A stretch of 62,274 bases of DNA, taken from IMG/VR virus record IMGVR_UViG_3300035701_007061, positions 1 through 62,274 of that record; one strand, 5' to 3'. Positions 1 to 62,274 of this stretch are shown piece by piece; the stretch's first letter is position 1, and every line of letters begins with the position of its first letter. The position numbers were made by a program, and so were the translations under genes. The notes below the pieces were generated by a model, which saw only the letters and a program-made list of their open reading frames with translations, had not been told where the DNA came from and did not search any database. Origin of the DNA: a virus.

Positions 1-1095
1 TATACCTGCATCTTTCAAAACTGCTTCAACAATCTCGCGTGTAAAATTATATTGATTATACATATCTGCTATTTTATCACAACCTAATTTATCATCAATA
101 TACAATTTTTCTAACACTATCAAAAAAGATAAATGTTGCTCATCAACTGTTTTCATAACATGTTTTGAAAATCTAAAAGACCCACTCCAACCACATACTG
201 GACATATCTTTGTCTTCAAATTCTTAGTCAAACATTTAGGATTAATATAAGTCATATTATTATCTTTACAAGCTTTAACTATATGCTGTTTTGGTACATT
301 CGGCATTAACTCTATAGCTTTTGAAATCATAACTTTTCCATCAACTTTTGCTTTATCAACGTCATTGACTGTCACATTATATAATTTAGGCGTACCAACT
401 TTTCGTTTAAATATAGTCTTTTTTTGTGTACGTAATTGATATAGCACATACTCATAAGTCACAGGACACATCATCTTAATGTGTAATACAAATATATTAA
501 TAATTATTTCATCAAGCTCTTGACCAATAGTAGAATGACATCGTGCACATAATAATATAAGATTATCAGGATGATGCTGCTCAAAGTCATAGCGTTCAAA
601 TAATCTTCGTGGTATTATATGATGTACATCTAGCTTTTCATCTTTTTTACCGCACTCTTGACATACTACATCTCTTAGTCGTACTTGCTTAAATGAATCA
701 TTTTTATAACATGCAATTTCAATCTCTTTTTCTATATTAACTGCGTCAGTGTCAAATCTAATACTATTCATTTTACTATTATACATGACAGCTCTACGTT
801 GATTTTCTACTCTATACTTTTCAAGCAATTGAATTTTTTTATTAAACTCATCAATACCAAATTTTTCAATCCATGTATTTTTTATAAATTTGGTATTGCA
901 AACACATACATATTCCTGTTGTCTCATTTTATGACAAATGCCACCTATTGCTAAATTTAAATTAAAAATAGATTCAACAACTTTTTTCACTTTTTGAATA
1001 TCGTGTTCTAAATATTGTTCATGTAACCTACAATTAGTCATAGAAAAATGCAATCGTAAATTACTAAAGCTATTGTAACAAACTGGACAAATCAT
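1..1095 (-). CDS. HNH endonuclease with flanking zinc fingers (3' end off window)
   Basis: The frame is open for 365 codons from an ATG at 1095, behind GATAAGGAG, to the window edge, so the C terminus is missing. A Cys-pair HNH core is visible near residues 145-190: CQECG, then DVHHIIPRR, then DNLILLCARCH. A CPVC-x12-H-type finger opens the protein and a second CPVCGWSGS finger follows near residue 310. Such zinc-finger plus HNH proteins are free-standing homing nucleases in large phages. It lies beyond the terminator that closes the capsid gene, so it is a separate transcription unit or an insertion at the edge of the head module. The nuclease call is firm; target and mobility are inference. 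Confidence 0.8.
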   Translation of the reverse strand, partial: MICPVCYNSFSNLRLHFSMTNCRLHEQYLEHDIQKVKKVVESIFNLNLAIGGICHKMRQQEYVCVCNTKFIKNTWIEKFGIDEFNKKIQLLEKYRVENQRRAVMYNSKMNSIRFDTDAVNIEKEIEIACYKNDSFKQVRLRDVVCQECGKKDEKLDVHHIIPRRLFERYDFEQHHPDNLILLCARCHSTIGQELDEIIINIFVLHIKMMCPVTYEYVLYQLRTQKKTIFKRKVGTPKLYNVTVNDVDKAKVDGKVMISKAIELMPNVPKQHIVKACKDNNMTYINPKCLTKNLKTKICPVCGWSGSFRFSKHVMKTVDEQHLSFLIVLEKLYIDDKLGCDKIADMYNQYNFTREIVEAVLKDAGI

Positions 1096-1206
1096 ATTTA
1101 ACTCCTTATCAATAATATATATTAAATACATCATTGATTGTACAATTATAATTTTCTATGCAACATTGCCAAATATGGTCCAGCCTACTAAACGACTATC
1201 TGAAGA

Positions 1207-1239
1207 CAAAAAAATAGCAGTCATTTAAATGACTGCTAT
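1207..1239 (-). terminator. Rho-independent terminator after the capsid gene
   Basis: A perfect 26-base palindrome occupies 1214-1239 and is followed, in the minus-strand direction, by seven U (A-run 1208-1214 on the plus strand). It sits 27 bases beyond the major capsid stop codon and should end the late head transcript. Confidence 0.85.
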
Positions 1240-1265
1240 CTAAACTGACAATTTAATCTGCTAGA

Positions 1266-2138
1266 TTACCTAGTAATCAATATTGACGAAGTTGCTCTAG
1301 GATTCCAGATACCTATTCCTATCTGCTCGAAAATCGACCATCCGACTAATCGTGCATCAGGATCATCAGCAGGCAATACTGTGATGTCAATACGCTGAGG
1401 CATGATGCCAAGGAACTTTTCTTCTGCGCATACATATACTGTCCCGATAGGAACAACACGTGATACGATAATTTCTGCTCCCCAAATCATTGCCTGAAGG
1501 CCTGTATTGAATAAAGATCTCTGAGTCACAGGATCCAGCTGATCGCGACCCCATTTTCTGATATCACTGTAGTCACGTGCATTCATGAACATACGAGCAA
1601 CGCGAAGGTCATGCTTTTCAACTTCTGCAAAACCATCTGCAAGTGCGTCACGATCAAGTGAACCAGCAGCGCCGATTGTAGCATTGAAAGGAAGACCAGT
1701 AATAGGATCAACCTGTGCAAGCGCAACATCAAAAGCTGAGAAGCCCAGATCGTCTTCAGCGGCCTGAATTTCCTGTTTTGCTTTGTCCTGAGCACGGTCA
1801 ATTAAATTATAACGTCTTTCTTTTACCTGGGTAAATGGAATTTTTGGGTTTGAGCCAAGTTCAAACAATGGAATAAGGATACGTTTTCCTTTAACGATAG
1901 TTTCAGGTGTTTTTCCTTCTTCTGCAATAACAATAGCTGGAACGTTAATGTCTTTGTCATAGTAAGGAAGAGCGCCCTGTGGTAGAGGATCAACGACAAC
2001 TGCCCGACGGAAAACACCCTCATAGTCCAATCTTTCACGAAGAGGGTTCTGCATAGATGCAGCTAGTCTCATTTTTCCCTCATTTGTTTGAAGAAGCTTG
2101 TTAATGACAGCTTCTTTTTGAACAGGTGTAAGTTTCAT
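1266..2138 (-). CDS. major capsid protein (HK97-fold type)
   Basis: A 290-residue protein with the features expected of an HK97-like coat protein: an alpha-helical N terminus, an E-loop-like segment, and a C-terminal beta-rich part rich in I/V/P (VLPADDPDARLVGWSIFEQI). The assignment also rests on position. It follows an acidic scaffold-like gene and a small probable decoration gene, has a strong AAGGAG site, and ends at a strong terminator, as the most highly expressed late gene would. Base composition is less AT-rich than its neighbours, consistent with codon selection for high expression. No diagnostic motif exists for this family, so a fold comparison would be needed for certainty. Confidence 0.72.
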   Translation of the reverse strand: MKLTPVQKEAVINKLLQTNEGKMRLAASMQNPLRERLDYEGVFRRAVVVDPLPQGALPYYDKDINVPAIVIAEEGKTPETIVKGKRILIPLFELGSNPKIPFTQVKERRYNLIDRAQDKAKQEIQAAEDDLGFSAFDVALAQVDPITGLPFNATIGAAGSLDRDALADGFAEVEKHDLRVARMFMNARDYSDIRKWGRDQLDPVTQRSLFNTGLQAMIWGAEIIVSRVVPIGTVYVCAEEKFLGIMPQRIDITVLPADDPDARLVGWSIFEQIGIGIWNPRATSSILITR

Positions 2139-2212
2139 TTTAAATTTCTCCTTAATAAAGTTTTACAAATCTGTTGTTTTTAGTTTCTAATAAAACATTC
2201 ACTTATTTACTA

Positions 2213-2722
2213 TTAGATAATAGTATTGAAGCCAAGGAATGGGTTATTAGCTGTTGGTGCTTTTGTAACATAACCAACAATGATAGATCCAGTACTTTCA
2301 GTTGTTAATAGACCAAAATCAGAAACATATAAAGGCAAACCAATTGCATTTGCCCACGCAACATCAAGTGGAACATTGGCTTCTTTAACAGTTTCATAAA
2401 TGTCAGTCTCATAAGAACCTGGACCAGTCATAACTGCCAACTTGCCAGATGCAACTGCTGGTGTATTCTCATAAGCAGCCCCTGCTGCATCAAGAACAAA
2501 AATACCAATTGGAGTCGGAACATTTGGATTATTACCGCAAATAGTAACTTCATAATTTCCGCTCATCATTGCAAACATACCGCCAAGAGCACCTAGCGGA
2601 GCATTTGCAGGTATACGACCAAGAACGCGACCTGCTTCAGCATCTGTATTAGGTCTTGCAAAAGCCGCTGCATTAAGATTGAACAGCGTGTTTCTATTAC
2701 CTGGATATCTAAGAATAAGCAT
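2213..2722 (-). CDS. probable capsid decoration or minor head protein
   Basis: 169 residues, rich in Gly, Ala, Pro and Thr, without Cys pairs, transmembrane segments or enzyme motifs. The pattern of short beta-strands separated by GxG and NNP turns is like small head-stabilising proteins that bind the outside of the shell. It is encoded between the acidic scaffold-like gene and the major capsid gene, with an excellent CTGGAGG site upstream of the ATG. The same composition bias as the capsid gene suggests high late expression. I do not recognise the family; the decoration role comes from size, composition and position. Confidence 0.45.
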   Translation of the reverse strand: MLILRYPGNRNTLFNLNAAAFARPNTDAEAGRVLGRIPANAPLGALGGMFAMMSGNYEVTICGNNPNVPTPIGIFVLDAAGAAYENTPAVASGKLAVMTGPGSYETDIYETVKEANVPLDVAWANAIGLPLYVSDFGLLTTESTGSIIVGYVTKAPTANNPFLGFNTII

Positions 2723-2779
2723 TTTAAAACCTCCAGTTATGGATTATTATTGTTTATTGTTCATACTTTATTGTAGCAA

Positions 2780-4486
2780 TTAGTCTTTCTGCCACAACAT
2801 TTTTTCAATCTCCCGAACTTGAGGATCATTAGAATAAGAATTATGTTCTTCTCTGTCACTAAGTCCACTTTTGCCATAGCCTTCATTTGCTATCTTCTTG
2901 ACATCACCAGAACTTGCATCTTTTTCTACATCTACTTCCTCAGGCTCTTCTAAACCAACTGCTGCATCAATTTCCTCATCTGACGGCATACCTTCATCTT
3001 GAGTTTCTTCTGCAACATTTGCTTCTTTAAGGTCGTCTTCAGTTAAGAACTCCGCTAATGGATCGTCTTCTTCATCATTTGAACATTTTGTCTTAGCTTC
3101 TTTATCAGCATCTTTATCATCTGCAACTTCACCAATAGCATCTATATTTTCAACAGGTTTATCAACTGGTACTTCAGCTTGTTTATCAACTGGTACTACA
3201 GCTTGTTTATCAACTGGTACTGCTGCAACTTCAGCATCCTTAATAAGTGTAGATTCAATATTTTCAGCAAGCTTTTCAGATTCATCTGCAACCTCATCTT
3301 CTACATCTGCTTCAGTAGTTTTTCCTTCAGCTTCATACTCATCAGCTTTCTTTCTATGATCAGTAGCTATTCTACGATAAATATTTGCAGCTTCTTTCTT
3401 GTACTCTTCTTCACTAAATTCTTCATCATCAGGTTCAATACTATCAGCTAATTCATCGGCTTCCTTAGCAATTTCATTTTCAACTACCGCTTGTTCAGAT
3501 TTTCCTTCAGCAGTTAATTGTTCAGCTTTTTTTCTATGACTTGAAGCTATTTTACGATAAATTACTGATGCAGCTTCAATTTCAAAATCGTCGTTATCTA
3601 CAGAATCATCATCAAGTTCTTCCAAAAAATCTTCTTCATCATCAACATCATCAACATCATCAACATCATCAACATCATCAACATCAGATGCTTTTTTCTT
3701 GCCTTTAGCATCAACGCCTGAAGGCTGTTTTTTAACCTGATTTGCAATATCATTAGGTTTTGAAGAATCAACTGTTGCATTTTCAATCTGTTTGTAATAT
3801 TTTTCAGCTTCAGCAGATGCTTCCTTTGATAATTGTTCATAGTTTGCAGCTTTCATGTCTTCTGCATCTGCTACTTCAGTATTTCCAGCAAGTTCAGCGT
3901 CTTCAGCAGCTTGTTTATGCAATCTTGACATACGAGCATAACGTCTTTCAGCTACTTTTGCTTCATCAACTGAAGTATATAATGGAGTGTTCGCAACTCT
4001 TTTCTCAAATAAATTGATTTCATCGTTTGCCATTGCAACAATCTTCATTACTTCATTCTTAATTGCACTTTCATTATTTGCAACTTTTCCCTGATTGACC
4101 ATCTCTTTAGTGATTGACAATGCTCTACGAGCTTTTCTCTCAATAACTGCATCTTTTTCAAGTTTTGCAACTTTTTTCTTCAATAATTTATTTTCATCCA
4201 AAATCACTGAAGCCTCTTTTGGAGATATACCTTTTGCATCATGAGTCAAAACATCCATAACTTTACTCTGAACTTCTGCTTTAGAATCAACTGCTGGTTT
4301 TGCGCTCGGATCTGTCATCTGTTTAGCAACCTTTTGATTCAATGACGTCACTAAATCCTCAGCAAACTTTCTTGAATCACATGGCTCAAAAGTATCAGCA
4401 CTTGCCTTAATAACTTTTGAAACACTGCCATTTTTCAGCAATTGAATCTGACTGCCCGACTTATGAACCCTCGCTGACCAAATCAT
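2780..4486 (-). CDS. acidic coiled-coil protein, probable scaffold or internal head protein
   Basis: 568 residues, highly charged and mostly predicted helix, with long Lys/Glu/Ala-rich stretches. Three repeat types are visible. A DVD tripeptide run lies near residues 267-283. A duplicated segment of about 45 residues follows, starting YRKIASSHRKKAEQ and YRRIATDHRKKADE. A triple VPVDKQA motif lies near residues 418-440. The C terminus ends in a short motif, REIEKMLWQKD. Acidic helical proteins just before the capsid gene usually act as scaffold or core proteins. No protease or nuclease motif is seen. The downstream protease-like protein could process it. Confidence 0.5.
   Translation of the reverse strand: MIWSARVHKSGSQIQLLKNGSVSKVIKASADTFEPCDSRKFAEDLVTSLNQKVAKQMTDPSAKPAVDSKAEVQSKVMDVLTHDAKGISPKEASVILDENKLLKKKVAKLEKDAVIERKARRALSITKEMVNQGKVANNESAIKNEVMKIVAMANDEINLFEKRVANTPLYTSVDEAKVAERRYARMSRLHKQAAEDAELAGNTEVADAEDMKAANYEQLSKEASAEAEKYYKQIENATVDSSKPNDIANQVKKQPSGVDAKGKKKASDVDDVDDVDDVDDVDDEEDFLEELDDDSVDNDDFEIEAASVIYRKIASSHRKKAEQLTAEGKSEQAVVENEIAKEADELADSIEPDDEEFSEEEYKKEAANIYRRIATDHRKKADEYEAEGKTTEADVEDEVADESEKLAENIESTLIKDAEVAAVPVDKQAVVPVDKQAEVPVDKPVENIDAIGEVADDKDADKEAKTKCSNDEEDDPLAEFLTEDDLKEANVAEETQDEGMPSDEEIDAAVGLEEPEEVDVEKDASSGDVKKIANEGYGKSGLSDREEHNSYSNDPQVREIEKMLWQKD
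3637..3686 (-). repeat. 9-bp tandem repeat encoding Asp-Val-Asp run
   Basis: Five to six copies of a 9-base unit (CATCATCAA on the plus strand) encode the DVD run inside the acidic scaffold-like gene. Pure in-frame microsatellites of this kind vary in copy number by slippage without breaking the frame. Confidence 0.85.
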
Positions 4487-4714
4487 ATTATTTTCTCCTT
4501 TGTTACGTTAATTATCGATAATCTTTGATGTAAGTCACAGTTTCTTTTATCTAACTTTCTAATAATATCTAAACTAAAATTAAAACATCTGAAACAAATT
4601 ACAGTCACATTAAGTGACACGCACATGTTTCAACCAAAATAAAAGTTAATATTACTTAATCTAAATTTTAATCTTATTGTAAACACAAACGCAGACTACA
4701 ACTATTGAACCATT

Positions 4715-6415
4715 TTACCATGACGTAGTATTGACATCAATATGAATGTTATCATTATTGACAGTTGCATTAAATTTAAAAGTATTGCTTGCTATTTTTG
4801 TTGTTATTTTAAATGATTTTGAATATTTGTTTTTCTTTGTTATTGGCATTACATAAGTCATATCGTGCTGTACATTGTCAATATGAGACTCAAATTGATC
4901 TAAAACGTTGGCAATTTTTTCATTCCATTTTGCATTATTTAATTGATAAAATTTACCATTCCACTTTGCATCAAATGATGCAGCTAAATTAGTACTAGCC
5001 CATTTAATATTTGTACTACTAAATTCTTTCTTTTTCAAAGTTTCTTTTTCGCCCATTCTAGGACCATCAAGCCATCTAACTTCAACTGAATCATCCTCAA
5101 CTTTTAGTACTTGAAATCTGCAATCATTTGTAAATGTGCCTTTTCTATTTATTGACAATACATCATCATCATTTTTCTTTGCTGATTTATTAAAGTCAAT
5201 AGAATAGTTTGATACTATATTAGATGGAATATTTTTAACCATACCTATTCTATTAAAATAAATAGCACAATTATTATCTTCTCTACCGACTAATCGACCA
5301 ACAATGTCTTTACCTATAAAATTCAACACACTCTTTGCAACTCTATCTTGAGAAGGAATATTATAATTTTGATTCAATATTACAAGAGATCCATAATCAG
5401 CACATTTAGCAGTTTTCTTTTTGCCTTTTCCTGCATCAATAACACCTTCAGATTGTTGTTCATCAAATTTTTCTAATGTGTTGTGCTGATCATTATACGG
5501 AATATCATCAAATTTTGTATCTTCAATGTCATACGATTTATTGTTTTGATCATCTTCAGATCTTTCAATTGCATGCTCAATAACACCATTTTTTGATGCA
5601 ATTTTCAAGATTTGACTTCTAAATTCTGATTCATTTACACTTCTACATAAAATGTTTGATAATAATTGCATTGAAATTTTATCAGCAGCTACTATTTTTC
5701 TAAAAACTGCACCAGCAAAAGCAGGATTAACAACAATTGAACAATCGTAAAATGTATTTCCAAAACATAATTCACAAACTTTTCTATACTCGCCATCTAC
5801 ACACTTTACCATTTGATTTTTCTGGCTCTTAATGTGTGCACAATATTGTTTCTCATCATGTGCTACATGTCCACAAATAGAACAAATAGTGTATTTAGTT
5901 GTGCATCCCATTGAAACTGCATTTGCAAATCCAATCTCAATGTTATGTGTTAAATCTTTATTTTTCTTATCTACACAAAACAATAAATCAATAAGAATTG
6001 TATCACCCATATCTCGAGCAACTGCATCTAACACTTTTCCTTTTGCTCTTTCTGGATGTTGGTCATGTTCAACATAAACTATGCCTGAGTCAACAAAAGT
6101 TAAATAATCACTAAGTAATACTGACCTTTGCCATGCATCACCATTTGTATTAATATACTTTTCAGTGTCTTTTGTAATCCAATAATCTGATTCTGGCTGT
6201 AGATCAACTGATGCCATAATTGTTGTGTGGATATATATAAAATTATTTAAGTCAATCTCACAAACAACCTTTTTATCGTTATTTGGTTGTATATTTTTAT
6301 TAATTATAATGCCGTCAGCAGTTGATGTTTTATCAATAACATCAGCCCAATCTTTTGCAGTCTTAATTCTATTAGATTCTTTTATTGCAAATATGGCACC
6401 TTGTTTTTCAAACAT
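4715..6415 (-). CDS. prohead maturation protease-like protein with zinc-ribbon insertion
   Basis: 566 residues. Residues about 105-240 follow the plan of herpesvirus/HK97-type prohead serine proteases: VEHD (H117) with G-K-V downstream, an acidic strand, then FANAVSMGC (S168), then a closing strand FYDCSIVVNPAF. H117 and S168 are the candidate catalytic residues. Between the serine and the closing strand is a Cys/His cluster: C178, C181, C192, H194, C205, C214 and C217. The long C-terminal part (250-566) is polar and unrecognised, and could be a core domain fused to the protease. It is encoded upstream of the scaffold-like and capsid genes, the usual place for a head protease. The 114-base repeat lies just before its start. 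Confidence 0.6.
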   Translation of the reverse strand: MFEKQGAIFAIKESNRIKTAKDWADVIDKTSTADGIIINKNIQPNNDKKVVCEIDLNNFIYIHTTIMASVDLQPESDYWITKDTEKYINTNGDAWQRSVLLSDYLTFVDSGIVYVEHDQHPERAKGKVLDAVARDMGDTILIDLLFCVDKKNKDLTHNIEIGFANAVSMGCTTKYTICSICGHVAHDEKQYCAHIKSQKNQMVKCVDGEYRKVCELCFGNTFYDCSIVVNPAFAGAVFRKIVAADKISMQLLSNILCRSVNESEFRSQILKIASKNGVIEHAIERSEDDQNNKSYDIEDTKFDDIPYNDQHNTLEKFDEQQSEGVIDAGKGKKKTAKCADYGSLVILNQNYNIPSQDRVAKSVLNFIGKDIVGRLVGREDNNCAIYFNRIGMVKNIPSNIVSNYSIDFNKSAKKNDDDVLSINRKGTFTNDCRFQVLKVEDDSVEVRWLDGPRMGEKETLKKKEFSSTNIKWASTNLAASFDAKWNGKFYQLNNAKWNEKIANVLDQFESHIDNVQHDMTYVMPITKKNKYSKSFKITTKIASNTFKFNATVNNDNIHIDVNTTSW

Positions 6416-6461
6416 AATGCAATCTCCTATTAAATTTTAGAATTCATCATATTAATGTACA

Positions 6462-6575
6462 ATTGATCGTTACAAAAGTAACTTCTCTCTTCAACGTTTC
6501 TATTTACAACTAGACAACTCCAAGAGCACTTCCGATAATCACTACTGTGTATTAATTTAGAAATTATAAAATAAT
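6462..6575 (-). repeat. 114-base dispersed element, copy A
   Basis: Matches 61603-61716 at 112 of 114 positions without gaps; mismatches are at 6546 and 6555. Both copies lie just after a minus-strand stop codon. Potential RNA structure: a GTTAC/GTAAC hairpin with a four-base loop, and a CTCTT/AAGAG stem enclosing a TCTA/TAGA stem with equal 7-base sides. Copy A lies in the leader of the prohead protease gene. Function unknown: small RNA, attenuator, promoter or recombination remnant are all possible. The strand given is that of the neighbouring genes. Confidence 0.9.
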
Positions 6576-6605
6576 AATTTAAAAATAAAAGAAATGACAC
6601 ACTAT

Positions 6606-7034
6606 TTAATCAATAATTGGATTGTCTTTTTTTATCGACTTTAACGCAGCATAAGTATGTTTACAAATTAAATTTTTATGCTCTGGATCTCTAATCTCAG
6701 GCTCACTTAAATCAGAAAATGATCTTTCACTATATCCCTTTGATATTGCATTATAATCTGGCCCATTCCATTTCCAATAATTACATGTGCAACTAACTAA
6801 TATATTTCTATTTTTTATATTTCTTAATTTAACTATTTGTTTTTCTGTCAATTTTGTTAACAACTTTTTATTTATAGTAGGTATTTTAATTCGTACAATA
6901 TAATCGCCAACAGTGTATAAAAATTTACCATTACTTGCTTTTACAAGTTTTGGCTGATAACTTTTAGCTTTACTTTTTATAGCAATAGGCGTATTTGAAA
7001 TTAAAAAATCAATCAATACAGCTATCTTTGTCAT
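6606..7034 (-). CDS. SWIM-type zinc-finger protein in head operon
   Basis: 142 residues. The C-terminal half has VSCTCNYW, then about 37 residues, then LICKHTYAAL. This is the CxC...CxH arrangement of SWIM zinc fingers, which bind nucleic acid or protein. The N-terminal half contains beta strands (LYTVGDYIVRIKIP). Its start codon overlaps the portal stop by four bases (ATGA), so the two are translationally coupled. Small proteins of this type are frequent next to portal genes in large phages; I infer a role in head assembly or packaging. Nothing shows an enzymatic activity. Confidence 0.6.
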   Translation of the reverse strand: MTKIAVLIDFLISNTPIAIKSKAKSYQPKLVKASNGKFLYTVGDYIVRIKIPTINKKLLTKLTEKQIVKLRNIKNRNILVSCTCNYWKWNGPDYNAISKGYSERSFSDLSEPEIRDPEHKNLICKHTYAALKSIKKDNPIID

Positions 7035-9610
7035 GAGAGCAAGCCTCTTAAATCTTTAGCAATTTCAGTAACTGTACTTCTAAATGCTTTTCTAATACTG
7101 TTTTCATTTAATTTAAAAACTTCTTGAGATCTTACTGCAACATTATCATTTTTCTGAGCAATTTTTCTATTTGCTGTCGACAATATTTCAATCTTCTGTA
7201 TTAATTTAGAACTGTTACTTCTTACATCATGAAGAAGCAATTCTTTTATGGTTTGAGCAGACTTAAACATTGTTTCATTTGGATTTATTATTGAATGATA
7301 TAAACCTGTATAGATTTGATGTATACGTTTATTAATAGTGTCATTCAAATCATTATTTACAACTTGTTTAGCTAATTTATAATAATTATTAACTATCTCT
7401 TCTTCAGACGATCTAACAAGTTGTCTTGTGTGTTGATCTACGCCCTGTTTCTCTAAAATTTGTGAAAATTCTTTTTTCTCATTTTCAACTTTTTGATTTT
7501 TATTTACTACTTCATCAACTTTATCAGGCGATTGTAACATTGACATATCATCATATTCTACGCTTATTTCACTTATTGGTTTTTCATCAAATGTAATACT
7601 ATTATCTTGATCTTTACTCAAATTAGCTGCATGAAAAATGTTATTTAAATTATTTGTAGTTTTGAATATCCTTGGTACTTTCTTTTTTCTCAAATCATCT
7701 CGTGGAGGTTTCAATTTATCACTATCAATTGTTTTTATTTCTTCTAAATTGTCTTTTACAGTTTCAATGTTTGTATTTGATTTATTTAATTCTCTATTGT
7801 GTCTGCGCTCGTCTCTTGTCTCAGCAGTTTTATTTTTAATTTCGTAATTTTCAACAACCATTTGAGGTTTAACACTCATAGACCCATCATCGTTATAATT
7901 GATATCAAATTCCTTGCCAAACTTAGTTATTGGAACTTTACTAGAACCAAACATTCCCATTCCACCACCTTGATCTTGCAATTCAAGACCATAAGCGTCT
8001 GCATATACTTTTGCAACTGCTGGGCCTAATGATCTTCCAACCTCATTCATTATTGACCTACGTAATTCATTATAAGTTGGATCTAAAACTGTATCTTCAT
8101 TAGCTTTCAATCTTTCTGCAATAGAATCTGAATTTAATCCAAAATATTCTAACCATGTACCTACATCACATTTTCCTTCAGAAACTGCTTGACCAAGCAT
8201 TTGTTTATGCTGTGTATCATCAGTTAAGTTTAATCTGTTCCATCGTACTTTTGGATACAAATAAACTAATCTTTTCTCTTTCTTAACAGTTCCAGGTGCA
8301 TAATCAACAAATCCATTATTTTTTGCAATTGGCAAAAACAAATTTTTCTCAATATAGCACTCTAATAGCTCTCTAAATATTGCATATCTTTGATTTAATA
8401 CTTCAAGCACAGATTGACCAGCTGCAAAATTACCTTCACCCAATAAAATATTCTTGTTAATCATCAATCCAATAAGAAGATCTTCAGTTATCCATTCTCT
8501 TTCAGTCGCAAGTTGCATTAAACCACTACTTGTTCCTATTAGTTCCCAATGAAGCTCATAGTTTGTAATGATTGCTTGGTCAGGATTCATCATTGCATCT
8601 TCAACTTGTTCTCTAATTTCACCTACATCGGCTCTACTAGCTAAATCAGCCCAAATTAAATGTTTTGGCGTCAAATGTCTTGTTGCAATAGCATCTTGAG
8701 ATTGACGCAATCTATCTTTATAAACTAAAGTTTTGAAGTTTCTTTCAATTATTGATGTGCCCCAGTCAACATAATCAGCTATTTTTCTAGCTAAATGAGT
8801 GACATGAGATCCATCATTAGGATCAGTCGACAATGGTATTTCTTTTCCTGCAATAACATATTCTAATGCTTCTTCAGACAATGTTTGATATAATTTACCT
8901 GTTTTTTGATCATAAGGACCGGCATGCACAATATGTCTTAATCTATCATCAGGTACTAAACTGATATTAATAGCATTTGTTAATGCTAACTTTTCAACAT
9001 GAACATAATCAGGGTTTAAGCATGTTAATTTGACCCATTTTGTTTTGTCATAATTAGCTTGAGCCCACGGAAATACATTTCCTAATTTATGATATTCAAC
9101 ACCAAACATTAAAAGTTTGTTAAATAAGTCAATGCCAGTATTGCCAATCATGTCAACATAATGTTCAAGAATTCTATTTCCTAATTTTTTATTTGGCGTT
9201 TTGGGAACATCTAACCGAATTTTTGATAGTGGTAGTTCTGAATGCATATCAACAGCTGTTGACACTAAAGCATCATATTTATAAAAATAATTGCACCAGC
9301 TATTTATTTCAATTCTATCTTTTGGTAATATTAATGAAGACGGTTCAAAATCTGGATGATAAAATAAAGGCGTGCCTTGTCTAATGTCAGCAGATGCTTT
9401 TTTAGCAAAATGATTTACAATTTTTATTGCCTTTTCATTATGCTTTCTGATAGGCCCTCTATACTGTTCAGTTTGTATTATTGGCTGTGTCTCTCTAATC
9501 GCTTCATCTCTAATTACTCTTTTAGGACGACCAATAGCTTCCGCCGATTTTGAAATTTGCTTTAGCGCTGTTGATGATTTAATAAACTTTATACGCGGAA
9601 TCTTATTCAT
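7031..9610 (-). CDS. portal protein
   Basis: 859 residues. Residues about 85-600 have the portal plan. An N-terminal wing reads DALVSTAVDMHSELPL and GVEYHKLGNVFPW, a stem region lies around 300-400, and a clip/crown follows. Motifs such as LMINKNILLGEGNFAAGQS and a long helix with QRYAIFRELL are typical of large-phage portals. The C-terminal 250 residues are a polar, helical extension beyond the usual 500-600 residue core. They may reach into the head or act as a core protein. It lies between the terminase group and the head genes as expected. It forms the dodecameric DNA channel at one capsid vertex and docks the terminase. Confidence 0.8.
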   Translation of the reverse strand: MNKIPRIKFIKSSTALKQISKSAEAIGRPKRVIRDEAIRETQPIIQTEQYRGPIRKHNEKAIKIVNHFAKKASADIRQGTPLFYHPDFEPSSLILPKDRIEINSWCNYFYKYDALVSTAVDMHSELPLSKIRLDVPKTPNKKLGNRILEHYVDMIGNTGIDLFNKLLMFGVEYHKLGNVFPWAQANYDKTKWVKLTCLNPDYVHVEKLALTNAINISLVPDDRLRHIVHAGPYDQKTGKLYQTLSEEALEYVIAGKEIPLSTDPNDGSHVTHLARKIADYVDWGTSIIERNFKTLVYKDRLRQSQDAIATRHLTPKHLIWADLASRADVGEIREQVEDAMMNPDQAIITNYELHWELIGTSSGLMQLATEREWITEDLLIGLMINKNILLGEGNFAAGQSVLEVLNQRYAIFRELLECYIEKNLFLPIAKNNGFVDYAPGTVKKEKRLVYLYPKVRWNRLNLTDDTQHKQMLGQAVSEGKCDVGTWLEYFGLNSDSIAERLKANEDTVLDPTYNELRRSIMNEVGRSLGPAVAKVYADAYGLELQDQGGGMGMFGSSKVPITKFGKEFDINYNDDGSMSVKPQMVVENYEIKNKTAETRDERRHNRELNKSNTNIETVKDNLEEIKTIDSDKLKPPRDDLRKKKVPRIFKTTNNLNNIFHAANLSKDQDNSITFDEKPISEISVEYDDMSMLQSPDKVDEVVNKNQKVENEKKEFSQILEKQGVDQHTRQLVRSSEEEIVNNYYKLAKQVVNNDLNDTINKRIHQIYTGLYHSIINPNETMFKSAQTIKELLLHDVRSNSSKLIQKIEILSTANRKIAQKNDNVAVRSQEVFKLNENSIRKAFRSTVTEIAKDLRGLLS

Positions 9611-9646
9611 GATCTTACGCGAAAAAGAAAACTTATGATTTTAAAA

Positions 9647-10123
9647 TCACGAGTAAAATTTTCGCACTCCTTTCAATATAGACTTAGTATTAGCAGTATT
9701 CATCGTCGTATTCAAATCAATAATTTTATTAAGACCTAATTGATCATTTAACTTTTCTATTTCATTTAACAACTTTCCTTCAATTTCATCATGTTTATCA
9801 ATAATTTTATTATTTTTTGCACCTGCTTCTTCACCTTGTGCAGGTGGTTTTGAAGCTTCATCTTTATCTGCAGGTTTTGAAGCTTCATCTTTATCTGCAG
9901 GCTTTGAAGTCTCATCTTTATCTGCAGTCTCATCTGTATTACCTGCACTTTTTTCTAATTCTTGAAGTTCTTTTTCAATAGCATCTAATTCTTCTGGAGT
10001 TTTTGCATTTTGAATCTTTTTCTCTAACTCTTTAACTTTATCATCTTGAGCTTTTTTAACTATTTCATGACTCTCTTTTGTAATCAAATTATCTAGCCAA
10101 TCAGGCATTTGATTTACGCGCAT
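9647..10123 (-). CDS. acidic low-complexity protein between terminase and portal
   Basis: 158 residues. The N-terminal part (MPDWLDNLI...) is followed by a helical Lys/Glu region, three near-identical nine-residue repeats (SKPADKDEA type, about residues 66-92) and a short helical C terminus. It has a strong GGAGG site and overlaps the upstream 107-residue gene by 23 bases. No family recognised. Position and acidic, probably disordered character suggest a head-assembly or terminase accessory protein, but that is inference only. Confidence 0.5.
   Translation of the reverse strand: MRVNQMPDWLDNLITKESHEIVKKAQDDKVKELEKKIQNAKTPEELDAIEKELQELEKSAGNTDETADKDETSKPADKDEASKPADKDEASKPPAQGEEAGAKNNKIIDKHDEIEGKLLNEIEKLNDQLGLNKIIDLNTTMNTANTKSILKGVRKFYS
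9846..9926 (-). repeat. 27-bp tandem repeat, three copies
   Basis: Three adjacent 27-base units (9846-9872, 9873-9899, 9900-9926). The first two are identical and the third has a few changes. They encode the nine-residue KPADKDEAS-type repeat in the acidic protein. The frame is kept if copy number changes. Confidence 0.9.
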
Positions 10124-10424
10124 TTCTATCCTCCTTAAATTGTCTATTTGATAGCATGATCAATCTTTGAATTTGCATATCACAATCATTTTGTAGATAT
10201 TGCAACTCAAGTTTTAGTTGATCAACTAATTGTATTAAATTACTTGTATTTGACTTTATTCTATTTTTTCTATAGCCAATATCATTAGGCAATTTATTAA
10301 TTAAACTATTTGTTTTTAATAAATATTGATAAAATGTAGCTGCATCTTTAGACAATGAATTTACATGACTTACAATCTGTCGTCTAAGTTCTTGATATGC
10401 TTTAACTTGATCATTATAGCTCAT
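10101..10424 (-). CDS. small coiled-coil protein next to large terminase
   Basis: 107 residues, almost wholly helical with heptad-like spacing (LIQLVDQLKLELQYL near residue 65), basic at the C terminus. Its ATG overlaps the terminase stop (ATGA), so it is made from the same message. Small coiled-coil proteins beside TerL often act as small terminase subunits, but there is no DNA-binding motif to prove it. Small terminase is my best guess, with low certainty. Confidence 0.45.
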   Translation of the reverse strand: MSYNDQVKAYQELRRQIVSHVNSLSKDAATFYQYLLKTNSLINKLPNDIGYRKNRIKSNTSNLIQLVDQLKLELQYLQNDCDMQIQRLIMLSNRQFKEDRNARKSNA

Positions 10425-12325
10425 CTTCGTATTCCTAATCTTCTTGCTAAAATCATTCTATCCATTAAAGAGCCTTGCATTCTTCCAGTATTGCCACTTC
10501 TAGTAATATTAGCAGTTGCTATTTGAGGACCGCCAACTGAAACTGAAACTGATGAAATTCTAGCAGGTGATGCAACTGATTCTTCTTCTATTGCAACTGA
10601 AACAGCATTTGCCAAAACATCTGCATAGTCATCAGAAGTGACATCTCCAGATTTTGGTGCTTCAACCATGAATTGTTTCTTTCCAATTTTTTTCTCTTGC
10701 AGATATTTTAATTCCATTATACCGTCTTGATTATTTAAAATAGATAACCTCTTATCATATATAATAGATCGTAAATTCTTAAAAATTTTCATATTATATT
10801 GTCTAGAAAAATGAGTCTTTACAGCGTCAATCCCAAGCTTAATAAACTTTTGAATAGATGCAGCAGATTCAAATTGGTCATAAACAATCTTTGAAACTCT
10901 AAAATCTTTAGTTAATTTAATTACATAATTATCAATTATCTCTATATCAATAAAATCATAAGCAGAAAATTCTGGATCATCGACAGACCATCTTATCCAT
11001 TTATCAACTACAACTATTTGTCTACCAATATTGTCTTGTTCACAATGCACCATAGCCAAAGCATAACCATTACCACTAGTTGCTGGATCAAGCGCAACAT
11101 AATATCTAAATCTACCGGGAGCTCTTTCAGTTTCAGATCTATATATTGGAATCTTCTTTAGTTTTCCTTCTTCATCATACGAATCTTCATATTTAATAAT
11201 GCTAATACATTCATCTATCTTTTCAGGGAATTTGAAAAATCCTGTAACAGTTGTTGAAAACTGAGCGCCATATTCAGTCCAAAATGCATCAGGCTCTTTC
11301 TTATATCTATTTTTTAAAAAGCTAAACTCAATATTTGGATTCATTTCCCATGTCGGTAACTGAAGCATTATTGTTTCTTTGTCTTCAAACGAAGCTAAAA
11401 ATAAATCATAAAATATACCACTCTTAGTATATGGACTCGAGATACAAATAATCTTACTATCTTTTCCAAATGTTGCGCCTGATGGCGTCAAACCTTCATA
11501 TACTTTTTTACCACCTCTATTGCCTTCATTATCAACAAAATGAGCTAATTCATCAAATAATGCGACAATTACTGATCCACCTCTAGAGCCTCTAGCAGAA
11601 CATAATAATGATTCAATTCTAATTGTTGATCGTTTCTTTAATGGTTTACCATATAATTTTTCTTCATTCTTCATCTTTTTAATATCATGTTTTGTTCTTA
11701 AATTGAGCTCACTATCATTAAAGCTTGCAATATACGGTAAAAACCATTCTGAATTGAATATTCTATTTTGAATCTGCGTAGCTAATTCTAATGCCTGATC
11801 ACCACTAGATGCAACATTGACAATTTTAATAATTTCATCTTCAGCCATGTGATAATATGCTTGAGGATTGTCTTTAATAATTAACTTGTAAGCTTCATAC
11901 GCAGAAATTATTGATGCCAAAAAAGTCTTACCACCTCGTCTGCCACAAGCTAATAATAGTTCTTTTGCACAATAATTGAAAACATCATCTGTAGTTGAGA
12001 TATTTGTTCGTTTTTGATTGATTAAATATAAAGCATACTCTTTTTCTGTTAATAGCTTACCTTCTTCATCGTAAGGAAACGATCTTAACTGTATTATTTT
12101 CTCTTTGTCATCTAATTTCAAATTGTAAAAAAACTTTAATATGAATTTCTGAGGTGGTTGTAATGTTTTAATATTTAAATAATATGGAGATTCAACAAAA
12201 GTTAATATATCAACTACCTCATCTTCTTCTATGATATTATTAATAAAATTATTAAAAATGTCTTCAAAAGATGATGTAGTCTCTTTACTTTCAATTTGAA
12301 CTAATTTACTTTGTAATTTAGGCAT
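10421..12325 (-). CDS. terL: terminase large subunit
   Basis: 634 residues with the two TerL domains. The ATPase has Walker A CGRRGGKT (about 127-134) and Walker B VIVALFDELAHF (acid pair D258/E259), with a coupling SSP motif at ISSPY (about 305). The RNase H-like nuclease begins at YYVALDPATSGNG (about 415), where the Asp binds metal. A second acid lies near YDQFE (about 480) and the last at SDDYADVLANA (about 580). It powers DNA packaging through the portal and cuts the concatemer. Length and motif order are normal. No intein or frameshift is seen. Confidence 0.93.
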   Translation of the reverse strand: MPKLQSKLVQIESKETTSSFEDIFNNFINNIIEEDEVVDILTFVESPYYLNIKTLQPPQKFILKFFYNLKLDDKEKIIQLRSFPYDEEGKLLTEKEYALYLINQKRTNISTTDDVFNYCAKELLLACGRRGGKTFLASIISAYEAYKLIIKDNPQAYYHMAEDEIIKIVNVASSGDQALELATQIQNRIFNSEWFLPYIASFNDSELNLRTKHDIKKMKNEEKLYGKPLKKRSTIRIESLLCSARGSRGGSVIVALFDELAHFVDNEGNRGGKKVYEGLTPSGATFGKDSKIICISSPYTKSGIFYDLFLASFEDKETIMLQLPTWEMNPNIEFSFLKNRYKKEPDAFWTEYGAQFSTTVTGFFKFPEKIDECISIIKYEDSYDEEGKLKKIPIYRSETERAPGRFRYYVALDPATSGNGYALAMVHCEQDNIGRQIVVVDKWIRWSVDDPEFSAYDFIDIEIIDNYVIKLTKDFRVSKIVYDQFESAASIQKFIKLGIDAVKTHFSRQYNMKIFKNLRSIIYDKRLSILNNQDGIMELKYLQEKKIGKKQFMVEAPKSGDVTSDDYADVLANAVSVAIEEESVASPARISSVSVSVGGPQIATANITRSGNTGRMQGSLMDRMILARRLGIRR

Positions 12326-12335
12326 TTATTTTCAC

Positions 12336-13574
12336 TTAAAAATATTTACTTGCAACATCTTTATGAAAGCAATCTTTTCCACAACTACAAACTAATTGAT
12401 TTGAATACTTTGTAACAATAAATTCATCAACATTAACAACATTTGCAGCAACTTTTACAATCGTCTTTGGCTCATACACAAATCTTATATGCTTATCAAA
12501 TGCTTTAATTATTAGTAACACCGATCTACTTTGTCTTAGTCTCTTAATTTCATCCATTCTTCTTAATGCAGATTCAGCTGCTTCAATCTGACGTCTAACA
12601 TAAGACCTTTTTTTACCTAACAGTTCTGCAATTTCTTTAGGATTTAATTCTTGTGGCCCATGTTCTTCTGATAAACCATATTTCATTTTTATAATTTTTC
12701 TTTGCATTGGATCTTCTATTGCATTTATACTATCTTGAATTATTTTTTTAATTTTACTAGTAATTCGTTCGTCTTCAGCTGATTGATCTCTTTGTATATC
12801 ACCTGAAAGAGCTTCACCACCTAAAATTTCATGCTTAGAAGTGGGTCCTTCTTCCTTTGCAATTGGCTCATCTAACGACATTTTTCCAGTAGTACTAAGT
12901 AAATCAACAATAAGTTCAGGCGTTGCATGTGTTATTTTAGACGTAGGATCTGCATTAATTTCACGAGCAAGAGTTTCATAATCTATCTGCTCACCTGAAT
13001 GTCTAACTAAATATTGCTTAACTTCACGTAATAATCTTCTATCTTTTGCATCTATCTCAATATGATGTGGCTCAAAAAATTGTCTAGCTTTACCTATCAA
13101 TTGTTTTGAAAGAGTCATATCGAAATACTTAATAATACCCTGATTACTTGGATCAGCATTGATAATTGCTCTATGAAGAATAATGTCGCCTGCAGACTTT
13201 AAATCTTGAACATCAAATTTTGACCACGAATAACCTGGATGTCTATTTATAATCTTTCTTACTTTACTAAGTATTAACGGTTGAAAATTAGCATGTAACT
13301 TTCTAAATTCAGCAGGAGATCCAGTTTTTTGATAATTAGCTATTGATTGCTGAATTTCAGGAATTACCATGTTAAACTGTCTTTCATGTTTAAAATTAGC
13401 AGGCCTATATTTTTCTTTTTCTTCTGGCGACAAATTTTTAACTTGTATTTTAGTACGATGACCAGTTGGTGTCGTATGATAAACAAATTTTTCTTCCCAA
13501 TCAGCAGCAATCTTTTTTGTAATCTTATTACCTATCAATTTAGATAATTTAGACGAAATTAAAATTTTTAGCAT
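12336..13574 (-). CDS. sigma-70-like transcription factor with C-terminal SWIM-like zinc motif
   Basis: 412 residues. Residues about 90-175 resemble sigma region 2 (FRKLHANFQPLILSKVRKII and IKYFDMTLSKQLIGKAR). A region 3-like helix set follows (IDYETLAREI). Region 4 with its helix-turn-helix is at about 285-340 (DPMQRKIIKMKYG; PKEIAELLGKKRSYVRRQIE). Unusually, the last 25 residues carry LVCSCGKDCFH, a CxCx3CxH arrangement like a compact SWIM finger. The gene ends only ten bases before terL, so it is co-transcribed with the packaging genes. I infer a phage sigma factor that redirects host RNA polymerase to late promoters. Promoter preference cannot be read from the sequence. Confidence 0.75.
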   Translation of the reverse strand: MLKILISSKLSKLIGNKITKKIAADWEEKFVYHTTPTGHRTKIQVKNLSPEEKEKYRPANFKHERQFNMVIPEIQQSIANYQKTGSPAEFRKLHANFQPLILSKVRKIINRHPGYSWSKFDVQDLKSAGDIILHRAIINADPSNQGIIKYFDMTLSKQLIGKARQFFEPHHIEIDAKDRRLLREVKQYLVRHSGEQIDYETLAREINADPTSKITHATPELIVDLLSTTGKMSLDEPIAKEEGPTSKHEILGGEALSGDIQRDQSAEDERITSKIKKIIQDSINAIEDPMQRKIIKMKYGLSEEHGPQELNPKEIAELLGKKRSYVRRQIEAAESALRRMDEIKRLRQSRSVLLIIKAFDKHIRFVYEPKTIVKVAANVVNVDEFIVTKYSNQLVCSCGKDCFHKDVASKYF

Positions 13575-13576
13575 AA

Positions 13577-13966
13577 TTATCCTTTCAAAACATGATTTAA
13601 TTCATCTCTTTTTGTAATTCCAGCAGCTTGCTTTGCCTTTTCAATAATATTACATGCATTTTTTTGTTTATCTAAAATACTAGAAATTCTTTGATTATTT
13701 TTAATTTTAATTTCCTTAGATGAAACTGAACCATACTGCTGTTTATCGCGATTAATTTTTCTTTCCTGTATAGCTGACCATCGATGGTCAGCATCTTTTC
13801 CAATAAAAATGTCAACTGACTTAGCACTTCCAGTGAAGTTTGTAATTGATATTATCTTATCAGCTTTTTCATTACATATTGGACAATTTGCATCATCGTC
13901 ATCATATTTTTTTGTTTCTTCAAACTTTAAAGCACATTTACTACATACAAATTCATAAATTGGCAT
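13577..13966 (-). CDS. FmdB-like zinc-ribbon regulatory protein
   Basis: 129 residues. The N terminus MPIYEFVCSKCALKFEE followed by ANCPICNEK is the FmdB/zinc-ribbon pattern (CxxC...CxxC in the first 35 residues), common in phage head/packaging operons. The remainder is basic and helical. It lies two bases upstream of the sigma-factor start and so is probably co-translated. Members bind zinc; the function in phages is not established. A second FmdB-like protein is encoded at 25144-25404. Confidence 0.7.
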   Translation of the reverse strand: MPIYEFVCSKCALKFEETKKYDDDDANCPICNEKADKIISITNFTGSAKSVDIFIGKDADHRWSAIQERKINRDKQQYGSVSSKEIKIKNNQRISSILDKQKNACNIIEKAKQAAGITKRDELNHVLKG

Positions 13967-13989
13967 AATTAATCTCCTTAATCTGTTAA

Positions 13990-14781
13990 CTAAATTTTGC
14001 GTTCTATTCCAACAATTTTTTCAAAAAAACTATCTAACTCGTTCTGTAATTCTTTTTTTCGATCTTCTTTTTCTTGCAATATTTTCACAGCTTTTTCATA
14101 AATATCAAAATAAATCTGAAACATTTTTGGCTTTAATAACAATGTAGATTGTCTTATTTCTTCTCTGGTCACATTCATTTTACTACTAATATACCATGTA
14201 TCCATAAACTCATTACTAATTTGATAAATATACTCAAACTTATCATTAACATAAACTTCAAAGTCAACATGCGATAATAGGCCAAAACTATCATTTACAA
14301 AAGACAGATTTATTGTATGTTTAACATCTTCTAGTAACATTGATTCAACTAGTCTATTATATATGACATAATCTTCATGAACCATAATCTGCACATTATT
14401 ATTTATTTTATTTTTTAATAATTTTGCATAATCATTAAGTATCAAAGATTTAATAACAAATATTCTCCCATCAACATACATCATTTGGCGATCAATGCAT
14501 TCTTTGAAATCAATATAACATATTTTTGTAACAACTTCAGTAGTCTTTATCACAATATGACAAAAATCAACATTATGTACGCATGATGAATGTGACAACA
14601 CAAGTTTTTTTGATTTTTGACAAAATAAAATAAAATTATTACCTATCTTAAAGCTAGGTTTTGTAATCAAAATAAAAATTGTTAAAATTACAAAAATAGC
14701 AAAAAAAACAATTACAATTTCTACAGTACCAATACTAGTTAAAAAAGTCCATACATTTGTTATAGTTGTTGTTGAGTCCAT
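13990..14781 (-). CDS. single-pass membrane protein of unknown function
   Basis: 263 residues. One hydrophobic segment (about residues 18-40, VEIVIVFFAIFVILTIFILI) is followed by a soluble domain of about 150 residues with mixed alpha/beta character and a C-terminal Lys/Glu coiled coil (QEKEDRKKELQNELD). The short N terminus is polar without a cleavage site, so it is probably a signal anchor. It is the first gene of the leftward head operon after a zinc-ribbon microprotein. I do not recognise it; a membrane-tethered assembly factor is one possibility. Confidence 0.6.
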   Translation of the reverse strand: MDSTTTITNVWTFLTSIGTVEIVIVFFAIFVILTIFILITKPSFKIGNNFILFCQKSKKLVLSHSSCVHNVDFCHIVIKTTEVVTKICYIDFKECIDRQMMYVDGRIFVIKSLILNDYAKLLKNKINNNVQIMVHEDYVIYNRLVESMLLEDVKHTINLSFVNDSFGLLSHVDFEVYVNDKFEYIYQISNEFMDTWYISSKMNVTREEIRQSTLLLKPKMFQIYFDIYEKAVKILQEKEDRKKELQNELDSFFEKIVGIERKI

Positions 14782-14839
14782 CCCATCTTCCTTGTTAATA
14801 TTATTAATCGTTCTTTAATCAATTCAAACAAAATTATGC

Positions 14840-15010
14840 TCAAACATATATAGTTAATTTTGTTCTATCTTTATACCTATTAACAAAACAATCAGTGCAT
14901 ACAACTTCTCCATAAGCAACTTCAATTATCTCTTTTGTCTTTTTATCAACAATTTCTATCGGAATTCTTCTCATTGCATCTTTAATTTCATTGCAATCGG
15001 GACATCGCAT
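14840..15010 (-). CDS. 56-residue zinc-ribbon microprotein
   Basis: A short ORF starting MRCPDCNE and carrying a second pair VCTDCF near residue 38, with the two CxxC knuckles separated by a basic strand-rich linker. The ATG at 15010 has a good AGAGGTG site. The two intact Cys pairs and the spacing support a real gene. It is the most upstream leftward gene, transcribed divergently from the Ig-like gene at 15322. Role unknown. Confidence 0.65.
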   Translation of the reverse strand: MRCPDCNEIKDAMRRIPIEIVDKKTKEIIEVAYGEVVCTDCFVNRYKDRTKLTIYV

Positions 15011-15321
15011 ATTACACCTCTACTTCATATAAATTGATTACATCATTATATATAATATTTATAAAGAGAAAATAATCACTGTTTAATGAAAAGATACGTT
15101 TGCATTTTAGACGATATAAATCAACTATATAAATCTATAATAATTCTTTTATAAATCTAAATTAACTATAGTAACATTTACAAAGAGCATATTGAAACAT
15201 AAAAAATTCTAAACATTTTGTGATAAACTACAACTTGTCAGTGAACATTAAAAATTTAGTTTTGTGTATCATTTAAAAATAGTCAAGCAAATGTAGTAGT
15301 AATAAAGGAAGGAACTGAAAT
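15011..15321. promoter_or_regulatory. divergent intergenic region
   Basis: 311 bases without an ORF between divergently oriented genes, very AT-rich (TATAAATCTATAATAATT and similar). It must hold the promoters for the leftward head operon and the rightward Ig-like genes, but I cannot assign -35/-10 boxes with confidence. The only clear site is the AAGGAAGG ribosome binding site at the right end. No strong hairpin seen. Confidence 0.5.
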
Positions 15322-15912
15322 ATGTGGCAGAAGAAAGATTTGATTCCATTAAATGGCGGAAATTATCCACTGAACATAGGACCGTTTATTAGCTCAGTAG
15401 ATGGTAAGACGCCTTTAACAACTCTAACAGTAGTGCCAAGTGATGTAAGGATATCAAAGAACGATGGTGCGTTTGAGCAAGGCATTGTAGGAACGTTCTT
15501 TGAACACAAAGAACACGGATGGTTTAGACTTGAATTACTTGGTGCCACTTTAGGAAAACTGATTTTATCAGTTCAGCTACCGGGAGCTCTTCCCTTTAAG
15601 CATACTTATGAAGTGGCTGTTTATCAACCCCCTATTTTTACTTATGACGTTGCAGATTTAGTTTCTGCTAACTTAGGAGAAGTTATTAGTTTCCATGTAG
15701 TTTTCACTGGGTTATTTTGTCAATGTCAATGGCAATATTCTAATTCAAATGCACCTTATGACTGGAAAGATACACCCTTTGTGGGTCCTTATATTACTGG
15801 CATTATAAGCAATGATGACAATATTGGGCACATGCAATATGGTTATTATCGTGCAATAGTAACTAATTCTGTCGGAGCTATTACTTCAAAAATAAATACA
15901 TTACAATCATAA
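15322..15912 (+). CDS. Ig-like domain structural protein (paralogue 1)
   Basis: 196 residues, plus strand, with a strong AAGGAAGG site. Residues 1-95 form a beta-rich domain opening LIPLNGGNYPLNIGPFISS. Residues 100-196 form an Ig-like domain ending with a Y-Y-R-A-x-V-T-N signature (YYRAIVTNSVGAI). The protein is a paralogue of the next gene with the same two-domain plan. Similar two-domain proteins occur as head or tail decorations that bind host-surface or mucus sugars. The carbohydrate-binding role is general knowledge of phage Ig domains, not visible here. The two genes are the only rightward structural genes in the window. Confidence 0.65.
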   Translation: MWQKKDLIPLNGGNYPLNIGPFISSVDGKTPLTTLTVVPSDVRISKNDGAFEQGIVGTFFEHKEHGWFRLELLGATLGKLILSVQLPGALPFKHTYEVAVYQPPIFTYDVADLVSANLGEVISFHVVFTGLFCQCQWQYSNSNAPYDWKDTPFVGPYITGIISNDDNIGHMQYGYYRAIVTNSVGAITSKINTLQS

Positions 15913-15953
15913 AACTTTAAGTGTAGTAAAAATTATTTAAAGAAGGGCATATC

Positions 15954-16574
15954 ATGAGAAAAGATTATTTACAATTAAACAGTAGTACAACTTTAAAAAT
16001 AGGGCCATTTATAAGTGACGTTGACGGAATAACACCTGTGACCAATTTAGTCGCTACAGCAGCAGATATTAGGATGGCCTTACCGACTACTTATATGGAA
16101 ATTATAAATCCTGCCGACCCAGTTATGGTTCATGTTGAGAATGGATGGTATGATTTATTTGTAGATGCAGCTAATGTTAATGTTGAAAACGTTATGTTAC
16201 TAATGATACATCTAGCAGGTGCTCTCCCAGTAAGACAGACATACACAGTTGCAGATTTGCGACCTGTAATTATAACGCAACCACTTGAAGATGCAAGTGC
16301 CTCGGATGAAGACTCCCCTGTAGCTTTTAATGTAGATTTTATTGGATATAATAATGAAATTTGTAATTTGCAATGGCAGTTTTCAGTTGGAAATAGTCCT
16401 TACACCTGGGCAGATATTCCAAACTTTATTCAGAAAGTTGTAGTGGGATATATAGATGGTGCGTTTGGAGTGGGAGGAGATCTTAAAGAAGGGTATTATC
16501 GTGCAGTCATAACAAACACTGATGGTTTAACTACCATATCAAATATTTGTCATGTTTCTATTGAAGCACCATAA
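15954..16574 (+). CDS. Ig-like domain structural protein (paralogue 2)
   Basis: 206 residues. It aligns over its whole length with the preceding gene: IGPFISDVDGITPVTNL matches IGPFISSVDGKTPLTTL, and LQWQFSVGNSPYTW matches CQWQYSNSNAPYDW, with the same closing YYRAVITNTDG. A good AAGAAGGG site lies before the ATG and 42 bases separate the two genes, so they form one rightward operon. Tandem duplication followed by divergence is the simplest history. It converges on the leftward 70-residue gene at 16590. Confidence 0.65.
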   Translation: MRKDYLQLNSSTTLKIGPFISDVDGITPVTNLVATAADIRMALPTTYMEIINPADPVMVHVENGWYDLFVDAANVNVENVMLLMIHLAGALPVRQTYTVADLRPVIITQPLEDASASDEDSPVAFNVDFIGYNNEICNLQWQFSVGNSPYTWADIPNFIQKVVVGYIDGAFGVGGDLKEGYYRAVITNTDGLTTISNICHVSIEAP

Positions 16575-16589
16575 AAAGAGCTACAACCT

Positions 16590-16802
16590 TTATTTTATTG
16601 ACTTTGGAAGTAATTTACGACTTCCAATTAAATTAGTTTTATGTTTAAGTTTAGGAACTTTTATTGCTTTGTCTGCTGCTAACAATCTACATTTTACATA
16701 AAATTTATATTCAGTATCCGATACGTCTAAATTTGTTATATTTAATTCTTCAACACGTGAATCATAAAGGAAGCTTATGAAGTCTTTAATACTCATTATC
16801 AT
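16590..16802 (-). CDS. small protein of unknown function
   Basis: 70 residues, mixed charge with a basic C terminus (KVPKLKHKTNLIGSRKLLPK). The upstream ribosome site is weak (GGAAAAG). It directly follows topA in the leftward direction, 26 bases after the stop. No motif recognised. Its end faces the end of the rightward Ig-like gene with 15 bases between them. Confidence 0.4.
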   Translation of the reverse strand: MIMSIKDFISFLYDSRVEELNITNLDVSDTEYKFYVKCRLLAADKAIKVPKLKHKTNLIGSRKLLPKSIK

Positions 16803-16828
16803 AAAAATTTCTTTTCCATTTCTTTGAA

Positions 16829-18880
16829 TTATACATCAGATTTCTTTTTCTTAAAATTTTTATTTTTAAACTCAAATGGTTTGCCGTCTAATGAAAACAT
16901 TCTATGACATTTAGGAAATGCATCACAACCGCAAAATTCTTTACCAGATTTTTTACCAACTCGAATTACTATTTTAGATCCACATTTATCACATTTAACA
17001 CCTTCAAGATATCTTTTTTCTTTGATTTCTATTACAATAGGCTCACCATTCTCACCAATTTTAAACATAGCAAGACATTCTTTTGTCGAATACCCGTCAC
17101 AACCATAAAAAGCTCCAAACTTACTAAATCTTTTTACTAATTTATATTTACCACACTTAGGACATGTTATTTCAGTTACATCTTTACCCTTAGTACTTTC
17201 AGACGATTTTGCAAGATCTAATCTTTTAGCAAGCTCTTTATAAAAATCGTCTACCACTTTAAACCAAACTTTATTAGCATTAGCTACATCATCTAATTGA
17301 TCTTCTATTCTAGCAGTAAAATTGACGTTCATCAATTCTGGAAATGCAGTCAACAAATACTCACATATCTTTTTTCCTAAATCTGTAGGAACAAATGCTT
17401 TTCCTTTTTTGTCAATGTATTGTCTAGTCAATAGCGTATCAATAATAGTAGCATACGTTGAAGGTCGACCTATGCCCTCTTCTTCTAATTTTTTCACTAA
17501 AGATGCAGTATTAAACATTGCTGGAGGTTTTGTAAAATGTTGCTCACCTTTAACAGAATCCAATTCAACTTTTTGACCATCATTTAAATCAGGTAACGCT
17601 TCATCCTTAAATGTAGAATATGGCCAACATTTCAAAAAACCATCAAATACTAAGATTTGACCATTAGCTGTGAATATGTGTTTGTCATCAGTTGATTTTA
17701 TTTCAACTTTTGTTGCATCAAGTTCAGCGTCAGTCATTTGACATGCAATAAATCTATTATAAATTGCACTATACAATCTAAATTCATCATCGGGCGCACT
17801 TTGTCTTATGTCATTTAATTCAAACTCAAGATGAGAGGGTCTTATACCTTCATGAGCTTCTTGCGCATTTTTGTCTTTTGACTTATAAATGATAGCACTT
17901 GCTGGCAAATATTTATTCCCAAACGCAGTCTTTATATGTTGTCTTACAGAATCAATTGCTTCAGTACTAATATTCACTGAATCAGTTCTATGATATGTGA
18001 TAAGACCAGTTCTGTCATGATTACCTATTGCAAAACCTTCATATAAACTTTGAGCAACTCTCATAGTTTTCTTGCCATCCCAGTTAAACTCAGATGAACA
18101 AAACTGTTGCAGTGATGCAGTATTGAATATAGGAAATGGCGACTTTTTCTTTCTTGACTTAGCTATTGAACTAATAAACCAGTTTTTACTCTTATTAATT
18201 GAATCAACTATTTTTTTAACTTGATCTTCATTAATCAATTTTTCTTTTGTAGAATAATTTGCCTTAAATGACTTATTATTTGTCAAAAATTGACCAACTA
18301 TGTCCCAATATTCTTCAGTTACAAATGCATCAATTTCTTTTTGTCGTTGAGATATAAATAACAGTCCTATTGATTGAACTCTTCCTGCAGATGTACCACT
18401 GCACACCTTTTTCCATAATATTGGTGATACCTTAAATCCAACAAGCATGTCCAATACTGCTCTAGCTTTTTGAGCATTGACCATTGGTATTTCTTGTTTT
18501 ATATCACTACAATTTTTAATTGCATCTAAGACTGCTTTTTTAGTTATTTCATTAAATTTTGCTCGTTTAATATCATGCTTTTTACTTAAAATAAAGGTAG
18601 CGATATTGTGCGCTATCATGCTTCCTTCTCTATCATTATCCATGGCCAAAAGCACTTCATCACAATCGTTTGCAGCTTTCTTTAAATCAGCTACTACACT
18701 TTTCTTTTTAGGTATCATTATATACTTTGGCTCATAATTATGTTCAATATCTATTGCATCACTTTTTGGTTCAATTTGATGCGTGTGCCCGACTGAAGCT
18801 TTTACTAAAAAATTAGACCCCAAAAATGATTGAATAGTTTTAACTTTACCCGGAGATTCTACTATAATTAATGTTTTCAT
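16829..18880 (-). CDS. topA: DNA topoisomerase I (type IA)
   Basis: 683 residues, the normal length for a bacterial-type enzyme. Toprim domain: LIIVESPGKVKTI at residues 4-16 (Glu8) and DNDRE at 81-85. The active-site tyrosine is Y296 in GLITYHRTDSVN. The core domains follow, then two C-terminal zinc ribbons (ITCPKCGKYKLV...FYGCDGY and VKCDKCGSKIVI...FCGCDAF). It relaxes negative supercoils by cutting one strand. It sits in the same leftward cluster as phage gyrase, suggesting the phage controls its own DNA topology. No intein or truncation is visible. Confidence 0.95.
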   Translation of the reverse strand: MKTLIIVESPGKVKTIQSFLGSNFLVKASVGHTHQIEPKSDAIDIEHNYEPKYIMIPKKKSVVADLKKAANDCDEVLLAMDNDREGSMIAHNIATFILSKKHDIKRAKFNEITKKAVLDAIKNCSDIKQEIPMVNAQKARAVLDMLVGFKVSPILWKKVCSGTSAGRVQSIGLLFISQRQKEIDAFVTEEYWDIVGQFLTNNKSFKANYSTKEKLINEDQVKKIVDSINKSKNWFISSIAKSRKKKSPFPIFNTASLQQFCSSEFNWDGKKTMRVAQSLYEGFAIGNHDRTGLITYHRTDSVNISTEAIDSVRQHIKTAFGNKYLPASAIIYKSKDKNAQEAHEGIRPSHLEFELNDIRQSAPDDEFRLYSAIYNRFIACQMTDAELDATKVEIKSTDDKHIFTANGQILVFDGFLKCWPYSTFKDEALPDLNDGQKVELDSVKGEQHFTKPPAMFNTASLVKKLEEEGIGRPSTYATIIDTLLTRQYIDKKGKAFVPTDLGKKICEYLLTAFPELMNVNFTARIEDQLDDVANANKVWFKVVDDFYKELAKRLDLAKSSESTKGKDVTEITCPKCGKYKLVKRFSKFGAFYGCDGYSTKECLAMFKIGENGEPIVIEIKEKRYLEGVKCDKCGSKIVIRVGKKSGKEFCGCDAFPKCHRMFSLDGKPFEFKNKNFKKKKSDV

Positions 18881-18908
18881 ATCTTATCTTTCACAAGGTT
18901 ATGTAAAT

Positions 18909-19313
18909 TTATATTCCATAATTTAAAGCTTCTTCGTAAGATAAATAATGGAATTTTTTTTCAAAAGAAATATCTTTTAAAGCATCTCTAATAGATTTTC
19001 CAATTGGACGACTATATTGCTGATTTTTGTCAATAAGTTTATTGTATGAAAACTTAATTTGTTGCAGCAAATTTTCAATATTATCTCGATTATCAATCAT
19101 AAATTTTTCAACTAATTTTTGCTTATTTTCTGAAATTAAATAATCAAATAAATTAATATTTAACTTTTTATGAATGTCCAATACTCCCATTTTTTGTAAA
19201 TCATGTCTAAATAGAATTGTAATCTTTTTATCTTGATTTAATTGCATGACTAAATTCATTTTTTCTTTACATTTATCATCATAATGACCTTTTATCTCAA
19301 TGTTCGGCCACAA
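18909..19313 (-). CDS. unknown protein, possible PD-(D/E)XK nuclease fragment
   Basis: 134 codons opening with TTG directly after an in-frame TAG; the first ATG is at 19259. The opening IEIKGHYDDKCKEKM, then DKKITILFRHDLQKMGV, resembles the E-x-K core and following helix of Vsr/PD-(D/E)XK-like phage nucleases, but the N-terminal half of such a fold is absent. There is no good ribosome site before the TTG. It may be a decayed nuclease, or translated from the internal ATG as a short helical protein. The upstream neighbour is also damaged, so this spot looks like a site of gene erosion. Confidence 0.35.
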   Translation of the reverse strand: MWPNIEIKGHYDDKCKEKMNLVMQLNQDKKITILFRHDLQKMGVLDIHKKLNINLFDYLISENKQKLVEKFMIDNRDNIENLLQQIKFSYNKLIDKNQQYSRPIGKSIRDALKDISFEKKFHYLSYEEALNYGI

Positions 19314-19675
19314 CTACTTTAATTTAATTACTGCCGATTTCTTCGTTCCATACTTTTGCTTCATCCACTTCTTAGCATCTTCCAATATAAATTCACCATG
19401 TTTTCCAGCGGCGCAACTACAAAATCAACCGACCAATTAAATTTCGATTTATCTTTCATCTGAAGTAAAATTATAAAATCAACATCGGCTGGTCTTTTTT
19501 TCTCAGTGGTGAAGCTCCCTAATAAATAAGCTGAGGAAATCGGCAGAACTTTTTCAAGCTTCTTGATAATTTTCTGTGAGTTTTTCCACATCTCTATCCG
19601 ATACTCCGAACTCAATAACTCTTTTGGTATTTTTTGTAACATAGTAATTAAATTTTTATAAGGAGATTTTTTCAA
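19314..19675 (-). pseudogene. minimal nucleotidyltransferase gene with a -1 frameshift
   Basis: The first frame encodes a Pol-beta-type nucleotidyltransferase: AYLLGSFTTEKKRPADVDFII has the GS...DxD metal site, followed by a third Asp in SVDFVVAP. It then meets a stop at 19361. In the -1 frame the protein continues as HGEFILEDAKKWMKQKYGTKK to a stop at 19314-19316, which reads as a natural C terminus. The break maps to a run of four A (plus-strand T 19401-19404); five would restore one frame. This may be a real mutation, programmed slippage or a sequencing error. Substrate unknown. Confidence 0.55.
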
Positions 19676-19690
19676 TATTTTGCCTAACGC

Positions 19691-19930
19691 CTATTTTTTC
19701 TTAATAACAGCAGCAATGCTTTTTACTAAATCTTTCATCTCAGACACATGCTTTTTTCTATGTAGATTTGTAGCTCTATTATCACGCTGAACAGTTATTT
19801 TTATTTTGTTTTTACTTATTGATTCAATGTCATACTTGTGAACAAGACCACAATCGCAACATATCATAACTAACTTTAGATTCAAATCATGTTCAAATGA
19901 TTCATTTTGACTAAGTTCATCATACTTCAT
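19691..19930 (-). CDS. small Cys-pair protein after gyrA
   Basis: About 79 residues from an ATG at 19930, chosen because a GAGG site lies just before it; an ORF from 19972 would overlap gyrA much more. A single CCDCG motif near residue 25 and a very basic C terminus (KKHVSEMKDLVK...AVIKKK) suggest a small nucleic-acid-binding protein with half a zinc knuckle. The start overlaps the end of gyrA by 11 bases, so translation is probably coupled. Function unknown. Confidence 0.55.
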   Translation of the reverse strand: MKYDELSQNESFEHDLNLKLVMICCDCGLVHKYDIESISKNKIKITVQRDNRATNLHRKKHVSEMKDLVKSIAAVIKKK

Positions 19931-22559
19931 CTTCAACCTCAGTTTCTTCTTCATCAATGGGTTCATTATCAACTACATCACTATCGTCATCAACATCATC
20001 AATTACTTCACTATCATCAGTTTTAGCATCTTCAACATTGACTAATAATTTTTCATCATCTTCTGAAACAACACCAAGAAAAGCAACTGCTGCGACTTTA
20101 TCACCTTCTTGCAAATTTTGAATTCTACTTCCTCTTGTTCTTCGACCTAATAATCTAATTTGAGACGATCGTAATCTTATCAAAATTCCCATTTCAGTAA
20201 TAACAATACATTGTTCCTTTTCATCTTTTATTATTCCAGCTGACACAATCTTACCAGTTAAGTCGCTGACTTCCATGCATATTATGCCTTTGCCTCCGCG
20301 TCTTTGCATTCTAAATCTACTTAATACTGACTTTTTAGAATAACCCTTTTCGGTTACCATCATTATATGCTGTTCACAATCTTTATCTTTTTCAAATATA
20401 TTCACAGAAATAATGCAATTATCATCCACTAATTTAATAGCACGAACGCCTGAACTGTTTTTACCGGATGACCTTATTGCACTTTCTTCAAATCTTATTG
20501 CCATACCGCATCTAGTAACAAGTAAAATATGAACATTTGGCTTATCAATCAAAACTACGTCAACTAACTCGTCAGTCTCACTCAAACCAAATATTCTAGT
20601 GCCAGTTGATCTTGGTCTTTTTAATCTATCAACATCAACTTTCTTAATTTGCCCTTTTCTTGATACTAATAAAAATGACTTATTTGTCAAATCAGTCGGC
20701 ATTAAAATAACTCTAATAACTTTCTCATCTTCATTCATATTAAGTATGTTCAATATTGAACTACCAGCAGCAGTTCTACCCAATGATGGTATATCGTACA
20801 CATTCATTTTGTAGCAATTGCCTTTGTTTGTAAAGACCATCGTTGCATCTCTAGTAGATAATTGAAACATACTTTCTACATAATCGCCATATTTGACATC
20901 AACGCCTATTAACCCTCTTCCTTTGACATTTTGAATTCTGTATTCTGTTATCGGCGTTCGTTTAACTAAACCATTTCGAGTTACAGTAACAATAACATCA
21001 TCATCTTGAATTTCTTCAATCTGTTTTATCTCAATGTTATCTTGATCCTCAGAGACATTAATCAGTTTTGTTTTTCTAGAATCACTATATTTATCTTTAA
21101 TCTCTTGCAATTCATCCTTTATGACTTGTAGTACGTTTTCTTCAGAGCTAAGAATTTTTTGCAATTGTTCAATCTTAAGCTGTAATTCAGTATATTCATT
21201 GACAATCTCACTTCTCTCAAATTGTGCCAATTTTTGAATTCTTAATTCTAATATTGCTTTTATTTGCTCATCTGATAAGCTATACTTTCTTAATCTAAGA
21301 TATGTAATTTCATTTGACGATGAAGACTTCACATCATTAATCAATGCTTCAATATTATCAAATGCAATTAAAAATCCTTGCAAAATATGAGCTTTCTTTT
21401 GAGCATTTCGTAAATCATACTCAGTCCTTCTAATAATTACGTTTTTTCTATGATCAATAAAATGCCAAAATACATCTTTTAACGATACCAATTGAGGTAT
21501 ATTGTTAACTAGTGCTCTCATTAATATTGAATACTTAGTTTGCAACTCTGTTCTTCTATACAATGTATTTAAAACAGTTTTGGCTTTTACACCCTTTCGC
21601 AATTCAATAATAACTCGAGTGCCAGTTTTGTCAGACTCATCTCTTATATCAACAATACCATCAATACCTTCATATTTCTTTTCTTGATACAATTGCGCTA
21701 TTTTAGCAATTAGCTTTGATTTGTCTACTTGATACGGCAATTCAGATATTATAATACATTGCTTTTTATTATTATCAAAAATTTCAGCTTTTGCTCTAAG
21801 AGTAACTGAACCTCTACCAGTTTCATAAATTTGTTGAATATTTGTGTTAAACATATAAGCGCCTGAAGGAAAATCAGGCCCTTTAATATGCATCATTAAT
21901 TCAGGTAATGATATATCTTCATTCTCAACAAACACAAGCAATGCATTTATTATTTCAGTCAAATTATGAGGTGCTGCATTTGTAGCCATACCTACAGCTA
22001 TACCGATCGATCCATTTAATAAAAAAATTGGTAATTTTGTTGGTAATACTTTAGGTTCAACAATTGTGCCATCAAAATTTGGCATCATATCGACTGTTTC
22101 TTTATCAAGGTCAGCCAAAACTTCTTCAGCTATATGAGACAATTTCATTTCAGTATAACGCATAGCTGCTGGCGGATCCTCTAAAGATCCGAAATTGCCT
22201 TGACCTATGATTAATGGATATCTTGTAGCAAAAGGTTGAGCAATTCTAACTGCTGCACCATAAATACTTCCATCCGAATGTGGGTGCAGTCTGCCCATTA
22301 CATCGCCAACAATTCTTGCAGATTTTCTTGTGGGTTTATTATGTTTAAGACCCATTTCATTCATACTATAAAGAATACGTCTAGCAACGGGTTTTAAACC
22401 ATCACGAATATCAGGTAAAGATCTATCTTTAATAACACTTAAAGCATAAGATAAATATAACTTTGGCAAAATTTCATGAGCTTTAACATCAAATTGACCC
22501 ATCTCATCACTTATATCAACTTTTTCTTCAATATCATCATTTTCGATTTCGTCAAACAT
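19920..22559 (-). CDS. gyrA: DNA gyrase subunit A
   Basis: 879 residues. The breakage-reunion domain contains RDGLKPVARRIL near 52-63 and the active-site tyrosine Y135 in AAMRYTEMKLS. The C-terminal beta-pinwheel has repeated blades (VTRNGLVKRTPI, VTEKGYSKKSV, VITEMGILIRL). A perfect GyrA box, QRRGGKG, lies at 752-758 and marks gyrase rather than topoisomerase IV. A 40-residue acidic tail (DDVDDDSDVVD...) ends the protein. It follows the gyrB 3' half by ten bases. With GyrB it would introduce negative supercoils into phage DNA using ATP. Confidence 0.95.
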   Translation of the reverse strand: MFDEIENDDIEEKVDISDEMGQFDVKAHEILPKLYLSYALSVIKDRSLPDIRDGLKPVARRILYSMNEMGLKHNKPTRKSARIVGDVMGRLHPHSDGSIYGAAVRIAQPFATRYPLIIGQGNFGSLEDPPAAMRYTEMKLSHIAEEVLADLDKETVDMMPNFDGTIVEPKVLPTKLPIFLLNGSIGIAVGMATNAAPHNLTEIINALLVFVENEDISLPELMMHIKGPDFPSGAYMFNTNIQQIYETGRGSVTLRAKAEIFDNNKKQCIIISELPYQVDKSKLIAKIAQLYQEKKYEGIDGIVDIRDESDKTGTRVIIELRKGVKAKTVLNTLYRRTELQTKYSILMRALVNNIPQLVSLKDVFWHFIDHRKNVIIRRTEYDLRNAQKKAHILQGFLIAFDNIEALINDVKSSSSNEITYLRLRKYSLSDEQIKAILELRIQKLAQFERSEIVNEYTELQLKIEQLQKILSSEENVLQVIKDELQEIKDKYSDSRKTKLINVSEDQDNIEIKQIEEIQDDDVIVTVTRNGLVKRTPITEYRIQNVKGRGLIGVDVKYGDYVESMFQLSTRDATMVFTNKGNCYKMNVYDIPSLGRTAAGSSILNILNMNEDEKVIRVILMPTDLTNKSFLLVSRKGQIKKVDVDRLKRPRSTGTRIFGLSETDELVDVVLIDKPNVHILLVTRCGMAIRFEESAIRSSGKNSSGVRAIKLVDDNCIISVNIFEKDKDCEQHIMMVTEKGYSKKSVLSRFRMQRRGGKGIICMEVSDLTGKIVSAGIIKDEKEQCIVITEMGILIRLRSSQIRLLGRRTRGSRIQNLQEGDKVAAVAFLGVVSEDDEKLLVNVEDAKTDDSEVIDDVDDDSDVVDNEPIDEEETEVEDEV

Positions 22560-22569
22560 TCAATCTCCT

Positions 22570-23337
22570 TTAAGCATCCAACTCTGATTCATTAACAATC
22601 AATGCGTTTTGTATTATATATTCGCGTCGTTGATCAATGTCAGAACCCATTAATATTGTAAATATTCTATCAGTTTCAACGTCATCTGACACAACAACCT
22701 TTGCCAATCTTCTTGTCGCAGGATTCATTGTAGTATCACCTAATTGCTCTGGATTCATCTCACCCAAACCTTTAAATCTTGTAATAATTGCTTTTTCAGG
22801 ATTTTTAGTTTTCTTTTTCCAAGCAGCTAAAGCTTCATCATCATTCAAATAAAAATCATTATTACCATATTTCACTTTATACAATGGCGGTTGTGCTATA
22901 TATACATTGCCATTCATTAATAATGGTTTCATAAACCTATAAAATAACGTTAATAATAAAGAAACTATATGAGAACCATCAACATCTGCATCGCAAGACA
23001 AAATAATTTTACCATATCTAAGTCTTGACATATCAGCTGTCTTAATGTCATATCCGATCGCTGCAATCAATGACTTTATCTCTTCATTATCTAATATCTT
23101 TACTAACTCGCATTTTTCAACATTCAAAACTTTGCCTTTTAACGGCAATATTGCTTGAAAATTTCTATTACGTCCCATCTTAGCAGAACCACCTGCAGAA
23201 TTATGAACAACAAAGCCACCTTCAATTAAAAAAGAATGATCTTCTTCAACATCAATATCATGAAGTTGTTCATCATCTTCAAACAACTCAATTTTTTCAG
23301 GATGACAATAAGTATAGTTTATAGCTAAGATGTTCAT
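22570..23337 (-). CDS. gyrB: DNA gyrase subunit B, C-terminal part with C-intein
   Basis: 255 residues. Residues 1-46 are a C-intein (DIDVEEDHSFLIEGGFVVHN). From Ser47 it continues the Toprim motif as SAGGSAKMGRNR, then DADVDGSHI (116 onward), LYKVKYG and RFKGLGEMNPEQL, all conserved in GyrB. The ATG overlaps the stop of the N-terminal gene (TAATG) and has its own AGGAG site, so translation restarts here. Joined to residues 1-432 of the partner the spliced product would be about 641 residues, the normal GyrB length. Splicing itself is inferred from motif completeness. Confidence 0.9.
   Translation of the reverse strand: MNILAINYTYCHPEKIELFEDDEQLHDIDVEEDHSFLIEGGFVVHNSAGGSAKMGRNRNFQAILPLKGKVLNVEKCELVKILDNEEIKSLIAAIGYDIKTADMSRLRYGKIILSCDADVDGSHIVSLLLTLFYRFMKPLLMNGNVYIAQPPLYKVKYGNNDFYLNDDEALAAWKKKTKNPEKAIITRFKGLGEMNPEQLGDTTMNPATRRLAKVVVSDDVETDRIFTILMGSDIDQRREYIIQNALIVNESELDA
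23200..23337 (-). other. C-terminal half of split intein (GyrB)
   Basis: 46 residues beginning at its own Met and ending VVHN before Ser47. This gives block F (DIDVEEDHSFLIEGG) and block G (His45, Asn46) with Ser as the +1 extein nucleophile. All residues needed for C-terminal cleavage and ligation are present. Linker residues 1-25 show no endonuclease motif. Confidence 0.85.
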
Positions 23338-24977
23338 TAACTTCTCCTACCTTTAATAAAATCTAAAATGTCAACAACTTTGCAATATTCATCACCGGGC
23401 AATACAGTCTTAATCAATAAATCTGTTGTCTTTAACTCACGGGCAGGAACCCATTCACATACATTACTATTTGCTCTTAATACTCCCCAAAGATGATCTT
23501 GTGAACAAACAAATGTTTTTCCTTGAATAGTTATCCTACATTTCTTTCTTTTAATTTTAGGCTTTCTCTCCATTGCTGGTCTATATCTGTGCATGTGTGT
23601 ATAAATCATGTCACCTTTTTTAATATCAACTATTTTTTTTAATCCATCAGCAGTATATACTAATGTATCTGCTTTAAAGCAGTCACCCTCAACCACAAAA
23701 AGCTCACAAATATCAGCATTTTTACTTGAACAATCTGCTAATTTTCCGGGCAATGACAAGGATGATAATATGTTTTTTCTTCTAACAGTTTCTCTTGCTT
23801 TTCTAGCTTCTTCACGAGCAATGCATGCTTGTGATATTTTTTCAGCAATTGTTAACGCGAGACCATCGTCATTATCAAATAATTTAGTTATTGACTCTAA
23901 AACAAAATCATAAACAATTTCTTTTATTTCTGGATTACCCAATGTAGATTTTGTTTGACCTTCAAATTCTGGATTCGGTAATTTAATTGAAATTATAGCA
24001 GTCAAACCTTCTAATATATCTCTTGGCGTGGGTCTAATATCTAAACCTTTAAATAGTTTTTTCTTTTCTGCATATTTTACAATTGCATCCAATAATGCAG
24101 ACTTAAATCCAGATAAATGAGTCCCACCGTCACGAGTATTTACATTATTTGCAAAAGAATAAATTACGTCAGTGTATGTCTTATTATATTGAAAGGCAGC
24201 TTCAATAATAACATCATATTGTTGATTACTAACTTGATTTTTAACTGTAACTGTATCATTGAAATAAATTCCAGTACATAAAACTTCTTTGTCTTTATTC
24301 AAATCATCAACAAAAGCTTTTATTCCGCCGTCTGAATAAAATTCAATTTGTTCCGAAGTCTTTTCATCAATTAAATTTATTCTTACACCCTTGTTCAAAT
24401 AAGCTAGTTCTTTTAATCTATTATATAATATTTTATATTGAAACTCAACAGTTTGAAATATTAAATGATCAGGCTTAAACTTAACAATAGTACCAGTTTT
24501 GTCAGTTTCATCACCTTTTGAAAATTCTGTAGCTGTTATGCCTTTTTTATATGTTTGACGCCAAGTATAACCCTCTTTATAAATTGTCAAATCTAATTGT
24601 TCTGATAAAAAATTAACAGCAGACACACCTATTCCGTGTAAACCTGATGATGTTTTATAACTTATAGAATCAAATTTGCCACCAGAATGTAATGATGTTA
24701 AGACAGTCTCAGCTGCAGCTTTTCCAGTTTGTGAATGTGTTCCAACCGGTATTCCTCGACCATTATCTTCAATAGTAACAAATCCATCTTTGTGAATAAT
24801 ACATGTGATTTTATCACCATAGCCATTTGTAATTTCATCAATACTATTGTCAACAACTTCATATACTAAATGATGCAATCCAAAAATACCAGTGTCACCA
24901 ATATACATTGCAGGTCTTAATCTTACATGAGATCGTTCATCTAGAACTTGAATCGAATTTTCATCATATTTTTTCAT
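23337..24977 (-). CDS. gyrB: DNA gyrase subunit B, N-terminal part with N-intein
   Basis: 546 residues. The GHKL ATPase domain has RPAMYIGDTG, EVVDNSIDE, EDNGRGIPVG and GLHGIGVSAVN in the first 130 residues. The transducer and start of Toprim follow, ending ELFVVEGD at residue 432. Here, inside the universal EGDSAGGSAK motif, Cys433 begins a 114-residue N-intein. The ORF then stops and the next gene begins with the C-intein. It is preceded by a coupled small membrane protein (TAATG overlap, CGGAG site). Trans-splicing with the next protein would give complete GyrB. Confidence 0.9.
   Translation of the reverse strand: MKKYDENSIQVLDERSHVRLRPAMYIGDTGIFGLHHLVYEVVDNSIDEITNGYGDKITCIIHKDGFVTIEDNGRGIPVGTHSQTGKAAAETVLTSLHSGGKFDSISYKTSSGLHGIGVSAVNFLSEQLDLTIYKEGYTWRQTYKKGITATEFSKGDETDKTGTIVKFKPDHLIFQTVEFQYKILYNRLKELAYLNKGVRINLIDEKTSEQIEFYSDGGIKAFVDDLNKDKEVLCTGIYFNDTVTVKNQVSNQQYDVIIEAAFQYNKTYTDVIYSFANNVNTRDGGTHLSGFKSALLDAIVKYAEKKKLFKGLDIRPTPRDILEGLTAIISIKLPNPEFEGQTKSTLGNPEIKEIVYDFVLESITKLFDNDDGLALTIAEKISQACIAREEARKARETVRRKNILSSLSLPGKLADCSSKNADICELFVVEGDCFKADTLVYTADGLKKIVDIKKGDMIYTHMHRYRPAMERKPKIKRKKCRITIQGKTFVCSQDHLWGVLRANSNVCEWVPARELKTTDLLIKTVLPGDEYCKVVDILDFIKGRRS
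23340..23681 (-). other. N-terminal half of split intein (GyrB)
   Basis: Residues 433-546 of the first GyrB ORF. Block A is CFKADTLVYTADG with nucleophile Cys433. Block B is VCSQDHLWGV, which keeps the His but has Cys-Ser where Thr is usual. It then runs through strand-rich sequence to LLIKTVLPGDEYC and DILDFIKGRRS before the stop. No homing-endonuclease domain lies between the halves, so this is a minimal, probably obligately split intein. Confidence 0.85.
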
Positions 24978-25144
24978 TAATTCTCCGAACCATCAATTAA
25001 ATCTATCACGTCGCTAATAGCTTCATACAATTTAGTATTATTTTCGCAAACTTGAACTACTAATTTATTTAAATTGATAACAAGTAACAAGCAAATTATA
25101 ATACATACTAGACATAAGCTCGTAATAATAATTAAAATTGTCAT
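24977..25144 (-). CDS. 55-residue single-pass membrane protein coupled to gyrB
   Basis: Short ORF: a strongly hydrophobic segment (MTILIIITSLCLVCIIICLL, residues 1-20 and a little beyond) followed by an acidic helical tail (VCENNTKLYEAISDVIDLID). The start overlaps the stop of the FmdB-like gene (TAATG) and its stop overlaps the gyrB start (TAATG), so the three genes are translationally coupled. The intact frame and double coupling support a real gene. Function unknown; a membrane-anchored small regulator is possible. Confidence 0.65.
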   Translation of the reverse strand: MTILIIITSLCLVCIIICLLLVINLNKLVVQVCENNTKLYEAISDVIDLIDGSEN

Positions 25145-25404
25145 TATAAGTCAGATAATCTTTGAATAGGTTTGACATGCTCTGTTCTGCGTTTCTGTTT
25201 GACATTTTTTTGCTCCATAGACTTTTTCATTTTTGCATCAGCGGTTGGCCAATCTCCGCCTTTAAATATTACTCCTGATCCGCCACTAATAATTCTTGTC
25301 ATTGCTTCACCGCAATCTTGACACTTAATAATGGGATTTTCTTCCATTCCGTGCACTTCATCTTGTATATTGCTACAATTATTACACTCATATTCATAAA
25401 TCAT
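25144..25404 (-). CDS. FmdB-like zinc-ribbon protein
   Basis: 86 residues. MIYEYECNNCSNI and IKCQDCGEAMTR form the paired CxxC ribbon of the FmdB family, followed by a Gly-rich GGSGVIFKGGDWP segment typical of that family and a basic tail. It is a second member beside the gene at 13577. Translationally coupled to the small membrane protein downstream and overlapping the gene upstream. Zinc binding is expected; the biological role in phages is not known. Confidence 0.75.
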   Translation of the reverse strand: MIYEYECNNCSNIQDEVHGMEENPIIKCQDCGEAMTRIISGGSGVIFKGGDWPTADAKMKKSMEQKNVKQKRRTEHVKPIQRLSDL

Positions 25405-25792
25405 GTTTCTCTCCTTTGACTACGACTTTATACCATTCATTTATTTTTGACTTAACTTCTTCAAATTTGTCAGTTCTAAATTCATCAATCTGTTTACCTT
25501 CTTTATACAAATAACCAATCAAATTAACCTTAATCACATTCCATTTTATAACTGCGCCTGCATAGGGTCCTAATATATAAATCGGTGCCTCTTGCACTTG
25601 TAATAAATGAATTGCTTCATCAATTGCTAATTCATTAGTAATAGCCCAGCCATAACGAATAACACCGTTGTCTGTAATATAGTTAATGTTTTTTACAGCA
25701 AACTTTGTCTTTAATTGAACATTAACTTCATCAAACTGAGCTAATATTTTCTCTCTATAGTATGGTTGCTTGTTTTTTGATTTTTTGGCCAT
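25394..25792 (-). CDS. unknown protein, 132 residues
   Basis: The start at ATG 25792 (MAKKSKNKQPYY) is preferred over a TTG at 25804 because GAGAATTG provides a ribosome site. Residues 15-110 show alternating strands and helices (YGWAITNELAIDEAIHLLQV; IKVNLIGYLYKEGK), compatible with a small alpha/beta domain. The C terminus is basic. It overlaps both neighbours and belongs to the operon of uracil-DNA glycosylase and gyrase. No family recognised. Confidence 0.6.
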   Translation of the reverse strand: MAKKSKNKQPYYREKILAQFDEVNVQLKTKFAVKNINYITDNGVIRYGWAITNELAIDEAIHLLQVQEAPIYILGPYAGAVIKWNVIKVNLIGYLYKEGKQIDEFRTDKFEEVKSKINEWYKVVVKGEKHDL

Positions 25793-25976
25793 TACAATTC
25801 TCAAACAATAAAATGTTTTCTTTTCTTATAAAAAAAATATGATCTCTTGTATCTTTTATAACTAAAAAATTGCTAAAATTAAAAAAACTTTTATATCTAC
25901 ATATAGCGCGTTTAAATTCTACATCATCTACAATTATAGCTATGCCACTAATTAATTGAATTATGTTTTCATTCAT
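25755..25976 (-). CDS. small unknown protein downstream of uracil-DNA glycosylase
   Basis: 73 residues, starting at an ATG that overlaps the glycosylase stop by eight bases and ending 38 bases inside the next gene. A hydrophobic N-terminal half (IIQLISGIAIIVDDV) precedes an aromatic/basic segment (CRYKSFFNFSNF). The double overlap is normal for this operon. No motif is recognised and overlap length leaves some doubt. Confidence 0.45.
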   Translation of the reverse strand: MNENIIQLISGIAIIVDDVEFKRAICRYKSFFNFSNFLVIKDTRDHIFFIRKENILLFENCNGQKIKKQATIL

Positions 25977-26580
25977 ATTTTTTAATTTGTTTAATCATTT
26001 CACCAATATAATGCATTCTTGATGAGTCGTTCATATATGTAAATATATAACTTGGATGATATGAAAATATAATTGGAATGTCTAAGTTAAAACGTTTTAT
26101 CACATTTTTTGCCACAGTCCCAAAAGCTATAATTACTTTTACCTTTTGCAATAACTTTATTCGTTGAAGTAAATATTCTTTGCAATTGTCTGTTTCATCA
26201 AAAGTTGGTTTTCTATAATCTGGCGGACTACAACAAACTACATTAAAATGCTGTACATCACACCAATGTAAATTGACTCCTTTAAAAATTTCAAACAATC
26301 TTTGTCCAATTAAAGCAACATATTGAATTCTATTGTCGTACATCTTGTGAAAATCATCTAATTTGTCAATATAAACTTCGCCTTTATGTGGTTTATAAAC
26401 GCCTGGCGCTTCACAAACAGAGCACACTTTAGCATTAACATAATGATTGAAATCAAATCCTAATACTGGACAATTGTGAATCTTTTTAATTCTTAAGTTA
26501 TACAATTCTTGACACTTATTACAATTAAAAATTTGACTTTCTAATTCATGAATTTTTCTTTGTAATAATGAATACTTCAT
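25969..26580 (-). CDS. uracil-DNA glycosylase, family 4-like
   Basis: 203 residues. The N terminus has NCNKCQEL (CxxC), then CSVCEAPGVYKPHKG, matching the catalytic motif region EAPG of family 4/5 enzymes that carry a 4Fe-4S cluster. NVVCCSPPDYRKP follows, then a Cys in DNCKEYL, then VIIAFGTVAKNVI, and finally SYHPSYIF, the conserved His-Pro-Ser of the leucine-loop region. It removes uracil from DNA. Its start overlaps the IscB stop by four bases, so both are translated from one message. An extra Cys pair (CSVC) is present beyond the usual four ligands. Confidence 0.8.
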   Translation of the reverse strand: MKYSLLQRKIHELESQIFNCNKCQELYNLRIKKIHNCPVLGFDFNHYVNAKVCSVCEAPGVYKPHKGEVYIDKLDDFHKMYDNRIQYVALIGQRLFEIFKGVNLHWCDVQHFNVVCCSPPDYRKPTFDETDNCKEYLLQRIKLLQKVKVIIAFGTVAKNVIKRFNLDIPIIFSYHPSYIFTYMNDSSRMHYIGEMIKQIKKYE

Positions 26581-27863
26581 AGAAAAATTAAACTTCCAAA
26601 ATTATAATATTTGTCAATTCTATCTATGTATTGTTGACAACTTTTACCATTTTCATCATTATATGTCACCCGTTTGCGTTTTCCAAAGCACCCTTTTGAA
26701 ATATATTTCTTGTTGTTTATCCATATCAAATCTTTGGGTTGTATTTTGAACCTTTGACGTCGTATTGAACGTTTAAAACCTTTTCTATTTAACTGTAATA
26801 TTCTATTATTTCTATGTTTTTGAACTACATTTTTATTAATTGCTCTTTCTTGATTATCTCCTCCTGCTATAATAAAGGCATCATCAGTATGAGTCTTTTC
26901 TAAATTATAAACTTGTCTTTTATTAAAAGTGTCAAATCCAAAAATAGTCTTATAACCATCTTCTAAAAATCTTTTACTAATAATGTTCATAAAAGCAGAC
27001 TGTCTATAAATTTTATCTTTCTCGAACATATCTAACATTTTGTTTTTATGAATTTTTTTGTGACAAGATTCATGTACATAAGCTATATTAGCTTTTCTAT
27101 TAGTTCCATACAGTCTAGTAATAATGTGATGTTCATTAACGTGATTAGTATTACTAAAATTTTTATGGCACAATTGACATTTACTATTATCAATTAATTT
27201 TGACGACTTAATATTACTGTTAAATTTTGCAACTTCTATAATAACTTCTTTAATAGGTAAGAGTTTTTTTAATTTATTAATCAAATTAACATGAGTATTA
27301 TACTTTCTTTTAATTGACGGCGACAACCAACCTTTTTTACTAGATTTTCTATTATTAAATCTAGACTTTCTATACCACAATCTATCTCTTCTATTTCTTC
27401 GATACATTCTGCGATTTGCTAATCTACTAATCGTTTGACAATCTAATGTCAATGTTCCAGAAATTAATTCTTTTGTTTTAGTAATTGCTGAATAACCAAT
27501 ATACTTAAATCCACTATCTATGCCTAACATGACATCTTGAACCACATTTTCACAATTAAAAGTTAATCTAATTGTAAAAGGATAATTTTTAACGACATTA
27601 GCTCTCCTTTTTTTTAATAATTTTCTAGCTTTTGCACAACTACACGGCATTAATGGTTGCGCATTTACATTTAATACATACACAATGTCTTTAAGACCGC
27701 TTGTATGTAAGCGTTGATTCACTTCGAGATTGTTACAATCCAGTACTTTGTCTTGATCACTAAGACTTACATCTTTGTTTAAATCAAAACTTATAGAGCT
27801 ACAAACTAGTGAAGCATTTGTAGGTATGTTGTTTAACTTTAATTGTAACTGCTGCATTTTCAT
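26577..27863 (-). CDS. iscB: IscB RNA-guided nuclease (RuvC plus HNH)
   Basis: 428 residues. After a 60-residue N-terminal extension comes the PLMP domain (YVLNVNAQPLMPCSCAKAR, 62-80; RYPFTIRL-like VKNYPFTIRL, 91-100). RuvC-I has Asp116 in MLGIDSGFK. The Arg-rich bridge helix lies at 150-172. RuvC-II has Glu210 in VIIEVAKFN. HNH lies at 229-272 with C229/C232, HH at 245-246 and C267/H268. RuvC-III has His325/Asp328 in HTDDAF. A basic C-terminal domain follows (KGFKRSIRRQRF; GCFGKRKRV). All catalytic residues are present. There is no TnpA nearby. It is operonic with uracil-DNA glycosylase. Confidence 0.88.
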   Translation of the reverse strand: MKMQQLQLKLNNIPTNASLVCSSISFDLNKDVSLSDQDKVLDCNNLEVNQRLHTSGLKDIVYVLNVNAQPLMPCSCAKARKLLKKRRANVVKNYPFTIRLTFNCENVVQDVMLGIDSGFKYIGYSAITKTKELISGTLTLDCQTISRLANRRMYRRNRRDRLWYRKSRFNNRKSSKKGWLSPSIKRKYNTHVNLINKLKKLLPIKEVIIEVAKFNSNIKSSKLIDNSKCQLCHKNFSNTNHVNEHHIITRLYGTNRKANIAYVHESCHKKIHKNKMLDMFEKDKIYRQSAFMNIISKRFLEDGYKTIFGFDTFNKRQVYNLEKTHTDDAFIIAGGDNQERAINKNVVQKHRNNRILQLNRKGFKRSIRRQRFKIQPKDLIWINNKKYISKGCFGKRKRVTYNDENGKSCQQYIDRIDKYYNFGSLIFL

Positions 27864-27872
27864 GCTCTCTAA

Positions 27873-27921
27873 TCGACTTTTTCATTAAATGTCACCATTT
27901 AAACTAAAAATTAGCAGTCGA
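27873..27921 (-). ncRNA. structured leader of iscB, candidate guide-RNA scaffold or regulatory element
   Basis: In the 96-base gap upstream of iscB the minus strand can form a 6-bp outer stem (TCGACT at the 5' side, AGTCGA at the 3' side). This encloses an inner TTAAAT/ATTTAA hairpin with a GGTGAC loop. IscB omega-RNAs are encoded directly upstream of the ORF but are normally about 200 bases. This element is far shorter, so it may be only part of one, or a leader that controls translation. Confidence 0.35.
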
Positions 27922-27959
27922 CATGTACGAACCTGTTAAATTAAAAAATTAATTATTTT

Positions 27960-29024
27960 TTAAATAAAAATTGATTCATGAAAGTTAATATTATAATCAT
28001 TCAAATACTTATTGATATGATCAAATCTATCACAATATTTACATTGTGAATATTTCTTGTTACAACTTAAAAATTTGCTAGATATATCAAAAAACCTCTT
28101 ACTTTCATATATCTCTTTTAAACTTTGCTCATTTATGTTTCCTATAACGAAAGCTGTTTGTTGTTTGTCTATAGTAAAAACAGGCTCGTATGTATAACAA
28201 CAAGGAAATACATTTCCGTCAGCTGCTATTAAACCGAAAATCTTTGGAATAAAACATGAAGTATATTTAAAATCATTGTGTGTGTGATTAACATGTCTAA
28301 TAACATTGTCAATATTAATACTTAATCCTGATCTTTCAATTTCAATGAGTTTTGTGCTTATTATTTCTTCTTCTTTATCTACGACATGTTTTCTAATTTT
28401 ATCAATCAACTCTCTAGATAACCAAAAATGAATTTCAACGTTTAAATTATACAAAGCATCAAATAGACCGTCTGCAAATGTATTTATATTATAATCATGT
28501 ATAGTCACATTGATTCTTGTTTTACAATTAGTATTTTTATTCTCTAGCAATAAGGTTTTTAGATTATCTGACCATTTATCAAACAAATCTACGCCCCTTG
28601 TAGCATAATAATTTTTCTTTGTAAAACCATCAGAAGAAAATCTGATCCAATTACAATTTTGTGATAATAGTTTCCAATTTAGATTAACTTTGCCTAACCC
28701 AGATGTTATTATACCTATATCTAGATTAAAATCTCGTCTTATTCTTTCAATAATAGTTTCAACTTCAGGATGCAATAACGGCTCACCACCAGAAAATACT
28801 ATAGATTGTAAAGTGTCAAAGTTTTTTAAATAAGGAAATACATTGTTTTCAAGAATATCATAGTTTAACTTTGTTTTAACTGGCCATTTCCAATGCTCAC
28901 ATCCTTGACATTTACAAACACAAAAATCTGTAAGATCAATTTGCAATGTCATTAAAGACGCGCAATCTCTAGTCTTTATTTTATATGCAAAATTCCTCAA
29001 TTTTTGTTCAGCACTCAAACTCAT
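27960..29024 (-). CDS. radical SAM protein with SPASM-like C-terminal Cys cluster
   Basis: 354 residues from ATG 29024, chosen for its GAGG site; longer starts would overlap the kinase. The radical SAM signature is CVCKCQGC (C-x3-C-x2-C reading first, third and fourth Cys), followed by SGGEPLLHP and a TIM-barrel pattern. The C terminus has CCYTYEP and then SQCKYCDRF, a SPASM/twitch-like Fe-S site. It would generate a 5'-deoxyadenosyl radical to modify a peptide, nucleotide or cofactor. Neighbours are a dNMP-kinase-like gene upstream and iscB downstream. No precursor peptide gene was found. Substrate unknown. Confidence 0.8.
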   Translation of the reverse strand: MSLSAEQKLRNFAYKIKTRDCASLMTLQIDLTDFCVCKCQGCEHWKWPVKTKLNYDILENNVFPYLKNFDTLQSIVFSGGEPLLHPEVETIIERIRRDFNLDIGIITSGLGKVNLNWKLLSQNCNWIRFSSDGFTKKNYYATRGVDLFDKWSDNLKTLLLENKNTNCKTRINVTIHDYNINTFADGLFDALYNLNVEIHFWLSRELIDKIRKHVVDKEEEIISTKLIEIERSGLSINIDNVIRHVNHTHNDFKYTSCFIPKIFGLIAADGNVFPCCYTYEPVFTIDKQQTAFVIGNINEQSLKEIYESKRFFDISSKFLSCNKKYSQCKYCDRFDHINKYLNDYNINFHESIFI

Positions 29025-29031
29025 TATTACC

Positions 29032-29568
29032 TCACTGCTCATAATAAATAAATTGTTCAACTGCTTCTAATACATCTTGCTCTTTTAATATATCAGTATT
29101 AATTATAATTTTAGGTATCAAAGTCTCTGATATTGCAATATCAAAATAATGATTTAACTTATGATAATCTTCTTCACTATATACTTTATTTTTGTCTTTT
29201 AATCGAGCAACAATAGTATCATAACTACATGTTAGATATACCATTTTGGTATCACATTGCGCTAATTTTGCGTCTACTGTTAAAAAAGCATTTCTTGCAA
29301 TTTTGTCATCAACATTTCTAATCGCTAGACTATAAGCATACTCAGACACATGACATCTGTCAAAAATAATATCTAAACTGTCAGAACATAAATCTGCAAA
29401 CCAAACAATTGTCATATTAGTACCTAAAGCAAAATCACTAACTTGATTATTTCTTGAATTTAACAACTCTGTAAACATTCTTCTACATGAAAACTCATTA
29501 AAGTTTGACAATGATTTAACTAACGTAGATTTACCAGTATTATGAACGCCCTCAACTATTAAAAACAT
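29032..29568 (-). CDS. deoxynucleoside monophosphate kinase-like P-loop protein
   Basis: 178 residues. The P loop VEGVHNTGKST lies at residues 5-15, a DR-type motif DRCHVSEYAYSL near 80, and a lid region LKDKNKVYSEEDYHKL near 130. These fit the thymidylate kinase / phage dNMP kinase family, and the length is slightly short. It ends eight bases before the radical SAM start, forming a pair. It may feed nucleotide synthesis, or phosphorylate a modified nucleotide made by its neighbour; the latter is speculation. Confidence 0.7.
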   Translation of the reverse strand: MFLIVEGVHNTGKSTLVKSLSNFNEFSCRRMFTELLNSRNNQVSDFALGTNMTIVWFADLCSDSLDIIFDRCHVSEYAYSLAIRNVDDKIARNAFLTVDAKLAQCDTKMVYLTCSYDTIVARLKDKNKVYSEEDYHKLNHYFDIAISETLIPKIIINTDILKEQDVLEAVEQFIYYEQ

Positions 29569-29632
29569 ATTTTATCCCTTTTAAAAAGTAAAGTATTTAT
29601 TTATTGTTTACTCTTTATTTCATCATTTTCAC

Positions 29633-29664
29633 AAAAAAATAGCTGTATTTTAGCAAACTACAGC
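29633..29664 (-). terminator. Rho-independent terminator of the tail module
   Basis: Minus-strand hairpin GCTGTA/TACAGC (arms 29659-29664 and 29642-29647) followed by a TA then seven U (plus-strand A-run). It lies just after the last tail gene, separating the tail transcript from the kinase/radical SAM operon. Confidence 0.75.
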
Positions 29665-29672
29665 ATTTTCAA

Positions 29673-31322
29673 TTATACTGCAAGATTTATTTCAACGAAA
29701 TCAACTACATCATACGCATCATTAGCAATATCATCAGCCAAGCCCTTAAACACTTGTTCAATAAAGTTCATGTCTGCACTATATCTTAGTACTGACTGGC
29801 TGTCAGCATTATATGTTATCAAAGTCTGTTTTTCAACTTCTTTTAATCCAGTTATAGTTTTAGATATGAAATTTGAATCACCAATGTTTTCAAAATGTGT
29901 ATCAATTTTTACAATTTGTTGACCATTATTTAAATAAATATATCCATTTGAATGTTTGACAATACCAACGTATCTTACAGGTATAGTTCCTGTAATATAC
30001 TGTTGTGAAAGTGAAGTAAATGCATTAATAGTTTCAATTGTTTTAAATATGTCATCACCAATGCCTGACACATAAAATTCAGAACTAGAAAAACCCTTGC
30101 ATAATCCTGTGGGCATTAACCCATTTTTCATTTTTCCTAATAAACCGCTTAACTTTTTGCTTTCAAGTCTATCATCAAAAATTTGCAATTTTTCAAGTTT
30201 CATATTCCAAAAATTAGCAATCACTCTTAAAACGTATAAGCTACCTTGATAATAGCAAACTAAATATGGTCGACCATCACTGACAGACATTGAATAATTA
30301 TAAACGTAATTTAATTCTTTATCAAAACAAATAATTTGATTATTTTTATAATCACAAAGAAATATCTTTGTACCATCAGTGGCAACACCTTGAGGATATT
30401 TCAATCTACCAGATTCTTTATAGATTCCATAATATTGACCATCAAAAATTGCAGGCGCTATATTTGAGTCTAGTCGTTTAACTACATGTCTATTAACTTT
30501 TTGCACTAATAATAATCTATAATTGTCAACATCAATGAAAAATGCTCCAATACCAGCTATTGTAGATCTAAGATTTCCGAATAATCCTTGTTCATATCCT
30601 GCAAAGTCACCAGTAGCAGTTATTGAAATATTCATACCAAGATCTGAATATTTCCATGCATCTTTTATAGCGTTCCACATTGGCCAAGACGGTGGTATAA
30701 AATTAAATTGACAAACAGTTATAAAAGAAGCATTATTCCATGCTGACAATGGTCTATTAAACACAGAATTTGTAAATTCATTTCCTTTATTAGTATTAGA
30801 ATTAACAATGACAATGCTATCTCTAAAATTTAGACCATCAAGAATAGATGTTGATGTGGATCCATCAACATTAATTGTGTCACATCTTAAAATTGAACCT
30901 TTTAAATAAATATTGACAGCATTACCAAATATACTACTAATAGTTAAAGCGTTTGACAATATAAAATGTACATTATAAAAATTATAAGTTCTTACTGCAC
31001 CTGCTCCTTGAATAATTATATTATTAGCAGACACAATGCCTCCTGATAATGACCAGCTATTTGACAAAGATGATGTAGTACCCGTTAAAGCTTGAACATT
31101 AAATCTCCACGGTCCGTATACACTCAAACTCCATGGTTTTAAATGTTTATCAGCTAAATAAAGGATTTGAGCTGCATCATCTTTAGAACCTCGACAGTAA
31201 TATGTATTAGCCGATGCATTTATGAAGTCATACCATCCCATGGGTTGAGACGGATCATCAGCTTGAAATGAAGGATTATAATCCATTGAAAAATTAACAT
31301 AAAATGACATTGTCACTCCCAA
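29673..31322 (-). CDS. tail fibre protein with C-terminal beta-propeller module
   Basis: 549 residues. Residues 1-260 are beta-rich with many Asn/Ser/Ile repeats (INVDGSTSTSILDGL), like a beta-solenoid stalk. Residues about 268-549 are one copy of the phage's propeller module: NRHVVKRLDS, YPQGVATDG, FLCDYKNNQIICF, KHSNGYIYLNNGQ, GDSNFISKTITGLKE. The same module occurs in four other proteins of this region. It resembles NHL-type six-bladed propellers in the D-x-x-x-N-R-I-V/I-K spacing. It is the last gene before the tail terminator. Likely part of the host-recognition apparatus. Confidence 0.65.
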   Translation of the reverse strand: MGVTMSFYVNFSMDYNPSFQADDPSQPMGWYDFINASANTYYCRGSKDDAAQILYLADKHLKPWSLSVYGPWRFNVQALTGTTSSLSNSWSLSGGIVSANNIIIQGAGAVRTYNFYNVHFILSNALTISSIFGNAVNIYLKGSILRCDTINVDGSTSTSILDGLNFRDSIVIVNSNTNKGNEFTNSVFNRPLSAWNNASFITVCQFNFIPPSWPMWNAIKDAWKYSDLGMNISITATGDFAGYEQGLFGNLRSTIAGIGAFFIDVDNYRLLLVQKVNRHVVKRLDSNIAPAIFDGQYYGIYKESGRLKYPQGVATDGTKIFLCDYKNNQIICFDKELNYVYNYSMSVSDGRPYLVCYYQGSLYVLRVIANFWNMKLEKLQIFDDRLESKKLSGLLGKMKNGLMPTGLCKGFSSSEFYVSGIGDDIFKTIETINAFTSLSQQYITGTIPVRYVGIVKHSNGYIYLNNGQQIVKIDTHFENIGDSNFISKTITGLKEVEKQTLITYNADSQSVLRYSADMNFIEQVFKGLADDIANDAYDVVDFVEINLAV

Positions 31323-34184
31323 TTAAATTATCGGCACCCATGTAACATATCCAGATCCAGATGCACTATTCCAATTAGAATAATTAAACCACGATGCTTC
31401 TGATGAGCCTGCATCAAATATTATAGAAATATCTGAATTACTTAAAAAACTATTAAATATGTATGTATCATAATATTTTCCATTAGCTTGTGGATTCAAA
31501 ACATCTGTTGATGATTTTCCGCCGATAGCTAATGTAGCATTTGATCCTCCTGTAGGATCATTTATATATGATTGAATAAACGACGCACCATTATCTAAAT
31601 TTAACTCATATTGTTTAAGACTACTATTTCTACGAACAACTAATAAGTGAATTTGACCATCTCTTGGAAAAATGATCGGAGTCACATACGATTCAACATT
31701 TCCGCTGTCATATTTATGTATTATTTTAATATTTCCTGGAAAAACAGTTTGTATGCCATATAAAGTATTATTAGTTTCGAGCATACTAGAATATGGTCCA
31801 GAACAATCTAGTATCCAACCATCAGTACCGAGATCACTATCCCATTTATACCATATAGCTATTGTAAAGTCAGTTATTATTCGTAAATCATTATTAATGG
31901 GTGAGTTTGTATTTCCGGATATTGGATTTGATAATAATATCATGCATCCACTATCAACTTTTTCTCCTATTATAAAATCATTTAATTGTAATCTATTAAT
32001 TGAACTATCACTTTCATTCGATGCGTTAGGTGAATAACCAATTGAATGAGCATCTTCTGAAAAAGGCGCCCAAAATATGAATTCATTGTCTGTTTGTTTC
32101 ACAGTTAGCATATTGTATAAGTCAATGGGAATGCCTACATAATTGACAGCAAAATCACTAACATCATAAAAGCTTTTATTAATTGAGTCACCAGAATCTA
32201 CATATAGTTCATTAGCAAAATTTAAATTTTCATCAATACTTATAAGTGCTCTTTTATCAGCATTATAAATTAATAAATTACCATTTGTATCTTCTTTTAG
32301 CCCATATAAAGATTTTGAAATAAAATTTGAATCGCCGACATTAAAACATGTCTCAGCTATTCTAATTTTTACTATTTTTGTTCCTGTATTTAGATAAAAA
32401 TATCCATTAGAATGATTAATAAATCCTCGTATGACCATTGATTCTTCATCCCAACGTATACTTAATGGTTCAGCCATTATAAATGATGTATCAGTTTCAA
32501 ACGTTCTATAAATAACTTTTCTTACACCAGCAATGAATATCTCACCTACATAGTCTCCTTTACAAATCGATACAGGTTTATGCGTAAGATCATCTCGATT
32601 TAATCTATTCCAGTAACCTAATAAATCATTTGAATACTTTATATCAGTAAAAGAAGTTGAACATTTCATTATAGTAAGATAACCATATATGTCAAGATTA
32701 TTAATTGTATGAAATCTCATACCAGCAATATATAAACATCTAGATTGTTGATCGAAAAATATTGCACAAGGTTTACAAACATAATTTGACACATCAATAC
32801 TATTAATATAAGACAACACTTTGTTTAATTTAACGATTCTTTTATTTTCATAATCACAAACATATATGTTATTGTCAAAATCTAAAGTTACTGCATTCGG
32901 CACATTAAATGAAGTATTACCTCCACCCGGTGAACCATACGTTCCAAAATATTTGTCATCATACACTGCGGGAATAGAAATTGCTCTTAACTGTTTAACA
33001 ACATGTCTGTTATTTCTTAATATTGTTAGTATTTTCTTATAATTAGTCGCAGTCGCAGTAACATCAACAAATATAGATGCCGGATCAGACCAATCAGAAA
33101 TGCCTAAAATGTTATAAGCTCTTACTTGATAATAATATGTAGTTGTATAGTTAACAATATCTGCAAATGAATTAATTGCACCATCATAAATAGTAATTGC
33201 ATCACTAAAGTTAGCTAATTTTGCTTGTTGTAAAGTATAGCCATCAACATAAGGTACAATATCCCAACTGAGATCAACTTCACCTGTTAACGGCCCTAAT
33301 ACAGCAACAAGGTTTTCAGGTTTTACCGGCACATTCAATGTTATAGATGTTGATGCCCAAGCAGATTCAATAATACTAATAGCCTTTACGCGATAATAAT
33401 ACGTATTTGCAATCAATATTACGTCAATAATTGAAATATTAGTACCTGAATATAAAACTAAAGAATCACTAAAATCAGGTAAAAGAGCTTTTTCTAAAAT
33501 GTATGAAATAGCTCCTTCTTTAGCATCCCAAGATATTTGAACTTGATTGGGTTGAACTATTACAATTACATTTAAATTTTCTGGCGCAAAAAATTCATAT
33601 TCTTCAGTAAATTCATTTGGTGGTGATGCAACATCTAAAAATAAATTATTAGTTAAATTAGATTCATTTAAAACTGCAATTTGATCCAATCTTGTACTAG
33701 ACCAATCAACTTGTTGAGTCATAAACACAGTATTATCTAAAGGCTGATCAATAATACTAAGATACAAATTTTCTAAAGAATTAGTTAAAGTTAAAGCTTT
33801 TATACCAGGTTGTGCATTAACAGCAAAATCAATATACTTTAAGTCAGTAAAAAGTGATATTGATCTATGAATAATTGGCATATCATTTGACAAAGGTTCA
33901 ATTTCATACAATTTAATTGAATTATCATTAAGCAACAACCATATCCAAAATCTATCATTATAAAGCGACCCATCAATTTTCTTTGCAGACGTCAATATAA
34001 ATTGTTTAGACAATTCAACATTGTTTATTCTAAACAATTGACCTTCAAACTCTTTCAAAATTAATCGACCTGAACTATAAGCAACAGTCCACATTGAACC
34101 TTTAACTATTATGTCTTGAGGTCTTGATTCATTACCTATACTACTAACTGAAATCTCTTGCTCAACACTTACAGGTATTGACAT
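31323..34184 (-). CDS. multidomain tail adhesin (FN3, propeller, LamG-like)
   Basis: 953 residues with at least four parts. An N-terminal beta-rich domain spans 1-190. Two FN3-like repeats follow (about 200-385; ISWDAKEGAISYILEKA and LSWDIVPYVDGYTLQQA share the plan). The propeller module (about 390-700) has NRHVVKQLRA, VCDYENKRIVKLN and GDSNFISKSLYGLKE. A concanavalin/LamG-like lectin domain ends the protein (about 720-953; FTIAIWYKWDSD, LVVRRNSSLKQYEL). Its stop directly precedes the next tail gene start. The combination is typical of receptor-binding or side-tail-fibre proteins. Confidence 0.7.
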   Translation of the reverse strand: MSIPVSVEQEISVSSIGNESRPQDIIVKGSMWTVAYSSGRLILKEFEGQLFRINNVELSKQFILTSAKKIDGSLYNDRFWIWLLLNDNSIKLYEIEPLSNDMPIIHRSISLFTDLKYIDFAVNAQPGIKALTLTNSLENLYLSIIDQPLDNTVFMTQQVDWSSTRLDQIAVLNESNLTNNLFLDVASPPNEFTEEYEFFAPENLNVIVIVQPNQVQISWDAKEGAISYILEKALLPDFSDSLVLYSGTNISIIDVILIANTYYYRVKAISIIESAWASTSITLNVPVKPENLVAVLGPLTGEVDLSWDIVPYVDGYTLQQAKLANFSDAITIYDGAINSFADIVNYTTTYYYQVRAYNILGISDWSDPASIFVDVTATATNYKKILTILRNNRHVVKQLRAISIPAVYDDKYFGTYGSPGGGNTSFNVPNAVTLDFDNNIYVCDYENKRIVKLNKVLSYINSIDVSNYVCKPCAIFFDQQSRCLYIAGMRFHTINNLDIYGYLTIMKCSTSFTDIKYSNDLLGYWNRLNRDDLTHKPVSICKGDYVGEIFIAGVRKVIYRTFETDTSFIMAEPLSIRWDEESMVIRGFINHSNGYFYLNTGTKIVKIRIAETCFNVGDSNFISKSLYGLKEDTNGNLLIYNADKRALISIDENLNFANELYVDSGDSINKSFYDVSDFAVNYVGIPIDLYNMLTVKQTDNEFIFWAPFSEDAHSIGYSPNASNESDSSINRLQLNDFIIGEKVDSGCMILLSNPISGNTNSPINNDLRIITDFTIAIWYKWDSDLGTDGWILDCSGPYSSMLETNNTLYGIQTVFPGNIKIIHKYDSGNVESYVTPIIFPRDGQIHLLVVRRNSSLKQYELNLDNGASFIQSYINDPTGGSNATLAIGGKSSTDVLNPQANGKYYDTYIFNSFLSNSDISIIFDAGSSEASWFNYSNWNSASGSGYVTWVPII

Positions 34185-34220
34185 GCTATCAAATCTTTCT
34201 TTGTTCGTAACATAAAAATC

Positions 34221-37200
34221 TTAACTATAATATGTTGTAGTATAATCTAAAGTTAAATTTTTTCCAGCATCTGCTGCTGCAAACACAAAAATTCCATTTA
34301 ATCCAAGAAAATACTGTGTTGTTGCAGGTACTATTTGATAAATAGTATGTATTAGTAATCCATTGTCAATTAAATCTATAGGAACGTTCCCTATAGCATC
34401 TGCATAAGTTAATGCCAATTTTATCTGTGTTGGACTAACATTAATCGCATAATACACACCATTATATCGTAATGGTAACGGTAAAGTACCAGTTGTTGTT
34501 ATATAGACAACAGTCCCAGTTGCAATATTTATTCCAACTGTTATAAGATCTGTTGTATAAGCAGCCGTAAAAGTATTACCTGTAGGAAGTGTTAACGCTG
34601 TATATGCAACTAACCCATCTTTAACAGAAACAACCAAACTATAATTATCAACTTCTCTAAAATTAGGATCTATTGCTTCAGTTACATGATAAGTATAAGC
34701 AGCAGAAACTGGAACAGTAACTGGAATAGCAGAAGCATAAGAAACTTCAGAATAATAAGTCCGAGCTTTTAGTTGCATCGTTTGAAGGTTATCTTTAAAT
34801 TTGGTTGCACCGTACATAAAAGTGAAACGTTCACCTTCTATAAATTGTTGATCCCATGGTTTACCTGTGGCATTATTAAAACCAACAAATAATCCATGTA
34901 ATAGTTCATAAGTACCAACCTGAAGAATATTCAAATTATATTCAAAATAGTCTTTAATCCAAGTTGCTCCATTTGTGCCATAAGAATATGGACTACCTAA
35001 TAATCCTGGCGTTGTGATCTTAAGATCCCACGGAATAGCTACATTCACTGCATTACCAAAATCAATTAAATTTTTATTTAAACTATATCTCCACGCCAAT
35101 TCCTCAACTGATAAATTTTTAATTGGATCAAATTGAAGTAAGTCTGTGCTATACATAGTAGTTATTCCGACATCAATTTCATATATTAAAGTATTAATAA
35201 GTTGATCAAATGCGCCACCCGTAACATTATCGAAAATAAATTTACTATCGGACATTTGAACCATTTGATTTCTAATTCTAGAACTAACTACACTATCAGA
35301 ACTTGAAGTAGACGCATAAGATTGTAATACAGTGACTGTTCCTGAATTTTTTCCTGTCACAACTACGCTATATCTTATAATAGTATATGGCGATAAATTC
35401 GAAAAAACTACTACTTCATTAGTACCTTTTCTTAGAGTACCACTTCTAGAAACATTGTTATTCACATAACACCATCCAACACCATCTTGTAAAATCCAAG
35501 CCTTGCTAGAACCACCTAATGGAAACATGCCAACTCTTATTATTCTGCCATCATAAGCAGTTATTTGTCCTGGATTAATATAAACATCAGATGAAATCAT
35601 TCCCTCTAACTGTTCACCGCCTCCTGTAATATATTGCACTGCTATAAGAGTCCCTAAATCTATTTTACTTAATCCTGTAGTATGTCCAGTCCACAAATGT
35701 CCAGTAATCTCATCAATTGCTAATTCAGTAATATTAGTGTCAATGATGTTTGTTACAGTAATTAATATAGGCGCAACAGTCGGCGTCGTTATATCATATT
35801 TATAAATACCTTCATTTGTCGCAATATAAGCTGCATCTCCTGACTTAACCATTGCTCTGTACTTTGTACTACTTGTACCAAATTTGCATAAAGACACACT
35901 AGATTCTATTGTCCAAAATTTCCATGAGCATATTGTAAGCTCAAAAGACACTCTGCTTTTCTGTACGGAATAGATATAGTCATTATATTGAAATAACCCT
36001 CGAACTAAATAACTACAATCAGTAGTCCATATTATACCACCTTCTCCTGTATCAGTAAGACTTGTTAAATTTGCAGGTTGTACTTTATTATCAAAATCTA
36101 TACCCATTGGTAATTGTGACAAAACAGTCTCTAATCCATACGGTTCGAGTTCAAGAGAAAAAGTACCAGTATTTTGACGCGTTAAAGTATTATTACCTGT
36201 ACCTTGACTTGTAATATCTATTGCGGGACCGTCTTTTATCGTTGACAATTTAATATAAGTGCCGTCAACATAAATAACATAATAGTTAGTTCCTTCAACT
36301 AACGGCTCCGGTGGATTATTTTCATCATTATCTATTTTTAATATATCATTAGTTGCCCATAGACTTCCCTGAGTAACAAGAAGCCAATCATTATCAACAT
36401 CAACATCTGTATAAGCAACAACCTCGTCAACAATATTTGATCCATCTCCTGTTTTTGTTATTTTGATGCGACCAACAATTGGAGCTGTATTTGTTGGTGT
36501 TCCTGTGATAACCACATTACCATTTGAACTAGGAGGATATGCAGGATCAGAAAATATCTGACTTAATCTATTAGATGGATGAATAAATACTCTTGATACA
36601 GACGGTGACAAACCGGCAGGAGAATATCCCAATGTAGCAAACAAAGACTCACTATGACAAATACATCCAACAGGCCCTGGAATATCCGCAACTAAAAAAC
36701 TTTTCTCGATTCTAGTAGCCATTCTGCAACCTATAACAGTACCACCATCAGTATAAGCAGTTCCAAAAACTGATGGAACATGCCTCATTACATTATCTAA
36801 AACAGTTGGCTCTACTAATATAGTTACATGTCTTTTTGTTCTATAAGAAGTGTTACCAGTATAACCAAAATATAGTGGCGTCCCATATAAAAGATTTTTA
36901 TTCATGTGAAATTGAATAAATCTATTATTGGGCACATTACCACCATTACTTGAAAAATTAAAAAATATAGTATACTTAACATAAAAATATTGATCAGTAT
37001 TTTGTGTTACAGGCGTATCTAACTCTATAAATGACACAAAACTATTAGGCGTTGTTGTATTAGTATAAGCTACACCAATAATTCTTATAGTTCTTGGCGA
37101 TCCTGGAGGAGCAAAATTATTATCTGTCCATTTACTATTTAAAACATAATCAATATAACCTGTACTTGCTGGTTGAAAAGTACCAGTAGCCAATAATGTA

Positions 37201-37457
37201 AACTTATTGTGACTTATACCGTACTCTCTATAATCATATAAATCAACAGCAGGCACACCGACATCTACTCCTGGTTCAGTAGCAGATAAAACAATTGCAA
37301 GCTTTGAATTACTACTATTATTTAAAGCATATTGATTATTTCCCATAATCCATAAAAATCTATCTGTAACTAAATTCCATTTCTCGCCCTGTAAAATAAT
37401 TTTATTAGTTTTCACATCTACTAATTTCCACTCGTATAAACCTCTTGCTGATAACAT
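34221..37457 (-). CDS. large tail/baseplate adhesin
   Basis: 1078 residues. The N terminus (GLYEWKLVDVKTNKIILQGE) is a beta-sandwich-like domain with strong late-gene ribosome site AAAGGAAAA. Residues about 560-640 contain propeller-like blades (ATNEGIYKYDI; TGHLWTGHTTGLSKIDL). The C-terminal 300 residues are Thr/Tyr/Val-rich beta structure ending in YTTTYYS. No enzymatic motif seen. As the largest tail gene in the module it may be the fibre stem or a baseplate wedge-attached adhesin. Exact role not assignable from sequence. Confidence 0.55.
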   Translation of the reverse strand: MLSARGLYEWKLVDVKTNKIILQGEKWNLVTDRFLWIMGNNQYALNNSSNSKLAIVLSATEPGVDVGVPAVDLYDYREYGISHNKFTLLATGTFQPASTGYIDYVLNSKWTDNNFAPPGSPRTIRIIGVAYTNTTTPNSFVSFIELDTPVTQNTDQYFYVKYTIFFNFSSNGGNVPNNRFIQFHMNKNLLYGTPLYFGYTGNTSYRTKRHVTILVEPTVLDNVMRHVPSVFGTAYTDGGTVIGCRMATRIEKSFLVADIPGPVGCICHSESLFATLGYSPAGLSPSVSRVFIHPSNRLSQIFSDPAYPPSSNGNVVITGTPTNTAPIVGRIKITKTGDGSNIVDEVVAYTDVDVDNDWLLVTQGSLWATNDILKIDNDENNPPEPLVEGTNYYVIYVDGTYIKLSTIKDGPAIDITSQGTGNNTLTRQNTGTFSLELEPYGLETVLSQLPMGIDFDNKVQPANLTSLTDTGEGGIIWTTDCSYLVRGLFQYNDYIYSVQKSRVSFELTICSWKFWTIESSVSLCKFGTSSTKYRAMVKSGDAAYIATNEGIYKYDITTPTVAPILITVTNIIDTNITELAIDEITGHLWTGHTTGLSKIDLGTLIAVQYITGGGEQLEGMISSDVYINPGQITAYDGRIIRVGMFPLGGSSKAWILQDGVGWCYVNNNVSRSGTLRKGTNEVVVFSNLSPYTIIRYSVVVTGKNSGTVTVLQSYASTSSSDSVVSSRIRNQMVQMSDSKFIFDNVTGGAFDQLINTLIYEIDVGITTMYSTDLLQFDPIKNLSVEELAWRYSLNKNLIDFGNAVNVAIPWDLKITTPGLLGSPYSYGTNGATWIKDYFEYNLNILQVGTYELLHGLFVGFNNATGKPWDQQFIEGERFTFMYGATKFKDNLQTMQLKARTYYSEVSYASAIPVTVPVSAAYTYHVTEAIDPNFREVDNYSLVVSVKDGLVAYTALTLPTGNTFTAAYTTDLITVGINIATGTVVYITTTGTLPLPLRYNGVYYAINVSPTQIKLALTYADAIGNVPIDLIDNGLLIHTIYQIVPATTQYFLGLNGIFVFAAADAGKNLTLDYTTTYYS

Positions 37458-37495
37458 ATTTTTTCCTTTTTTAGAATTAGAAATTTATTTTTCTG

Positions 37496-40063
37496 TTACG
37501 AAACAGTTACAGTTGCAATATCACTTGTAACAAGACCAGCAGCATTAGCAACATCACAAGTATACGACCCAGAATCTTCTGGAACTGCTCCAGACTTAAC
37601 ATAAACGTTACTAGTTGCACCTAAAATATTTAAAGTGTTCTTTTTCCATTGATAGTATAAAGGTGTTGTCCCGTGCGCTAAAACTGCTAAAAATATGTCT
37701 TCGCCACTTAAAATAGATGTATCAGCCGGATGAATATCTATCATAGGGGCTGTATCAAGACCTACTATAGATGTAACTGATCCAAACATTCCGATGAAAT
37801 TAGCATCATCAAATTCGAAATCTCTTGTTTCTTGATATTCAAAAGTTTTTTCAATTTCTGACTTTGATCCCATTGATCCAAGAAAATTAACATTATTGAA
37901 TTCGAAATCTCTTGTTTCTTGATATTCAAAAGTTTTTTCAATTCCTGATTTTGATCCCATTGATCCAAGAAAAGACAATCGCCCTTCAATAGCTGTTATA
38001 CCATTAACGATGTCGCCTTCATAAAATGGTACAAATACATGAACTTTAATTCTATTTTCTAATGCAGTCTCATATTGATGCGCAATTAAATTAGAATTTA
38101 CTCTAACACCAATATACCTGTCTTGATTGTTTGTAAGACATTCATACCATCTTGTATCAACAAGAAAATTAATATTATCATAAAAAGTAACAGTATTCTC
38201 CAAAGCATAAACAGATCCATCAAAAGTATAAATATCGATAAAATATGGATATAAAATATTTGACACAAATTCACCAGTTATAAAAGGTAAAAATATAAAT
38301 GGTTTAAACGAACCGCTTAAATAAATAAAACTTAGTGCTGATGAACCTAAAGGAAACAAATCAATATTATCAATAGCACTGTTTGTTTTAGTACCAAAAC
38401 TACCCATAAAATAAGCGCTTGATTCTTGATTCCTACTTAGATAAATAACATTGCTTACAATATATTTATTTGGTAAATATTTAAACGAATTTTCTAAGTT
38501 TAAATCAAAAATACGAGTAAATGCTGTTCCATCTTTTTTATATGACATATAAATCTTGCCAGTAAGACTATCATATAATGCTCTTGGCTGTGAACCTGTG
38601 TTCAAAATAAATTCATAATCATCCCAATCCCATAACCCATACGAATGTAAAATTTGTTTTCTACAATAAATATTTTTATTTGTTTTTTCTACTTCTTCAA
38701 CATATACTATCTCAGACCCACCAACATTTACATAAGCTAATACTATGACATCTTTTATAAATGTCATTGTAAAATCTGACGTCAATCCTACTACTCCAGA
38801 AGTGTTAACATATACTAAAATAAATGAATTTTGACTCACAATAAATGATGCTGCAAGCCAGTTAACTGTTAGACCATTTATTAATCCATTTCCTGCTTCA
38901 ACGTTCAATGTAAACGGCAAAACATAAGTAACTCTAGAATTACTCAATCGTCCGGAATTAAATGTCTTTGCATAAAAAATTATTTTTTGACCTGCTGGTG
39001 ATACAACTGCACACATGTCAGAATTAATTCTATTATCATCTGTGTCTTCAGTCAATTTAATTGATGAATTTTTTTTAAAATACGTTTTAATTTTGGGTTC
39101 ATACGCGCCAATTGACATCGGCAACACATCAGGTCTCAATAATCCATCAAAATCAAATTCAGGTAATTGAGGATAAGTAGTCTTTGTAGCACCAGAACTT
39201 ACACAAGGACTAGCAATAAAAAGTTCTGCATTGTTTCCTATAAATCCCGGATTAGTATGACCTAATCTATTTATTGAATCAATATTATGAAGTCCTGAAA
39301 CTGCAGCTCCTGAATATTCAACGCCTACGCCATGAATGCAATTATAATCCTGCATCAAATTAGACCCATTAATATTTATAGCAGTTCCTACATTGACATC
39401 ACAATAAATAACATTATTTAATATTACAGTGCCATTACATAAGTCATCATGATTATCTACGTCAATCACTACATTATTTTCAAGAGCATAAAAATTAGCT
39501 TTATAAATAGTATTGTTTGCGATAACTGAATTTAACGATTCATCTAAAAGTGATATTGCAGGATAGCAGTTCATGAAAACATTATTAACAATCTTTGTTC
39601 CGTTTCCTCCATATTGTAATACAGGTTGTTCTATAACATACATAAAATTTGTTGGTGCATTAATAAATTTAAATTCGCAGCCACTTACTTCCTGATTAAC
39701 ATCCTTATAAATTGACGCAAAAAAATGTCCTGCTGCAGGACCTGGAATCACTATATTACCATCTTTAAAAAATTTAATATTTAAAACTTTACCCGAATGA
39801 AATATTACAGAAGTTTTTGGTATTTGAATAGTTGGTTTATTCTTATTTTCTGACCATGATCTAATAATTGAACCGCGTTGAATTTCAAATGGTACAAGAC
39901 AAGGCTCTATTATTGTGCCGTTATCAACTATTTCAAAAACATCATCAGGTCCAACTAAATATTGATAATCATAAGCGAAACTAAAAAGATTTAATGCTCC
40001 TTTTTCAGGAGTGTCAAATGGTGCTATATTTAAACCTCCAGCATTTATAAAAAATGTTGTCAC
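37496..40063 (-). CDS. beta-helix tail spike-like protein with C-terminal Ig domain
   Basis: 855 residues. Residues about 130-260 show a right-handed beta-helix pattern of the pectate-lyase type (GTKIVNNVFMNC, NSVIANNTIYKAN, NGTVILNNVIYCD). The middle is beta-rich. A 29-residue unit beginning FLGSMGSKS is duplicated near residue 695-755. Residues about 770-855 form an Ig-like domain (LYYQWKKNTLNILGA; SGSYTCDVANAAG). Beta-helix folds in phage tails often degrade surface polysaccharide, but no catalytic residues can be assigned. Stop and next start overlap by one base. Confidence 0.65.
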   Translation of the reverse strand: MTTFFINAGGLNIAPFDTPEKGALNLFSFAYDYQYLVGPDDVFEIVDNGTIIEPCLVPFEIQRGSIIRSWSENKNKPTIQIPKTSVIFHSGKVLNIKFFKDGNIVIPGPAAGHFFASIYKDVNQEVSGCEFKFINAPTNFMYVIEQPVLQYGGNGTKIVNNVFMNCYPAISLLDESLNSVIANNTIYKANFYALENNVVIDVDNHDDLCNGTVILNNVIYCDVNVGTAININGSNLMQDYNCIHGVGVEYSGAAVSGLHNIDSINRLGHTNPGFIGNNAELFIASPCVSSGATKTTYPQLPEFDFDGLLRPDVLPMSIGAYEPKIKTYFKKNSSIKLTEDTDDNRINSDMCAVVSPAGQKIIFYAKTFNSGRLSNSRVTYVLPFTLNVEAGNGLINGLTVNWLAASFIVSQNSFILVYVNTSGVVGLTSDFTMTFIKDVIVLAYVNVGGSEIVYVEEVEKTNKNIYCRKQILHSYGLWDWDDYEFILNTGSQPRALYDSLTGKIYMSYKKDGTAFTRIFDLNLENSFKYLPNKYIVSNVIYLSRNQESSAYFMGSFGTKTNSAIDNIDLFPLGSSALSFIYLSGSFKPFIFLPFITGEFVSNILYPYFIDIYTFDGSVYALENTVTFYDNINFLVDTRWYECLTNNQDRYIGVRVNSNLIAHQYETALENRIKVHVFVPFYEGDIVNGITAIEGRLSFLGSMGSKSGIEKTFEYQETRDFEFNNVNFLGSMGSKSEIEKTFEYQETRDFEFDDANFIGMFGSVTSIVGLDTAPMIDIHPADTSILSGEDIFLAVLAHGTTPLYYQWKKNTLNILGATSNVYVKSGAVPEDSGSYTCDVANAAGLVTSDIATVTVS
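37811..37984 (-). repeat. 87-bp direct repeat inside the tail spike-like gene
   Basis: Two nearly identical 87-base units encode the duplicated 29-residue FLGSMGSKS...DFEF segment; starting points such as TTCGAAATCTCTTG recur at 37814 and 37901. Frame is preserved. A recent tandem duplication. Confidence 0.9.
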
Positions 40064-40902
40064 TATACAACCACCTCTGTTATATCCATTATCTCATAAG
40101 CGTCATTACCAATAAAAGGTCCAGAGTTAATAAATAACTCAGCAACAAAATTTAAATTAACATCATAACTCAATATTGATTGTCTATCAACATTATACAC
40201 TAATAAATTTCCTCTTGTGTCTTGTCGTAAACATCTAACGGTCTTTGATATTTTATTTGAATCGCCGACATTTTCAAATAATGAATTAACTTTTATTATC
40301 TTAGTACCATCATTAAGATATAAATATCCCGAACTTATTTCGATGCCTGTATAAATCTTTCTAGTTTCACCTACAATCTGTCTAATAATAACTTGAGAAA
40401 AATTAGTAGTTTCGGTAGTTTCATAAATGTCAACACTAGCACCAGCAATAAATATCGTATCTGAACTAAATCCTTTACAAATAGACAATTGCTTTCCAAT
40501 TACACTATCACTTAAATTAGTAGAATTGATCAAACTTACTAAATTGTTATTAAACTTTTCAATTCTAAGATACAAATCACTATAAATACCAACTACATAT
40601 ATAAAATTATTGTGAATCATTATCGCATAAGGCTTACCTATAGTATTAACAGTACTGTATTTAGTAATTAATTGTAAATCAAAATTTAATTTTAATATTC
40701 TACTATTTAATGTGTCACAAACATAAACATTTTGACTTGCATCAACAGTCAAAGCCATAGGAAAATTTAACATTGAATCAGTTAATCCTGACTGAAATTC
40801 ACCAAAATAAGCGCCATTATATGCTATAGGATATGTAGTACTATCAAACCGTTTAACAATATGTCTATGAGTTCTTTGAACAACAAACATATTTGCACTC
40901 AT
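40063..40902 (-). CDS. stand-alone beta-propeller tail protein (copy 1)
   Basis: 279 residues from ATG 40902, preferred for its GAGG site over the ATG at 40926. The whole protein is one propeller module: QRTHRHIVKRFDS at the N terminus, FPMALTVDASQNVYVCD, ISSGYLYLNDGTKIIKV, GDSNKISKTVRCLRQ, and a C terminus AYEIMDITEVVV. It is the most diverged of the three stand-alone copies (KTVRCLRQ for KTITGLKE). It overlaps the beta-helix gene start by one base. Likely a fibre-tip or fibre-decorating subunit. Confidence 0.65.
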   Translation of the reverse strand: MSANMFVVQRTHRHIVKRFDSTTYPIAYNGAYFGEFQSGLTDSMLNFPMALTVDASQNVYVCDTLNSRILKLNFDLQLITKYSTVNTIGKPYAIMIHNNFIYVVGIYSDLYLRIEKFNNNLVSLINSTNLSDSVIGKQLSICKGFSSDTIFIAGASVDIYETTETTNFSQVIIRQIVGETRKIYTGIEISSGYLYLNDGTKIIKVNSLFENVGDSNKISKTVRCLRQDTRGNLLVYNVDRQSILSYDVNLNFVAELFINSGPFIGNDAYEIMDITEVVV

Positions 40903-40957
40903 TATTTCAACCTCATAACAGTGCACATTTGTTCAATTAATATAGTCTTGCAAAACA

Positions 40958-41842
40958 TTATATACTAACCTCAATAAAATCCATTATATCATAGGCATCA
41001 ATAGCAATAATGTCACCTGAATCAGTATAAACATCTTCAATAAAATTCAAATTTTCATCATATCTTTGAATTTTTTGTTTGTCAGCATTATAAATCAATA
41101 ATGTACTGGACAATCCCTGTCTTAATCCAAAAATTGTTTTAGATATAAAATCAGAATCACCTACATTAACGAATGATGAATTAACTTTAAGAATTCGTTG
41201 ACCATTGTTCAAATAAAAATTATCATTAGTGTGTTTAATCACACCATTGTATTTTGTAGTTGCAAATAGCTCAGGAGATGTAGTTGTTTCACCATAAATC
41301 GATCTAACAATAAAGTCCGAAAAATTTGTAGATTCAGTGGTCTCAAGTAAATCTAGACTAGCACCACCAATTAAAAAAGTTCCAGCAGTAAATCCTCTAC
41401 AAATTGTTGTTGGTTTAAACGACAAATCTTTTATAGCTCTCATATTACCGCTAGTTTTTACATTAACAAGCGATGTTGTTATTCTCTCAATCTTAATAGC
41501 TGTTCCATATATAAGCTCTACACCTACAATATATAAGTCGCCAGTAATAGAATCAAAATAAATAATATACGGCACTCCAACTGTTGACACAGTGCTGTAT
41601 GTACCTAAATACGCAAGGTTTGAACTTAATTTAACAATTCTATTATTTCTTACATCACATACATATATGTCACCTAAAGAATCTATAGTTAGCCCCCAAG
41701 GAAAATTCAAATTAGACACTGTTAACGCCGGAACTTTATACACTCCAAATGATAAGTCATACGTTGCAGGCATAAAGTCTGCACTTAATCTTTTTGCAAC
41801 ATGTCTATCAGTTCTTTGAGTTAAATAAATTTTATTTGCCAT
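40958..41842 (-). CDS. stand-alone beta-propeller tail protein (copy 2)
   Basis: 294 residues: QRTDRHVAKRLSA, FPWGLTIDSLGDIYVCDVRNNR, a glycine-poor blade region, NDNFYLNNGQRILKV, GDSDFISKTIFGLRQ, and DAYDIMDFIEVSI at the end. Aligns along its length with the next gene and with the C terminus of the 29673 fibre. Strong sequence similarity and head-to-tail arrangement show tandem duplication. No enzyme motif. Confidence 0.65.
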   Translation of the reverse strand: MANKIYLTQRTDRHVAKRLSADFMPATYDLSFGVYKVPALTVSNLNFPWGLTIDSLGDIYVCDVRNNRIVKLSSNLAYLGTYSTVSTVGVPYIIYFDSITGDLYIVGVELIYGTAIKIERITTSLVNVKTSGNMRAIKDLSFKPTTICRGFTAGTFLIGGASLDLLETTESTNFSDFIVRSIYGETTTSPELFATTKYNGVIKHTNDNFYLNNGQRILKVNSSFVNVGDSDFISKTIFGLRQGLSSTLLIYNADKQKIQRYDENLNFIEDVYTDSGDIIAIDAYDIMDFIEVSI

Positions 41843-41854
41843 TATGTTCTCCCA

Positions 41855-42721
41855 TTATGCAATTTCTATAAAATCAGCAATATCAAAAGCATCTAAAGCA
41901 ATTGTACTTGCAGTAGTGTAATAAATATCCTCAATAAAATTCATATTTTCATTTCGTCTTGTTAACTTTTGACTATCTGCCAAATATACTAGAATTGATC
42001 CATCAACACCCTCTTTTAATCCAGTTATGGTCTTAGATAAAAAGTCTGAATCACCAATATTAGTAAGCAACAAATTTACCCTGATAATTCTTTTTCCATT
42101 ATTAAGGTATATATCGCCATTTGAATGCTTAATAATTGAATTATATACTGTTGTCATAAATAATTTTGGATATGTTGTATCTTCGCCAATAATGCTTTGT
42201 ATAGTGAATGTAGAAAATGAAGATGCTTCAATTGTTTGATATAAGCCTAATCGTGCGCCAGAAACAATAAAACTATTTGGCGCAAAACCTCTACAAATAC
42301 CTGTAGGTCTAAACCACATATCACCTACAGAATTTAAATTACCACTCGTTCTCACATTAATTAATGACGTCGTCAACCGTTGCAATCTAACATAAGCATT
42401 GTTATAAACACCTGCAATGTATAAGTCACCTGTAATTACATCAAATAATATAGCACATGGCTTGCCTACAGTTAATCGTGTACTATATTCAGTCAAATAA
42501 ATTAAAGAAGCTGAGAGCTTTACTATTCTTTGATTTTCATAGTCGCAGACATATATATTATTTGACAAATCACTAGCTATGCCCCATGGATAAGCAAGCT
42601 TAGTACTATCTCCGCCCTTAATTTCAAATAAACCAAACGAAATTCCGTAATGAGCAGGCGAAGTAGACGTATCTAAAGTTTTTACAACATGTCTATTTGT
42701 TCTTTGAGTTACGTAAATCAA
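41855..42721 (-). CDS. stand-alone beta-propeller tail protein (copy 3)
   Basis: 288 residues, the first of the three tandem propeller genes to be transcribed: TQRTNRHVVKTLDT, YPWGIASDLSNNIYVCDYENQR, SNGDIYLNNGKRIIRV, GDSDFLSKTITGLKE, DAFDIADFIEIA. The ribosome site AAAGGATG is present. It lies directly after a terminator hairpin, so it may also have its own promoter. Shares the same module with two longer fibres, giving five copies in 13 kb. Confidence 0.65.
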   Translation of the reverse strand: MIYVTQRTNRHVVKTLDTSTSPAHYGISFGLFEIKGGDSTKLAYPWGIASDLSNNIYVCDYENQRIVKLSASLIYLTEYSTRLTVGKPCAILFDVITGDLYIAGVYNNAYVRLQRLTTSLINVRTSGNLNSVGDMWFRPTGICRGFAPNSFIVSGARLGLYQTIEASSFSTFTIQSIIGEDTTYPKLFMTTVYNSIIKHSNGDIYLNNGKRIIRVNLLLTNIGDSDFLSKTITGLKEGVDGSILVYLADSQKLTRRNENMNFIEDIYYTTASTIALDAFDIADFIEIA

Positions 42722-42782
42722 TTGTCACATCCTTTTTTAATTCTATTTTATTTGTTGAGTGATAAAGTAACAATTACTTTGC

Positions 42783-42816
42783 AAAAAAAAGCCCACACTA
42801 AATAGTATGAGCTTTC
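42783..42816 (-). terminator. Rho-independent terminator upstream of the propeller genes
   Basis: Minus-strand stem AGCTCATACT/AGTGTGGGCT (with G-U pairs), loop ATTT, then eight U. It follows the stop of the intein-bearing gene and separates it from the propeller operon. Confidence 0.8.
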
Positions 42817-42837
42817 GCCTATAAAATTATTAAAAAT

Positions 42838-44721
42838 TTACAACAATCCTTCACTTATTAATCTTTGAGCAAATGATTCAACATCATTATATGTTTCGAC
42901 ATCTCCATTTTTGTCAACAATATATTCTTCCAATAATGGCTCACCATTTTTTTCATCATAATTAGATTTGATAGTGATATATCCATCATCAGTTTTTATT
43001 GAATCTTCAGTAGAATATTTTTTTGTTGAATCAACCATTGGCAAAGAAAATTCTTCTACAGATACTTCTGCTGGTTCTACCATTTCAATAATAGCTGAAA
43101 CTTTTTCATCAAAAGATTTTTTCTCTTTATAATGAGGCTCTGGCTTTTTAGTTAATTTTCCACCTTTGCCCCATGATTCTCCAGGTTTTTTCTTACTCAT
43201 CCACCAACTATTATGAACAAAAACACCTGCATCAAGCGCAAAATTGTGATATTTATCAACTGTAAAATCATAAACATCTTCTTTAATATCAATCAATCTA
43301 ACATTAATAACTTTATGATTTACAATCATATTATGTCTTTTTTCAGTCTCAAAAACAATATTGTCAATAGATCCAAATTTTTCTATTGCTTTATCAAATG
43401 GCGGATTCTTTCTGGTTCGTCTAAATCGTTCCCAGGAGTCTTCATTAATTGGAAGTACAGCATCTAATATTCTTTTTGCAACTTTTAAAATTCTAGACTT
43501 TATCATACTGCCATATAAACTTCTGTCTTTTGCGTATTTTTTTAATGTTTCTACATCATTAAATAATTCAATAGCCGTACTAAAATTAGGGCTTGAAGCA
43601 TATCCTTTGTGCTCACTCCAAGTCGCTTCATTAACATCTAATCCTAAAGAAATTATTTTTGCTGCTATTTTTGTAATTTTACCTTTTGTCATTGAACCAT
43701 TAAGAGTTCTTTCAGCAACAGCATCTTTAGTTTTTTGTGAATTATTAAATTTTAACAATGCTTTTCTTCCTGTTTCTGCGCCTAATTGCCCATTTTTTTT
43801 ACAATTTTCAATTTGTTGTTCTCTTTGCTCTTGCCATAATTTTTTCATGTTTTTCTTGCCATTAATAGACGACATTTTTCGTCCTTTTTCAGATCTAATA
43901 TATTCTATTAAATGCTTAGCACCATCTTGTTGTCTATGAAATTTAGAATGATCACTAGCTGTCATGATTTTAATATTTTCTGGATGATTATTGTCTTTAT
44001 TAAAGTCATAATGATGATTAATAAACCCAGATTGCCATTCTTTACCAAAATTATATGCAGCAACTATACGATGAACAAAATGTTTTTTACCATCTTTTGA
44101 CCACACTCTTTTATAATCTTGACAAAATGATCCTTCATGCCTGTCAAAATAAATTGGCATTAATGAATCGTTTGACTTTAAATTTTTTGCTTCTTTATAT
44201 GATCCATCTTGCATTAAAAATTTATGAAATAATGTGCATTTTATTTTCTGTCCATTGTCTAATTCTATTTCAAGCACATTAGCGTTTTCTGCAGTTTTAT
44301 GAAAATTAAATGCTCGACCAACAACAACTTTATCATTTTCAATGTCATACGAATAAACATAAGTATCTTTATCGTTTCCAAATTCTTTAACCAATTCAAT
44401 CATTGTTAATACTCTACCATCTAACAATGGAACTTTTGTATCTGCAGTAAAACATAATGCCCATGGGTTTGTAATATTTTTATGCGATTTCATAGCCTCA
44501 GTGGTTCCCTTCCATCCTTTTGGCGACACTGCCTCTTTCTCTTCTGCAGCCAAAATCTCTGTAGCAATTTTTTCAACATTGCTCATGTTTGACTCCTTTA
44601 CTCTATTTTTAAATTGTCGTTTGACTTGTTTTTGTAACATGTCTGGTAGACTAACATACTGTTTTTCAAGTTGATCTAAACCAGACGTACCGTAATCTCT
44701 ATTTTCAATTAATGGTTGCAT
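42838..44721 (-). CDS. small phage structural-type protein interrupted by an HNH intein
   Basis: 627 residues of which residues 90-504 are an intein. The spliced host protein would be 212 residues: an N-terminal helical part with KGWKGTTEAMKSHKNITNPWAL, joined to SWWMSKKKPGESWGKGG and a C-terminal part ending in FAQRLISEGLL. Proteins with the NPWALxWWM-type motif recur in large phages without known function. The insertion point splits the most conserved stretch, as inteins usually do. The start overlaps the stop of the Ig-domain gene (TAATG). Host function unknown. Confidence 0.8.
   Translation of the reverse strand: MQPLIENRDYGTSGLDQLEKQYVSLPDMLQKQVKRQFKNRVKESNMSNVEKIATEILAAEEKEAVSPKGWKGTTEAMKSHKNITNPWALCFTADTKVPLLDGRVLTMIELVKEFGNDKDTYVYSYDIENDKVVVGRAFNFHKTAENANVLEIELDNGQKIKCTLFHKFLMQDGSYKEAKNLKSNDSLMPIYFDRHEGSFCQDYKRVWSKDGKKHFVHRIVAAYNFGKEWQSGFINHHYDFNKDNNHPENIKIMTASDHSKFHRQQDGAKHLIEYIRSEKGRKMSSINGKKNMKKLWQEQREQQIENCKKNGQLGAETGRKALLKFNNSQKTKDAVAERTLNGSMTKGKITKIAAKIISLGLDVNEATWSEHKGYASSPNFSTAIELFNDVETLKKYAKDRSLYGSMIKSRILKVAKRILDAVLPINEDSWERFRRTRKNPPFDKAIEKFGSIDNIVFETEKRHNMIVNHKVINVRLIDIKEDVYDFTVDKYHNFALDAGVFVHNSWWMSKKKPGESWGKGGKLTKKPEPHYKEKKSFDEKVSAIIEMVEPAEVSVEEFSLPMVDSTKKYSTEDSIKTDDGYITIKSNYDEKNGEPLLEEYIVDKNGDVETYNDVESFAQRLISEGLL
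43210..44454 (-). other. intein with HNH homing endonuclease
   Basis: 415 residues, Cys90 to Asn504. Block A CFTADTKVPLLDG; block B KCTLFHKFL, where His of TxxH is present; block F VYDFTVDKYHNFALDAG; block G FVHN followed by Ser. Between B and F lies an HNH endonuclease: HRIVAAYNFG, GFINHHYDFNKDNNHPENI and TASDHSKFHR, followed by two copies of a helical NUMOD-like repeat (LNGSMTKGKITKIAAKI and LYGSMIKSRILKVAKRI). HNH rather than LAGLIDADG is the less common inteinic nuclease class. All splicing residues are intact. Confidence 0.88.
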
Positions 44722-45449
44722 TATTCATTCATTTGATTATAATAATAATTAAGCACATTCATATTAGGTCCCACTGGTGGTATTAATATAAAATTTGCTG
44801 TAATATTCATATTTGTCACCACATTATGAACTGTTAATGGATTCTCAGAACTTGTAACATCTTCAGTCCAACCATTAAATTCATATCCTTCATTTGGCAT
44901 AGCTTCAACAGCAGTACAATCATCACCCTCATCAACAAGTTGACTTGTGCTTCCGCTAATGCTTCCACCAGCTCCAGCAGTAAAATCAACTGTATACTGA
45001 GTAACAGCAGTAACAACAGTAACTTCACATACATGACTTACAGTTGAACCATAAACATTTGTAACTACACATTTATAAGCAGCTTCATCACTTGCTTGAA
45101 CATTAAATTTTTGATAAACAGAACTTGTTGCACCAGTAATATCAATATTGTTTTTCTTCCATTGATAATTTAAAGGTTCACTACCATAAGCAGCAGCAGA
45201 TAAAAACAAATCATCACCTTCATTTAAACTCATACTCATGGGTATATTTATTAATAAAAGTGGTGCATCTCCTGAAGATGCACTTTGCTCTTTAATATTG
45301 TCAAAAACTGGCGTAGAAACTCCACCTTTAGAAACTATATGTTTTGTAGTTAAATGTGCTTTTGGATGAATATGCGAAAACGGTAATATTGTAGATGATG
45401 GTGGTTCTGAAACACCTGCAACAGTTAATAAACTATCTCTTGTTAACAT
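44721..45449 (-). CDS. Ig-like and InlB-B-repeat-like adhesin
   Basis: 242 residues from ATG 45449, behind AAGGAGATTAT; an upstream ATG at 45521 lies in the terminator and lacks a site. Residues about 70-155 form an Ig-like domain closely matching that at the end of the beta-helix gene (LNYQWKKNNIDITGATSS; AAYKCVVTNVYG). Residues 160-225 resemble a divergent InlB B-repeat (YTVDFTAGAGGSISG...GYEFNGWTEDV). Both folds occur in surface-binding proteins. First gene of the tail fibre module after the vWA terminator. Confidence 0.65.
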   Translation of the reverse strand: MLTRDSLLTVAGVSEPPSSTILPFSHIHPKAHLTTKHIVSKGGVSTPVFDNIKEQSASSGDAPLLLINIPMSMSLNEGDDLFLSAAAYGSEPLNYQWKKNNIDITGATSSVYQKFNVQASDEAAYKCVVTNVYGSTVSHVCEVTVVTAVTQYTVDFTAGAGGSISGSTSQLVDEGDDCTAVEAMPNEGYEFNGWTEDVTSSENPLTVHNVVTNMNITANFILIPPVGPNMNVLNYYYNQMNE

Positions 45450-45501
45450 ATAATCTCCTTGTAAATTGTAGATCAACTTTTTAAGTGTGCAGATATAAAG
45501 C

Positions 45502-45537
45502 AAAAATAAAAGGACCGACAAATTGTCAGCCCTTTCA
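45502..45537 (-). terminator. Rho-independent terminator after the vWA gene
   Basis: Minus-strand stem of about ten pairs (GGCTGACAA with TTGTCGGTCC, flanked by AAAG/CTTT) followed by TTTTATTTTT. It ends the signalling-gene transcript and isolates it from the tail module. Confidence 0.85.
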
Positions 45538-45556
45538 AAATACTTAAATAAAAATG

Positions 45557-46306
45557 CTAGTACTGAGCAATTCTTGATTTTGATACTACAACATCGTCTC
45601 TGTCAATTTTCAATAAACCGCTAATCTCATCTTCGGTACGACCCTTTGACAACATATCTAAAATTTTAGAATCTAAATTAATATTGTCAAATTCAGACTT
45701 AAGCGTCTTGACAATTGCATTCATTGCATCTGTATCTTCTATTAATATTCCGCCAGTAAAATTAGCTAACGTCTTAAAACATAATGATGTATATTTATTC
45801 ACAATTAAACTAATTGCATAAATAATAACATTCTTTTCTTGCGCAACATTAATAGCATCACCCCATGTTTTACCACATAAACAACAATCTTCATACGACA
45901 TCATACCATGTGCTGGTGCATCTCCAATTAAAAAAGCAATTCTTCTACTATCTTCACGCCAACTCATATTATTTATGCCGTCAATAATGCCGTCAATCAC
46001 TGCTTCTGGAATATCACCGCCACCTCTAACTGTAATTTTAGATATTGTATCAGATATTGTTTCAACATTATTTAAGTCAAATGTCACTGTCACAAAAGTC
46101 TCTTCTTGTGACGGATGATCTCTATATACACTTAATCCAACTTTTAAATCTATTGTAGGCAACAACAATCCATTATTATTATTGTAACTATTTGTCTCTT
46201 GACATAATGATGTTAACATGTTTTGCATCTTACATTTAGCATCATTTATAAACCCTCCCATTGAACCTGTAACATCAACAATAAATAATAAATCTATTTT
46301 ATTCAT
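45557..46306 (-). CDS. von Willebrand factor A domain protein
   Basis: 249 residues from ATG 46306, which overlaps the preceding stop (TAATG) and has an AGGAGG site; a longer ORF start at 46351 is not needed. The MIDAS is LLFIVDVTGSMGGF (DxTGS), with the later metal residues in VRGGGDIPEAV and FLIGDAPAHG. The C-terminal 45 residues form a helix-turn-helix-like segment (RTEDEISGLLKIDRDDV). vWA domains bind partners through a divalent metal. It ends an operon with two zinc-motif genes and is the second vWA gene of the region. Confidence 0.82.
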   Translation of the reverse strand: MNKIDLLFIVDVTGSMGGFINDAKCKMQNMLTSLCQETNSYNNNNGLLLPTIDLKVGLSVYRDHPSQEETFVTVTFDLNNVETISDTISKITVRGGGDIPEAVIDGIIDGINNMSWREDSRRIAFLIGDAPAHGMMSYEDCCLCGKTWGDAINVAQEKNVIIYAISLIVNKYTSLCFKTLANFTGGILIEDTDAMNAIVKTLKSEFDNINLDSKILDMLSKGRTEDEISGLLKIDRDDVVVSKSRIAQY

Positions 46307-47499
46307 TATTTTCCTCCTACTGGTAATGAATCCAAAAATGATTCTTTGCACCCAGTCAAATTGTTTAATCCATCTTCAACAAATCTTTCAAATTGCTCGC
46401 GAAAAACAAAGTAAATTCTTATAATACCAGATGGTTCATCTTGCCAAGCTTTTATTGACCTCATATCTTTTTCAATCATTTGCCGTATTTTTTCACCTGC
46501 ACCAATACCAACACTAGCATCTATCGATCGTTCCCGCTCTTCTAATATTAAACCGCTAGACGTCTTTATTTCAAAAGCCTCTGCAGCAGCCACTGGCATA
46601 GCACATATAGTGCTACCAATTGTATCATCAATTGTTGAAGATGAATTACTATCACTCATGTCGTGCACACTGTCATCACTCATATAAAGTGAACTGTAAT
46701 ATATGCCGGGCGTAGCAGAGTGCGGTAAAGACTTTCTGCTACATTTTGATCGAGCATCGGACCCACAAACTCCTGATGATCCCTTAAATCCTGTATATCC
46801 ACGCATACCCATTGATCCTGTAACACCAAATGTCCGTGCAGACTCTTGTTCAGTTGGCCATATATTTTTTAATCTTTTTCCGTTTTCAAACTTAACTTTT
46901 TTATCTTTTAATGAATAAAAACAAAATCCAAAAGCAGGCATAGTGTCTTCTTTGCCAATAACAAGCTCAGGAATTGACTTCATCATATCTTCAGTAAAAT
47001 AAAATTGTCTAACTTCGCCATCAGACGATCTAAATCCATCAAGATAAAACTTGCAAGGATCTGCAACATAATTTTGTTCTGGCCATTTAAAATTACATTC
47101 AGAACAAAACTTACCATATTTAAATTGTATATCATGAACAGGACATTTATTCATATATTGTTCCAATCCAAGCCCGTCAATTCGTTGACCAGTTATAGGA
47201 TTCATGCCTTTCACTGATGTCAATATTGCAATATCTCGTTTATTCATTTCCCAGTTAAACCACAGTGCCCAATCTGATTCAATGGGACATACATACGATC
47301 CTTGACCACCAATCCAAAAATTTGGTCTATTCTTAAGATAATCTACAGGTAAACATGGAATTGGAATGCCAGGAGGCAAATTACCATTATGATTATCAAC
47401 TTTATCAGTTCTCATTATTGACACATAATGACCATTTATATTCATTATTCGATTCATATTTTTAGTTACAGCAAAACCCAATGCATCTCTTGAAATCAT
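46306..47499 (-). CDS. zinc-motif protein with collagen-like segment, vWA operon
   Basis: 397 residues. Near residue 118 is CPVH-x9-C-x-E-C-x2-KWP, the same motif as in the upstream neighbour. Residues about 226-250 are eight consecutive G-x-x triplets (GVTGSMGMRGYTGFK...), a short collagen-like run. The C-terminal third contains a Ser/Asp-rich linker and a helix (EKIRQMIEKDMRSIKAW). I do not recognise the family. Its stop overlaps the start of the vWA gene, so the two products are made together and may form a complex. Confidence 0.6.
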   Translation of the reverse strand: MISRDALGFAVTKNMNRIMNINGHYVSIMRTDKVDNHNGNLPPGIPIPCLPVDYLKNRPNFWIGGQGSYVCPIESDWALWFNWEMNKRDIAILTSVKGMNPITGQRIDGLGLEQYMNKCPVHDIQFKYGKFCSECNFKWPEQNYVADPCKFYLDGFRSSDGEVRQFYFTEDMMKSIPELVIGKEDTMPAFGFCFYSLKDKKVKFENGKRLKNIWPTEQESARTFGVTGSMGMRGYTGFKGSSGVCGSDARSKCSRKSLPHSATPGIYYSSLYMSDDSVHDMSDSNSSSTIDDTIGSTICAMPVAAAEAFEIKTSSGLILEERERSIDASVGIGAGEKIRQMIEKDMRSIKAWQDEPSGIIRIYFVFREQFERFVEDGLNNLTGCKESFLDSLPVGGK

Positions 47500-47520
47500 A
47501 ATTTCATCCCTTCAAAATTT

Positions 47521-47546
47521 AATGCAGCTCTACTTAGAGCTGCATT
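47521..47546. terminator. strong hairpin between zinc-motif genes
   Basis: Perfect 11-bp inverted repeat (AATGCAGCTCT / AGAGCTGCATT) with a four-base loop, six bases after the upstream stop. A T-run follows on the plus strand and a weaker TTAAATTTT on the minus strand. Probably a partial terminator or mRNA stabiliser within the operon. Confidence 0.65.
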
Positions 47547-47551
47547 ATTTT

Positions 47552-48493
47552 TTAGTATTGTTTATGTATTACTCTAAAAGGATCACCGTTTTTAGTTGAA
47601 GATAATCTTCGTTTCATAACAGGAAGACTGTCAGTTTCTTCCAGCTCTTGAAATTTAAGCATTATTTTAGGATAATGACTTTTCAACTCTTCAAGTATGT
47701 AACGGTCTTCTGAATCATCTTCTGAATATGCTCTAATAGCAGTTGGCTGCACTTTTTCAATTTGTGACATCAATCGAATAAATGCATATTTTTTCTTGTT
47801 TTTCTCAAAATTAGGCCATTTAATGCCACATTCTTCACAATAACCGTCAGTCAGTAAAACATTAGAATGAACTGGGCATTCATAAAGTACATCCATTGGA
47901 AATTCACCAACAGCATATACCTTGCAAATTTTACCAGCAACTTCAAACGTTGACGGAGTTAGTGCATATCTTGCTTGACGTAACAATACTAGTGATGTGT
48001 CAATGTCAATTTTTTTATTGTTATAATCAAAAAATACAATGCATGGTCTATCTTTAGACCTCTTTCGTAATTCTTCAACTATTTCAAAAGATGTATCTTT
48101 ATCATACTTATGTAATAAATCTGTATCAGACCATTGACCAATCGGTTTTTGCATTTCCAATTGCTTCATAACAACACTAACTACATCAACATTATGCGGC
48201 ATTTCAACTTCTTTTTGTTTAAATGGATCAATACCCTTTAATATCAACAACATTATTTTCAATCTTGGCCCCGGAATAACTGAAATAGCTACAATTGAGG
48301 ATTTCAATTTTTCAACGTCATCAATTGAAACTGCTGCAGATTCTAATATTTGAATTCCAAGATCAGTGTCGTCAATACCCAATTTTTGAAGTATGTTATC
48401 AATCGCTTGAACGGGATCTGTTTCTTTGAAAAATGGTCTAATAATATTTGCGGCTTGCTCTATGCGGGATTTTAAAACTTCATTCGTAAACAT
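47552..48493 (-). CDS. zinc-motif protein, vWA operon
   Basis: 313 residues. A helical N-terminal 100 residues, a central beta-rich part (RPCIVFFDYNNKKIDID), then CPVH-x9-C-x-E-C-x2-KWP near residue 220, identical in layout to its downstream neighbour. The tail is basic (KRRLSSTKNGDPFRVIHKQY). The shared motif with otherwise different sequence suggests a domain that binds a common partner. The gene has a strong AAGGAG site and an unusual leader with three similar hairpins. No known family recognised. Confidence 0.6.
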   Translation of the reverse strand: MFTNEVLKSRIEQAANIIRPFFKETDPVQAIDNILQKLGIDDTDLGIQILESAAVSIDDVEKLKSSIVAISVIPGPRLKIMLLILKGIDPFKQKEVEMPHNVDVVSVVMKQLEMQKPIGQWSDTDLLHKYDKDTSFEIVEELRKRSKDRPCIVFFDYNNKKIDIDTSLVLLRQARYALTPSTFEVAGKICKVYAVGEFPMDVLYECPVHSNVLLTDGYCEECGIKWPNFEKNKKKYAFIRLMSQIEKVQPTAIRAYSEDDSEDRYILEELKSHYPKIMLKFQELEETDSLPVMKRRLSSTKNGDPFRVIHKQY

Positions 48494-48512
48494 TCTTAAT
48501 CTCCTTGTTTTT

Positions 48513-48588
48513 GAACCTTTATTCAGTTCGGTTGTGTTATACCTTTTATTCAGTATAACAATTTTGTTTTTTGACCTTTAATCAGTCA
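48513..48588 (-). promoter_or_regulatory. three-hairpin array in the leader of the zinc-motif gene
   Basis: On the minus strand three hairpins carry nearly the same loop on different stems: TGAC-TGATTAAAG-GTCA (48588-48572), TGTTATAC-TGAATAAAAG-GTATAACA (48560-48535) and GAAC-TGAATAAAG-GTTC (48529-48513). Stems change by compensating pairs while the loop stays, which is the mark of selected RNA structure. It ends about 20 bases before the start codon. Probable binding sites for an RNA-binding translational regulator. Confidence 0.65.
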
Positions 48589-48685
48589 GTAAATTAATCT
48601 AATGCATTTTAACTATTGACAATATCCTCCTTTCATTTTATTGTAATAATAAAATACTTTATCAACAAATTTTTAAAATTTACAA

Positions 48686-49348
48686 TTATTTGTTTATTAT
48701 TGAATAATATTTGAGCATTTCATGAGTATCAAAAAGCTTAGGCGTTGAACCAGATTTATTTTGCAGGTAGTGTTTATTGACTTGACGTATTAGCCATTTC
48801 TTCAATTTATTTGAAACAAATTCAGATACATTAGGATATATGCTAAATATAGGAATATACCGTTTATGAACCTTAATAGGATAAGATTTGACATTATCAA
48901 GACTTGACACTTGAAGATAAGCAAGGACTAATGAAGCCCTTATTGATATAATATTTTCTGAAAACTCTTTACAATATTTTTGTTTTTTAACTTGAGTTAT
49001 TTTTGCATTAGAATCAACAATAGTTTGAATAGTGTTTAATTTTTTAACTGTTTCATTTACATCTTGACCAAAATAAGCAATTATATCTTCTTCAGAAAAA
49101 ATTGGCGAATTTTCAGTAATGTATGATATTAATAATGCTAAGATTGAATCAGCAATGTTTTTCTTGATAAGTTGTAATAACGTTTTAATTGCTGTTTCAA
49201 AGTAATCATCATCTTGCTTAAATTGTGTAAGTCGAATATACTTTGACAGCTTGTAAACAAACAATATATTATTTAATTCTGATTGATTTTTAACAATCTT
49301 AGATAAAGACAGAGATAGTGAATAAACATCATTATCAATATTTAGCAT
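48686..49348 (-). CDS. unknown protein, possibly a degenerate RelA/SpoT-type HD domain
   Basis: 220 residues from ATG 49348, chosen because a GTG at 49411 would lie deep in the upstream gene. Largely helical. The stretch ADSILALLISYITENS...SEEDIIAYFGQDVNETVKKL matches the spacing of the HD helices of RelA/SpoT proteins (usually AALLHDVVEDT...FG.EV..LV). The His-Asp pair is replaced, so no hydrolase activity would be expected. The resemblance is only by eye. It ends the small-gene series after the kinase and precedes the hairpin array. Confidence 0.4.
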   Translation of the reverse strand: MLNIDNDVYSLSLSLSKIVKNQSELNNILFVYKLSKYIRLTQFKQDDDYFETAIKTLLQLIKKNIADSILALLISYITENSPIFSEEDIIAYFGQDVNETVKKLNTIQTIVDSNAKITQVKKQKYCKEFSENIISIRASLVLAYLQVSSLDNVKSYPIKVHKRYIPIFSIYPNVSEFVSNKLKKWLIRQVNKHYLQNKSGSTPKLFDTHEMLKYYSIINK

Positions 49349-49349
49349 A

Positions 49350-49679
49350 TTATTCAAAACTAAAAGGTCGATTTGAAAATTTTTGTTTTTGTGACAGTTG
49401 TTCTTGCTCACTCAATATAAAGTTAAATTTATTAATTTGTAGAGATTGTTTAGTAATAAAATGTGAAAGTGAAAACGTTTTTTGATCTGACAGATTTAAT
49501 GTAACATCACAATCAATCAAACTTATTCTCAAAACATCACTACAAAATTGTGTCAAATAATTCTCAGCTAACACTTGCAATGTCAACTTGCATGTGTCAT
49601 CATAAACTACTATATTCTGTCCTGCTTTGTCAATAGATAATAGTTGACGAAAATCTTTATATATCATGTCACATTTCAT
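49350..49679 (-). CDS. small unknown protein
   Basis: About 109 residues; the ATG at 49679 is preferred over a GTG at 49685 that overlaps the upstream stop. Beta-rich middle (VVYDDTCKLTLQVLAENYL; ISLIDCDVTLNLSD) and a Gln-rich polar tail. No motif recognised. Closely packed with both neighbours in an operon. Confidence 0.45.
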   Translation of the reverse strand: MKCDMIYKDFRQLLSIDKAGQNIVVYDDTCKLTLQVLAENYLTQFCSDVLRISLIDCDVTLNLSDQKTFSLSHFITKQSLQINKFNFILSEQEQLSQKQKFSNRPFSFE

Positions 49680-49681
49680 CG

Positions 49682-49942
49682 TCACTTAATTATCTCTCCA
49701 GTTTTATATGACCAAAAAACCAAATCTAAATGATCAATATTTAACTCAATATACTTTGCAAAATCAATCATCTTTTGCTCAACTTCTTTATATTCTTTTT
49801 TATTTCTTGGTTTTTGTACATTACATCCCAACAAATTAAGCATCGAAATAACGTGTTTATCTAATATCGCAAAACCAGTAAAACCAATGTTTCTTAAAAA
49901 ATGACTACATTCTTTATAGCCAATACCAATTATATTAATCAT
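49682..49942 (-). CDS. C-terminal fragment of an Ogg-type DNA glycosylase/AP lyase
   Basis: 86 residues. IGIGYKECSHFLRNIGFTGFAILDKHV matches the helix-hairpin-helix and catalytic region of archaeal/Thermotoga-type 8-oxoguanine glycosylases (Ogg2), including the expected catalytic Lys (GYKE) and Asp (ILDKH). The full enzymes are about 200 residues; here the N-terminal half is missing and not found in other frames upstream. It has an AGG site and an ATG, so a short product may be made. Either a gene relic or a domain co-opted for another role. Confidence 0.6.
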   Translation of the reverse strand: MINIIGIGYKECSHFLRNIGFTGFAILDKHVISMLNLLGCNVQKPRNKKEYKEVEQKMIDFAKYIELNIDHLDLVFWSYKTGEIIK

Positions 49943-50022
49943 CTAACCTAAAAATTATATGATGTTTCACTTCATTATAATACATTTTTAAATCATTAAC
50001 GTCCGAGCAATGGTGAAGTGCA

Positions 50023-50226
50023 TTAGCATTTGGCTTTAGCCCATAGCACCATTGCTTTGTTGTATGCTGTGTAAAGGAGCCTCCACAATATCCAGTGCGT
50101 TTTGAAGCTCCTTGAAGTGATTCCACAGCGACGGCATATAAAATTATGACCAGTATTTTTCCACAAACCCAAACTACCAGTATAAAACGAATGCCCGAAC
50201 AGCCGACAGAAAAACACACCTATCAT
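50023..50226 (-). CDS. small zinc-binding protein
   Basis: 67 residues from an ATG with a strong AAAGGAG site. An N-terminal FFCRLFGHSF and FICRRCG give a C...H...CxxC zinc-finger-like pattern typical of small phage proteins, followed by aromatic/basic sequence. An alternative ORF in another frame (49935-50219) lacks a ribosome site and is rejected. The 80 bases between this gene and the glycosylase fragment hold no convincing ORF. Confidence 0.6.
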   Translation of the reverse strand: MIGVFFCRLFGHSFYTGSLGLWKNTGHNFICRRCGITSRSFKTHWILWRLLYTAYNKAMVLWAKAKC

Positions 50227-50292
50227 ATAAAAGCTCCTTTACAACATCATTTATAATTATAGAACTATTTATTTTAATTATGTCCATACATC

Positions 50293-51981
50293 TTACTTCA
50301 TTGATACTGAATATAATTTGTTACCATCAACAAATAATGGCTGCATGTCTTGATGATGTAATCTCATTGAAACATCTAACGGCAAATTCGTAGTTATTTC
50401 TTTTACACTTTTCTCAGTAAATATAGACAACTTTTCATCATCAATTGCTATTGCTAATTTGTTCGGTAATACGACAAAATTGACTGAACAAAAAGCACTA
50501 ATTTCTTCTTGCTTCAATGTATGACTTGAATGATCATTATTAAAATAAATTATTGTTTTCGTATATTTTCCGTGCTTTTCAGACATTACTATACATACAT
50601 ATTTATCATATCTAGCATCAATAATACGATGACCATCTAACTCATTAATATGAATATTTATGCAAGATTTTCTTTCAAATGGTATTGCAATCCTACATTT
50701 TATAAATACATCTTGCACAACTACACCTCTAAATGCCTTGTATGATTTTCCAACATTACATACTTCAATTGTTGAATGAATTATTTTCTTACCAAATAAC
50801 TCGAAACTGTTTTCTATTAATTTGCCATTATTCATAGAATAAACCATACCATTGTAGCCCATCATGTCTTCAGCTTCAATAGCACTAAGAAGATTATGCT
50901 GTAAATCAAAAAACTCTAATCTCTTGTTAACTAATTCAGCAACTATTGGCTTTTGATTAAAAACATCGCACATGCCAACTGTCGCACTTTTTATTTTAAA
51001 GTCATATATTTTTTTACCACTATCATCATATATATGCTTAGAAGTGACTATATATCTATTTGTATAAAACACAATCACTCCTCTGATATTCTCTTCAACT
51101 TCTGCAACAAGCTTAACAATAAAATCACCTTTACTGCCAACAACTCTAGTCACTGCAGCAGTTATTACTACATCATCTGCGTATGGCGGAACTGATCGTT
51201 CTTTTTTCATAAAAACAGCTTTATACCATTCAAGGTGTTTTTTAGGAATAACTGAAAATGGTTGACATGTGTCAGGCAAAGTAACATCTTTGTCAAACAC
51301 AGAAACATTAAGATCCATTCTCTTCATAAATTCAGCTGGTTTAAATGTCGGATGTATACCTTTATAAGGATGAATTCCAATGTACATTTGAAATGTGACA
51401 ACTGCCCATGAAAACCAATCAGTAACTTCTGAATATTGACCCATTGGCACAGTTCTATCTCTTATTGATTCCATGATAACAGGAGCATTAAAATTTTTAG
51501 TTTGCCATGAATCAACATCAATATGATAAACGCGACAAAATGCTTTGTCTAACAAAAAATTCATTTCATTATAATCGACTACAAGAATACCATTTGTATG
51601 TATGTATTTTAAGCTTTCTTGCATGTTTTTTACTAAATCAATTATTTGTTGAGTTGTGATATTTTTGTCATCTCGAAAAGTTTTTGTGAAAATTTGACAT
51701 AAAAATTCTGTATCATCAATGTATGACATTGTAAAGCCTATCTGGTCTTTACTCATATTATAAATGATATCTTTTGGCGACAAAATCTCATCACGTTGCA
51801 ATTTACAAAGCTCTCTAATCTTTACCTCAGCAATCATATCACTTGAGTCGTGGTATATCTTGTATGCAACATTGTCTTTAACATACACGACAGCTTGACC
51901 ACCTGCAGCTTTGTAGTCATTGTTATTGTCCAATGTCACGACTTTATTTTGTACTAAAATTTTCTGAACATCTACTTTCAT
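50293..51981 (-). CDS. Ser/Thr protein kinase with C-terminal propeller-like region (TerY-P type)
   Basis: 562 residues from ATG 51981 (ATGA overlap with the phosphatase stop). Kinase domain about 20-280: Gly-rich loop AAGGQAVVYV, Lys in VAYKIYHD, catalytic loop GILVVDYNEMNFLLD (Asp and Asn present, HRD replaced by VVD), and metal Asp in YHIDVDSW in place of DFG. Residues 290-562 are repeated beta-strand units like a propeller (VGMCDVFNQKPIVAEL...LYSVSM). Directly coupled to a PP2C phosphatase and near a vWA gene, the arrangement described for the TerY phosphorylation triad. Substrates unknown. Confidence 0.78.
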   Translation of the reverse strand: MKVDVQKILVQNKVVTLDNNNDYKAAGGQAVVYVKDNVAYKIYHDSSDMIAEVKIRELCKLQRDEILSPKDIIYNMSKDQIGFTMSYIDDTEFLCQIFTKTFRDDKNITTQQIIDLVKNMQESLKYIHTNGILVVDYNEMNFLLDKAFCRVYHIDVDSWQTKNFNAPVIMESIRDRTVPMGQYSEVTDWFSWAVVTFQMYIGIHPYKGIHPTFKPAEFMKRMDLNVSVFDKDVTLPDTCQPFSVIPKKHLEWYKAVFMKKERSVPPYADDVVITAAVTRVVGSKGDFIVKLVAEVEENIRGVIVFYTNRYIVTSKHIYDDSGKKIYDFKIKSATVGMCDVFNQKPIVAELVNKRLEFFDLQHNLLSAIEAEDMMGYNGMVYSMNNGKLIENSFELFGKKIIHSTIEVCNVGKSYKAFRGVVVQDVFIKCRIAIPFERKSCINIHINELDGHRIIDARYDKYVCIVMSEKHGKYTKTIIYFNNDHSSHTLKQEEISAFCSVNFVVLPNKLAIAIDDEKLSIFTEKSVKEITTNLPLDVSMRLHHQDMQPLFVDGNKLYSVSMK

Positions 51982-52805
51982 ATTATTATAGCTCCACAGC
52001 AAATATCATCATAATGCGACCATTGCATTTTTAAAGCTTTCTTTTTCAAAAATTTCATACAACACTCAACAAATACACCATCAGTTGATGCAAAATCTGT
52101 AAACTCAGCTGCCATTGTCAATAATGATATATCAATAATATTCTTTTCCTTATACGACTTAATGCCATCTGAACATATCGTTATTGACGACTGTAATCTA
52201 GGAGTATAAAGAGAAGCAATACATTTAAATGGATCTTGACTTTTATCAACAACTGTTGGCACAGCATCCGTACCCAACCAATAATCTTTAACAACAACTT
52301 CACAAGGCTCATTCGAATCTCTTCGATCATTTCTATAAGCTTGCTCATCAGTCACAAGATAAATCGGTGCTCCGCATGGATAAGAAATCTCTTTAACATT
52401 GATTTCTCCCGTTGACCACTTACTAATGATTACTCCATCACCCCATGAAAATGTGTAAGCATTGTTACCATAAGCTAAAGCAATATGTAATGTTGCTTGT
52501 AAAGAGGCTTGCGGAATTGGATACAGCTTTCGAATATCATCAATTCGTTTAAAAATACTGTTACCCAATAACGATGATAAAGCATCAAGATCACATTGTT
52601 TAAATATTCTCGACTGATGTAATAATATTATAGTATGTTTTGCAACATGACATATTATTTGAGCGCCTATCTCAGAATGCTCTGCTTCAGAGCATCCATC
52701 AGATATAATTGAATATGTCATGCCGTCGTATGAACCACTCAATGCATAATCTTGACAAACAATATGACTGGAACCTATTTCAAAATAAGAATCACTATTC
52801 ATCAT
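51978..52805 (-). CDS. PP2C-type protein phosphatase
   Basis: 275 residues with a GGAGG site; the second of two adjacent ATGs (52802) is equally likely. PP2C motifs: CQDYAL with ISDGCSEAEHSEIGA (first metal Asp pair), FSWGDGVII (motif with DG), ITICSDGIKSY, and the final YDDICCGAIII Asp pair. It would remove phosphate from Ser/Thr residues set by the adjacent kinase. Stop codon and kinase start overlap by four bases. This strict coupling implies matched amounts of the two enzymes. Confidence 0.85.
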   Translation of the reverse strand: MMNSDSYFEIGSSHIVCQDYALSGSYDGMTYSIISDGCSEAEHSEIGAQIICHVAKHTIILLHQSRIFKQCDLDALSSLLGNSIFKRIDDIRKLYPIPQASLQATLHIALAYGNNAYTFSWGDGVIISKWSTGEINVKEISYPCGAPIYLVTDEQAYRNDRRDSNEPCEVVVKDYWLGTDAVPTVVDKSQDPFKCIASLYTPRLQSSITICSDGIKSYKEKNIIDISLLTMAAEFTDFASTDGVFVECCMKFLKKKALKMQWSHYDDICCGAIII

Positions 52806-52866
52806 GCAACCTCCTGTTGACTTTGTTTATCGTTCATGCACCCTTGCAAAATTTTAGCCACTTTGT

Positions 52867-52974
52867 TTATATTATAAATGTCAAGTGCAAAATCTTGTAA
52901 TAGTTTCCAGTAAATACAAATATTGCACTACCGCTTCCAGGAATGTTTGTTGGTTTACTTATTGGATATCTCAT
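52867..52974 (-). CDS. possible 35-residue ORF or relic between vWA and phosphatase genes
   Basis: ATG at 52974 with GAGGAATATATCC upstream gives a short peptide starting MRYPISKPTNIPGSGSAIF. A second open frame immediately after (YWKLLQDFALDIYNINKVAK to a stop overlapping the phosphatase start) has no start codon of its own. Together they look like one small helical protein broken by a frameshift. Weak support only. Confidence 0.3.
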   Translation of the reverse strand: MRYPISKPTNIPGSGSAIFVFTGNYYKILHLTFII

Positions 52975-53023
52975 ATTTTCTACATAACAAACTGGATATA
53001 TTCCTCAATATCCAGCTCGCTCA

Positions 53024-53794
53024 TTAAAATTTAAGACTGATCGGTTGTGAAGGTCCGCCCGTACCTTTTGCTTGTGCCTGAGATGAAGTGCTACGACTAA
53101 CAAATTGAGCAAGTTTAGCTAATTTACCAGCACTAACTTCACCAACTGAAATGTATTCATCGAGTCCAGCTTCTTTAACGAACGCTTCAAGGCGAGCCTT
53201 GAAATGAGCATCTGTGTCATTAATACCGATAAGTATTGTACGAATTGATTCAAGAATTTCTTCAGTTTTAATCTTCTGAATCATTTCTTTAATATTTGCA
53301 GTCGTAATGTTCATGGACGCATTATTGTCGCCATCTGTTATAATAAACACTATAGCATTACAAGTAATTTTCTTTGTCTTGTAAAGCTTTGCAGTGTAAT
53401 CATGAAGTGTCTCAATTGCTTCAAGCGTGGCTTCATATAAAGGCGTTCCGCCATCAGGTTTAATTGCTCCTTTGTACTGAGCAGTATCAATAGTATCCAA
53501 TAAAGTATAACCATGAATTTCATCAATATGTGATCGATTCATGTCAGCATTAAACTTTGTTACACGAGCTAACAAATTGTTTTTTCTGGGAGACTTCTTA
53601 CATGCATTGATACTTTCAGAAATCATGTTTTCAAGATCATTTACAAAAGGACTAACAGAACCAGTAGCATCAACAACAATCTCAGTTATTGTGTACTCAG
53701 ACGCTCCTAGCTTTTCAGCCTTAACATTTGAATACTTAAAACCGCGTGCAGTCTGTGCTATGTCTGCATCAGTCATACCCATCATCTTTGGCAT
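53024..53794 (-). CDS. vWA domain protein, TerY-like
   Basis: 256 residues. MIDAS motif VVDATGSVSPF (DxTGSxS) near residue 46, Thr in GGTPLYEA near 118, and Asp in FIITDGDNNAS near 152, in the order and spacing of TerY-like vWA proteins. The C terminus is Ser/Gln/Gly-rich (RSTSSQAQAKGTGGPSQP). Good AAGGAG site. Followed in the same direction by PP2C phosphatase and kinase; this gene order is the reason for the TerY-P comparison. Preceded by the nicotinamidase gene with a 30-base gap, so the NAD genes and the triad are probably one transcript. Confidence 0.82.
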   Translation of the reverse strand: MPKMMGMTDADIAQTARGFKYSNVKAEKLGASEYTITEIVVDATGSVSPFVNDLENMISESINACKKSPRKNNLLARVTKFNADMNRSHIDEIHGYTLLDTIDTAQYKGAIKPDGGTPLYEATLEAIETLHDYTAKLYKTKKITCNAIVFIITDGDNNASMNITTANIKEMIQKIKTEEILESIRTILIGINDTDAHFKARLEAFVKEAGLDEYISVGEVSAGKLAKLAQFVSRSTSSQAQAKGTGGPSQPISLKF

Positions 53795-53827
53795 AATTAT
53801 TCTCCTTATTTAAAGTGTCAATTCTGT

Positions 53828-54637
53828 TTAGAAAAATGTCTTTGTCGTGGCAGTACGCATTCCTTTTGCAACCATACGATTAACAAAATCATCGCCGTCC
53901 TTTTCAAAGCCACCCACACTTGAAGTTGCATCAGTAAGAAGCACAATCTTCTTAACCTGATCATCTCCAAAATCCTCAGCAATGTCAGACATTGTAAAAT
54001 TCAAACAGTGAGAAAGTGCCCAACCCCATACAAGGATATCATCAAACGTCTTCAAAACATTAACAAAGTCATTATTAAACCTTGTTGAAATATCTTTCGG
54101 ATATTCTACTTCTGCCTTAACAGCAGAATAATGTTCAGTAAACATACATGAACCTTTTGTAGTCCTCACAGCCATAGCATAAAAGTCATGCTCCCACTTA
54201 GTCACTGCTTCATATATAACAGGATCAATTTTTTGCCCATCTGATCCAATAATACAATGATCATTCCATATACACACAGTAAACCGCTTGTTCTTCATCA
54301 ATTGCTCAGTATAATACTCAGACCACTGTTGCCGCGCTGGATCATTTGCTCTAAAATCCTTGCTCATAACAGCATCATGCGGAATAAGAGTAAATTGTTT
54401 AGGATGATTATTATTCTTATCCAACCACCAACAAGAATGTGCAATATGGATATGATAATGTGAATCCATCGTAAGCTGAATATCATCGATGTCTCCACCA
54501 TATCGAGTTATCATCTTTGACACATTGTCAGCGCCAGCAACAGCACCGTCAACCTTAAGCTTAGCTTGTCCACTACGATTTACAAAATCGTCTTGTGGAT
54601 CAATTCCAAGAACACAAACTTTTCTTTTTGTAGCCAT
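53828..54637 (-). CDS. pncA: nicotinamidase-like isochorismatase-fold hydrolase
   Basis: About 269 residues from ATG 54637, six bases after AAAGG. Catalytic Asp in VLGIDPQDDFV; metal ligands in MDSHYHIHIAHSCWW (D-x-H-x-H); a Lys/Arg region; catalytic Cys in WALSHCLNFT. All three active-site elements of nicotinamidase are present. It would hydrolyse nicotinamide to nicotinate and ammonia, supplying the next two enzymes encoded upstream. Somewhat longer than the bacterial family (about 210) because of loops near 80-110. Other amides are possible substrates. Confidence 0.78.
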   Translation of the reverse strand: MATKRKVCVLGIDPQDDFVNRSGQAKLKVDGAVAGADNVSKMITRYGGDIDDIQLTMDSHYHIHIAHSCWWLDKNNNHPKQFTLIPHDAVMSKDFRANDPARQQWSEYYTEQLMKNKRFTVCIWNDHCIIGSDGQKIDPVIYEAVTKWEHDFYAMAVRTTKGSCMFTEHYSAVKAEVEYPKDISTRFNNDFVNVLKTFDDILVWGWALSHCLNFTMSDIAEDFGDDQVKKIVLLTDATSSVGGFEKDGDDFVNRMVAKGMRTATTKTFF

Positions 54638-54656
54638 ACACATCCTTTCATTTAAT

Positions 54657-55463
54657 TTAATTATAGTTGCATATTAACGGCATTACCATTTTATGCAAAT
54701 TATTTTCGTGCCTTTTTAAATAATTATATAAAGTCTTTTCTTCAACATCAACCAATTCAATAAAACCTAATTTTTTCAATTCTTCATAGTGTTGAACAGT
54801 CTCAATCTTCAATTTTTCACAAAATAACATTGCTTTTTCAAGATTTACATAAGTATCACCTATCTGATCTTCGTCAGTACGATTATCACCCCAAAGTCCA
54901 TCTGTAGGTTTTGCCTGTTGTATTGATGGAATAATCTCAAAATATCTTGCAATATCATATACTTCAGACTTCATAAAATCACCTATTGGACTAATATCTA
55001 CTCCGCCATCACCATACTTCGTAAAAAAACCAATGCCAAAATCTTCAATTTTATTTCCTGTACCAACCACTAAACATCCAAAACTATTAGCATAAGCATA
55101 TAATGTAGTCATTCTCAATCTAGACCTCATATTTGCAAGCACTAAATCATAATTTAAACACAGTCGAATAGAGTCTTTTAATGATTCAAATGCTTCCGTC
55201 AAATCTAAATAATAAGACACAACATTAGAATATCTCTCTAATAACCACGTTACGTGATCTGAAGCTTGGTCAATTTGTGTTTGACATTGATGTATTGGTA
55301 AACTAATAACCATAGTAGATTTATCTGTTTCAGCACAAAGAGCAGATACAACAGCAGAATCAATTCCCCCAGAAATACCAATAACAAATCCATTTTGTTT
55401 AGAGTCAACTAATCTACAATTAAGCCAATTAATTACTTTTTTAATTTCATTTTCACTTATCAT
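54657..55463 (-). CDS. nadE: NH3-dependent NAD synthetase
   Basis: 268 residues from ATG 55463 (GGGAG site). The P-loop of ATP pyrophosphatases, GISGGIDSAVVSALC, lies near residue 33. VGTGNKIEDFGIGFFTKYGDG, PIGDFMKSEV and QAKPTDGLWGDNRTDEDQIG are family signatures near 135-205. No glutaminase domain, so it uses ammonia to convert deamido-NAD to NAD. The start overlaps the preceding regulator gene by 11 bases. Length and motifs are normal, indicating an active enzyme. Confidence 0.92.
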   Translation of the reverse strand: MISENEIKKVINWLNCRLVDSKQNGFVIGISGGIDSAVVSALCAETDKSTMVISLPIHQCQTQIDQASDHVTWLLERYSNVVSYYLDLTEAFESLKDSIRLCLNYDLVLANMRSRLRMTTLYAYANSFGCLVVGTGNKIEDFGIGFFTKYGDGGVDISPIGDFMKSEVYDIARYFEIIPSIQQAKPTDGLWGDNRTDEDQIGDTYVNLEKAMLFCEKLKIETVQHYEELKKLGFIELVDVEEKTLYNYLKRHENNLHKMVMPLICNYN

Positions 55464-56181
55464 TTTTTGGTCTCCCAACATTATTAATTGGAATATTTAA
55501 TTTTCTCAAACTAAGATAAATTGTACTTGCAGACGTATGCATTTTTTTTGCAATTTCATCAAGGTTTAATTTCTTCTCTACATACAATTTATATAACTTG
55601 TCACTTGAAACAGTTTGAACAAATAACTTTTTCTTTTCTATTTTTTTATTAAAAACATACCGTTTCAAAATATTAATAGCATCTTCAAAAGTCAAAGCAT
55701 ATCCTAAGCACATCTGACTTTGAGGCGTATATATAAAATATCTTTTATTTTTTCTATTATGCATATATGGAAATTTACCGCTTTCTTTTTCACAAAGAAG
55801 TCTTGAATCAGGATCTTTAAACCGTCTTTTCAAACATTCTAAAATCACTTTAGATTTATCAACAACAACATAAGATAATTTATAATCTTTAAACTTGTGA
55901 TAATGTGCTTTAGCAATTATTCTAATATTAGCTTTTGAATACAAATAAATCTTTTCATCTTTTCCTTGAAATATAACTATACCCGGCATTTTTGGAAGTA
56001 ATGATATTACGGGCCGATTCTCTCTAAATATAGCTTTTAACTCATAATCTATGCCATAATACAGCGCTTTTTGATGTACTGCTTGATGAGACACACCTAT
56101 TTGATTTGCTAAATCTTTTAAACAAGTAGCTTTTATTCTTTCTGCTATACTCAACAACTCACTAGTTGACGTTTTTTCCAT
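55453..56181 (-). CDS. DNA-binding protein with two helix-turn-helix regions
   Basis: 242 residues. An N-terminal HTH (CLKDLANQIGVSHQAVHQKA, about 20-39) and a C-terminal HTH (LNLDEIAKKMHTSASTIYLSL, about 208-228) flank a mixed alpha/beta middle with aromatic and basic residues (NRKNKRYFIYTPQSQM). It lies between nadE and the nicotinate phosphoribosyltransferase gene, overlapping nadE. It could regulate the NAD operon, or be a homing-nuclease-like DNA-binding protein that lost its nuclease. No ligand-binding domain recognised. Confidence 0.6.
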   Translation of the reverse strand: MEKTSTSELLSIAERIKATCLKDLANQIGVSHQAVHQKALYYGIDYELKAIFRENRPVISLLPKMPGIVIFQGKDEKIYLYSKANIRIIAKAHYHKFKDYKLSYVVVDKSKVILECLKRRFKDPDSRLLCEKESGKFPYMHNRKNKRYFIYTPQSQMCLGYALTFEDAINILKRYVFNKKIEKKKLFVQTVSSDKLYKLYVEKKLNLDEIAKKMHTSASTIYLSLRKLNIPINNVGRPKNDK

Positions 56182-56187
56182 CTTTCC

Positions 56188-57354
56188 TCAAAATAACTTT
56201 AATGTCTCTTTACATAACCTCACTTCAGCTTCATTACCAGTATTCTTTGACTCAGTATCTGATAACTTTACTGCCCATACCCATCGACCATTTACATAGC
56301 ACGCAGTCAACTTAATAACCATATTCAATGGCGTAACACCAACATCATTGGACATCCATGTACCTGGCCCATATCGATCATTTATTCGATTCTTACAATA
56401 ATCATGAATTTGTGTAACTTTACCTATACTATTTATATTGTCAGAATACAATATAGTCTTAAACATCGGCGACACTTTCAATTTTCTATAATGATCAACA
56501 ACCTTATCAGTAAAAACAAATGGATCAAATGAATCATGTCGCAAACCATCCCACAACTTAGTATGATATGTATTAAACGACCTCAAAAACTCGTCTGTCG
56601 TAAATGTATCCGGCAAAGCTATTCCAAGATCACCCTGATAAACATTTGACCATGCATCTAAAGACGCTTTATTTGCCATTTGATATCCGAACATAGCTGC
56701 ATGTGCAGATATCCATTCATGAGCAAGTGTTCCCATTGGTGTAAGTTCATACAACATAGCCAAATATGGATTAGATGTGCCTACTAAATGATTACCTGCA
56801 TATTCTTTCATGTCAGCGACACACATTTTCTGATTCTCAAATGAATATCTTCGTCTTGTACCAAACTCAGAAAAGTACACGCCCAAATTAGCTAATGCAA
56901 CAGCTTTATCATGATTAATCTTATGTCGCTCTTCTATAGATAAACCTTTCAACCCCTTCATCTCAAAATACAGTTCGCTTATCGTTGCCATCAATGGTAC
57001 TTCCCACAAAATCGTTCGATACCAATAACCTTCAACTGTCACAAATAAATGACCACCTGGCTGAGAAATACTTACTTCAGATGGATCATACTGATAACCA
57101 CTCAAAAAATCAAGATACATACTTGGTAAATAATAACACTTATATCTAAGAAAATCTTTCTCATTTTTTTTAAGTGTTAGTCCTCTATAACTATCTACAA
57201 TTTCTTTTAATCGATTTGCAAAACCTACAGGAAATTCTACGTCGTCTCTAATTATTAAAGTATACCGAACTTTCAAATCCGGATATAACTTACAAACTGC
57301 CCATTCCATAGTAAATTTATATAAATCATTGTCAATGAGACTTGTATGATACAT
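56188..57354 (-). CDS. pncB: nicotinate phosphoribosyltransferase
   Basis: 388 residues. The N terminus SLIDNDLYKFTMEWAV is the family signature. LWEVPLMATISELYFEMKG, FGTRRRYSFENQ (catalytic phosphoribosyl site), LVGTSNPYLAMLY and PMGTLAHEWISAHAA (with the conserved His) follow in order. It makes nicotinate mononucleotide from nicotinate and PRPP, using ATP. It is the first large gene of the NAD salvage group; with nadE and pncA it covers the pathway except the NadD adenylylation step. Motifs are intact. Confidence 0.9.
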   Translation of the reverse strand: MYHTSLIDNDLYKFTMEWAVCKLYPDLKVRYTLIIRDDVEFPVGFANRLKEIVDSYRGLTLKKNEKDFLRYKCYYLPSMYLDFLSGYQYDPSEVSISQPGGHLFVTVEGYWYRTILWEVPLMATISELYFEMKGLKGLSIEERHKINHDKAVALANLGVYFSEFGTRRRYSFENQKMCVADMKEYAGNHLVGTSNPYLAMLYELTPMGTLAHEWISAHAAMFGYQMANKASLDAWSNVYQGDLGIALPDTFTTDEFLRSFNTYHTKLWDGLRHDSFDPFVFTDKVVDHYRKLKVSPMFKTILYSDNINSIGKVTQIHDYCKNRINDRYGPGTWMSNDVGVTPLNMVIKLTACYVNGRWVWAVKLSDTESKNTGNEAEVRLCKETLKLF

Positions 57355-57395
57355 GTCTACCTTCTTTCTAAAATCTTAATTATGTTTCGTAATGA

Positions 57396-57575
57396 TTACG
57401 TCTTATCTAATTCTTCTTTCAACTTCAACAACGATGCTTTTGTAAGATTAGTCGTTTGCCACGTCTTAAGCTTTTCAACTGCGCCGGGCTTTGTCAAATC
57501 CAAAGAATTTACAAGAGCATTAAACTCCTCTTCATTCGTGAAACCCAATTCCATAATTACTTCTTTAGCATTCAT
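57396..57575 (-). CDS. small helical protein upstream of pncB
   Basis: 59 residues from ATG 57575 with AAAGGGAG; longer TTG starts lack a site. Helical and acidic/basic mixed (MNAKEVIMELGFTNEEEFNAL). Resembles small phage recognition or regulatory proteins but no family recognised. It is the leader gene of the NAD group after a terminator-like hairpin. Confidence 0.55.
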   Translation of the reverse strand: MNAKEVIMELGFTNEEEFNALVNSLDLTKPGAVEKLKTWQTTNLTKASLLKLKEELDKT

Positions 57576-57616
57576 AACTATACTCCCTTTAATCAATTTA
57601 CAAGCTTTAAAATCAA

Positions 57617-57646
57617 AAACTAAATGTTGATGAACAAATTTAGTTT
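57617..57646 (-). terminator. terminator-like hairpin after tRNA pair
   Basis: Minus-strand arms AAACTAAAT/ATTTAGTTT with a 12-base loop followed by TTTGATTTT. It lies downstream of tRNA-Gln and before the small gene at 57575; it may end the tRNA transcript. Confidence 0.6.
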
Positions 57647-57820
57647 ATTAAAACTTTTAACATAAAATAATCTCTTAATTAAGTTATTTAAATCAAATAG
57701 TTTTACAATGAAAAGAAAATAAATTTGTAAAAGATTAAAATAAATTGAAGAAGACTACAGTAGTTTTTTTATCTTAGATAATATTTCACTATCATTATAA
57801 TTTTCTAATAATTTCAAAAT

Positions 57821-57895
57821 TGGCTGGAGCACATGGACTCGAACCATGAAAAGAAACTCCAAGGGCTTCTGTGTTGCCAATTACACCATGCTCCA
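57821..57895 (-). tRNA. tRNA-Gln (anticodon TTG), CCA encoded, C33 variant
   Basis: Cloverleaf: acceptor TGGAGCA/TGCTCCA, D stem GTGT/ACAC, anticodon stem GAAGC/GTTTC with loop CCTTGGA, T stem CATGG/CCATG with loop TTCGAGT, G73 and encoded CCA. U1-A72 and G73 fit glutamine identity. The base at position 33 is C instead of the nearly universal U, which could impair the anticodon turn. Confidence 0.88.
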
Positions 57896-57926
57896 GTATA
57901 TTTTCAATCATTAATCCAATGATTTA

Positions 57927-57999
57927 TCGGGGCAATCAGAGTCGAACTGATAACCGCATGAACCCAAATCATGTGCTCAGCCAATTGAGCTACGCCCCG
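57927..57999 (-). tRNA. tRNA-Pro (anticodon TGG)
   Basis: Acceptor CGGGGCG/TGCCCCG, D stem GCTC/GAGC, anticodon stem CATGA/TCATG with loop TTTGGGT, T stem ATCAG/CTGAT with loop TTCGACT, A73. No encoded CCA. A regular molecule in every arm. Lies 31 bases upstream of tRNA-Gln in the same transcript. Confidence 0.92.
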
Positions 58000-58011
58000 T
58001 TTATTCCAAAT

Positions 58012-58052
58012 AAAAAAAGAGTCCCTCTTTTTCAAGTGAGACTCTTTTTTTA
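58012..58052 (-). terminator. Rho-independent terminator upstream of tRNA-Pro
   Basis: Minus-strand arms AAAAAAGAGTC/GACTCTTTTTT with a further internal stem TCAC/... and a long U tail. It also has A/T runs on both sides so could act in both directions. Lies between the metallophosphoesterase transcript and the tRNA pair. Confidence 0.8.
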
Positions 58053-58077
58053 TTCAATAACTTCTACACTATCTCAC

Positions 58078-58155
58078 TCAAACATTATTCTTGCCTTTTG
58101 GTCGCGGTTGTCGTTGACCTAGCCGATATAAACTGTTTGAATTAAGATTTTTCAT
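58078..58155 (-). CDS. 25-residue basic micro-ORF
   Basis: ATG at 58155 with TAGGTGATG upstream encodes a short basic peptide (SLYRLGQRQPRPKGKNN near its C terminus). It lies between the metallophosphoesterase gene and a strong terminator. Site and position favour translation, but so short an ORF could be chance. Confidence 0.35.
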   Translation of the reverse strand: MKNLNSNSLYRLGQRQPRPKGKNNV

Positions 58156-58210
58156 AATTTCATCACCTATACTTAATATATATCATTTTAGTCAAAGAAA
58201 CATATTTTTA

Positions 58211-58933
58211 TTATATCTCAATTATTTTTTCAAATAATATGTTGAAATTACCTATTTGCTTATCATCGTGAAAATGTCCACAAAAATACTCTTTAAACTT
58301 CACTTTATTACAAACTTCTTGCAAAAACTTTGCAACTGAATCTTCGATATTATCTTTAATGTATTGTTCCTGTATCTCGTCATCTTTAATAATCTCATAA
58401 TATTTATATATCATAGTTACTGGTAATGTATGCGCTATTATATAATCTACTTCATTATTGTTCTTCTCTAAATTACTCAATGCATTTTCAATCTCTTTAT
58501 ATGAATGCTCTTCTTCTTTCCACCAACTAATATTCACAATCCTGCTACTTTTATCAGTACTCCTAGCTCCGCCCATACAAAAGAATTTCTTACCATCTAT
58601 GCTATAAATCTCTCCTCTTTTCAAATGATATATCTTGTCACTTACTTTACCAACTTTACCACCAAACATCTCTACTTCAGACAATCTATTCAACCTAGCA
58701 AAGTTCTCGTGATTTCCATCAATAAATGCTACAGTGTACATTCTTTCATTCAACCATTTAGTCCAGTATGCTTCTTCATTATCTAGATAATTTTTCCATA
58801 ATAAACCAAAATCACCACATACTATCACTATAGCAGCTTCTTCTTTAAACGTTTTTTGAACTGAGAAATTAGTTGAATTAAGTTTACTAATATCATAAGG
58901 TATATGAGTATCACCAGTTATAAATATTCGCAT
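58211..58933 (-). CDS. calcineurin-like metallophosphoesterase
   Basis: 240 residues. All metal-binding motifs are present: FITGDTHIP (D-x-H), VCGDFGLL (GD), IDGNHENF (GNHE, about 73), YIIAHTLPV (H) and YFCGHFHDD (GHxH). MGGARSTDKSSR carries an extra conserved segment of the phage/YfcE-like branch. It hydrolyses phosphomonoesters or diesters; the substrate cannot be told. Free-standing gene with a weak upstream region. Its length is normal for the family. Confidence 0.88.
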   Translation of the reverse strand: MRIFITGDTHIPYDISKLNSTNFSVQKTFKEEAAIVIVCGDFGLLWKNYLDNEEAYWTKWLNERMYTVAFIDGNHENFARLNRLSEVEMFGGKVGKVSDKIYHLKRGEIYSIDGKKFFCMGGARSTDKSSRIVNISWWKEEEHSYKEIENALSNLEKNNNEVDYIIAHTLPVTMIYKYYEIIKDDEIQEQYIKDNIEDSVAKFLQEVCNKVKFKEYFCGHFHDDKQIGNFNILFEKIIEI

Positions 58934-59044
58934 TTTGTCGGCTTACAATTATATAAATTACAAGATTTCATGTTAATCGAGTATTCATTGAAACTCTTAG
59001 ATCTTAACTTACGAATAGACTTATTTTTGAGTACATAATGACAT

Positions 59045-59073
59045 GATCCTTTCTTCGAAAGGCTCATTTTTTT
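59045..59073 (+). terminator. plus-strand terminator-like hairpin
   Basis: Stem CCTTTC/GAAAGG with a tetraloop-like TTCG centre, flanked by GA/TC with a T-C mismatch, then seven T after CTCA on the plus strand. No plus-strand gene precedes it, so the RNA it would terminate is unknown. Confidence 0.6.
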
Positions 59074-59351
59074 ATATGCATTTTCTCAACAAAAGTTTAC
59101 GAATGCTTAAAAAACTTTTTTTTTATGAACTGGGCGACTTAAATTCTAATTATAATGTTATTACTAAATAGTATCTCATTTTTAAATTTTTCTACAAAGT
59201 CTACGACAACTGACATTTCTCAACGCGTAGATGTAAATTATCGCGATACTACAAAACCAACTGTCCACATTCATCAAATTTTTCCTAAATGTAAACACAC
59301 TATAATTTTTAGTTGCAGCTTTCACGTGCAGAGATCGTAATTGTCTGTTTT

Positions 59352-59393
59352 CGCGCGTGTACGCGCACATCGCACTAGCGCGCACGCATCGCG
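59352..59393. other. CpG-rich alternating purine-pyrimidine segment
   Basis: CGCGCGTGTACGCGCACAT (59352-59370) is strictly alternating and can form a GCGCG/CGCGC hairpin. A second run lies at 59378-59389 and a third at 59570-59583. Such runs favour Z-DNA. The surrounding genome is very AT-rich, so this composition is exceptional. Confidence 0.7.
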
Positions 59394-59638
59394 TTAGAAA
59401 CAGGCATTTTCAATTTATAATTTGCCATTTTTTCATAAGAAAAGTAACTCTTCGCAAAATGTAAACAAAGAATTTAGAATAGCATGCAGCTGTCGTTATT
59501 GCTAGGTTTACAAATGGACATTCAAGTTTTAACTTGATCGAAAAATTTATTTTCATTGAATCACGTGTCTATACGCGCGCACGATATTATGGGGGCTGTT
59601 TTGTTCAAAATATCTTTTTAAAATGCTCTAGACGTAAC

Positions 59639-59660
59639 AAAAGCCAGAAATCTGGCTTTT
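59639..59660. terminator. two-way terminator beside tRNA cluster
   Basis: Perfect 10-bp stem AAAAGCCAGA/TCTGGCTTTT with a two-base loop extended by A/T runs on both sides. Reads as a terminator from either strand; on the minus strand it would end the Ile-Thr-Arg tRNA transcript. Confidence 0.8.
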
Positions 59661-59737
59661 TATGATATTGATTAACTCGGATTAAATTTGACCTATTCTT
59701 TCTTTAGAAAAATATCTCACTTTCTTTAAAAAATTAA

Positions 59738-59817
59738 TACCCGTAACTGGATTCGAACCAGTATTTTCAGTTCCAATTACGATTATCTACTTAGAAGGCA
59801 GACTCGACTATACGGGC
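59738..59817 (-). tRNA. aberrant tRNA-Arg-like gene (anticodon TCT)
   Basis: Acceptor GCCCGTA/TACGGGT and a normal T arm (ACTGG, TTCGAAT, CCAGT) are present. The anticodon arm TCTGC-CTTCTAA-GTAGA is standard for Arg(TCT). Between acceptor and anticodon arm there are only eight bases (TAGTCGAG), so the D arm is missing. Between the anticodon arm and T arm there are about 22 bases instead of five. It may be a decayed or rearranged tRNA. Confidence 0.55.
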
Positions 59818-59828
59818 AAAATCTATAA

Positions 59829-59870
59829 TGGATCTGGACAGACTTGCACTGTCAACCTCGTGTTTTAAAA
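59829..59870 (-). tRNA. tRNA 3'-half remnant
   Basis: GACAG-TGCAAGT-CTGTC (T arm) followed by CAGATCC and A form the 3' half of a tRNA. The matching 5' acceptor (GGATCTG) is not found upstream, where tRNA-Thr lies immediately. T loop has G at position 55 as in the neighbouring tRNA-Thr. Probably a recombination relic. Confidence 0.45.
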
Positions 59871-59942
59871 GCTACAGGCAGGACTCGCACCCGCAACATC
59901 ATCGTTACAAAGGATGAACTCTACTAATTGAGCTACTGTAGC
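59870..59942 (-). tRNA. tRNA-Thr (anticodon TGT) with G55
   Basis: Acceptor GCTACAG/CTGTAGC, D stem GCTC/GAGT, anticodon arm CATCC-TTTGTAA-CGATG with a C31-C39 mismatch, T stem GCGGG/CCTGC with loop TGCGAGT. T73, no encoded CCA. Position 55 is G, not U. The 5' end overlaps the end of the DUF4031 gene by ten bases. Confidence 0.82.
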
Positions 59943-60184
59943 ACTTTTGTTTTTAAATATTGCTTTAAATTAATATATGTTGCTCCGTTTTCAAGTGCTA
60001 ATATTCTTTTATTTGACACTAAATCATAATGAGCAAATAATTTTTTATTTTGAAACCACTCGCGTTTTAAACCTATTTTCTGAGCAAATTCATGTAACTC
60101 TGAAACATCATCAGCCCATAAATGACACCATGTTTTATTTTTCAATTTAGTATCATATTGTTTCAAATCATCAACATAAATCAT
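59933..60184 (-). CDS. DUF4031 family small protein
   Basis: 83 residues. MIYVDDLKQYD, KTWCHLWADDVSELHEFAQKI, LFAHYDLVSNKRILAL and NGATYINLKQ match the DUF4031 plan: N-terminal Y-V-D-D, central C-H-L-x-A-D, and H-Y-D-L. Common in phages, function unknown. Its start overlaps the previous gene's stop (ATGA). The 3' end runs into tRNA-Thr by ten bases. Confidence 0.75.
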   Translation of the reverse strand: MIYVDDLKQYDTKLKNKTWCHLWADDVSELHEFAQKIGLKREWFQNKKLFAHYDLVSNKRILALENGATYINLKQYLKTKVLQ

Positions 60185-60357
60185 AATTCAGGCCATACTA
60201 ATCTAACAGATTTTTTAAGTTTACGACCCCATTGTTGATCTTGCTTTTGTTTCAATAGTTGCACTAGTTTTTCTTCAGACATACTCTGTATTAAACTTCT
60301 AGCTTCTGCAAATGAAACACAAACTTGACTATCTACTAACATTTTAGCATCAATCAT
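60181..60357 (-). CDS. small helical protein upstream of DUF4031 gene
   Basis: 58 residues from ATG 60357 behind CAAGGAGC; a longer start at 60393 has no site. Helical with VCVSFAEARSLIQSMSEEKL and a basic-aromatic end (KLKKSVRLVWPEL). Resembles an S4-like or HTH segment only faintly. Coupled to the DUF4031 gene. Confidence 0.5.
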   Translation of the reverse strand: MIDAKMLVDSQVCVSFAEARSLIQSMSEEKLVQLLKQKQDQQWGRKLKKSVRLVWPEL

Positions 60358-60429
60358 AAAAGCTCCTTGTTTCATAATTGTCTTAATTGTCACAAATAAA
60401 GTTCATATTCAACTCTAAAATTGTAAAAA

Positions 60430-60503
60430 TAGGAGATACTGGTATCGCGCCAGTCACCTCAGTCTTATCAGGACTGTGCTCTAACTGTCTGAGCTAATCT
60501 CCT
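60430..60503 (-). tRNA. tRNA-Ile (anticodon GAT) with G55
   Basis: Acceptor AGGAGAT/ATCTCCT, D stem GCTC/GAGC, anticodon arm CAGTC-CTGATAA-GACTG, T stem ACTGG/CCAGT with loop CGCGATA, A73. The normal T loop would be TTCGATA; both U54 and U55 are replaced (C, G). All stems are perfect, so the gene is otherwise intact. The 5' end overlaps the HNH gene by ten bases. Confidence 0.88.
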
Positions 60504-61087
60504 AAAACTTCTCCTCCCAATATTCTTTCAACATATATTCTATGTGATAGTTTATTAGGATTATACGCAAATTTTATAATTGCAAAATCACCTTTATTCT
60601 GTTTTGGCACAAACGGCTTTCTTATTAATTTTAGACCAGTATCTTTTAGCGGTCTATCCTTTTTAATATTCACGTTACAGTCACGACAAGCACAGACCGT
60701 GTTTTCGAAAGTATTTTCTCCGCCTCTTGACCTCGGTTCTAAATGATCAATTGTTCTTTCGCCATCTTTGCAACGGTATTTAAATGACTTACTATATTCA
60801 TTATAATGCCAGTATTGACATACATTATTGTCTCTTGCAAAAATAGCTTCAGCACTCCAATTAATCTCTGATTTCTTTATTTTATAGCCTACAAATTTTA
60901 GTAAGCGAATAACAAACGGTTTTTTTACTTTAAAAGATGTAGTACCTATTTCTTCATATTCATCTGCAGCTAAGATTTCTATTTTTTCTTTTGATAATAA
61001 CTTCCAAAATCTTTGTCTGCCTTTAGATTCTAAATCAATTTCTCCCCAAAATTGATAGTCTCTAGTTAAAACAATAACCGAGGTCAT
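60494..61087 (-). CDS. HNH endonuclease
   Basis: 197 residues. The HNH core is at about 104-155: IFARDNNVCQYW, then RTIDHLEPRSRGGENTFENTV, then ACRDCNVNIKKDRPL. The catalytic His (IDHL), Asn and final Cys pair are present, but the usual second Cys of the first knuckle (CxxC) is Trp (CQYW), so zinc binding is altered. N-terminal 95 residues are basic and unassigned. Next to a tRNA cluster, a frequent site of homing genes. Confidence 0.82.
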   Translation of the reverse strand: MTSVIVLTRDYQFWGEIDLESKGRQRFWKLLSKEKIEILAADEYEEIGTTSFKVKKPFVIRLLKFVGYKIKKSEINWSAEAIFARDNNVCQYWHYNEYSKSFKYRCKDGERTIDHLEPRSRGGENTFENTVCACRDCNVNIKKDRPLKDTGLKLIRKPFVPKQNKGDFAIIKFAYNPNKLSHRIYVERILGGEVLGD

Positions 61088-61156
61088 ACATGCTCCTTAA
61101 ACAGTAAACGTATCATATTGTAAAAATTTTGTTTCAAGCAAATAAGTCATAATAAT

Positions 61157-61330
61157 TTAGTTCCTATAATGTACGTCATAGAATTTTTTGCCATCAACAA
61201 TTGTCGAATCTATTCTAACAATTTGTTTTTTGCTTTTAATTTCTTGAACATTTCGGATAGAATCGGTTATTATCTCTAAACTACTAGAACAATTCAGTAA
61301 TATCAAGAATAAAGCTATTAATTTTTCCAT
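61157..61330 (-). CDS. small putative lipoprotein
   Basis: 57 residues from the second ATG (61330). The signal segment MEKLIALFLILLNC has a hydrophobic core and a possible lipobox ending in Cys14 (LLNC). A short polar mature part follows (QIVRIDSTIVDGKKFYDVHY). It could be an outer-membrane lipoprotein such as an o-spanin-like or superinfection-exclusion protein; lipobox is imperfect. It lies after a strong terminator. Confidence 0.5.
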   Translation of the reverse strand: MEKLIALFLILLNCSSSLEIITDSIRNVQEIKSKKQIVRIDSTIVDGKKFYDVHYRN

Positions 61331-61351
61331 ATATTTCATACCTTACCAAAT

Positions 61352-61387
61352 AAAAAGGGCCCCTAAATCATTTTAGAGGCCCTTTAA
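61352..61387 (-). terminator. strong Rho-independent terminator
   Basis: Arms AAAGGGCC(T)CTAAAA and TTTAGGGGCCCTTT pair over about 14 positions, then TTTTTAT on the minus strand. Separates the 37-residue membrane gene from the lipoprotein gene. Confidence 0.85.
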
Positions 61388-61412
61388 ATATTTCCTTGTA
61401 TTTAGTTGACCT

Positions 61413-61526
61413 CTAAGTTCTATGTGATCTCCTTGTATTAATCACTGTAATAGCAAACGTTGCAATTGTGGCTAGTACAACAGATGTTGCAAATGCTTCA
61501 AGTAAAAATCGAATAATGAAACTCAT
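61413..61526 (-). CDS. 37-residue membrane micro-protein
   Basis: Start at ATG 61526 with AAGGATTGT upstream. Sequence is a single hydrophobic helix of about 22 residues (FATSVVLATIATFAITV in the middle) ending with a basic tail (NTRRSHRT). Closed by its own strong terminator and preceded by a hairpin, so it forms a small unit. Could be a small lysis or membrane-regulating peptide; no family recognised. Confidence 0.5.
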   Translation of the reverse strand: MSFIIRFLLEAFATSVVLATIATFAITVINTRRSHRT

Positions 61527-61547
61527 ACAATCCTTTTTGTTAAATTA

Positions 61548-61580
61548 AGTGGTCAATAACCATTATGATCATTGACCACT
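61548..61580 (-). terminator. hairpin downstream of repeat copy B
   Basis: Perfect 10-bp inverted repeat AGTGGTCAAT/ATTGACCACT with a 13-base loop. On the minus strand it is followed only by TAATTTAAC, a weak U-tract. It lies 23 bases after the 114-base repeat and may end an RNA starting in or before it. Confidence 0.6.
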
Positions 61581-61602
61581 AAGAGTACAATATTTGCTAA
61601 TT

Positions 61603-61716
61603 ATTGATCGTTACAAAAGTAACTTCTCTCTTCAACGTTTCTATTTACAACTAGACAACTCCAAGAGCACTTCCGATAATCACTACCGTGTATTATTTTA
61701 GAAATTATAAAATAAT
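61603..61716 (-). repeat. 114-base dispersed element, copy B
   Basis: Near-identical to 6462-6575 (two mismatches, at 61687 and 61696). Followed leftward by a hairpin and then the membrane micro-protein; preceded by the stop of the gene at 61719. Unlike copy A it is not in the leader of a structural gene, so a role shared by the downstream genes is unlikely. Confidence 0.9.
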
Positions 61717-61718
61717 TA

Positions 61719-62006
61719 TTACTTTTCAATTTGTATAGAATTAATCTCAAAAGATTCTTGTTGCTTGTTTATGATATCAACAATACTTATCTTTGCTAAT
61801 TTATTGTTTTGTAAAACATAAGTAAATGATCCTGACTCATTCGGTTGATAGAACTCTTCGGCGGGCATATAATCTCCAGATGAAAAATTATGGCATACAA
61901 CGTCCGCCAAAGGCTTGACGTTTTGAACTACAATCTTTTTTATCCCGTTGCGCCTCTTCGGTTTAAAAGTTTGAGATTCTTTCGCCAAGAATATTTGAAT
62001 AATCAA
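61719..62006 (-). CDS. unknown protein with uncertain start
   Basis: Up to 95 codons from a TTG at 62006 that overlaps the upstream gene by 44 bases; no good ribosome site seen and the first ATG is only at residue 47. The N-terminal part is basic (FKPKRRNGIKKIVVQN), the rest mixed beta (GSFTYVLQNNKLAKISIVD). Reading frame and composition look coding, but the start is unresolved. Confidence 0.4.
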   Translation of the reverse strand: MIIQIFLAKESQTFKPKRRNGIKKIVVQNVKPLADVVCHNFSSGDYMPAEEFYQPNESGSFTYVLQNNKLAKISIVDIINKQQESFEINSIQIEK

Positions 62007-62154
62007 TCATAATAGAAAGCTGATTCCTAAGACGATTGACTTCGTCTTCTTTTACGCTCGAAAACTTTTCCGAACTAATAAAAGTAGACAGCTTACTGAT
62101 TTTCTCGTCAAGTTCATTTTTCTCTAAAACTACTCGCTCTTGATATGCTTCCAT
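61963..62154 (-). CDS. small coiled-coil phage protein
   Basis: 63 residues, nearly all helix: MEAYQERVVLEKNELDEKI, then a loop and RLRNQLSIMIDYSNILGERI. This pattern (YQxRV...EK.EL...L...L..M..Y..IL..RI) recurs in small conserved phage proteins of unknown function. Good AAAGGAAATG-type site just upstream. The start overlaps the end of the preceding partial gene. Confidence 0.65.
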   Translation of the reverse strand: MEAYQERVVLEKNELDEKISKLSTFISSEKFSSVKEDEVNRLRNQLSIMIDYSNILGERISNF

Positions 62155-62274
62155 TTTTCATTTCCTTTCTCGGAATGACTAGAGTCTATAAAAGTCTTAA
62201 ATACTGTATCTTGTGATATTGTAATTAAATATTCATGCTTATTTGTTTTAGCAAAATAAGAGAAAAATAATTTA
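62130..62274 (-). CDS. C-terminal end of an unidentified gene (5' end off window)
   Basis: An open frame enters from the right edge and stops with TAG at 62130-62132 after 47 codons (FFSYFAKTNKHEYLITISQD in the middle). It overlaps the next start by 25 bases, as elsewhere in this genome. Too short to identify. Confidence 0.5.
   Translation of the reverse strand, partial: KLFFSYFAKTNKHEYLITISQDTVFKTFIDSSHSEKGNEKWKHIKSE

Follow-up and report, generated by a model that had tools for sequence, protein, structure and literature searches.

A four-gene row beside NAD salvage genes

The window analysed here, the 62,274 nucleotides of IMG/VR virus record IMGVR_UViG_3300035701_007061, carries capsid, portal and terminase genes and is thus a phage contig. 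Below its pncB and nadE genes lies a row of four genes, all on the minus strand, encoding a predicted nicotinamidase, a TerY-like vWA protein, a PP2C-type phosphatase and a Ser/Thr kinase. A sequence-only reading had placed consecutive vWA, PP2C and kinase genes at 53794 to 50293, with pncB, an HTH protein gene, nadE and pncA upstream in the same direction, and every gene that it named was confirmed at its position and strand, the trio by profile searches and models. The reading also described the trio as translationally coupled. This holds for the PP2C and kinase genes, which share an ATGA overlap at 51978-51981, but not for the vWA and PP2C genes, which are separated by 218 nt containing a stable hairpin, a possible attenuator or processing site. 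An alternative kinase start, TTG at 52002, was rejected in favour of the ATG at 51981.

Table 1. Features of the NAD salvage genes and the four-gene core in the window
Feature	Position	Strand	Basis
pncB, nicotinate phosphoribosyltransferase (388 aa)	56188..57354	-	NF003704/TIGR01514, PF04095, PF17767
HTH protein (242 aa)	55453..56181	-	weak HTH matches; phrog_8446
nadE, NAD synthetase (274 aa)	54657..55481	-	PF02540, TIGR00552, phrog_11189
PncA-like nicotinamidase (271 aa, predicted), core	53828..54643	-	family profile against PDB; catalytic residues
TerY-like vWA protein (256 aa), core	53024..53794	-	MIDAS; AF2 model; hhalign to TerY
RNA hairpin just 3' of the vWA stop codon	52986..53021	-	fold -20.3 kcal/mol, z -4.2
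PP2C-type protein phosphatase (275 aa), core	51978..52805	-	PF13672; metal-binding Asp residues
Ser/Thr protein kinase (562 aa), core	50293..51981	-	PF00069; AF2 model; ATGA overlap with PP2C

The pncB product scores above the cut-off of NF003704 (E 8e-122) and is 53-54% identical to the products of genes adjoining the set in its closest relatives, loci L005 and L011. The nadE product matches PF02540 (5e-45), TIGR00552 (above cut-off) and phrog_11189 (1e-72). As a single sequence the pncA product had no Pfam match; its family profile, searched against the PDB, matched solved nicotinamidases (2e-13). The catalytic Asp-Lys-Cys residues (D15, K163 and C213) and the metal-binding Asp and His residues (D60, H62 and H129) are all present and are invariant in 76 dereplicated members, and the protein is a predicted PncA-type nicotinamidase. 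In Preiss-Handler salvage, PncA converts nicotinamide to nicotinate, which PncB, NadD and NadE carry through NaMN and NaAD to NAD. The window, a fragment of a genome, gave no NadD-like profile match.

Other genes of this region appear to lie outside the set. The HTH protein (phrog_8446, 7e-8) resembles part of phage HNH-endonuclease proteins. L005 and L011 have no counterpart of it at this place between their NAD genes, and it is probably not a conserved part. The sequence-only reading had added a second vWA gene with two zinc-motif partners at 45557-48493. These genes exist (VWA_4, 6e-10; motif CPVH-x13-CxEC), but they do not belong to the conserved set: the zinc-motif protein that was tested has no relatives in phages or IMG/VR, and the second vWA protein is not TerY-like (hhalign 0.01).

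Relationship to TerY-P triads

The sole direct profile match of the core vWA protein was phrog_7371 (7e-12), and its AF2 model (pLDDT 90) adopts a vWA fold. It carries a MIDAS (D42-x-T-x-S46, T117 and D154), with D42, S46, T117 and D154 invariant in 80 members, and a conserved Ser-rich C-terminal tail. By hhalign its family profile matched TerY of plasmid R478 at E 2e-10, in an alignment of 186 columns that takes in the Ser-rich C-terminal helix, and the TerY_C protein at 2.5e-6; the controls gave 0.013 for TerF, the value above for the second vWA protein of the window, and 8e-4 for another plasmid vWA protein, which aligned across only 31 columns. By these profile comparisons the set's vWA protein is TerY-like. 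TerY proteins without a link to NAD have a similar C-terminal helix, so that the Ser-rich tail is not necessarily a phosphosite specific to NAD.

The phosphatase matches PP2C_2 (PF13672, 5e-12) and the R478 PP2C (hhalign 3e-5), and its metal-binding Asp residues are invariant in 86 members. The kinase matches Pkinase (PF00069, 4e-9) and, in an AF2 model with pLDDT 93.6, comprises a kinase domain (residues ~1-275; VIA-align Z 19 against PknB) and an all-beta, propeller-like domain (residues ~285-562) whose ~28 strands are consistent with a seven-bladed propeller. As VIA-align covered the kinase domain only, the propeller assignment rests on the AF2 secondary structure and on the top Foldseek match, LRRK2, a kinase with a WD40 propeller. 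Comparison with the R478 kinase, the TerY-P kinase used as reference, gave an hhalign value of only 9e-4.

TerY-P was reportedly first described by Anantharaman (2012), and Gao (2020) is said to have described a variant whose kinase carries an OB fold. The triad, found for example in the R478 ter region, combines a TerY vWA protein, a PP2C and a Ser/Thr kinase (PMC11090510, PMC4978471). The window agrees with it in all three protein types and in their order, with a MIDAS-bearing TerY-like vWA gene adjoining that of the PP2C, and the triad might simply be an ordinary TerY-P stress module, sensing metals or DNA damage, that lies beside NAD genes by chance. We disfavour this explanation as very unlikely. 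The kinase C terminus is propeller-like instead of a zinc ribbon or OB fold. The TerY_C domain, a metal-binding domain whose model (PF15616) matches the R478 TerY protein at 3e-53, is absent from the window proteins and from all 78 vWA members searched; six host genomes gave no TerY_C match, but neither did 14 control genomes, so that this search carries little weight. Finally, TerY-P triads neighbour Ter, restriction or DNA-processing systems, whereas sets of the window type have no such partners and their recurrent neighbours are mostly NAD genes, with a constant nicotinamidase partner. The TerY-P assignment of the sequence-only reading is thus borne out for gene order and for the vWA protein but not for full membership, and the kinase C terminus makes the set a TerY-P-like variant rather than a standard member.

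Conservation and linkage in phages, bacteria and archaea

The same four genes occur in the same order in ~80 dereplicated phage loci, down to ~25% identity, and by sequence their active-site residues are conserved throughout. The order PncA>vWA>PP2C>kinase is kept in 70/71, 80/83 and 95/97 neighbouring pairs, respectively, and core genes share one strand in 336/336 cases, compared with 633/815 (78%) for other nearby genes. Stop-codon recoding was rejected as the cause of a missing kinase ORF in four loci (L037, L042, L057 and L069), where the matched stretches contain no stops; the simple gene caller probably lost these ORFs to overlapping frames, so that the local counts are lower bounds.

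Linkage was assessed in 26 large phage records (170-619 kb) against 20,000 random placements. PncA lies within 15 kb of the kinase in 26/26 records (2.5 expected). NadE is encoded in 22 records and lies within 10 kb of the set in 13 (1.35 expected), NAPRT/NAMPT in 20 and within 10 kb in 8 (1.3 expected), and an NrtR domain in 5, in every case within 5 kb. None of the 20,000 placements reached these counts, which are not fully independent, as the records are related to one another. For NrtR we prefer this strict PF21906 figure, because the wider NrtR cluster (22 viral loci) also takes in Nudix proteins that lack the winged-helix domain of NrtR. In three loci (L043, L072 and L137) pncB and nadE lie within the set, between the vWA and PP2C genes, and NadD-like, Nudix/NrtR and NADAR genes recur nearby. 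A LigA-like gene is found near 5 loci. Only the nicotinamidase link is constant, since NadE and PncB do not always adjoin the set and may be up to ~200 kb away.

The set is also found in cellular genomes. A Parcubacteria MAG carries a full chromosomal operon, NrtR-PncA-vWA-PP2C-kinase-PncB-NadE. In more distant bacterial versions all four genes are retained but in another order, mostly with NAD genes; those of Patescibacteria and Acidobacteriota have NrtR, NadE or NADAR nearby and retain the nicotinamidase active-site residues. Archaeal MAGs contain the set as well. A 1.36 Mb contig (L168) was not counted as evidence for a copy on a chromosome, since the genes around the set there are not clearly chromosomal. 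The NAD link of the phosphorylation set, as judged from gene neighbourhoods, is well supported; the joining of a TerY-P-like set to NAD salvage proposed from the window sequence is strongly supported by related phages, in which the NAD and signalling genes are kept together, the opposite of lying at unrelated loci.

This constancy bears on an explanation in which the kinase and phosphatase form a toxin-antitoxin or superinfection-exclusion module, the kinase becoming toxic when a competing phage inhibits the phosphatase, and the NAD genes are hitchhikers of an accessory island. Phage kinase and phosphatase sets act in this way in the prophage kinase-kinase-phosphatase module KKP (PMC11341870), the ATGA overlap couples the two genes of the window, and the kinase domain weakly matches the defence models mad6 and PD-T4-6. 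We nevertheless consider it improbable. Hitchhiking fails to explain a nicotinamidase that is present in all 26 records and in distant bacterial versions; KKP comprises two kinases and lacks a vWA protein, nicotinamidase or NAD genes, whereas the window set has one kinase, one PP2C and one vWA protein; and the defence-model matches are confined to the kinase domain and are similarly weak for the R478 kinase. PADLOC reported no TerY-P system and no other convincing defence match in the window.

A proposed phosphorylation switch and its relation to known systems

Given that the genes travel together in phages and bacteria, that their active sites are kept, and that genes for Preiss-Handler enzymes and an NAD-responsive regulator lie nearby, we favour, with a probability of roughly two in three, a four-gene module acting as a reversible switch on NAD salvage through protein phosphorylation. 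As to mechanism, we infer that the kinase, perhaps via its propeller, would sense the NAD state, the cue being NAD, nicotinamide, ADP-ribose or a protein partner, and would phosphorylate the vWA protein on its Ser-rich tail, the nicotinamidase or both; the PP2C would undo this modification. The gene closest to that of the vWA protein encodes the nicotinamidase, to which the vWA protein may relay the resulting state and so control how much nicotinamide flows into NAD. PncB and NadE would extend the route in the window phage, which would rely on the NadD of its host or encode one outside the window. A phage with the module would gain a supply of NAD while it infects, in part by recycling nicotinamide that NAD-cleaving defences set free, and, as the sequence-only reading inferred, the module may possibly help it to survive NAD-depleting or Ter-type defences.

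A narrower purpose is conceivable, in which the triad senses attack and activates salvage so as to restore NAD once host defences that cleave it have fired. Phages are known to rebuild NAD through NARP1 and NARP2 (PMC12300627, PMC13232231), nicotinamide is both the product of NAD cleavage and the substrate of the nicotinamidase, and NADAR enzymes, whose genes recur near the set, act on ADP-ribose species. The chromosomal copies in Patescibacteria and Acidobacteriota point instead to general NAD homeostasis, and a plain need of huge phages for NAD may suffice, for instance to run an NAD-dependent DNA ligase such as the LigA-like one. We judge dedicated counter-defence the less likely purpose, although our estimates for it and for the phosphorylation switch overlap, because they differ in purpose more than in mechanism.

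The analysis suggests that protein phosphorylation controls the supply of NAD, an essential coenzyme, in large phages and in a few bacteria and archaea, seemingly undescribed until now. Whether this is a new kind of salvage switch, common among huge phages and also carried by Patescibacteria, Acidobacteriota and archaeal MAGs, seems to us evenly poised; we found no description of a kinase, PP2C and TerY-like vWA set combined with NAD salvage in the literature, covered mostly outside subscription papers. If true, phages would keep NAD during infection by regulated and not merely enzymatic means, a point that matters given how many defences deplete NAD, and protein phosphorylation would join the controls already known for NAD metabolism in bacteria. 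To our knowledge neither the input nor the output of TerY-P triads is firmly established, and the nicotinamidase, a constant and readable metabolic partner, makes the function of triads of this type testable.

NARP1 is defined by the enzymes Adps and Namat. Like the window, the NARP1, NARP2 and NadV-NadM-NadR sets encode NAD salvage enzymes in phages (PMC12300627, PMC9503650). The window route differs in passing through nicotinamidase and nicotinate (PncA, PncB and NadE) and in its accompanying kinase, phosphatase and vWA protein; PMC9503650 makes no mention of nicotinamidase, PncA, NadE or PP2C. NARP2 pairs a nicotinamide phosphoribosyltransferase with an NMN adenylyltransferase, whereas the window encodes a nicotinate phosphoribosyltransferase and no recognised NadD. 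In bacterial NrtR regulons, NrtR-type Nudix repressors adjoin NAD salvage genes, as they adjoin the set in several loci; NrtR acts on transcription, whereas the window set would act through protein phosphorylation.

The gene set and its proteins

The window is an entire IMG/VR record of 62,274 bases whose phage nature is apparent from genes for a major head protein, head maturation protease, portal, large terminase and two topoisomerase II subunits, all on the minus strand. The seven genes named by the sequence-only reading are present on that strand. Translational coupling, proposed there for the whole vWA–PP2C–kinase trio, holds at the PP2C/kinase junction (an ATGA overlap) but not between vWA and PP2C, which are separated by 218 nt; a strong RNA hairpin (52986-53021, z -4.2) lies directly 3' of the vWA stop codon, ahead of the PP2C gene. 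The Preiss-Handler route consists of PncA, PncB, NadD and NadE, and no NadD was recognised in the window.

Genes of the NAD salvage and phospho-signalling region of the window
Gene	Position	Strand	Basis
pncB	56188-57354	-	
HTH protein	55453-56181	-	
nadE	54657-55481	-	
PncA-like	53828-54643	-	family profile against solved nicotinamidases
vWA	53024-53794	-	MIDAS, AF2 fold, profile alignment with R478 TerY
PP2C	51978-52805	-	metal residues
kinase	50293-51981	-	catalytic residues, structure model

On its own the PncA-like protein had no match in a Pfam search; its family profile matches solved nicotinamidases (2e-13). Residues D15, K163 and C213 (the catalytic Asp-Lys-Cys positions) and D60, H62 and H129 (the metal-site positions) are invariant among 76 dereplicated members, and the catalytic and metal-site residues are still present in distant bacterial versions. 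The MIDAS of the vWA protein is complete (D42, S46, T117, D154), its Ser-rich C-terminal tail is conserved as well, and its AF2 model is a confident vWA fold (90.0). Its profile aligns with TerY of plasmid R478 (E 2e-10) and with a TerY_C protein (2.5e-6), but its alignments with TerF (0.013), with another plasmid vWA protein (8e-4, covering 31 columns) and with the second vWA of the window (0.01) are only weak. Few or no substitutions occur at the metal residues of PP2C and at the catalytic residues of the kinase. In the kinase model (pLDDT 93.6) a kinase domain (Z 19 to PknB) is followed by ~28 strands, which as modelled are consistent with a seven-bladed propeller; LRRK2, in which a kinase is joined to a WD40 propeller, is its top Foldseek match.

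The inclusion of 45557-48493 in the same grouping is not supported, as the second vWA is not TerY-like and searches with the tested zinc-motif protein found no relatives among phages or in IMG/VR. The two proteins adjoining this vWA gene have a common CPVH-x13-CxEC motif, and one contains a short collagen-like stretch. Elsewhere, an ORF at 42838-44721 resembles a protein split by an intein that contains an HNH-type endonuclease (phrog_7545, 4.5e-11; splice motifs CFTADTKVPLLDG...FVHNS-like), and four tRNA genes (Gln, Pro, Thr, Ile) and a metallophosphoesterase gene lie just upstream of the NAD genes (57821-60504).

Association with NAD genes in large phages

A kinase search recovered relatives in phage genomes LR756511 (595 kb), LR745208 (485 kb) and LR756500 (462 kb) and in many IMG/VR contigs of up to 619 kb; the first ten loci all had the order PncA-like, vWA, PP2C, kinase. 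Dereplication gave 90 viral and 24 cellular groups. Within the sequence stretch examined, 83 viral groups had both kinase and PP2C; 75 of these also had a vWA and 70 a PncA-like gene, 43 had one or more of the genes pncB, nadE, nadD, Nudix/NrtR-like or NAMPT, and 78 had one or more NAD genes, PncA counted. Gene order was kept in 70/71, 80/83 and 95/97 pairs, and core genes lay on a common strand in 336/336 cases versus 78% for other genes nearby. At three loci (L043, L072, L137) pncB and nadE interrupt the set itself, separating vWA from PP2C. Pfam confirms NrtR winged-helix/Nudix, CTP_transf_like (NadD type) and NADAR as recurrent neighbours.

To avoid judging from short stretches alone, we searched 26 large phage records (170-619 kb) completely, picked largely for their size once the local maps were known. 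In each of them the PncA-like gene and the kinase gene both occur just once, and the two never lie more than 13 kb apart. PncA-like genes lay within 15 kb of the kinase in 26/26 (2.5 expected); NadE, present in 22, was within 10 kb in 13 (1.35 expected), NAPRT/NAMPT, found in 20 records, lay as close as this in 8 (1.3 expected), and the strict NrtR domain, found in 5 records, was always within 5 kb. Counts this high did not arise in any of 20,000 random placements; because the records have common ancestry, the observed counts are not independent draws. Sequence comparison supports joint inheritance of the nicotinamidase, TerY-like vWA, PP2C and kinase as a single unit linked to NAD salvage. 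The link to NAD is strong, and the central idea of the sequence-only reading, a phospho-signalling set joined to NAD salvage, was right and even understated.

At six huge-phage loci (L003, L010, L020, L049, L050, L130) macro-like, NADAR, RNA ligase and Thg1-like genes are repeatedly found no further than ~10-20 kb from the set, which suggests that it belongs to a larger NAD/ADP-ribose and RNA-repair island in such phages. The macro-like family, which occurs near six viral loci, had no Pfam match and owes its name to its sequence alone.

Cellular copies and probable transfer

A Parcubacteria MAG contig (L174) encodes NrtR, PncA, vWA, PP2C, kinase, PncB and NadE, all in the same orientation, near what we take to be ndk and a tRNA nucleotidyltransferase-like gene; on a 511 kb Acidobacteriota contig (L162) NrtR, PP2C and kinase are found close to NADAR. 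Sampling of the two phyla, Patescibacteria and Acidobacteriota, found the kinase in 4/287 and 5/297 genomes, seeds counted. More distant versions, from Patescibacteria (L192, L193) and Acidobacteriota (L195, L197), have the four genes arranged otherwise (PP2C, kinase, PncA, vWA in the direction of transcription), most with NrtR and some with NadE or NADAR. Locus L194 retains NrtR, vWA, kinase, PP2C and PncB, and at L198 vWA, PncA and PP2C were called, the kinase match coming from the separate genome-sample search. At L192 the set sits with NadE and NrtR, beside a probable NAD kinase and a PGRHHLL-type (NadM-like) protein, both identified by sequence alone.

In the kinase tree cellular rows are scattered among viral ones, with at least eight label changes forced by starred branches; transfer between cells and phages has therefore probably been repeated, and some MAG contigs may be phage. 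A 1.36 Mb contig assigned to Armatimonadetes (L168, JAFDWS010000002.1) carries the set with a PRPP-synthetase-like gene among phage-like-looking neighbours; the sister of its kinase is encoded on a 479 kb phage contig (L060).

Proposed working and relation to TerY-P

We infer that phosphorylation controls the nicotinamidase. Kinase and PP2C would together determine the phosphorylation state of a target, in the simplest case the Ser-rich tail of the vWA protein or PncA, with the kinase propeller as a putative sensing or docking part; the vWA protein would pass this state to the nicotinamidase and so adjust nicotinamide flux into NAD. Candidate purposes are general NAD supply or counter-defence, and the phage could benefit from NAD supply that includes recycling of nicotinamide released by NAD-cleaving defences.

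The set is unmentioned in the searched passages of the reviews that Iyer and colleagues devoted to phage NAD systems, and full-text searches did not find it; related loci could be mentioned in the original TerY-P description (Anantharaman 2012). We took the definition of the TerY-P triad from PMC11090510. The proposed TerY-P assignment stands for the three parts and their order, which the set has in common with the triad (reference R478) and by which it would work like it. Its kinase lacks the zinc ribbon or OB fold of TerY-P kinases, and TerY_C and the usual partner genes are absent; the set is therefore filed as a TerY-P-like variant rather than a member.

Follow-up and report, generated by a model that had tools for sequence, protein, structure and literature searches.

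The gene-1 operon and its leader

The DNA analyzed here, referred to as the window, is the whole of IMG/VR virus record IMGVR_UViG_3300035701_007061, a stretch of 62,274 bases with a G+C content of 31%. Relatives of its capsid protein occur in contigs of 416, 330 and 211 kb, so the window most likely represents one piece of a huge-phage genome. A first-pass annotation of the sequence had described three hairpins in the leader of the gene at 47552-48493 (gene 1), and these hairpins are present on the minus strand (48588-48513) with the stems and loops then given, directly upstream of gene 1 and ending 6 nt before its Shine-Dalgarno (SD) sequence. In their 5' to 3' order on the minus strand, the features of the locus are:

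48637-48665, minus strand: putative promoter TTGATA-17-AATAAA, a weak consensus match just upstream of the polypurine element
48626-48633, minus strand: polypurine element AAAGGAGG, SD-like and STAB-SD-like, the sole copy of this 8-mer in the window
48572-48588, minus strand: hairpin 1 (HP1), TGAC / loop TGATTAAAG / GTCA, with an equivalent hairpin in the leaders L038, L039 and L040
48535-48560, minus strand: hairpin 2 (HP2), TGTTATAC / loop TGAATAAAAG / GTATAACA
48513-48529, minus strand: hairpin 3 (HP3), GAAC / loop TGAATAAAG / GTTC
48501-48506, minus strand: SD of gene 1, AAGGAG, unpaired in the fold
47552-48493, minus strand: gene 1, 313 aa, with a CPVH...GYCEEC zinc motif
47520-47547, minus strand: intercistronic hairpin between gene 1 and gene 2
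46306-47499, minus strand: gene 2, 397 aa, with a zinc motif, beta-rich, with a disordered collagen-like insert
45557-46306, minus strand: gene 3, with a vWA domain (Pfam VWA_4), an optional member of the operon found in only part of the relatives
45507-45537, minus strand: terminator-like hairpin followed by TTTTTG, the probable end of the three-gene unit

The minus strand reads ...TTTACTGACTGATTAAAGGTCAAAAAACAAAATTGTTATACTGAATAAAAGGTATAACACAACCGAACTGAATAAAGGTTCAAAAACAAGGAGATTAAGAATG at the gene-1 leader and AAAAACAAGGAGATTAAGA from HP3 to the gene-1 ATG. Neither gene 1, which belongs to a huge-phage family, nor gene 2 has a Pfam, PHROG or NCBIfam name. The AlphaFold model of gene 1 is mainly helical (pLDDT 85, pTM 0.45), and that of gene 2 has one beta-rich domain and carries an insert that is disordered (pLDDT 69, pTM 0.65). 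Fold searches with the two models returned no convincing structural match, the best for gene 1 being the NafY N-terminal domain at a Z score of 5.9, below the level to trust. Among the 33 leaders within the window, that of gene 1 ranks fourth in structure; the most structured is the gene-2 leader, which contains the intercistronic hairpin. A hairpin is found between gene 1 and gene 2 in about 22 of the 24 sequences compared, and the sequences of these hairpins are unrelated.

Several other features were observed on the minus strand of the window. Close to the gene-1 operon, a protein kinase, a PP2C phosphatase and, by eye, a vWA-like ORF lie in a row (50293-53794), in a TerY-P triad-like arrangement, and an NAD salvage set lies at 53828-57354, with an NAD synthase and a nicotinate phosphoribosyltransferase (Pfam) and a nicotinamidase-like ORF (by eye). 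A 428-aa RRXRR/HNH protein (26577-27922), the start of which is overlapped by a HEARO RNA (Rfam RF02033, 91 bits), represents an IscB-like nuclease with its guide-type RNA in a huge phage. GyrB is encoded at 22570-24977 as two ORFs meeting at 23337, the first ending in an intein N-terminal-like sequence and the second opening with an intein C-terminal-like one (HSFLIEGGFVVHN), so that this phage gyrase may carry an intein that is split or broken. An intein with an HNH domain also follows NPWAL in the phage protein encoded at 42838-44721 and resembles the inteins of RtcB-type proteins.

Three hairpins in the window and in close relatives

When the closing U-G pair is counted, the stems of HP1, HP2 and HP3 comprise 5, 9 and 5 bp. 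A single substitution and a single inserted A distinguish their loops, which lie 32 and 27 nt apart from loop to loop, in agreement with the spacing of about 30 bases noted in the first-pass annotation. For the 91-nt stretch of the array, both the minimum free energy and the centroid structures predicted by RNAfold consist of exactly these three hairpins (-17.0 kcal/mol), and none of 200 shuffles is as stable (z = -3.88); in a 141-nt frame, z drops to only -2.06.

The density of hairpins at the array is unremarkable, since 532 of 3554 window segments (15%) hold at least 16 stem pairs, and total stem length against shuffles is a weak measure for single leaders. The sharing of loops is a different matter. 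In a census of hairpins with stems of 4 or more and loops of 8-10 (1246 hairpins per strand), the only neighboring hairpins with at most one loop difference are the arms of two adjacent tRNAs, which constitute a natural positive control for the scan, and the triple reported here. Thirty random 62-kb strands with the same dinucleotide steps hold a mean of 0.67 loop-sharing pairs each and not a single triple, and the shared loop is therefore not due to chance. A scan of IMG/VR for the doubled loop motif matched 15 other contigs, none of them with stems longer than 2 bp.

Single-sequence searches of IMG/VR with gene 1, gene 3 and the terminase revealed no relatives, but the three contigs found through the capsid protein share the operon, with identities of 45-52% for gene 1, 51-60% for gene 2 and 61-62% for the vWA gene. 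The gene-1 leaders of these three huge-phage contigs (L038, L039 and L040), together with that of the window, are designated group A. Each of the three folds as three hairpins at the same location, with z values of -4.36, -3.40 and -3.78, respectively, and no shuffle out of 200 as stable in any of them, and in the close relatives 4-8 nt separate the structure from the SD that follows it. In the MAFFT alignment, HP2 is fully paired in all four phages, has two pairs altered on both sides and beats every slid register. The aligned arms of HP1 and HP3 are off by one in some rows, so that the impartial pair count undercounts HP1 and omits HP3, and counts on hand-placed arms, which pair by construction, are of descriptive use only.

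Identity across phages is 0.79, 0.82 and 1.00 for the stems of HP1, HP2 and HP3, and 0.62, 0.58 and 0.70 for their loops, HP3 combining an invariant stem with a variable loop. The exact doubled loop pattern was not found in the relatives, and the near-constant loop is peculiar to the window's phage. Some loop preference may nonetheless exist in group A: 7 of its 12 hairpins carry a C(UGA N1-3 AAA) loop, a type present in 15 of the 3334 hairpins of the window at large. The same folds recur at the same place in relatives, and stem pairs have changed in both partners, which identifies the hairpin array as a selected RNA structure. This bears out one proposal of the first-pass annotation, a selected RNA in the gene-1 leader, not only in the three relatives that keep the triple hairpin but also in distant ones that keep other covarying structures. 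Its further proposal, a constant loop read by a protein on changing stems, is not supported by the comparison. The loops of all three hairpins are less conserved than the stems (0.58-0.70 against 0.79-1.00), and loops varying as freely as stems in related phages had been named in the annotation itself as the observation that would count against it.

Leader structures across the wider family

Profile searches place gene 2 in a family of 26 IMG/VR contigs of up to 548 kb, three of which are the close relatives, and gene 1 precedes gene 2 in all 23 remaining contigs. No relatives of gene 2 were found by profile searches of GTDB genomes, nor of gene 1 or gene 2 in named phages. In one of the contigs (94.9 kb), gene 1 is broken into two ORFs (L044:3911-4912). 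The leaders of the distant huge phages mostly differ from the triple hairpin and consist of pseudoknots and hairpins with compensatory changes. In group A' (L045 and L046), a hairpin formed by GAACC, an A-rich loop and GGTTC precedes the SD, as in group A. Group B (L050, L054, L056, L058, L061, L062 and L064) presents an H-type pseudoknot, AACC-GA-ACATGC-A-GGTT-n-GCATGT, followed by hairpins and then by the SD. Group C (L067, L074, L075 and L076) is arranged as a hairpin, with a TATAAT-like box just 5' of it, a pseudoknot, CCCT-nC-CATGT-AGGG-nnn-ACATG, the sequence GAGNGYGAG and the SD. The pseudoknots of groups B and C show pair changes on both sides, exceeding slid registers. Group D (L066, L068, L069 and L072) carries low-complexity TTTAG-like repeats, and nothing obvious could be seen by eye in the leaders L044, L070 and L073.

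The group-B leader L061 folds no better than shuffles, its pseudoknot lying outside the folding model. Inspection for a pseudoknot in group A identified none in the window, L039 or L040, and a possible one in L038. What the leader groups share is the location, gene 1 and, for most of them, a folded RNA. In Rfam 15, no family matches the leaders of the window and of 14 relatives' loci at the gathering threshold, and those of the window, L061 and L075 reach nothing near the gathering score at a relaxed one.

With a covariance model of group A (R1), each of the four genomes yields a single strong site at 80-97 bits, which is the gene-1 leader; the model also detects the leader of a further genome absent from the model (G038, E 0.0046), all other matches being at chance level. 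The group-B model (R2) likewise finds one site per genome, including leaders outside the model in G016, G019 and G020. The contigs searched with the group-A model held no further strong copy, which suggests that the leader acts in cis and is not one site of a regulon. The exception is G022 (L062:2486-3975), in which the leader sequence occurs twice around a 464-aa ORF (Pfam DUF723 and DUF4379, with a Vsr-like CIEYDGGQHF) that begins within the first copy and ends within the second. The first copy matches L061 and L064 as far as GATGCTCAAAA, and the second is complete, with altered sequence but conserved pairing (ATATGC/GCATAT, TGAGC/GCTCA, GCTGATA/TATCAGC). This arrangement looks like the invasion of a homing endonuclease with the leader structure preserved. 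As support for a role of the leader it is only suggestive, since homing-endonuclease genes occupy many phage sites.

Possible roles of the leader and comparison with known systems

In all four group-A phages, an SD-like sequence (AAAGGAGG, AGAGGAGG or AAAGGAGA) lies 130-140 nt before the gene-1 start codon, and the TTGATA box of the putative promoter is found in three of them (the window, L038 and L039). The polypurine element has no well-spaced, conserved start codon, the window offering only a TTG at a spacing of 3 nt, and an upstream mini-ORF behind AAAGGAGG was rejected because its short frame is not conserved in the relatives. STAB-SD-like sequence was seen only in group A and in group A', where it falls within the end of the upstream gene.

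The hairpin array belongs to a structured 5' leader that is conserved in huge phages, acts in cis on the gene-1/gene-2(/vWA) mRNA and leaves the SD open, and this leader presumably controls the expression of gene 1. The account placed first, a tentative one, is that it may protect the message and hold the ribosome-binding site open. An SD-like polypurine near the presumed 5' end would hold a 30S subunit, the three short hairpins would hinder nucleases and mispairing ahead of the true SD, the SD itself would be kept in a defined unpaired context, and the hairpin 3' of gene 1 would protect the other end of the message. Structure would outweigh loop letters, leaving lineages free to use either three hairpins or a pseudoknot with hairpins. 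Protection with an open ribosome site is placed first because stems count above loops, one architecture can stand in for another, a known stabilizer is matched by the polypurine and a hairpin flanks the other side of gene 1. Against it speak the weak promoter match and the restriction of the STAB-SD-like element to groups A and A'. In groups B and C, moreover, some unpaired letters are conserved (GA and A within the pseudoknot, GAGNGYGAG 3' of it), as would be expected of a binding site rather than of a passive block.

A translational operator was the role put forward in the first-pass annotation. It is a serious possibility of somewhat lower probability, although the argument from loop constancy fails beyond the window's phage. 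An RNA-binding protein of the phage, in the simplest case the gene-1 product acting autogenously, would bind the hairpins or the pseudoknot next to the SD and, when in excess, block ribosome loading. Pseudoknots beside the SD, the strict association with gene 1 and the T4 parallel place it close behind protection. The structure keeps its short distance to the SD in each close relative, the site lies in cis with gene 1, one per phage, the loop motif recurs in over half of the group-A hairpins, and gene 1 bears a zinc motif. Furthermore, the H-type pseudoknots that groups B and C carry before the SD recall the T4 gp32 system, and the DUF723 ORF overlaps the pseudoknot in L062 much as segG does in T4 (PMC535899). 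Against an operator stand the greater variation of loops than stems across phages, the strongly different leader architecture between lineages, and a gene 1 model with no convincing match to an RNA-binding fold.

Other explanations are much less probable. A compact pseudoknot close upstream of the SD is a common riboswitch architecture and is found in groups B and C, and no Rfam family explains the leader. A ligand-sensing riboswitch or other metabolite-responsive leader is nevertheless unlikely, given three independent hairpins in group A, no core of conserved letters across groups, an Rfam blank even at the relaxed threshold and genes 1-3 that are not recognizable as metabolic. Slightly more doubtful still is the processing of the hairpins into a small RNA acting in trans. 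The array forms a discrete structured unit with a possible promoter of its own, but the gene-1 SD always follows immediately, no conserved unpaired seed is present, and there is a single cis site per genome. Least probable of all is a neutral origin, with hairpins sharing loops by accident in AT-rich sequence. Hairpins are plentiful in the contig, and near-identical loops are confined to the window's phage; however, random strands yield no loop-sharing triple, position and folding are conserved in four phages, and both-side pair changes occur in three groups.

A more elaborate scenario, which must be regarded as doubtful, would see here a new leader-RNA family of widely diverged huge phages. 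Gene 1, representing a new family of zinc proteins, would bind the leader of its own message; the shape that it recognizes would have arisen anew several times, as three hairpins or as a pseudoknot with hairpins; and a homing endonuclease would have invaded, bringing a re-coded copy that keeps the fold and loses the target sequence. The regulatory leader RNAs of huge phages are hardly charted, and a literature search on them found nothing on this element, which has covarying helices in several lineages and is absent from Rfam 15. The leader also flags two conserved genes with no known function, the expression of which these phages apparently need to tune, and the series from hairpin array to pseudoknot with hairpins permits testing whether selection sees structure, sequence or a bound protein.

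Three known systems offer points of comparison. As in the gene 43 operator of T4 and RB69, a short leader hairpin lies upstream of the start codon of a phage gene (PMC3014915). That operator is a single hairpin in which T4 and RB69 have conserved the loop letters, and its sequence overlaps the ribosome site (PMC3014915), whereas here there are three hairpins, the loops are not conserved between phages, the SD lies outside the hairpins and gene 1 is no polymerase. The STAB-SD of cry3A is an SD-like polypurine that does not direct translation; located near the 5' end of a stable transcript starting at -129, it binds 30S subunits and stops RNase J1 (PMC4113751). The polypurine of the window resembles it in being SD-like, in lying some 130-140 nt before the start codon and in having no usable start codon (PMC4113751). 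In contrast to cry3A, it precedes three conserved hairpins. STAB-SD elements have been described in Gram-positive bacteria.

The T4 gene 32 operator consists of a pseudoknot and an unstructured stretch over the ribosome site, its structure being kept while its sequence diverges, and the reading frame of the homing endonuclease segG overlaps the pseudoknot (PMC535899). Unlike gene 32, group A, to which the window belongs, shows three hairpins without a clear pseudoknot, the window has no UUAAA/UAAA repeats over the SD (only group D has repeats there, of the TTTAG type), and gene 1 is not recognizable as a single-strand-binding protein. On the other hand, as in the gene 32 operator of T4 and RB69 (PMC535899, PMC3014915), a structured leader RNA lies just upstream of the ribosome site, with its fold kept as its sequence diverges, and the likeness extends to the pseudoknots of groups B and C and to the endonuclease frame overlapping the pseudoknot in L062.
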